Virus record (IMG/VR): IMGVR_UViG_3300032032_000031
Coordinates: 1 to 21,807 of that record
Reading direction: 5' to 3' (one strand)
Origin: a virus
Length of the DNA: 21,807 bases
In this document: piece by piece, positions 1 to 21,807 of the stretch
Position numbering within the stretch: the first letter of the stretch is position 1
Layout of the letters: the number at the start of each line of letters is the position of its first letter
Notes under the pieces: model-generated
Seen by the model: the letters and a program-made list of their open reading frames with translations, nothing else
Told to the model about the DNA's origin: nothing
The model's database searches: none
Made by a program: the position numbers and the translations under genes

Positions 1-2
1 TC

Positions 3-353
3 TTTGCCGGATTCATCTCCCAAGGCAGGGAAGCAAAGACGCAAACCGGAGCCACTCGCATTCTGAATACCACAGATAGACTTTGCGAACTTTTCCAACA
101 TGGGAAAGGGAACTTTGGCTCGAATCGTCTCGACGTATACCACGCCGGAACGGATTACTATAGCCACGAATCAAGCGGATACGCCGGAACGGATAAGTTC
201 GACCAAGGCAAACAATTCGTTTCAAGCGAATTCGGCACCGGAGCGGAACGCAAAAACGAGTTGCTCAACATCATTACGCAAGATGATGAATGGACAAAGA
301 CCCGCGAGAATGGCGAAAAGGTTTTGCACTCAATCGCCTTGTCTCAAGTTTGA
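3..353 (+). CDS. 3' end of an unknown protein, cut by the window edge
   Basis: An open frame runs from the first bases of the window to TGA at 351-353, giving 116 residues with no start codon required, so the gene begins upstream. The translation is polar and rich in Gly, Ser, Asn, Asp and Tyr, and includes two similar pieces, YHAGTDYY and GYAGTDKF, then a charged helical-looking tail (ERKNELLNII, WTKTRENGEK). Codons mostly end in C or G, as in the genes at 873 and 1277 and unlike the AT-rich genes after 2500. I do not recognise a family. A strong intrinsic terminator follows at 426-457, as expected at the end of a transcription unit. An ATG-initiated frame at 100-405 overlaps it but reads as a low-quality shadow rich in Thr, Ser and Arg. 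Confidence 0.6.
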   Translation, partial: FAGFISQGREAKTQTGATRILNTTDRLCELFQHGKGNFGSNRLDVYHAGTDYYSHESSGYAGTDKFDQGKQFVSSEFGTGAERKNELLNIITQDDEWTKTRENGEKVLHSIALSQV

Positions 354-354
354 T

Positions 355-405
355 ATGGAAGTAATACTAATAGCCGGAATAGTTTACCTTGCGGTAATAC
401 TATAA
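355..405 (+). CDS. possible 16-residue hydrophobic micropeptide
   Basis: ATG at 355, one base after the preceding stop, opens a 16-codon frame whose product is almost entirely hydrophobic (MEVILIAGIVYLAVIL). It could form a short membrane helix. It lies between the end of the truncated gene and the terminator at 426. There is no convincing ribosome binding site, and a frame this short can arise by chance, so the call is weak. Confidence 0.15.
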   Translation: MEVILIAGIVYLAVIL

Positions 406-425
406 GAACAGAAGAGAAAACCAAA

Positions 426-457
426 AGACGCCTCCGAAAGTGGGGGCGTCTTTTTTT
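426..457 (+). terminator. intrinsic (Rho-independent) terminator
   Basis: A 10-bp GC-rich stem (426-435 with 442-451, one G:U pair), a 6-nt loop GAAAGT and a run of seven T at 451-457, preceded by A-rich sequence. This is a textbook intrinsic terminator. It closes the transcription unit that enters the window from the left. Confidence 0.85.
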
Positions 458-470
458 CGTTCAAATACAA

Positions 471-530
471 ATAGAAAAGAAAATAGACTCGAGAAAATAG
501 AAAAGAAAATAGATGCAATAAAATAGAAGA
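471..530 (+). repeat. A-rich tandem repeat, 26-bp period
   Basis: The 17-bp segment ATAGAAAAGAAAATAGA at 471-487 recurs exactly at 497-513, and a diverged third copy starts at 523 (ATAGAAGAAGGAG), each 26 bp apart. The tract is almost pure purine plus A/T and ends just before the 55-bp repeats. It may be bent or easily melted DNA beside a structured locus; low complexity alone could also explain it. Confidence 0.5.
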
Positions 531-554
531 AGGAGAACGAGAGGAACCGGCACC

Positions 555-719
555 GGATCGGGAGGAGAATCCTTAAACGTAAACTAAGGATCGGAGGTGC
601 CGACCTCCCGGATCGGGAGGAGAATCCTTAAACGTAAACTAAGGATCGGAGGTGCCGACCTCCCGGATCGGGAGGAGAATCCTTAAACGTAAACTAAGGA
701 TCGGAGGTGCCGACCTCCC
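555..719. repeat. three perfect head-to-tail 55-bp repeats with nested inverted repeats
   Basis: Units at 555-609, 610-664 and 665-719 are identical in all 55 bases, and the first five bases (GGATC) recur at 720-724 before the sequence diverges. Each unit holds two inverted repeats: ATCCTTA...TAAGGAT with a 9-nt loop, and GGAGGT-GCCG-ACCTCC. The CCTCCC at the end of one unit can also pair with GGGAGG inside the same unit or at the start of the next (loop GGATC), so alternative folds compete. No credible gene crosses the array. It sits in a 467-bp non-coding stretch (406-872) that otherwise holds the terminator at 426 and the A-rich repeats. Possible roles are replication-origin or protein-binding iterons, a packaging or recombination site, or a structured RNA. 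The sequence does not decide between them. Confidence 0.97.
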
Positions 720-809
720 GGATCTTAGGCGCGCATCTATTATATACGCACAAAAGCCCACGAAAAAAAAACAAAGTTTAATTTGCAATCCCTCGAAAAG
801 TGTGCGTTG

Positions 810-839
810 TTGATTGTGTGCCGAAGGTGGCACTAGTTA
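810..839 (+). promoter_or_regulatory. weak candidate promoter for the 873 gene pair
   Basis: TTGATT (810-815) and TAGTTA (834-839) are 18 bp apart, upstream of the ATG at 873. A small hairpin (GTGCC...GGCAC) lies between them. The match to a sigma-70 type promoter is loose. The main support is position: a promoter is needed between the terminator at 426 and the genes at 873 and 1277. Confidence 0.22.
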
Positions 840-872
840 AAATTCATCACCTAAACAAAAAAAAGACAAACC

Positions 873-1271
873 ATGAACAAGTACCAAAAACTTCTCTCCT
901 CCCTTCTCTTAGCGTTGGCGCATAGCCAAGCGAACATTGGGAACGGACACAGTCCCAACAGAGTTCTCCGGCTCAAGAACCTAGTGGAGAAGGTGGAGCA
1001 AAAAATCTTCGACCTATACAATGAGCCTCCCGCCGATGACACGAAGGAATTGCTTGAAATGTCGGAGGAGGAATGGGAGAAAAAACAGCAAGACGCTAAA
1101 GACGATATGCACGACAAGTTTATGCACGACATAGAGGTTGGACGATATGATCGACTTTCCCCAGTAAAATGGGATGAGGTGGAGACCTACCAAGACCCCA
1201 ACGCCGAAACGGACTTAGAAGAGGAGTTGGAGCAATTTTCTTTCGACAACCGCAACTTAAACCAAGGATAA
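873..1271 (+). CDS. acidic protein of unknown function
   Basis: 132 residues. I do not recognise a family. The N-terminal part (about 1-50) is basic and helical. The rest is strongly acidic, with runs such as EMSEEEWEKKQQD and DLEEELEQ, and is probably helical; there is no signal peptide, Cys cluster or enzyme motif. The start lacks a Shine-Dalgarno match: the leader is A-rich (AAAAAAAAGACAAACC before ATG). The next gene starts 5 bp after the stop, so the two are probably co-transcribed. Codons favour C and G at the third position, unlike the genes after 2500. A 93-residue minus-strand frame at 851-1132 is a Ser-rich shadow of this gene. Confidence 0.75.
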   Translation: MNKYQKLLSSLLLALAHSQANIGNGHSPNRVLRLKNLVEKVEQKIFDLYNEPPADDTKELLEMSEEEWEKKQQDAKDDMHDKFMHDIEVGRYDRLSPVKWDEVETYQDPNAETDLEEELEQFSFDNRNLNQG

Positions 1272-1276
1272 TTACA

Positions 1277-1897
1277 ATGGCACTTACAATCAACACCACC
1301 ACCACGCCCGGAGAAGTCCGGGCACTTAATCAAGCCGAGTTCAAGAATGAACTCTTAACCTTCCGGGGCACCGGGTTCGCCACTATGACGGCGAACACGT
1401 GCCCGGCAATGAAAGCCGGGGGGCAGTTTAAGACCGGAGACGTAACCAAGCGTTACCATGGGCAAATCCTTTGGGGTGCGTCAATGTATCACGGAAGTAG
1501 CTTGGAACGCCAATGGCTGAAGGAGAACCCAGGAAGGAGCCGGGCAGACCTTCCCGACTTCGACATTGCTCCCCCTCCCTTTGGGGAGCGTCTTTTCAAC
1601 CCGGAGACCGGGAAGGTTTCAAGCATCGTTGAATGCACCCCGAAATCCGGACCCAACAAGGGCAAACTAACTCACTACCTCCGGTGCCGAATGGGAGACC
1701 GTCTAAGCCCCTTACGCTACTTCGAGACCGCCACCGGGATGGACATAGACCCGGAAGAAGTCACGCCTTGTCTCCGTCCAAGCTACAAGCCGAAAAATCA
1801 AGAGGCATTGAAAGAAGAGATATACGTCAGAACCTACGCCCTTTCGGGTATTGTTGAATTCGTTACCGCCGGAGAAGTCTGGGAAATCTTGAGATAG
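1277..1897 (+). CDS. protein of unknown function, possibly a small phage protein family
   Basis: 206 residues starting MALTINTTTTPGEV; the ATG follows the preceding stop by 5 bp. The body is rich in Pro, Gly, Arg and aromatic residues. It contains GTGFATMTANTCPAMK near residue 30, a basic Gly/Tyr segment (VTKRYHGQILWG), then PPPFGERLFNPETGK and a late segment THYLRCRMGDR. The general layout, F-x-T-x-T followed by P-x-M-K and later a short 'YLR' strand, recalls small uncharacterised proteins found in phages and plasmids, but that is recollection and not a firm assignment. C-ending codons suggest selection for high expression or an origin different from the AT-rich genes. The bases around its start (TACAATGGCACT) match those of the probable capsid gene at 21684. 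A hairpin follows the gene at 1914-1947. Confidence 0.75.
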   Translation: MALTINTTTTPGEVRALNQAEFKNELLTFRGTGFATMTANTCPAMKAGGQFKTGDVTKRYHGQILWGASMYHGSSLERQWLKENPGRSRADLPDFDIAPPPFGERLFNPETGKVSSIVECTPKSGPNKGKLTHYLRCRMGDRLSPLRYFETATGMDIDPEEVTPCLRPSYKPKNQEALKEEIYVRTYALSGIVEFVTAGEVWEILR

Positions 1898-1913
1898 GAA
1901 GGAATCGAGAACC

Positions 1914-1947
1914 GGGAGCCGGGAGGAAAAAGCGCCTCCCGGCTTCC
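1914..1947 (+). terminator. GC-rich hairpin after the 1277 gene, terminator-like but without a T-run
   Basis: A 13-bp stem (1914-1926 with 1935-1947, one G:U pair) closes an 8-nt loop AAAAAGCG. It starts 17 bp after the TAG of the upstream gene, the usual place for a terminator. It is followed by TTGCGTCC, not a run of T, so it may instead stabilise the mRNA 3' end or act together with Rho. Confidence 0.45.
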
Positions 1948-1974
1948 TTGCGTCCAGATCCCTCGCTTGAGTTC

Positions 1975-2018
1975 ACTTCCAAACGCCTTGGAAGTTAAAT
2001 TCTAGACTTCCAAATGCC
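1975..2018. repeat. inverted and direct repeat cluster (ACTTCCAA element)
   Basis: ACTTCCAA (1975-1982) and TTGGAAGT (1988-1995) form a perfect 8-bp inverted repeat around ACGCC. The 13-mer ACTTCCAAACGCC at 1975-1987 recurs at 2006-2018 with a single change. Three copies of one element within 44 bp in a gene-free stretch suggest a protein-binding site, but no partner can be named. Confidence 0.55.
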
Positions 2019-2066
2019 ACCACCCTCCCCCATTATTCAAAATTGTGAATGCGATAAGCGGAGCGC

Positions 2067-2084
2067 ATAGGCCCGGGGGCCTAT
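2067..2084. repeat. 8-bp perfect inverted repeat with a 2-nt centre
   Basis: ATAGGCCC-GG-GGGCCTAT, an almost perfect palindrome in the gene-free stretch 1898-2182. That stretch (285 bp) otherwise holds the hairpin at 1914, the ACTTCCAA cluster and a run of nine G at 2172-2180. I see no tRNA or credible gene in it. Confidence 0.5.
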
Positions 2085-2182
2085 TCTTCAATATCCCCTC
2101 CTTCGAATTCATTACGGTTTCTGTGTGGGCGGCTAACTGGGAAGGGCTACTAGCTTAACAAGCGTCTTAAAGGGGGGGGGTA

Positions 2183-2335
2183 TTATTGAAAATCTATGAA
2201 TTTGGAAAGTGTTTTGATTTCTTCGATTCCATAAAAATTCCCAAGGTAATATAGAAAAAGGGAAAAATCTTTATGCGAAAGGAATTGAACTTGTATGGCG
2301 ACTTGGTTATATTTGCCGTCATACCACATATCCAT
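2183..2335 (-). CDS. small minus-strand protein, possibly the second half of a split gene
   Basis: 50 residues: MDMWYDGKYN at the start, then an aromatic and charged body (QVAIQVQFLS, LYYLGNFYGIEE) with normal globular composition. The ATG shares one base with the TGA of the upstream minus-strand frame (TGATG), the usual arrangement for translational coupling. The same frame stays open for 11 further codons upstream of the ATG, and those also read as plausible protein (TYVETDEIFRL), so this could be the C-terminal half of one gene interrupted by a frameshift. I do not recognise it. Every other credible gene in the window is on the plus strand. Confidence 0.35.
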   Translation of the reverse strand: MDMWYDGKYNQVAIQVQFLSHKDFSLFLYYLGNFYGIEEIKTLSKFIDFQ

Positions 2336-2553
2336 CAGCCTAAATATTTCGTCGGTTTCCACGTAGGTTTAGAGAATAAAAGAGTATTGAAGCAGAATTT
2401 CTTAGTATCCTTCATAAGTTTGCATCCTAGGCATTCTAGGCGGCTGATCATTTCTTGTTTATGCCTCATATTGACAAAAACGACAACTTCATTTGGTTCT
2501 TCGACAAAATGATCGGAGAATTCTTCGCAGATTGCAGTAATAATTGATTTCAT
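2335..2553 (-). CDS. small minus-strand protein of unknown function
   Basis: 72 residues: an acidic N-terminal half (ICEEFSDHFVEEPNEVVVFV), then a Cys/Lys-rich part (LECLGCKLMKDTKKFCF). The composition looks like a real soluble protein, and better than that of the overlapping plus-strand frame at 2273-2512. Upstream on the minus strand is a perfect TATAAT (plus-strand 2566-2571), overlapping the -10-like box of the divergent gene. The implied leader is only a few bases, no Shine-Dalgarno site is seen and the -35 region is poor. It is coupled by TGATG to the frame at 2183-2335. It may be a true small early gene or a decayed remnant. Confidence 0.4.
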   Translation of the reverse strand: MKSIITAICEEFSDHFVEEPNEVVVFVNMRHKQEMISRLECLGCKLMKDTKKFCFNTLLFSKPTWKPTKYLG

Positions 2554-2572
2554 TCGTGTAATATGTATTATA
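2544..2572 (+). promoter_or_regulatory. candidate promoter, possibly bidirectional
   Basis: TTGATT (2544-2549), 16 bp, then TATTAT (2566-2571) inside TGTATTATA at 2564-2572. Read on the other strand the same bases give TATAAT, facing the minus-strand frame at 2553. The box ends only 5 bp before the preferred ATG at 2578, so a transcript from it would be nearly leaderless. The portal gene has the identical box at the identical distance. Confidence 0.3.
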
Positions 2573-2577
2573 CAGTT

Positions 2578-3027
2578 ATGAAGGTTAAATTTCTTTTGTT
2601 TTTATTTTTATTGTTCAGCATGGGATGTGGATCAATGAATATTATAAAGCACTTCAAGCCCAACGAGCATCTTGCGCCCCCGCCGAAGGTTAGTGCGGAA
2701 GAGGTCTTTAATTACGTTGACAGCAACAATGACAATACAATTAGCAAAGAGGAATTTGCCGCCGAAGATATAACTGTGGCCGCGAAACCGGCCATTCAGG
2801 AAATTGACGGGAAGACACCTCTAATAATATTCTTATGGCTCATGGGTGGAACTTGTCTTTTATTGGCGGTCTTAAAAATAAAGCCGATATCTAGTGCGGC
2901 TAGTGCTGCCGGCATGAAGATCTGTGAAGCTTCGTTTGATGGACTCACTGTAATAAAAGCTAAATTTAATGGACTACGCAAAAAGGGAATACTATCGGGC
3001 AAGGAACGAGTGGAAGACGCTGAATGA
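2578..3027 (+). CDS. lipoprotein-like membrane protein with one EF-hand loop
   Basis: 149 residues from ATG 2578. An ATG at 2563 would add MYYTV in front of a complete signal sequence, so 2578 is preferred. Order: MKVK, a hydrophobic stretch (5-13), then SMG and Cys17, which looks like a lipoprotein signal peptide, although Ser at -3 is not the usual Leu. Residues 48-59 (DSNNDNTISKEE) match the canonical 12-residue EF-hand loop with acidic or polar ligands at 1, 3, 5, 9 and Glu at 12. A second hydrophobic segment (about 81-99, PLIIFLWLMGG to LAVLK) can span a membrane, followed by a basic tail. A single EF-hand unit of this kind may bind calcium or be structural. The role is unknown; lysis, superinfection exclusion or envelope contact are possible. 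Its last 59 bp overlap the J-domain gene. Confidence 0.75.
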   Translation: MKVKFLLFLFLLFSMGCGSMNIIKHFKPNEHLAPPPKVSAEEVFNYVDSNNDNTISKEEFAAEDITVAAKPAIQEIDGKTPLIIFLWLMGGTCLLLAVLKIKPISSAASAAGMKICEASFDGLTVIKAKFNGLRKKGILSGKERVEDAE

Positions 3028-3511
3028 AGAAAAAGATTCTATTGAAAAAATAGAAAAGATGGCATGGAGCGAATTCTATGCAGCTGTCATGGGTTACGTT
3101 GACGATAATAACCTAGCATCTCCATTTACAAAGAAAAAAACTGAAGACGAGAATGACAGTAAAATGTCCTTCGACGACGAGGTCGTGAAGAGTGCATATA
3201 GGCAGGCTGCCCTAAGAAGTCACCCGGACAAAGAATCCGGCAATGAGGAATTATTTCAAGAATTGTCCCAAGCGAAACAAGAGGGGAATTTAAATAAATT
3301 CATTGATTGCGCGAAACAATTGGATGTATCCATAGAGGATATTTCGATATCTCATGTAGAAGCTCTTGAGCAAGAGGTGGAGAAGATGAGAAAAAGCGTT
3401 TTAGATATGACTTCAAGCCCTCATTGGGTTTGGTTTCATTCGAGTAAAAATAAAAAACAGTTAATAATAGAAAGGATTTGTAATGCCTCAACAGAAGAAC
3501 AAGGACAGTAG
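2969..3511 (+). CDS. J-domain (DnaJ-like) co-chaperone protein
   Basis: 180 residues. Residues about 68-125 resemble a J-domain: DDEVVKSAYRQAALRSHPDK contains helix II and the invariant HPD tripeptide (85-87), followed by a helix III-like stretch (NEELFQELSQAKQEGN). J-domains bind Hsp70 (DnaK) and stimulate its ATPase, so this protein probably recruits the host chaperone for virion assembly or host takeover. There is no Gly/Phe linker or zinc domain, so it is not a full DnaJ. The N-terminus (1-45) is charged and helical; a coiled-coil-like segment follows the J-domain (VEALEQEVEKMRKSV). The chosen ATG overlaps the upstream gene by 59 bp; an alternative in-frame ATG at 3060 would avoid the overlap but cut the N-terminal helix. 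It overlaps PhoH by 29 bp. Confidence 0.8.
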   Translation: MDYAKREYYRARNEWKTLNEEKDSIEKIEKMAWSEFYAAVMGYVDDNNLASPFTKKKTEDENDSKMSFDDEVVKSAYRQAALRSHPDKESGNEELFQELSQAKQEGNLNKFIDCAKQLDVSIEDISISHVEALEQEVEKMRKSVLDMTSSPHWVWFHSSKNKKQLIIERICNASTEEQGQ

Positions 3512-4211
3512 CAAGGATAGCCAAGAGATAATGCCGAAATTATATATCAAGCACAAAAAGTTCACTGCGAAACAAAATGAATTTCTTGATATAGCTTTCG
3601 ACCAACAGACCAAGATAATGTTCATTAGTGGTCCTGCGGGGAGTACTAAGACTTTTATGTCTGTTTATGCGGGTCTCAAGGAAATGAGCGGTAATGACGA
3701 CTTAGACATTCTTTATGTTAGAACGGTCATTGAAAGTGCTGAGAAGGGATTGGGCTTTCTGCCGGGAGACATGGAAGAGAAGTTGAATCCTTATATGGCC
3801 CCACTCAAGGATAAGCTTGACGAAATGTTACCGGTAAAAACAAGCCCTACGATTCAGAGACAACTGCTTGAGAGGGGTAGGGTTCAAGCCATGCCCATAA
3901 ACTACTTAAGGGGGGCTAGTTGGACCAATAAGATCATAGTGGCAGACGAAGCTCAGAATTTTACGTTTCAAGAGCTTACTACTTTGATAACTAGGTTGGG
4001 GGAGGACAGTAAATTGTTTATTTGCGGAGACCCGATGCAGAGCGACATTAACTCAAGATCTGGTTTCATGCCGATGTACAATATCTTCAATGACAATGAA
4101 AGCGAATCGAAGGGAATTCATTGTTTTGCCTTCTCTGAGAGCGATATCAAAAGAAGTCAAATTTTAAAATACATAATAAAAAGGTTAAAATACCACAAGA
4201 AGAACGTGTAA
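3483..4211 (+). CDS. phoH: PhoH-family ATPase
   Basis: 242 residues. Walker A GPAGSTKT (50-57), Walker B-type IIVADEAQN (151-159) and CGDPMQSDIN (181-190) are the signature blocks of the PhoH P-loop family, related to the helicase I core. The N-terminal F-TAKQNEFLD segment matches the usual adenine-recognition Q region. PhoH genes are frequent in marine and other large phages; an RNA- or nucleotide-linked function is suspected but the exact role is not established. The Shine-Dalgarno site GAAAGGA precedes the ATG by about 6 nt, which fixes the start even though it lies inside the J-domain gene. The length is close to that of short phage PhoH proteins, and no key residue is missing. Confidence 0.93.
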   Translation: MPQQKNKDSSKDSQEIMPKLYIKHKKFTAKQNEFLDIAFDQQTKIMFISGPAGSTKTFMSVYAGLKEMSGNDDLDILYVRTVIESAEKGLGFLPGDMEEKLNPYMAPLKDKLDEMLPVKTSPTIQRQLLERGRVQAMPINYLRGASWTNKIIVADEAQNFTFQELTTLITRLGEDSKLFICGDPMQSDINSRSGFMPMYNIFNDNESESKGIHCFAFSESDIKRSQILKYIIKRLKYHKKNV

Positions 4212-4219
4212 TATATCAT

Positions 4220-4585
4220 ATGGAGAACATTTTATTCGTCGCGACAAGAGATCCGGCAAAGCGTCGGGCAAATTACGCACTCTCTAAATTTGACGAAATG
4301 ATTGAATTCTCCATTAGATTCATGATGAGTGTTCACGGACAAGGCAGATGGCCATCTTCAAGAGCAAGCAGGGGTCAGGCAAGGTTCGTCTCTAATTTGA
4401 CAAAAGATGATATAGATTGGGCGTATAAAATAATCATTATGGATGACACTCCTCCTTTATTTAATGAAAAAGATCATTATAAAAATAAAATTGACCACTG
4501 GGAGATTAACGAAAGAATTCCTTGGTACAATCAAAAAAAATTAATAAAAGATAAAGTTTCGTCTCTTCTAAATGAGATTAACTAA
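4220..4585 (+). CDS. low-molecular-weight phosphatase-like protein, probably catalytically dead
   Basis: 121 residues. The layout resembles small LMW protein-tyrosine-phosphatase-like proteins: strand MENILFVAT, then a loop and helix, then DDIDWAYKIIIMD in the place of the family's 'ADLII-MD' strand, then a terminal IPW segment and helix. In active members the first strand runs into a C-x5-R loop. Here the Cys position is Ala8 (FVATRDPAKRR) and the loop Arg is replaced or shifted (Lys14-Arg15), so phosphatase chemistry is not expected. If the fold assignment is right, the protein may bind a phosphate or a partner without hydrolysis. There is no Shine-Dalgarno site. It begins 8 bp after PhoH and its TAA shares a base with the next ATG (TAATG). 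The fold assignment rests on weak motif similarity. Confidence 0.6.
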   Translation: MENILFVATRDPAKRRANYALSKFDEMIEFSIRFMMSVHGQGRWPSSRASRGQARFVSNLTKDDIDWAYKIIIMDDTPPLFNEKDHYKNKIDHWEINERIPWYNQKKLIKDKVSSLLNEIN

Positions 4586-4767
4586 TGGACTGTAAGATTC
4601 TTACTCCCGACTTAGGTCTACAAAAGGCTTGCGTCATCAAGGAATTCACTCAGACGGGTGGACAACATCATGGGGAGAAGATGGTTGTCTTAAGATTAAA
4701 GAACCGCTCATTGTCTATTTGGCAAAAAGAAAGAATTTCTCTAAAAAAGGATATAATTTTCGAATAA
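4585..4767 (+). CDS. small basic protein of unknown function
   Basis: 60 residues starting MDCKILTPDLG and ending in a Lys-rich tail (ERISLKKDIIFE). The start overlaps the preceding stop by one base (TAATG), so translation is probably coupled. There is no membrane segment or motif, and I do not recognise it. Position and coupling are the main evidence that it is real. Confidence 0.6.
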   Translation: MDCKILTPDLGLQKACVIKEFTQTGGQHHGEKMVVLRLKNRSLSIWQKERISLKKDIIFE

Positions 4768-4790
4768 AGTGTACATTTAAAGAAATTTAA

Positions 4791-4818
4791 TTGATTTTTT
4801 TAAAATTTTCGATAGTAT
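4791..4818 (+). promoter_or_regulatory. candidate promoter for the 4829 gene
   Basis: TTGATT (4791-4796), 16 bp, TAGTAT (4813-4818), in the 61-bp AT-rich gap 4768-4828, one of the few gaps in this gene block. It has the same -35 sequence and spacing as the candidate at 2544. The -10 box lies only 10 bp before the ATG, implying a very short leader. AT-richness makes chance matches likely. Confidence 0.3.
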
Positions 4819-4828
4819 ATCCTTATAT

Positions 4829-5209
4829 ATGAATGAGATATCGCAAATAGGATCAAGTGAGGTAATAATAGCAGTCATCAGTTCTTTGACTACTTTGCTT
4901 TTGGCATGGTTAAAAATAAAGCATAATAAAGGCAAGCAAGAGAAGGAAGAAAATGAGATACAGAATAAAGCGGAGACGCTAATCGAGAACCTCCACGCTG
5001 AAAAGATAATATTCATCCGAAAGGGAAAAAAAGAATTCGAGATTCAGGCTGGGATTCTCAATGAAAAAGTGTTCCCAGTCAAAGATAAAGAGGGAAAACA
5101 GATGGGGGAATTAAAGATAGTTTTCTCGAATAAAAAAGAATTAAGCCAAGAGGACGAAGGGTTAATAATAGATTACCTTAAGTTGTTTTGGAAGAAATCA
5201 AAACGATAG
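4829..5209 (+). CDS. single-pass membrane protein of unknown function
   Basis: 126 residues. Residues about 11-30 (EVIIAVISSLTTLLLAWLKI) form one N-terminal transmembrane helix, followed by a strongly charged region (KHNKGKQEKEENE) and a soluble domain with Lys/Glu-rich strands ending in FWKKSKR. Positive charge after the helix predicts a cytoplasmic C-terminal domain. It could belong to lysis (holin- or spanin-like) or membrane takeover, but no family is recognised and no lysin is nearby. The overlapping minus-strand frame at 4777-5016 is a shadow. Confidence 0.65.
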   Translation: MNEISQIGSSEVIIAVISSLTTLLLAWLKIKHNKGKQEKEENEIQNKAETLIENLHAEKIIFIRKGKKEFEIQAGILNEKVFPVKDKEGKQMGELKIVFSNKKELSQEDEGLIIDYLKLFWKKSKR

Positions 5210-5218
5210 GAGGTTACC

Positions 5219-5578
5219 ATGGCTCACTTATATTGCCCGGAATGCGGAGCAAAAATAGAATACTCTTTACAAAAACCTCAGTTCTGCTCAGCCTGCGGAG
5301 TTCCTTTGGATGGAAAGCATGCCTCAGCCTCCAAAGGGAAGGCTCCTAGGCATGAAGACAAGGAAAGAGAGGAGGAAAAGGAATTCATCCCTCAAATAAG
5401 CGACTTAGATGTAGACATTGATTATTCTTTTGGTAAAAAATTCACTTTTGAGGAATTGGCCGAAACACCCAAAGAAGAGTTGGGTAGAATCTCGAAAGGG
5501 AAAACAAAACAAAGTGAAGATCCCATTAAAACATCCATGGATGACTGTTTGCCTGGTCGCCGGCATTCAATTGGTTAA
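5219..5578 (+). CDS. small zinc-ribbon protein
   Basis: 119 residues. Cys6-x2-Cys9 and Cys23-x2-Cys26 (YCPECG and FCSACG) form an N-terminal zinc ribbon of the 'double CxxCG' type common in small bacterial and phage proteins. The middle is highly charged (RHEDKEREEEKEF) and probably disordered, and the end is unstructured. It carries the best ribosome binding site in the window, AGGAGGT at 5208-5214, 4 nt before the ATG, so it may be well translated. Its TAA shares a base with the next ATG (TAATG), coupling it to the sigma factor gene. It may help that factor or bind nucleic acid; this is inferred only from context. Confidence 0.75.
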   Translation: MAHLYCPECGAKIEYSLQKPQFCSACGVPLDGKHASASKGKAPRHEDKEREEEKEFIPQISDLDVDIDYSFGKKFTFEELAETPKEELGRISKGKTKQSEDPIKTSMDDCLPGRRHSIG

Positions 5579-6273
5579 TGAGCAAGAAAAAGTTTACGTA
5601 TGAAGACAAATCAAAAGAAATTGACCACGAGATAGTCAAAAGGAGAGGAAAGTGGAAATTAAACTCCTTAGCTTGGATAGACTTTAATGACGTTGAACAA
5701 ATAATTCGAGCTCATATATTTAAGAAATGGCATCAATGGGATCAGGAGAGATCTTTATTGCCTTGGATAAATAAAATAATATCCAATCAGTTAAAAAACA
5801 TACTGAGGAATTATTACCATAATTTTGCTAAGCCGTGTGTGAATTGTCCGTTTAGCTCTCCTGAGATTGATGGGGATTTATGTTCGTTTACTCCGAGTGG
5901 GTACCAAGACGTAAAATGCCCTTTATTTGCCAAATGGTATGCGTCCAAGAGGCATGCCCATGATATAAAAATGGCAGTATCTATAGAAAAGATCCCCGTT
6001 GAGATGAGCGGGGAAGCAAGAAACTCAGATAATATTGATGACGCCATAACAAAGATGAACGGTCTATTAAAAGAAAATTTATCTGAAAAGCATTATAATA
6101 TATATGAAATGTTATTTATAAAAAACATACCAGAGGAAGAGGTCGCGGCAATTTTAGGATATAAGACATCCGAGAAGGGAAGGAAGGCAGGGTATAAGCA
6201 AATTAAAAACCTGAAGAAGATGCTTCGGCAAAAGGCAGAGAGAATAATAAGCAGAAACGATTTCTTTTATTGA
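5578..6273 (+). CDS. phage RNA polymerase sigma factor (late-type) with a Cys-rich insert
   Basis: 231 residues. Residues about 30-80 (DFNDVEQIIRAHIFKKWHQW, then LLPWINKIISNQLKNILRNYY) follow sigma-70 region 2, which binds the polymerase clamp and melts the -10 element. Residues about 160-222 form a region 4-like helical DNA-binding part (EEEVAAILGYKTSEKGRKAG, then YKQIKNLKKML). Between them is an insert with Cys87, Cys90, Cys102 and Cys114 (CVNC...C...CP), which looks like a zinc site. Phages of the T4 type use a small sigma (gp55) for late genes; here the gene lies shortly before terminase and the head genes, so a late sigma role is likely but unproven. It is coupled to the zinc-ribbon gene by TAATG and begins MSKKKFTYED. 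Confidence 0.75.
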   Translation: MSKKKFTYEDKSKEIDHEIVKRRGKWKLNSLAWIDFNDVEQIIRAHIFKKWHQWDQERSLLPWINKIISNQLKNILRNYYHNFAKPCVNCPFSSPEIDGDLCSFTPSGYQDVKCPLFAKWYASKRHAHDIKMAVSIEKIPVEMSGEARNSDNIDDAITKMNGLLKENLSEKHYNIYEMLFIKNIPEEEVAAILGYKTSEKGRKAGYKQIKNLKKMLRQKAERIISRNDFFY

Positions 6274-6274
6274 T

Positions 6275-7324
6275 ATGGACTTAACTGAAGAACAGAAAAA
6301 ATTTATAGACAAGAACTACTTAAGTATTCCGGACTTGATCCTGCTTACTCAAGCAGTATACAAGAATAAGAAGATAGATGGGAGGAGCAAGGAAGGGAAA
6401 ATCGTCGCGGCATATATGGTAAAACAAAAATACAAATACAAGACAAGGAACAACGCAAAGAAAACTGCAGTTAGGTTGTCCGACGAACAGAAAGAGGAAA
6501 TTCTCGAATTATATGAAAGTGGGTTGAAGTCTCTTGCCATAGCTCAGATTATATTTTCCGATAGGGAAGTTAAGAACCTTGGGTTAGAACAAAGGGCTGT
6601 TGCTAAATTTCTCAAAAATAACTCTCCGGATTTCGTAAAGGCCCAAAGGGATGACGAGAAGATGGTGAGGTATATCCCTCCCAGCGGCAAATCAAAATTG
6701 GTCAATAAGGTGAATGAGAAAGCTCAGGCGGAACTAAATTTAGAGAATCTTAAAAGACTAGAGATAGATTGCATTACTCAACTGGAGAAATATTTGCACT
6801 CTCCAAGATTCTCCCAAATAATAATGGGATACGGCAAAGATGACGCTACTTTATTTGAGGCGGAGTTCATCCGGGCAACTTGGAATAAACCCGATTTAAC
6901 AAACGATGAAATTAATCTTTATATCAATGTATGTATAGATTATGTAAATTTAAAAAACATCAATAGAAATATGGAGAAATTGAACCGCATGTTCGACGAT
7001 GCTGAAGACCAAACTGAAATGACGGTAAGGTTAGCAGAAATCCTAAAAGCCAAAAGCGGAGAATATCACCAATGCGAACAGAGACAGGAATCATTAATAA
7101 AGAAACTCAACGGGGATAGAGCTGTCAGGTTGAAGAGTAGGCAAGATTCTAATGCTTCTATGTTATCTTTAGTCCAAGCGTTCCAAGAAGAAGAGGAGAG
7201 GAAGCGCATGTTGGACATGGCTGAGAAGCAAAAACTATTAATACAAGAAGAAGCGGACAAAATAGAGGGTATGGATTCCTGGAAAGCCAGGGTTTTGGGT
7301 ATTGATAAATCAGACGTCATATAA
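6275..7324 (+). CDS. helical HTH/coiled-coil protein, possible small terminase subunit
   Basis: 349 residues, almost all predicted helix. Two related N-terminal segments, LTEEQKKFIDKNYLS (about 3-17) and LSDEQKEEILELYESG (about 68-83), each introduce a helical bundle; the second continues LKSLAIAQIIF, a helix-turn-helix-like pattern. The middle holds a conserved-looking block (GKDDATLFEAEFIRATWNK), and the last third is a long Glu/Lys/Arg coiled coil (EEEERKRMLDMAEKQKLL). DNA-binding N-terminus plus oligomerising coiled coil, just upstream of the large terminase, fits a small terminase or a DNA-bound assembly factor, but no diagnostic motif is visible. It starts 1 bp after the sigma stop and ends with a TAATG overlap into the thermonuclease gene. 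Confidence 0.7.
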   Translation: MDLTEEQKKFIDKNYLSIPDLILLTQAVYKNKKIDGRSKEGKIVAAYMVKQKYKYKTRNNAKKTAVRLSDEQKEEILELYESGLKSLAIAQIIFSDREVKNLGLEQRAVAKFLKNNSPDFVKAQRDDEKMVRYIPPSGKSKLVNKVNEKAQAELNLENLKRLEIDCITQLEKYLHSPRFSQIIMGYGKDDATLFEAEFIRATWNKPDLTNDEINLYINVCIDYVNLKNINRNMEKLNRMFDDAEDQTEMTVRLAEILKAKSGEYHQCEQRQESLIKKLNGDRAVRLKSRQDSNASMLSLVQAFQEEEERKRMLDMAEKQKLLIQEEADKIEGMDSWKARVLGIDKSDVI

Positions 7325-7656
7325 TGTACGAATATAAAATCAAAGAAGTTGTAAGTGTTGTAGACGGAGATACTGTGGACGTATTAATTGATTTGGGCTT
7401 TAACATAATGACTAAAAAGAGAATAAGGCTTGCGGACATTGATGCTCCTGAAACAAGAACAAGAGATAAAGAAGAAAAGAAAAGAGGGTTTATATCAAAA
7501 GATAAACTTTCTCATTTACTATATAATGAACCTGAACTTACATTAATATCAAAGAAGATAGGAAAATACGGTAGAATAATAGGGGAGATATTCGACAGCA
7601 ATAACAAATCTCTCAATAGGGCAATGGTAGATGGTGGATTCGCGACAAAAATTTAA
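7324..7656 (+). CDS. thermonuclease (staphylococcal nuclease family)
   Basis: 110 residues, a minimal SNase domain. The family blocks are all present: VVDGDTVDV (12-20), RIRLADIDAPE (33-43) and KYGRIIGEIF (81-90). The catalytic residues of staphylococcal nuclease have counterparts: Arg35, Glu43 and Arg84 (Arg87 in the model enzyme), with Asp40 available for calcium. The enzyme should cut DNA or RNA at the 5' side of the phosphate using calcium. No signal peptide is present, so it probably acts in the host cytoplasm, where host DNA breakdown or DNA processing are possible roles. Its start overlaps the upstream stop (TAATG), and its 3' end overlaps the next nuclease gene by 26 bp. Confidence 0.92.
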   Translation: MYEYKIKEVVSVVDGDTVDVLIDLGFNIMTKKRIRLADIDAPETRTRDKEEKKRGFISKDKLSHLLYNEPELTLISKKIGKYGRIIGEIFDSNNKSLNRAMVDGGFATKI

Positions 7657-8602
7657 ATGTAAAATCTGTGAAAAAGAGTTTAAATCGATTAGTGGTCTCC
7701 ACAATCATTTATCAAGAATTCACAAAAGCACTCAAAAGGAATATTATTTAACTTATTACCCGCGAAAGAATAAGTTGACGGGAAGCCCCTTGCCCTTCAA
7801 GAACTGGGAATCGTATTTTAATTCTGATTTTACTTTCAGGCCCCAAATGATAAAGTGGTGCTCCAAGGCTCCAAAGGAGGAGGTGAAGAGTTACATATTT
7901 AATTTGCTTAAAAACAGGATGAAATCCAAAAAGCTGGAGCTTGTCCCCAACTCCATTGAGCTAGAAACATCCAAATTGCCGCCTATGGATACCTACAGAG
8001 AGGTTTTCGGCTCATACGCGAATGTATGTAAGGAATTAGGGAAAGAGGCCCTTTACGGGCAGGGAGCGCCCCCCGGCTTTTTCAAGCAGGAACCCACGAA
8101 AGGATTACCTATCTTCGTTGACACCAGAGAACAGAAGCCGTATTCCTATATTAATTCCGAAACGTTAAAGCTGGACTTTGGTGATTATACCCTTGGTGGA
8201 GATAGTTATAATTACATATACATCGATAGAAAAAGCGAAGAAGATTATAAGGGAACTTTATCCGCAGGGAACATCGATAGATTCAAGAGGGAGCTAGATA
8301 GGGCTAGGCAATTTGGAGCATTTCTATTTATTTTGGTTGAAAGTGATTTATCACGAATATGGAGAAACAACCAGTTCTCTTCTCATAAGCATAAGCTAGG
8401 TTTCATATATCACAATATGCGAGTTGTGACTCATGACTATCATGATGTTTGCCAATTTGTATTTGCCGGAACGAGAAGCGAAGCATATAGACTTACTCCT
8501 TTGCTTTTAGAACACGGGCAAAAAGTAAAGAAATCAGACGTTCAATATTTTTTAAACAAAGACATGGAAGATTATGACTTGGGAGATAGGATCACAACTT
8601 AG
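7631..8602 (+). CDS. C2H2 zinc finger plus ERCC4-type nuclease
   Basis: 323 residues with three visible parts. A C2H2 finger: Cys10-x2-Cys13-x12-His26-x4-His31. A short segment at about 117-140 (PPMDTYREVFGSYANVCKEL) that resembles the repeat found beside homing endonucleases. An ERCC4/XPF-type nuclease at about 160-235, with VDTREQKP (163-170), DFGDYTL (182-188) and the metal-binding IDRKSEED (198-205), corresponding to the XPF motif ERK-x3-D. XPF-type nucleases cut branched or flap DNA. The gene lies between the thermonuclease (26-bp overlap) and the large terminase (29-bp overlap), so resolving replicated DNA before packaging is a reasonable inference. A mobile homing-like origin is the alternative, suggested by the finger and repeat. 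Confidence 0.85.
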   Translation: MVDSRQKFKCKICEKEFKSISGLHNHLSRIHKSTQKEYYLTYYPRKNKLTGSPLPFKNWESYFNSDFTFRPQMIKWCSKAPKEEVKSYIFNLLKNRMKSKKLELVPNSIELETSKLPPMDTYREVFGSYANVCKELGKEALYGQGAPPGFFKQEPTKGLPIFVDTREQKPYSYINSETLKLDFGDYTLGGDSYNYIYIDRKSEEDYKGTLSAGNIDRFKRELDRARQFGAFLFILVESDLSRIWRNNQFSSHKHKLGFIYHNMRVVTHDYHDVCQFVFAGTRSEAYRLTPLLLEHGQKVKKSDVQYFLNKDMEDYDLGDRITT

Positions 8603-10448
8603 ACAAAAATACCCTGACTACAATAAGGAGCTTAGCGAAATAGAGGGCGTCGTAGACGAAGAAGAAGCCCGAATTTTGTTATATAAGTTCTTAAGGGAAA
8701 ACACTACTTTCGCGGTAAGCCTGTTGTCCGGAGTGGATCTTTTCCCATTTCAACATATGGCCATCAAGGGAATGATGAAGACCGATTACTTCCTCGGTAT
8801 ATGGAGTCGGGGTTTATCGAAATCCTTTACTACCGGAATTTTCGCATTTCTTGATGCGATATTAAACCAAGGAGTTGAGATCGGTATCCTGAGTAAATCC
8901 TTTAGACAATCGAAACTCATCTTCAAGAAGATCGAAGATATTGCCGCGAAGCCGGAGGCAAAGATGCTGGGTCAATGCATAACCCATAAATCCAAAAGCA
9001 ACGACGAATGGCTTATGGAAATAGGCTCCTCACGCATACGGGCATTGCCGTTAGGCGATGGCTCTAAGCTGCGTGGTTTTCGTTTCCATAGGATAATTAT
9101 CGATGAGTTCCTGTTGATGCCGGAATCGATCTATAACGAAGTTATAGTTCCGTTCTTGTCCGTCGTGGAGAACCCTATGGAACAGCAACGGATGCACGAT
9201 CTAGAAACCAAATTAATTAACGAAGGCAAAATGAATGAGGAGGATCGCTATAAATGGCCTCACAACAAGCTAATAGCTTTGTCATCGGCTTCATATAAAT
9301 TTGAGTACCTCTACAAAGTATACGAGAAATTTGATAATCTAATAACGGGAAAAGACACTGAAGGAGAAAATAGCGATGCGACGAGATGCATTATGCACTT
9401 TAGTTACGATTGCGCTCCCGAAAAACTATACGACTCGAACTTGATAGAACAATCAAAATCCACAATGTCCCAAAGTCAGTTCGATAGAGAATTCGGTTCT
9501 TTATTTACTGATGACAGCAGTGGGTATTTTAAGAATTCCAGAATGGCTGCATGTACGGTTCAAGACGGAATGGAACCTTCCATGGAAGTGGCGGGCAACC
9601 CCAAGGACAAATACCTCTTGGCCTTTGACCCAAGTTGGGCGGAATCGGAAAGCTCTGATAATTTTGCGATGCATGTATTTAAACTACATGATGAAAAACA
9701 GATGGGAACATTAGTTCATTCGTATGCGTTGGCGGGGACTTCCTTAAAGCAGCATATAAATTACTTCCACTACTTGATAAAGTATTTTAATATTGTTTCT
9801 ATAGTGGGGGATTATAACGGAGGGGTTCAATTTTTAAATGCTGTGAATGAGAGTAAGAAGTTTAAGGATTCCAACATAAAGATAGATTTTATCACTGCTG
9901 ATTTTGATAAACCCGAGGAGTATGAAAACGATTTAAGAAAAGCCAGAAGAGAGTATGACTTGGACTCGAAAAAGATTTGTATATTAAGAAAGCCCACTAG
10001 CCAATGGATTCGTAGGGCAAATGAATTACTGCAAGCTAGTTTCGACCATAAGAAAATTGCATTCGGCAGTAGGCCAATTGATGATTATTATACGGCGGAA
10101 ATAAAAAAGAAGATACCCATAAAAAACCTTAAATTTGCAAATTTCGTAGAGCAGGACGAAAAGGAGTCTGCAGCAGCAAAGATGATTGACTTTGTTGAGC
10201 ATCAATACGACATGGTGAATTTGACTAAAACAGAATGCGCTTTAATTCAGATTAAAACCACACCACAAGGCCATCAAAGTTTTGACTTACCTGACGTGTT
10301 GAAGAGAACTTCCGGGCCTAATAAAGCAAGGAAGGATTCATATTCTGCAATTGTTCTTGGAAATTGGATGATTAAGACTTATTATGATTACATGAATGTA
10401 GATTGTACGAATTGGCAAACGACTTTTCAGCCGATGTTTATAGGGTAG
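8574..10448 (+). CDS. terL: terminase large subunit (packaging ATPase and nuclease)
   Basis: 624 residues, a normal length for T4 gp17-like terminases. ATPase: Walker A-type WSRGLSKSF (77-85), in which Ser replaces the usual Gly before Lys, a variant frequent in this family; Walker B IIIDE (174-178), the Glu being catalytic. RNase H-like nuclease: Asp352 in LLAFDPSWAES, Asp413 in IVGDYNGG and Asp588 in KDSYSAIVLG. The protein docks on the portal and translocates DNA into the prohead. The ATG lies 29 bp inside the nuclease gene. The stop is 5 bp before the ATG of the glycan-type cassette, and the portal gene, normally the neighbour, is displaced by about 7.6 kb. Confidence 0.95.
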   Translation: MTWEIGSQLRQKYPDYNKELSEIEGVVDEEEARILLYKFLRENTTFAVSLLSGVDLFPFQHMAIKGMMKTDYFLGIWSRGLSKSFTTGIFAFLDAILNQGVEIGILSKSFRQSKLIFKKIEDIAAKPEAKMLGQCITHKSKSNDEWLMEIGSSRIRALPLGDGSKLRGFRFHRIIIDEFLLMPESIYNEVIVPFLSVVENPMEQQRMHDLETKLINEGKMNEEDRYKWPHNKLIALSSASYKFEYLYKVYEKFDNLITGKDTEGENSDATRCIMHFSYDCAPEKLYDSNLIEQSKSTMSQSQFDREFGSLFTDDSSGYFKNSRMAACTVQDGMEPSMEVAGNPKDKYLLAFDPSWAESESSDNFAMHVFKLHDEKQMGTLVHSYALAGTSLKQHINYFHYLIKYFNIVSIVGDYNGGVQFLNAVNESKKFKDSNIKIDFITADFDKPEEYENDLRKARREYDLDSKKICILRKPTSQWIRRANELLQASFDHKKIAFGSRPIDDYYTAEIKKKIPIKNLKFANFVEQDEKESAAAKMIDFVEHQYDMVNLTKTECALIQIKTTPQGHQSFDLPDVLKRTSGPNKARKDSYSAIVLGNWMIKTYYDYMNVDCTNWQTTFQPMFIG

Positions 10449-10453
10449 GTGAG

Positions 10454-11785
10454 ATGGCTATTCAATATCATTCCAAGATTGCAGGATATACGGATAAAAC
10501 ATCCTTTTCTCGAACAGAAAAAATTCCAGTTAGGGTTAGTTCCGAGTTTCCAATGATTGGCGTTTCTATTATTGATGTATTGACCAAAGAGGAGGTGCAT
10601 AACACTCAATCCCCCGCCCTGAAACAAGCCATAGGAGAATTAGCATTTGCTGAAGGATGCAACTGGGATGAAACTTTCTCAATAGATGCATCTATTTTTC
10701 AGCCCGGGATGTATGCGATAAAATTATCCTCTGGCGGAGAAGAGTTCAATCTTCCTATTATTATTAAAAATGATGGGCCTCCGTCTAGTATAATGGTTGT
10801 CGTGAACACAAATACATGGTGCGCTTATGATTCTTGCTTAACGGGAGGTGCGTTTTATGAGGACTACTTAGAAAGTGATAATGAATACAACCAGGCGAGC
10901 AAACTTAATCCCAGGGGCAGGAATAATGAATGTTCTGTGAGTTCCTTTTCTAAACCAAACCTTTGCACAAGTAAAGAAATGGGTTATTTTTTATCTGGTT
11001 CATTTACCCCTGATAGGTCTCATCAATTTTTTGGAGAAACCTATGTTTGGGAGTGGTTGCGCAAAAATGGTTATAACTTTGATTTTGTTTCGGATTTGGA
11101 TTTAATTGATGCGTCATCCTTTGAAGGGAGAAAGCTAATATTGTTGAACTGCCATCCAGAATATTGGTCCCATCAAATGTATTATAATCTTTGGGGTTGC
11201 ATTAACCATACGGATACCAGTCTCTTGTATCTAGGGGGGAATGCCATATGGCGAAAAGTATTATTAAATAAAGAAAAAAATCGAATAGAAAAAATGGGTT
11301 ACCCCTGGAATTATGTCCAAAACAAATATGAAAGCGGTTTTGCAGTCGATGAATTCGCAAAAGAAAATCCAGTAGATGTTTGCCCCTATGAAATATTAGG
11401 CATGTTCTATGATGAGTCGGGATATAATACTTATGCAACTTTTTCATGCCTTAATGAGGGCCATTTTTTGACCAAAGGCACCAATTGGTTAAAAGGAGAA
11501 GAAATCGGGTCTGATTATGATGTGCAGAAACCAAGTGGGCATGAAACCGATAAAGTCAACCATCGATTTATCACCAAAAGAATGAACCTCGAAAATGCTG
11601 CCTTAATAGGCAAGGGGAGAAATCCCAATCGTGGAGGAGCGGATATATTGTATCACACAATAGACAATTCTCATGTTTTATCAGCAGGGTCCATCACTTT
11701 CGGAAGATGCATTAATGACTCGGGGATATCACAAATGATAAAAAACTTTATGGATCTAATATTTACTGGAGATGAAAATCAATGA
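10454..11785 (+). CDS. N,N-dimethylformamidase large-subunit-like protein
   Basis: 443 residues from ATG 10454, which is preceded by TAGGTGAG. A TTG at 10403 would add 17 residues inside the terminase gene and is less likely. Order: an N-terminal beta-sandwich-like part (GYTDKTSFSRTEKIPV onwards); NTNTWCAYDS (118-127); CHPEYWS (233-239); LYLGGNAIWRK (258-268). These are the recognisable blocks of the C-terminal DMFase beta-subunit-like domain, which has a glutamine-amidotransferase-like core. In the named enzyme it cleaves a formamide; most relatives are uncharacterised. Here an amide- or formyl-group hydrolase acting on a sugar is conceivable, but this is inference. It opens the cassette and overlaps the next gene by ATGA. 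Confidence 0.78.
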   Translation: MAIQYHSKIAGYTDKTSFSRTEKIPVRVSSEFPMIGVSIIDVLTKEEVHNTQSPALKQAIGELAFAEGCNWDETFSIDASIFQPGMYAIKLSSGGEEFNLPIIIKNDGPPSSIMVVVNTNTWCAYDSCLTGGAFYEDYLESDNEYNQASKLNPRGRNNECSVSSFSKPNLCTSKEMGYFLSGSFTPDRSHQFFGETYVWEWLRKNGYNFDFVSDLDLIDASSFEGRKLILLNCHPEYWSHQMYYNLWGCINHTDTSLLYLGGNAIWRKVLLNKEKNRIEKMGYPWNYVQNKYESGFAVDEFAKENPVDVCPYEILGMFYDESGYNTYATFSCLNEGHFLTKGTNWLKGEEIGSDYDVQKPSGHETDKVNHRFITKRMNLENAALIGKGRNPNRGGADILYHTIDNSHVLSAGSITFGRCINDSGISQMIKNFMDLIFTGDENQ

Positions 11786-12708
11786 AATTATCTACAGACA
11801 TTTTTATTAATAAATTCATAACCCAGGAAGGGGATGTAAGGAGAGCTCTGGTCACAAGAAGCCCACCCTTGCCCACAACAATAATAGAAGCATATGCCAT
11901 GACATATGATTTATTAACCGATTTAGAACTAAAACAAAAAATTATAGATAAAGTTGTATTTTATATAAATCAAACGACAGCCGTAAACCAAAATTACCTA
12001 CCGTATATTATTCGTTTGGATTCCAAGGGAGCGTACAACCCAAAAGATTTTAATGTACAGCACTCTTTATGGATCGCAAAGGTATTGTATGACCATTACC
12101 AAATCACTCAAAATAACATATATTACAACTACGCAGAACAGGTCTTCGGTATAGCCAATAATTTTTTACAAAATGGTTTTAATAACTGGAGAATTGATGA
12201 TTCTCCTGAAAGTAATATACCAAGCATTAAATCATTAACAAGGGCTGATCTTTATTGCCTCTTGGGGTCTATGGATGATTTAAATAAAGTGCTGGATTAT
12301 TATAATAAGAACCTTTTCGATAAAAATATTAGTCTTTACAAATCTTTATTGGCTCCCGGATATGATCATCATTTGCATGAAAATTTAGAATTAGTCGAAG
12401 GGCTTTTTTCTGTTTACAAACATACATCAGATGAAAGTTTCTACCAACTCCCTCATCGCCTCATGCATGCGCTTGCCGACAAGGTGGAGAATAGTTTAAA
12501 TATTTTAGCTAAATTACAATTTTATTACTGGGCTCCTTTTTTTGACATTAATACTGATTTTCTCAAAAATCAAATTGATGATTATGCCTTAAGGTATAGA
12601 AATCACCAATCATTATCGGCATACTCTGGAAAAGGCTTTTCTGGCGAGGACGATATATTCCCATATATTTATCTATTAAGAATTTTTACAGACTACGAAC
12701 CATCATGA
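11782..12708 (+). CDS. unknown helical protein, possible alpha/alpha-toroid carbohydrate enzyme
   Basis: 308 residues, no signal peptide. Regular amphipathic helices alternate with aromatic-rich loops (QHSLWIAKVLYDHYQITQN, then YNYAEQVFGIANNFLQNGF, then NNWRIDD). This rhythm recalls alpha/alpha barrel enzymes such as epimerases, lyases or glycosidases, and LVEGLFSVYKHTSDESFYQL is the type of helix pair seen in them. No catalytic residues can be assigned, so the fold is a guess. ATGA overlaps on both sides tie it to the DMFase-like gene and the SGNH-methyltransferase gene, supporting a role in the same glycan pathway. Codons are AT-rich like the rest of the cassette. Confidence 0.7.
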   Translation: MKLSTDIFINKFITQEGDVRRALVTRSPPLPTTIIEAYAMTYDLLTDLELKQKIIDKVVFYINQTTAVNQNYLPYIIRLDSKGAYNPKDFNVQHSLWIAKVLYDHYQITQNNIYYNYAEQVFGIANNFLQNGFNNWRIDDSPESNIPSIKSLTRADLYCLLGSMDDLNKVLDYYNKNLFDKNISLYKSLLAPGYDHHLHENLELVEGLFSVYKHTSDESFYQLPHRLMHALADKVENSLNILAKLQFYYWAPFFDINTDFLKNQIDDYALRYRNHQSLSAYSGKGFSGEDDIFPYIYLLRIFTDYEPS

Positions 12709-14216
12709 TAAAATATAATATATCAGTGTTCGGAGACTCTCATGCTAGGAGTTTTAACAACATCGCTATCAATGGAGCCAATATAGATGTCAACGCTCTC
12801 AGCGGGGCCACCCTCACCGGGTTGGTAAAAAGAATATCTACCCTAGAAGTGTTAGATAAAATAAAGGAGTACATTAACAAAAACCCTAATATAGATTTTT
12901 TAATTTTAAAATTCGGACAAGTAGATATAGATCTTAAATTTTTTTATAAAAAATATGTTAAACAAGAAAATATTAGCGACATTGAATATATTCAGGAGTG
13001 TGTTCGAGCCTGTAAGGTCTTAATAGAATCCATCTCCGAGGTGTTTCCTAGGGAAAAAATCGTCATATGCGGAATTAACCCCCCTACTCCTGTTGATGCG
13101 CAACAAGCACTCGAATACACTTCTTCAATTATATTAACAAATGAAGCGGAAAAGGTGATATCTAGTGCTGAATTCGCAGAAGACATAAACTACTCCAAGC
13201 GACTCAGCAGATCCGCAAAATTAAACTTTGAGTTACGATCCATGTGTAGAGAATCAAAGATTAAATACTTTGAGGTGTTTGGGGAAATTTTAGATAAAAA
13301 TAATTTACTAAATCCACTTTACATAGGTTCCGACCAACACATTAAAGGGGTGGAGCACGATGCTCCAAAAAAACAGCACCCCATTAATAGGCGTTTCCAG
13401 ACGTACGTTTCAAATCTAACCGGGATAACTAACGAAACCCTAACAGACTTTAGTTCGGAAGACGTAACAAGCCGGTACTTAGATTCTCATTACTATCTTT
13501 GTGGAACCTTTAAATCCTATAATAAACCCCCAACTCCTACTCAAGGTTACCCCATTGCCCGAGACATACTACAATATGACCATATCTTAAATATAGATAT
13601 ACCTAACGACATTAAGAGAAATTTATTAAATCAATTCACCTTGAAAGAGGGTGACCATGTTTTAGAATTAGGAGCTTATATAGGTCTAGGGGCTAGATAT
13701 CTATCCAAAAGAGTTGGGACAACAGGCAAGGTTTTATCTATAGAGGGAATTGAATCAAACTATGACCTACTCGTAGAAAACACTTCGTGTTGCGATAATG
13801 TTGATACATATAATACTTGTATATCTTCCGAGGATACACTCAAAACTTTATATACTAGCAGTCAGCAGCTACAAACTAATGAAATGAATAAGGTTCATTC
13901 TAGATACGGCTACGGTAGTGTAAAGCCATCTCAGGAGTTTCCGGTCAGAAGTGTTGATTCTCTTTTGGAGAACGAGTTTAAGGAGGCGGGGTTTTCTCCT
14001 ACATATATTACTATCGAGCTTAACCTTTCAGAATATGATGCATTAGTTGGTATGAAGAAATTATTACAATCATCTAATTATATGAGAATTGTAGTAGCTG
14101 CTTGGTATGACGAGGTTATCAGGAATAATATTATTGAGTTTCTAACAGACATGGGGTTTAAGGTTTTCACCGGGCACTACAATAGAGTTTATGCGACTAA
14201 AGGTCTTGCATTATGA
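12705..14216 (+). CDS. two-domain SGNH hydrolase-like plus FkbM-type methyltransferase
   Basis: 503 residues. N-terminal domain: GDSHAR (10-15) supplies the SGNH block I nucleophile Ser12, FGQVD (70-74) is a block III-like segment with Val instead of Asn, and DQH (210-212) gives the Asp/His pair. Such domains remove or transfer acyl groups on sugars. C-terminal domain (about 310-500): HVLELGAYIGLGARYLSK (318-335) is the SAM-binding loop, VLSIEGIESNYDLL (343-356) the second strand, and VRSVDSLLENE then YITIELNLSEYDALVG match the FkbM family, which O-methylates sugars or other small groups. A linker of about 90 residues separates the halves. ATGA overlaps join it to both neighbours. The fusion implies that de-acylation or acylation and methylation act on one substrate. 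Confidence 0.82.
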   Translation: MIKYNISVFGDSHARSFNNIAINGANIDVNALSGATLTGLVKRISTLEVLDKIKEYINKNPNIDFLILKFGQVDIDLKFFYKKYVKQENISDIEYIQECVRACKVLIESISEVFPREKIVICGINPPTPVDAQQALEYTSSIILTNEAEKVISSAEFAEDINYSKRLSRSAKLNFELRSMCRESKIKYFEVFGEILDKNNLLNPLYIGSDQHIKGVEHDAPKKQHPINRRFQTYVSNLTGITNETLTDFSSEDVTSRYLDSHYYLCGTFKSYNKPPTPTQGYPIARDILQYDHILNIDIPNDIKRNLLNQFTLKEGDHVLELGAYIGLGARYLSKRVGTTGKVLSIEGIESNYDLLVENTSCCDNVDTYNTCISSEDTLKTLYTSSQQLQTNEMNKVHSRYGYGSVKPSQEFPVRSVDSLLENEFKEAGFSPTYITIELNLSEYDALVGMKKLLQSSNYMRIVVAAWYDEVIRNNIIEFLTDMGFKVFTGHYNRVYATKGLAL

Positions 14217-14983
14217 TCTACGGAGATCGAGGAATATTCTTCCTATCTGCAGGAAGAGCTGGAACTGAAACAATTCACACAATACTTAAAAGCTTTGACG
14301 GCATTTCTTCCTACCACGAGCCACATCCATTATTGTTTGAGTTAGGCTCAAAAGCTTACGGAGGCCCTGAGATAGATAGAGATTTTATTTTATCAGAAAT
14401 AGAATCAAAACGTAAAAACATATGGTCAACATTAAAAATCAATACATATATCGAAACAAGCCCTCAAGTTACTTTTGTTCATGAATACTTTCAGTACTTT
14501 TTTGATGCTTGCAAATATGTCTGGATGATAAGAGAGCCAATAGAATTTATCAATTCCGGACTAAATAGAGAATATTACAAAACCGACTTGCACTGGGATA
14601 AAAATAGAATAAAGCCGAAAAAAGATACTAATTATAACGCCATCTGGAATGGCCTTAATCAATCATCCAAGATTTTATGGTTGTGGACGGAAACAAACAA
14701 ATATATTTATGATAAAATATCGAATTTGCCAAAAAATACTTTTTTTACAATTTACTCCAAAGATATCTTTAATAATACAACGAAATTATACGAATTATTA
14801 AAATTTTGCAACAAAGATGCTGCCTGTGACACGAATCAAGTTTTAAATATTTTGAACAAAAAACTTAATAAAAACATTAGAGCTCAATATAAATATAAAT
14901 CATTATCTGAGCTAGATATAAATGATTACATATTGAATGACTTTTACACACACTATGATTTGTTCAAGAAGTATTTTAATTAA
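14213..14983 (+). CDS. PAPS-dependent sulfotransferase family protein
   Basis: 256 residues. LSAGRAGTET (11-20) is the 5'-phosphosulfate loop that binds PAPS, and YVWMIREPIEFINSG (102-116), with Arg107 and Ser115, is the 3'-phosphate-binding block. Together they define the sulfotransferase fold. A His-Glu-Pro-His segment (35-38, YHEPH) lies in the acceptor region. The enzyme would transfer sulfate from PAPS to a sugar hydroxyl or amine; PAPS would come from the host. It starts by ATGA overlap. The C-terminal third is Lys/Asn-rich with no further motif. Sulfotransferases of this kind occur in polysaccharide clusters, which fits the glycosyltransferase that follows. Confidence 0.8.
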   Translation: MIYGDRGIFFLSAGRAGTETIHTILKSFDGISSYHEPHPLLFELGSKAYGGPEIDRDFILSEIESKRKNIWSTLKINTYIETSPQVTFVHEYFQYFFDACKYVWMIREPIEFINSGLNREYYKTDLHWDKNRIKPKKDTNYNAIWNGLNQSSKILWLWTETNKYIYDKISNLPKNTFFTIYSKDIFNNTTKLYELLKFCNKDAACDTNQVLNILNKKLNKNIRAQYKYKSLSELDINDYILNDFYTHYDLFKKYFN

Positions 14984-14998
14984 AAAAGGGGAGATATT

Positions 14999-15754
14999 AT
15001 GAGTAAAATTCATTTGACTGCGGCTTTGCCTACATTTGCAAATTCAAATATTATTTGGCTGCAGCTAGAAAGCTTATGCCGTCAAGAATGCAACCTTAAC
15101 TGGGAACTTATTATTTCCGAAGAACAGGGGGTTGAGGGTATGTTTGGCGAAGCTGGACTATCGGAATTTAGAGAAAGACTGGTTTTGGCTGGGTGCAAGA
15201 AAATCAAATATATTCCACTAGAAAAGAGATTGCCCTTATCTAAAAAATGGTGGCTTATGGCACAGTACTCAGAGGGTGAGTCTTATGCTCTATGCGGTTC
15301 GGATGACTACTCTTCCCCAGATAGATTTGAACTTTCCCACTCTATACTGCAAAAGGGATATGATTGGTTTAATATTAAAAAGGGTTTATTTCTTAATGTC
15401 CAAACCATGCATACGGGCACATTTGTAGCTGAAAACATAAAAAGAGGATTAACTATGTGTACTCAGACAAGTTTAGTTAAAAATATAAAAGACACAAATT
15501 GGCCCACATCCTCTGTAGACGGCTGGTTGCAGCAAAAAATGTCAAATTTTTATCAGCACGAAGAAAATGTGGCCGGATTAGATACAGATGGTTCAAATAT
15601 AATTTGCAGTGGGAGAAGAATATTATATAGTGACAAGCATTGGTCGCAGTGCTTTATTCCTCCAGAGCAAGTCATTGAAGATATTTTGCCACAATCGATT
15701 ATTGATAAAATAAAAACCACAAAATTCTTTTATCCCGAAAGATTTATAAATTAA
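14999..15754 (+). CDS. family 2-like glycosyltransferase (GT-A fold)
   Basis: 251 residues. The start IHLTAALPTFANSNIIWLQ, with SLCRQECNLNWELIISEE, is the usual first beta-alpha-beta of GT2 enzymes, and GSDDYSSPDRFE (around residue 98) provides the DxD-like nucleotide-sugar and metal site. SKKWWLMAQ matches the family's helix before the DxD. The C-terminal acceptor part (SSVDGWLQQK) is less typical. It should transfer one sugar from a nucleotide sugar to an acceptor, which could be a virion protein, a lipid or a host surface glycan. The ribosome binding site GGGGAGA lies 7 nt before the ATG, so it can be translated independently of the upstream gene 15 bp away. Confidence 0.82.
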   Translation: MSKIHLTAALPTFANSNIIWLQLESLCRQECNLNWELIISEEQGVEGMFGEAGLSEFRERLVLAGCKKIKYIPLEKRLPLSKKWWLMAQYSEGESYALCGSDDYSSPDRFELSHSILQKGYDWFNIKKGLFLNVQTMHTGTFVAENIKRGLTMCTQTSLVKNIKDTNWPTSSVDGWLQQKMSNFYQHEENVAGLDTDGSNIICSGRRILYSDKHWSQCFIPPEQVIEDILPQSIIDKIKTTKFFYPERFIN

Positions 15755-15760
15755 ATAGAA

Positions 15761-17587
15761 ATGTGTGGAATTTTTGGAGTTATAAGTGATAATTATTTCA
15801 CTTTAAAAGATAAGAAGATTAAGCGTTTGGCGAAACTTTCTGAATCAAGAGGCAAAGATTCCAGTGGTATTCTTGTAGGCTCAGAGGATTTTTTTGATAT
15901 TCAAAAAGCAGACTATTCAATTACAAGTCTTTATGGCCAAGCATCTACGAAAAAAATAAAAATTGCCTTGGGCCACAGCAGGCTTATTACCAATGGAAAC
16001 TCAGATAACCAACCAATTTACAAAGATGACATTGTTGTATTTCATAATGGAATCATAATAAACCATGAAGAACTATGGAAGTCTTCGGAAAATCAAAGGT
16101 CTCTGCAAATAGATACTGAAATTATTGCTGAAATCACAAGGTCTTTTTTAATCGGAAATTCTGATTATAAATCATTATGTCGGGAAATTATCCATAAATG
16201 CTCTGGGACAATTGCGTGTGCGATCCTTTTGCCCAAGGAAGGCAAGCTTATTTTATTTTCTAACAACGGAAGCTTGTTCCTAGGGGTGCTTGGTGATCAT
16301 TTCGTCTTTGCGTCTGAAAAATCTTTTTTAAAAAAGATTAAGTGCATTAACATTAAACAAATTTATGAACCGGAGATTTTAGATTGTTGCATTTTAAATT
16401 CTGCCCCAGCAATTTCATTACTAAAAAAACCTAGGCTTAAGTTGCTTCCGGCCTTGACTTTTTCAAATTCAGAAAGAAAGATATTAATACATCGAGAGCA
16501 TGATCTTAAAAGATGTTCTAAATGCATTCTCCCAGAGACAATGCCATTTATTAGATTCGACTCCGAAGGTGTTTGTAACTATTGCCACAATTATGCCCCC
16601 AGAAATATTCCTCGTCCTAAGGAGGAGCTTTTTGAATTAGTAGAGAGGTATCGCAGAGAGATCGGAAGCGATTGTATAATCCCTTTAAGCGGGGGTCGTG
16701 ACAGTTTTTTTTGTTTGGACATGGCTGTTAGCGAACTGGGTCTAAAGCCAATAACGTATACTTATGATTGGGGTATGGTAACCGATTTGGCAAGAAGGAA
16801 TATTAGCAGAATTTGCGCTGACCTAGGCGTGGAAAATATAATTTTTGCTGCAGACATCCCAAGAAAGAGATTAAATATACAAAAAAATTTATTAGCTTGG
16901 TTGAAATCACCACACCTGGGGATGATCAGCTTGCTTACGGCTGGTGACAAACATTTTTTTAAATATATCAATGATGTTAAAAAATCAACTGGAATTAATT
17001 TAAATTTATGGGGAATAAACCCTTTGGAAGTAACCCACTTTAAGGCTGGATTTCTTGGAGTTCCCCCTAATTTCGAGGAAAAGCTGGTGTATTCTAGCGG
17101 CACTTTAAATCAACTAAATTACCAACGACTCCGGCTGGGGAGAATGTTTGAAAATTTAGATTATTTCAATAGTTCCATTTATGATACTTTATCTGGAGAG
17201 TTTTATAGAACGTTTGCTAAAAAAAGAGATTACTTTCATATATTTGATTACTGGAAATGGGATGAGAGTCCCGTGGATAAAATATTAAAAAAATACTCTT
17301 TTGAGCTTTCTCCGGACACCTCGTCTAGCTGGAGAATCGGTGACGGAACTGCTGGGTTTTATAATTATATTTATTATAATGTCGCTGGTTTCACGGAAAA
17401 CGATACTTTTAGAAGCAATCAAATTAGAGAAGGCGATTTAAATAGGGAAGAAGCCTTAATGCTTGTGAAAGACGAAAACCAACCAAGGTACGAAAGCATC
17501 AAATGGTATTTAAATGCCGTTGATATTGATTTTTGTTATGCCATGGGAATAGTTAATAACATAAAGCCTTTATTTAATCCATTATAA
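15761..17587 (+). CDS. class II glutamine amidotransferase fused to N-acetyl-sugar amidotransferase
   Basis: 608 residues. N-terminal glutaminase: Cys2 is the nucleophile (MCGIFGV), followed by RGKDSSG (30-36), GHSR (71-74), HNGII (95-99) and DTE (118-120), all class II Ntn motifs as in GlmS and AsnB. C-terminal half: CSKC-ILPETMPFIRFD (252-267) and VCNYC (271-275) form the Cys4 cluster of the WbpG/PseA-type N-acetyl-sugar amidotransferases, then the PP-loop SGGRDS (310-315), which activates the substrate with ATP. Such enzymes turn an N-acetyl group into an acetamidino group. WbpG normally takes ammonia from a separate HisH-type class I glutaminase; here a class II glutaminase is fused instead. 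It begins 6 bp after the glycosyltransferase and closes the cassette. Confidence 0.85.
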   Translation: MCGIFGVISDNYFTLKDKKIKRLAKLSESRGKDSSGILVGSEDFFDIQKADYSITSLYGQASTKKIKIALGHSRLITNGNSDNQPIYKDDIVVFHNGIIINHEELWKSSENQRSLQIDTEIIAEITRSFLIGNSDYKSLCREIIHKCSGTIACAILLPKEGKLILFSNNGSLFLGVLGDHFVFASEKSFLKKIKCINIKQIYEPEILDCCILNSAPAISLLKKPRLKLLPALTFSNSERKILIHREHDLKRCSKCILPETMPFIRFDSEGVCNYCHNYAPRNIPRPKEELFELVERYRREIGSDCIIPLSGGRDSFFCLDMAVSELGLKPITYTYDWGMVTDLARRNISRICADLGVENIIFAADIPRKRLNIQKNLLAWLKSPHLGMISLLTAGDKHFFKYINDVKKSTGINLNLWGINPLEVTHFKAGFLGVPPNFEEKLVYSSGTLNQLNYQRLRLGRMFENLDYFNSSIYDTLSGEFYRTFAKKRDYFHIFDYWKWDESPVDKILKKYSFELSPDTSSSWRIGDGTAGFYNYIYYNVAGFTENDTFRSNQIREGDLNREEALMLVKDENQPRYESIKWYLNAVDIDFCYAMGIVNNIKPLFNPL

Positions 17588-17655
17588 TAAAATTTCTCAC
17601 ACAGGATTAAGCCTACAGCCCAATTGTAGACAGATGAGGAGTGTAACTTACTTCT

Positions 17656-17970
17656 ATGAACTTGATCATAGAAGCTCCCCTCTCAGCCCCTCCTAGTGAG
17701 ATTTCTTGCTTCCGGGATGTTACTCTTTACGGGAAGATATTTATATTCGAAGACGTTTTATTAAAATGCGAGAAAGGATCTAGAAGTTTTTATTGGGAGT
17801 GGTTAAAAGCCCATGGAGCGCATGACTTCATATCTCAATTACTAAAAGAAAGCGAAGATGTATCCGGGTTTGTTATAGGAGAAAAGAAAAGTAATTTAAA
17901 TATCCCTCGAATTGATGCCTTTAATTTGAGCTTTATCATTTCTGCGATATCGTCTGTTAGTGACAGATAA
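17656..17970 (+). CDS. small protein of unknown function before the portal
   Basis: 104 residues, no recognised family. It begins MNLIIEAPLSAPPSEIS, contains an aromatic stretch (SRSFYWEWLKAHGAHDF), and ends in a hydrophobic Ser-rich helix (LSFIISAISSVSD). The only Shine-Dalgarno candidate, GAGGAG at 17636-17641, is 14 nt from the ATG, farther than usual; no in-frame start lies closer because a TAA is in frame at 17644. The gap from the cassette (17588-17655) is 68 bp and contains TATAAT-like sequence at its start. The position suggests a head-related or regulatory protein; nothing in the sequence proves it. Confidence 0.6.
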   Translation: MNLIIEAPLSAPPSEISCFRDVTLYGKIFIFEDVLLKCEKGSRSFYWEWLKAHGAHDFISQLLKESEDVSGFVIGEKKSNLNIPRIDAFNLSFIISAISSVSDR

Positions 17971-17983
17971 AACCATAAAGTCC

Positions 17984-18034
17984 AAAGTCGACTTTTAACT
18001 TTTGTTAGACTTTTGAATTTGTGTGTGTATTATA
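17984..18034 (+). promoter_or_regulatory. candidate control region of the portal gene
   Basis: A perfect 12-bp palindrome AAAGTCGACTTT (17984-17995), two copies of GACTTTT (17989-17995 and 18008-18014) and the box TGTATTATA (18026-18034), 5 bp before the preferred ATG at 18040. The box and its spacing are identical to those before the lipoprotein-like gene at 2578. A 12-bp palindrome alone is expected a few times by chance in this length, so the box is the stronger part. Confidence 0.3.
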
Positions 18035-18039
18035 ATAAT

Positions 18040-20028
18040 ATGCCGCAAAAACGTAAATATACAAAAAGATCCGAGTATTGGCAAAAGTTCCAAACTAAAA
18101 ACCTCCCCTTAGAAAGCCTTATTAGTCAGGAGAACACAGGCCCTATATTGGCTGGAGACAATTACTATGTGAGTACTTATGCCCAAGCTAGCTCAGCGGG
18201 GACCGCATCTTATGATAGAAGTTCGTCTAGAGTTAACCAAGGATCTTCCAAGAGAAGTCAGGGAGTAGGATCTCCATACGCAAATATAAAAGAAGGAATA
18301 CTCCCGTATGACTTTAAGTCGAATGGGGTGGACATAAGGGAAACCGTAGACTTGTGCCAAAGAGCTTACGCTAATGTTCCTATATTTAGAAACGCAATAG
18401 ATATAATGTCAGAACTGGCTAATTCAGCCATACACGTCGAGGGAGGGACAGAAAAGTCAAGAAAATTTGTAGAAAAATGGTTTGCTAAAATTAACCTTTG
18501 GGATCTTAAGGATCAATTCTTTCGTGAATACTATAGATCCGGAAATGTTTTCCTGTATAGAGTAGATGGCAAATTCACAACCAAAGACTTTGCGAAATTA
18601 AATAAGATATACGGAGGAGAAGGGTTAAAGCCCGGGCAAATACCTATTCGATACATTCTCCTTAACCCTTATGATGTTATAGCGACAAGGAGCACCTCTT
18701 ATAAGGACGGGGTATATAAGAAAATTCTGTCGGAGTATGAACTTGAGGAGCTTAGAGAGCCCAAGACGGAACACGACAAAGAGATTCTTAAGAACCTACC
18801 AAAAGAAGCAAGAGAAAAAATCAAGAAAGGAACATGGTCTCCAAATGGGATAGAGATAACCCTAGATTCCACAAAACTGTCTAGCACTTTTTATAAGAAA
18901 CAAGATTATGAGCCATTTGCCGTTCCATTTGGTTTCCCGGTATTGGATGACATCAACTGGAAACTTGAATTAAAGAAGGTTGACCAAGCGATAAGTAAAA
19001 CCATCGAGAATGTTATTCTTCTTATAACTATGGGAGCAGAGCCTGAAAAAGGGGGAATAAATCCAGAGAATCTTTCTGCGGCAAGATCTTTATTTCAAAA
19101 CGAAAGCGTAGGAAGAGTTATGGTGGCCGATTATACCACTAAGGCTGAGTTCGTGATTCCTGATATTAGCAAAATAATAGGCCCCCAGAAATATCAAATA
19201 GTCAACGAGGACATTAAAGAAGGATTGCAAAATGTTATTGTCGGCAATGATAAATTCGCGAATACCCAAGTAAAAGCCGAGATATTTTTAGAAAGACTAA
19301 AGGAAGCCAGGTTGTCTTTTTTGAATAATTTCCTTCAAGACCAGATTAAGATGGTGTGTCAAAATTTAGGATTCAGGGATTATCCTGTGGCTAGATTTGA
19401 GGAAATAGATATTAAGGATGAGGTTCAATTCCAGAGAGTCGTAACAAGACTACTTGAAATAGGCATAATTACTCCGGAACAAGGGATTAAGGCCATGAAG
19501 ACAGGCATATACCCTGATTCTAAAAACTTGAAGGAAGCACAAAAGGAATATGTCAAGGAAAGGGAGGATGGTTTGTTTAATCCTTTAATCGGTGGCGTTC
19601 CCATGATAGAATCTCCGGAAAGTAATGAAACGACAGGGCAGCCATCGGCTGGAAGACCTACAGGCACAAAGGAGATAAAGCAAACCAATACTACTAGGGC
19701 TGAAGAGTTGTATAGTAGGAAGGAAGTTCAATCTATTATATATGAGGTCGAAGATCTTTATTCTCATTCCAAAGACAGGATGAATAAAAAAATGAAAACT
19801 GAGTCCTTGAGTAAGGAGCGGGAGGGGATGCTAATGGATTTGTGCAAATCGGTAGTTTCATCAAGAGAGAAAAAGAACTGGAAAAGAGAAGTTACTAATT
19901 GTATAAAGAATTTCGACAAGATAGAATCCCTGTTGCCCATCTCTGAGATTTTGGAATTATCCCAAAAGCACGAACTCGATTTATACCCTTCTTCATTGTT
20001 GTATCACAGTAATAAAAAAGAAGTGTAA
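18040..20028 (+). CDS. portal protein
   Basis: 662 residues from ATG 18040 (MPQKRKYTKRSEYWQKF). A TTG at 18013 would only add nine residues encoded by the AT-rich control region. The central part is typical of T4 gp20-like and other phage portals: DLCQRAYANVPIFRNAIDIM, a clip and stem region (PFGFPVLDDINWKLELKKVD, then QAISKTIENVI) and a long C-terminal helix (NEDIKEGLQNVIVGNDKFAN). Twelve copies should form the ring at one prohead vertex through which the terminase packs DNA. The last 130 residues are charged and probably disordered, helical at the end. The protease-scaffold gene follows after 9 bp. Its normal neighbour terminase is 7.6 kb upstream. Confidence 0.88.
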   Translation: MPQKRKYTKRSEYWQKFQTKNLPLESLISQENTGPILAGDNYYVSTYAQASSAGTASYDRSSSRVNQGSSKRSQGVGSPYANIKEGILPYDFKSNGVDIRETVDLCQRAYANVPIFRNAIDIMSELANSAIHVEGGTEKSRKFVEKWFAKINLWDLKDQFFREYYRSGNVFLYRVDGKFTTKDFAKLNKIYGGEGLKPGQIPIRYILLNPYDVIATRSTSYKDGVYKKILSEYELEELREPKTEHDKEILKNLPKEAREKIKKGTWSPNGIEITLDSTKLSSTFYKKQDYEPFAVPFGFPVLDDINWKLELKKVDQAISKTIENVILLITMGAEPEKGGINPENLSAARSLFQNESVGRVMVADYTTKAEFVIPDISKIIGPQKYQIVNEDIKEGLQNVIVGNDKFANTQVKAEIFLERLKEARLSFLNNFLQDQIKMVCQNLGFRDYPVARFEEIDIKDEVQFQRVVTRLLEIGIITPEQGIKAMKTGIYPDSKNLKEAQKEYVKEREDGLFNPLIGGVPMIESPESNETTGQPSAGRPTGTKEIKQTNTTRAEELYSRKEVQSIIYEVEDLYSHSKDRMNKKMKTESLSKEREGMLMDLCKSVVSSREKKNWKREVTNCIKNFDKIESLLPISEILELSQKHELDLYPSSLLYHSNKKEV

Positions 20029-20037
20029 TCCTTTCCC

Positions 20038-21654
20038 ATGGGATTGCCGTATAAGTATATAACATCTTTTAACGACGAAGTTCGAGCTTCATCTGAGAGT
20101 GTAGAAAATCTAAGTTCAGGATTATCGGAAGCTTCTCTTTCTTCATTGAAGCCATTGATACCTCAGGATATTGATTTTGATAGAAATATTGATCTCCTTG
20201 GAATTGCGTTCAACGCGGCTGTAGTTAATAGATTTAATAAGAACGATGATGGGATAACAACCGAAACTGCATTAGCGGCTTTGGATTACTTTATAAATAA
20301 ACCAACGAATATAGAACACAATAAACAAAAAGTCGTTGGCCATGTAGTTTCAGCAGGATTCTCTAAATACGGTGAAGCTTCCTTGATTAGGAGGGACGAA
20401 ATTGACCCTGAAGACTTAACCCCTTTTAATATAGCCTTGGCGTCTGTAGTATATAAAGCAGTGAATTCGGAATTTGCTTCCTTAGTGGAAAGATCCGTAA
20501 ACCCCGAAGATGAATTATATCAATCTGTTTCCGCTAGTTGGGAAATAGGCTTTAGTGATTACGTTATTGCCCTTGGCAGCAAAAACCTTGAAGAAGCCGA
20601 AATAATAGAAGACGAAAAACATATAGAAGAATTAAAAGCTAGTCTCAGGGCATTTGATGGTTCTGGCAAACTAGAAGACGGAACGGAAGTATATAGATTA
20701 GTGACCGGAGATGTTTATCCGCTGGGCATAGGATTCACAGCGAACCCAGCAGCCGATGTCAAGGGAATCTTCTTGCATGGAGAAGATAAAAAAAAAGAGA
20801 TAGAGGCGAATGACGACCCTCAGGATGTAGAAATTATCCATGTAAAGTCTACTGCTTTTTCTAAAAAAATAAATATTTATAAAAAAAATAATTCCCATGC
20901 AGGGAAAACACATGTAAATTTGGATGAAATCAAAAATGTTATGGAAGTCAACGAACTACTAGATCAAATTAAGGCGTTAATCGAGGAAAAATCTGAAGAG
21001 AAGTTTTCCGAAGAAAGTGTAGCCAATATAATCAAAGTCGTATCCGATGCGATTCGCGACAAGAGCGAGCAATACGTATCTGAAAAGGCGGAAGCCGAAC
21101 AGGCCAAGCAAGAAGCTGTTGATGCTCAAGTCGAATTGGAAAAGAAAATCGAGTTGATCGAGAAAGACCTTAGCTCTTCCACTGAAAGAGTTCAAGAGCT
21201 CGAAAGCGAACAAGCCGAAGCGAAAGCAGAACAATTGTTCAACGGCAGAATGGAAGAACTTGATAAAGAATACGAATTGTCCGATGAAGACCGAAAGGTT
21301 ATTGTTGCGGATGTCCGTTCTCTTGACTTGACCGAAGAATCATTTTCGGCATTCCAAGAAAAAATGAAGGTCATCTTTAGCCATAAAGCGAAAGAGTTCA
21401 TTCAGGAACAAAAGGAAATTTTTGAAAAGGCTGTCCAAGCTGAAGTAGCTAAAGAAGTTTCGACTACTTTAAAAACAGAAGAGAAGACAGAAGCAAAGGA
21501 TGATGAAGGAGAAACGGAAGTTGCCTTGGATCAAGTAGAGGCCACATCCGAAGAAGTTTCATCCAACAATGCAGAAACAGCAGAAAAGGAAGGCTCCTTT
21601 CGCGATAAATTCGAAAAAGCTTTTTCGGAAGACAATGTAATAATAAACTATTAA
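20038..21654 (+). CDS. prohead protease fused to a scaffold-like coiled coil
   Basis: 538 residues. The N-terminal half (about 1-270) resembles phage prohead maturation proteases: PTNIEHNKQKVVGHVV (89-104) supplies the conserved His94, and SASWEIGFSDYVIAL (165-179) the Ser-containing strand near the active site. A Lys-rich linker (about 250-295) leads to a long Glu/Lys/Ala coiled coil (about 300-480) and an acidic tail, the composition of a scaffold or core protein. The fusion resembles protease-scaffold precursors such as lambda C/Nu3, where the scaffold is removed from the prohead after assembly. An in-frame ATG at 20941 falls exactly at the domain border and might start a separate scaffold. 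The probable capsid gene starts 30 bp after the stop. Confidence 0.8.
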   Translation: MGLPYKYITSFNDEVRASSESVENLSSGLSEASLSSLKPLIPQDIDFDRNIDLLGIAFNAAVVNRFNKNDDGITTETALAALDYFINKPTNIEHNKQKVVGHVVSAGFSKYGEASLIRRDEIDPEDLTPFNIALASVVYKAVNSEFASLVERSVNPEDELYQSVSASWEIGFSDYVIALGSKNLEEAEIIEDEKHIEELKASLRAFDGSGKLEDGTEVYRLVTGDVYPLGIGFTANPAADVKGIFLHGEDKKKEIEANDDPQDVEIIHVKSTAFSKKINIYKKNNSHAGKTHVNLDEIKNVMEVNELLDQIKALIEEKSEEKFSEESVANIIKVVSDAIRDKSEQYVSEKAEAEQAKQEAVDAQVELEKKIELIEKDLSSSTERVQELESEQAEAKAEQLFNGRMEELDKEYELSDEDRKVIVADVRSLDLTEESFSAFQEKMKVIFSHKAKEFIQEQKEIFEKAVQAEVAKEVSTTLKTEEKTEAKDDEGETEVALDQVEATSEEVSSNNAETAEKEGSFRDKFEKAFSEDNVIINY

Positions 21655-21683
21655 GCAACTAAAAAACTTTAACACTAAATACA

Positions 21684-21807
21684 ATGGCACTAAGAATCCT
21701 ACCATTCAGACAATACGACGAGAACGACGTCATTAACTTGTACTCGCTTGACGAGACTATTCCAGTGGATCCTTCCGAGGATGGAGTAAACGCCGCAGGC
21801 GTAGTTG
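21684..21807 (+). CDS. start of the probable major capsid protein, cut by the window edge
   Basis: ATG 21684 opens a frame to the window end, 41 residues beginning MALRILPFRQYDENDVINLY. Its place just after the protease-scaffold gene is that of the major capsid gene in most tailed phages, and the strong bias to C-ending codons (ATC, TTC, TAC, GAC, AAC), clearer than in any other gene after 2500, is expected for the most abundant virion protein. No Shine-Dalgarno site precedes it; the leader is A-rich (AACACTAAATACA). With only 41 residues the identity rests on position and codon use. Confidence 0.65.
   Translation, partial: MALRILPFRQYDENDVINLYSLDETIPVDPSEDGVNAAGVV

Follow-up and report, generated by a model that had tools for sequence, protein, structure and literature searches.

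A candidate exchange site for glycan-modification cassettes directly after the terminase gene in a clade of uncultivated phages

Why does a phage carry six glycan-type genes at a terminase-portal junction that is normally tight, and on what would their products act? In the window (the whole stretch of viral DNA that was analysed, 21,807 nucleotides), the genes form a cassette of six co-oriented open reading frames (ORFs) on the + strand, at positions 10454-17587, directly 3' of the terminase gene.

Layout of the cassette

The features of the region are listed below.

8574..10448, + strand: terminase large subunit, 624 aa (PHROG 2, E=2e-26; PF03237); left conserved flank of the proposed exchange site
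10454..11785, + strand: gene 1, DMFA2_C (N,N-dimethylformamidase / N-acyl amide acylase-type), 443 aa (PF20254, E=2e-38)
11782..12708, + strand: gene 2, 308 aa, predicted mostly helical; no homologue found
12705..14216, + strand: gene 3, SGNH-like N-terminus and FkbM-like SAM methyltransferase, 503 aa (phrog_8156, motifs)
14213..14983, + strand: gene 4, sulfotransferase-like, 256 aa (Sulfotransfer_3, E=0.098; SAGRAGTE 5'-PSB-like motif)
14999..15754, + strand: gene 5, GT2-like glycosyltransferase, 251 aa (Glycos_transf_2, E=0.066; GSDDY motif)
15761..17587, + strand: gene 6, fusion of a class II glutaminase and a WbuX-type N-acetyl-sugar amidotransferase, 608 aa (GATase_7, TIGR03573)
17591..17655, + strand: right boundary of the exchanged block, where homology to the relatives L004 and L005 resumes (left boundary 10447)
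17656..17970, + strand: g104, conserved ORF of 104 aa separating cassette from portal; its protein is identical in L004 and L005 (dS 0.016)
17990..18039, + strand: promoter-like element before the portal (ACTTTT repeats, TAGACT-16-TATTAT, GTGTATTATAAT)
18013..20028, + strand: portal, 671 aa from TTG 18013 (PHROG portal, E=0.028); right conserved flank

The terminase stop at 10448 is followed after 5 bp by the ATG of gene 1 at 10454. Each of the pairs 1/2, 2/3 and 3/4 shares 4 bp (at 11782, 12705 and 14213, respectively), and genes 4/5 and 5/6 are separated by 15 bp and 6 bp. This is the arrangement of tight or overlapping, co-oriented ORFs given in the preliminary description of this DNA, and all six are present on the + strand. 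The gene at 17656, the first one beyond the cassette, encodes the 104-aa protein and is not the portal; the portal follows it and ends at 20028. Recognition of the portal by its HMM was weak, and the identity of the gene is taken from its position after the terminase, which is conserved in dozens of relatives. ATG 18040 is a likelier portal start than TTG 18013. The terminase has 423 related stretches among viral contigs.

Predicted enzymes of the six genes

Gene 6 matches GATase_7 (E=9e-12) and WbuX/TIGR03573 (E=8e-41). The second score, 140.7 bits, lies below the curated cut-off of TIGR03573 (WbuX/WbpG/PseA; 203.2 bits). The bacterial fused relatives and L003 score likewise low (122-151), so that the gene 6 branch is best described as a sister group outside the curated model. 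In an alignment of 11 sequences including gene 6 of the window, the motif CxxCxLPxTxPxIxFDxxGxCNYC and the SGGRDS PP-loop were invariant or nearly so, and the glutaminase Cys2 was retained in every fused sequence aligned, gene 6 included. With its catalytic motifs retained, gene 6 is a probable N-acetyl-sugar amidotransferase coupled to a glutaminase. The fusion was considered as a novel architecture and rejected, as it is widespread in bacteria; the best 80 bacterial loci all carry full-length fusions of the gene 6 type, with the same domain order and catalytic motifs, at 54-59% identity and matching residues 1 to 591 or beyond. These bacterial relatives sit among exopolysaccharide-type genes, in loci with initiating transferases, acetyltransferases and several glycosyltransferases, whereas the phage combines gene 6 only with unrelated modifiers, and no homologues of cassette genes 1-5 were detectable near the bacterial homologues. 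With gene 6 the phage repertoire gains a probable enzyme for amidino sugars that is coupled to a glutaminase; in the literature searched, no description of acetamidino sugars made by phages was found.

Gene 1 passes the gathering score of PF20254 comfortably (133.1 vs 27 bits), and among PDB entries it matches the N-acetyl-(R)-beta-phenylalanine acylase 8huy (E=4e-8) and, weakly, the DMFase 6lvb. The Paracoccus DMFase has the Fe ligands Y399, Y440 and E521 and the catalytic residues H519 and N547 (PMC7686228). Residues Y125, H234, E236 and N263 of gene 1 align with Y399, H519, E521 and N547, respectively, while Y440 falls in a poorly aligned stretch; gene 1 is probably an iron amidohydrolase. 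Residues 310-487 of gene 3 match the methyltransferase family phrog_8156 (E=4e-8), and its translation contains the motifs GDSHA and LELGAYIG, the SGNH half being assigned by eye from the GDSH motif. An anti-defence role was considered and rejected, PADLOC yielding just a weak methyltransferase match in gene 3 (mad2, E=3e-6). Genes 4 and 5 fall under the gathering cut-offs of PF13469 (13.3 vs 27 bits) and PF00535 (13.6 vs 23.3 bits), respectively. Between gene 4 and a sulfotransferase-like protein from the L004 cassette, identity is 26% across 191 aa and the P-loop-like motifs are similar, and the GSDD motif of gene 5 is common to cassette proteins of L004 and L005. Gene 2 had no Pfam, NCBIfam or significant PDB match and no relatives in 385 genomes of one bacterial class, and a single-sequence AF2 model was uninformative (pLDDT 37.7). 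Close relatives of genes 1, 2, 3 and 5 were not found in IMG/VR beyond a second assembly of the same phage.

The cassette contains no genes for sugar-nucleotide synthesis, initiation, flippase, polymerase or export, and its products would therefore have a host-made sugar as their substrate; modification of such a sugar is the probable role of the cassette. Gene 6 would convert an N-acetyl to an acetamidino group, with glutamine as the source of the ammonia. Acyl, methyl and sulfate groups would be taken off or attached by genes 1, 3 and 4, and gene 5 would transfer the sugar. An amidinated, sulfated and methylated sugar had been proposed at the outset; amidinating, sulfotransferase-like and methyltransferase-like enzymes are indeed encoded, and the sugar product itself is a prediction from the protein families.

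The proposed exchange site

The portal directly follows the terminase in 44 of the 80 terminase loci compared, and one locus within the cassette clade, L015, is an empty site. The initial view of a glycan-type cassette at a normally tight junction thus holds for the window. The cassette state was limited to one clade of 17 loci (SH-aLRT 99). In 8 of 13 cassette-bearing loci there is no portal downstream, and these are accordingly post-terminase cassettes, not terminase-portal inserts.

L004 and L005 have flanks about 94-97% identical to those of the window and carry unrelated glycan-type cassettes at identical points, homology stopping at 10447 and returning at 17591. Different sugar blocks at the same spot in near-identical phages mark a site of gene swapping. 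Upstream, dS was 0.24-0.53 in the genes at 5.2-7.3 kb and 0.04-0.09 in ercc and terminase, the two genes just 5' of the cassette, ie about 5-fold lower; to the right it was 0.016 in g104 and 0.12-0.14 in the portal. The dip at ercc and terminase suggests that exchange took place by recombination in the flanks, and most pairs without a swapped cassette lack it. In L026-L035, dS in ercc and terminase was also somewhat lower, and the dip could be chance mosaicism, since dS ranges widely along the genomes in other pairs. In the mechanism we propose, the cassettes would move by homologous recombination in the conserved flanks, ercc-terminase on one side and g104-portal on the other.

The cassettes of the relatives are rich in sulfotransferases (16 of 39 cassette proteins match Sulfotransfer_2) and include methyltransferases and glycosyltransferase-like proteins. 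Genes matching PF03567 above its cut-off occur in several other phages of the clade; the window has no match to that family. Among close relatives, the deacetylase-like cassette gene of L004 is present in L004 and L005 only. For cassette genes of L008/L014 and L004/L005 dN/dS was 0.12-0.26, which shows purifying selection on those genes with comparable orthologues in relatives, the cassette of the window being without diverged orthologues for such a comparison.

Candidate targets and comparable loci

On this evidence it is probable that, in one clade of uncultivated phages, glycan-modification cassettes are exchanged in the DNA right after the terminase stop, and that they are aimed at a host surface glycan. 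Such a glycan, remodelled during infection against re-adsorption or superinfection, would be the most likely target, with decoration of the virion next. A more far-reaching proposal is serotype-like switching, in which whole non-homologous cassettes for amidination, sulfation and methylation are swapped after the terminase by flank-mediated recombination, so that phages almost alike in their other genes would have different sugar coats or differ in their power to re-dress the host, phage-made acetamidino sugars included; this we put forward only tentatively.

Were the cassette instead to decorate the phage's own capsid or tail proteins, hiding or altering exposed surfaces, its exchange would be a switch of virion serotype. 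The cassette adjoins structural genes and changes while the flanking virion proteins remain nearly identical, and enzymes of the FkbM, sulfotransferase and glycosyltransferase families can act on protein-linked sugars. Against this, the bacterial relatives of gene 6 belong to exopolysaccharide-type surroundings, and the cassette is not clearly part of the structural transcription unit. A conserved promoter-like element, ACTTTT repeats followed by GTGTATAATA, lies immediately 5' of the portal and downstream of the cassette, and it stays with the portal even in the 7 records in which the portal is away from the terminase. No element of this type was found at the start of the cassette, and generic scans for sigma-70 promoters and terminators were near chance level. 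By this layout the cassette seems to belong to the terminase unit, as its distal end, and not to the portal unit; it would probably be transcribed as the tail of the former, stopping before the portal's own promoter. The late, structural-level expression at first deduced from its position is not borne out, and decoration of the virion appears unlikely, if a serious candidate.

Much less probable is a reading of the block as neutral stuffer DNA, or as transient cargo that does nothing for the phage, an idea raised in PMC3037559 for the LPS clusters of large cyanophages. Cassettes are dispensable, as seen in L015 and the other loci with adjacent terminase and portal; all six ORFs of the window are nevertheless intact and tightly coupled, gene 6 keeps its catalytic motifs, and the dN/dS values of the relatives disfavour such a reading. 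Modification of phage DNA or of a small molecule and not of a glycan, such as a base modification that depends on glutamine, seems more improbable still. DNA hypermodification is frequent in phages, and the PP-loop of gene 6 has weak similarity to QueC-like and PAPS-reductase PHROGs; however, its C-terminal half fits WbuX far better, its whole length is related to proteins of exopolysaccharide clusters, and no nucleotide-modification gene lies beside it. An assembly join of phage and bacterial glycan locus can be dismissed, because L002, from another metagenome, is collinear with window positions 8727-21785 (99.985% over 13,059 bp, block included) with identical junctions, and L004 and L005 have other cassettes at those two points, the slightly lower G+C of the block (about 0.31-0.38 vs 0.36-0.41) and its shifted GC skew notwithstanding.

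In bacterial capsule and O-antigen serotype switching, non-homologous blocks of sugar genes are swapped between conserved flanks by homologous recombination. The phage site we propose would work alike; it differs in lying after a terminase gene, and in having a block that modifies a polymer instead of assembling one. Should the cassettes change the virion or host surface, natural phages differing mainly in this block offer a ready comparison of the benefit of glycan modification, which may be, for example, protection from superinfection or from receptor loss to debris. The terminase-portal distance is a simple genomic marker for finding more cassettes.

The host recognition cluster of pelagimyophages averages 44.6 kb, is located between VrlC and gp14 and has tail fibres among its genes (PMC7029224). 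Like the cassette it is hypervariable and in a structural region, and its several glycosyltransferases have been proposed to change the surface of the host as a measure against coinfection (PMC7029224); unlike the cassettes of the window's clade, sulfotransferases are not mentioned for it in the main text of that paper. In T4-like cyanomyoviruses, a passage of PMC3037559 citing Millard et al. 2009 describes a hypervariable ('hyperplastic') region between gp17 (terminase) and gp18. As described there, it resembles the present locus in having variable extra genes directly 3' of the large terminase gene between conserved flanks, and differs in being bordered on the other side by the tail sheath gene and in having a cassette for carbon metabolism, against a portal flank and glycan modification here. 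A variable region right after the terminase is thus already known in cyanomyoviruses, and the glycan cassette works alike at a different locus. Identity of the two loci was considered and rejected, the right-hand neighbours in the window being the 104-aa ORF and the portal, with no sheath gene. The nearest terminases of cultured phages are less than 30% identical to that of the window (about 29% at best, along a portion of the protein).

Cassettes and their exchange at the terminase site

Relatives of the terminase were collected from IMG/VR, and the best 80 loci of 423 related stretches were used for a tree of 80 rows. The portal gene was directly 3' of the terminase in 44 of these 80 rows, in agreement with the adjacency described earlier. 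The gap in such rows is about 20-40 bp if the portal start is taken, by extrapolation, as equivalent to the window's TTG at 18013, and somewhat more to the likelier ATG at 18040. In this tree cassettes were limited to a single clade of 17 rows (SH-aLRT 99), consisting of 13 cassettes, two cut contigs (L012 and L016, which end inside the apparent first cassette gene), one small insert (a cytidylyltransferase-like gene, L007) and one empty site of 23 bp (L015). Outside the clade, L048 has a lone MptE-like gene at the site, attributed by tally and reading. The portal is not 3' of the terminase in 8 of the 13 cassette rows, lying elsewhere on the opposite strand where the record includes it, and these are therefore post-terminase cassettes. 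The order terminase-cassette-portal proper is found in the window and L002 (a second assembly of the same block), L004, L005 and L011/L013.

In L008, L009, L010, L017, L018 and L020 the portal is at a distance from the terminase and has the opposite orientation; many of L021-L037 have a 538-aa gene directly 3' of the terminase, and head gene order has been rearranged repeatedly within the group. A homologue (35%) of the 104-aa ORF preceding the portal is at L009:16990-17292 (-), distant from both terminase and portal, so this ORF can occur independently of the cassette site.

The window is approximately 94-97% identical to the related contigs L004 and L005 in both flanks. Homology stops at 10447, inside the terminase stop codon, and restarts at 17591; between the equivalent points L004 has eight genes and L005 six, unrelated to those of the window. 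By reading, both encode two glycosyltransferase-like, one polysaccharide-deacetylase-like and methyltransferase-like proteins, with two sulfotransferase-like genes in L004 only, and the pair differ by a block swap inside the cassette. Synonymous divergence from the window was 0.24-0.53 for genes at 5.2-7.3 kb, 0.04-0.09 for the terminase and the gene just upstream (ercc), 0.016 for the 104-aa ORF, 0.12-0.14 for the portal and 0.11-0.23 for the next gene. In most other pairs (eg L008-L014, L039-L041, L052-L082) terminase divergence was not low relative to its neighbours, a mild dip being seen in L026-L035. The simplest reading, which we infer, is that the cassette was replaced by homologous recombination in the flanks. 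The dN/dS of cassette genes (0.12-0.26; L008 vs L014, L004 vs L005) argues that they are kept for function.

Promoter-like element and proposed transcription units

A promoter-like element, ACTTTT repeats and then GTGTATAATA, stands 5' of the portal in nearly all relatives. It accompanies the portal in seven records where that gene is away from the terminase, and also in L015.

Conserved promoter-like element (ACTTTT repeats, GTGTATAATA) in the window
17990-18040, before the portal
2550, further occurrence
4200, further occurrence

Of the matches in the window, the strongest two lie at 18019 (portal) and 2550, and none was found at the cassette start. We infer from this arrangement that the cassette forms the distal end of the terminase transcription unit, with a new unit starting at the portal, which weakens the structural-level expression proposed in the preliminary description. 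An insert after the terminase stop codon would spare both the terminase and the portal promoter, and the site may tolerate insertions for that reason. Only about 6 nt separate the end of the -10-like box from ATG 18040, so the portal transcript would be nearly leaderless. Two overlapping genes lie 5' of PhoH at 2563-3511, one a small lipoprotein-like ORF with a single EF-hand motif and the other encoding a DnaJ-domain protein.

Cassette genes and their possible target

All six ORFs of the preliminary description are present and intact in this 21.8-kb IMG/VR virus record, on one strand and closely spaced. Gene 1 encodes a DMFA2_C protein of amidohydrolase type, a low-identity relative of N-acetyl-(R)-beta-phenylalanine acylase and Paracoccus dimethylformamidase; it keeps the positions aligned with DMFase Y399, H519, E521 and N547, the third iron ligand, Y440, not being placeable. 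Gene 2 is an orphan whose structure prediction was uninformative. In gene 3 a GDSH motif was recognised by eye, and the C-terminus matches a methyltransferase. Genes 4 and 5 gave weak family matches by HMM, gene 4 being 26% identical over 191 aa to an L004 cassette protein. By profile matches, gene 6 is a fusion whose N-terminal part is a class II glutaminase and whose remainder is a WbuX-type N-acetyl-sugar amidotransferase.

Gene 6 was searched against 84,980 species genomes. The best 80 loci, from many phyla, all carry the full-length fusion at 54-59% identity, and Cys2, the cysteine motifs and the SGGRDS loop are retained in the aligned fusions. All four members tested score below the TIGR03573 cut-off, which makes this branch a sister of that curated family. 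Neighbours at 13 sampled bacterial loci include exopolysaccharide-type glycosyltransferases, initiating sugar phosphotransferases and NeuD-type acetyltransferases. No such sugar-building neighbours occur in the window cassette, so its substrate is probably host-made. The bacterial context of gene 6, with the transcription-unit argument, leads us to favour the host surface over the virion as the target.

The nearest precedents are the cyanomyovirus hypervariable gp17-gp18 region, which likewise directly follows the terminase (PMC3037559), and the pelagimyophage host recognition cluster, which bears glycosyltransferases (PMC7029224). The window site differs in its portal flank, its sulfotransferase-rich glycan content and its probable amidino-sugar enzyme, and in that near-identical genomes give direct evidence of a swap of the whole block.

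In nine records, 39 proteins encoded 3' of the terminase were compared with family profiles; 16 matched Sulfotransfer_2, and others matched methyltransferase, galactosyltransferase, cytidylyltransferase and MptE-like families. Sulfotransferases also occur outside the site in these phages, and the record of L015, where the site is empty, includes three.

L003 (IMGVR 3300035698_007036), a 119.5-kb phage contig, has a long glycan cluster at 1256-13666 with GT4-like, UDP-GlcNAc 2-epimerase-like, GDP-mannose dehydratase-like and FlaA1-like genes. Its WbuX is 64% identical to the C-terminus of gene 6 and is without a glutaminase, and none of the gene 6 type was found elsewhere in the record. A 753-aa protein at L008:14073-16334, with a Sulfotransfer_2 match in its C-terminal part and a long unassigned N-terminal part, is possibly a two-domain glycan enzyme.
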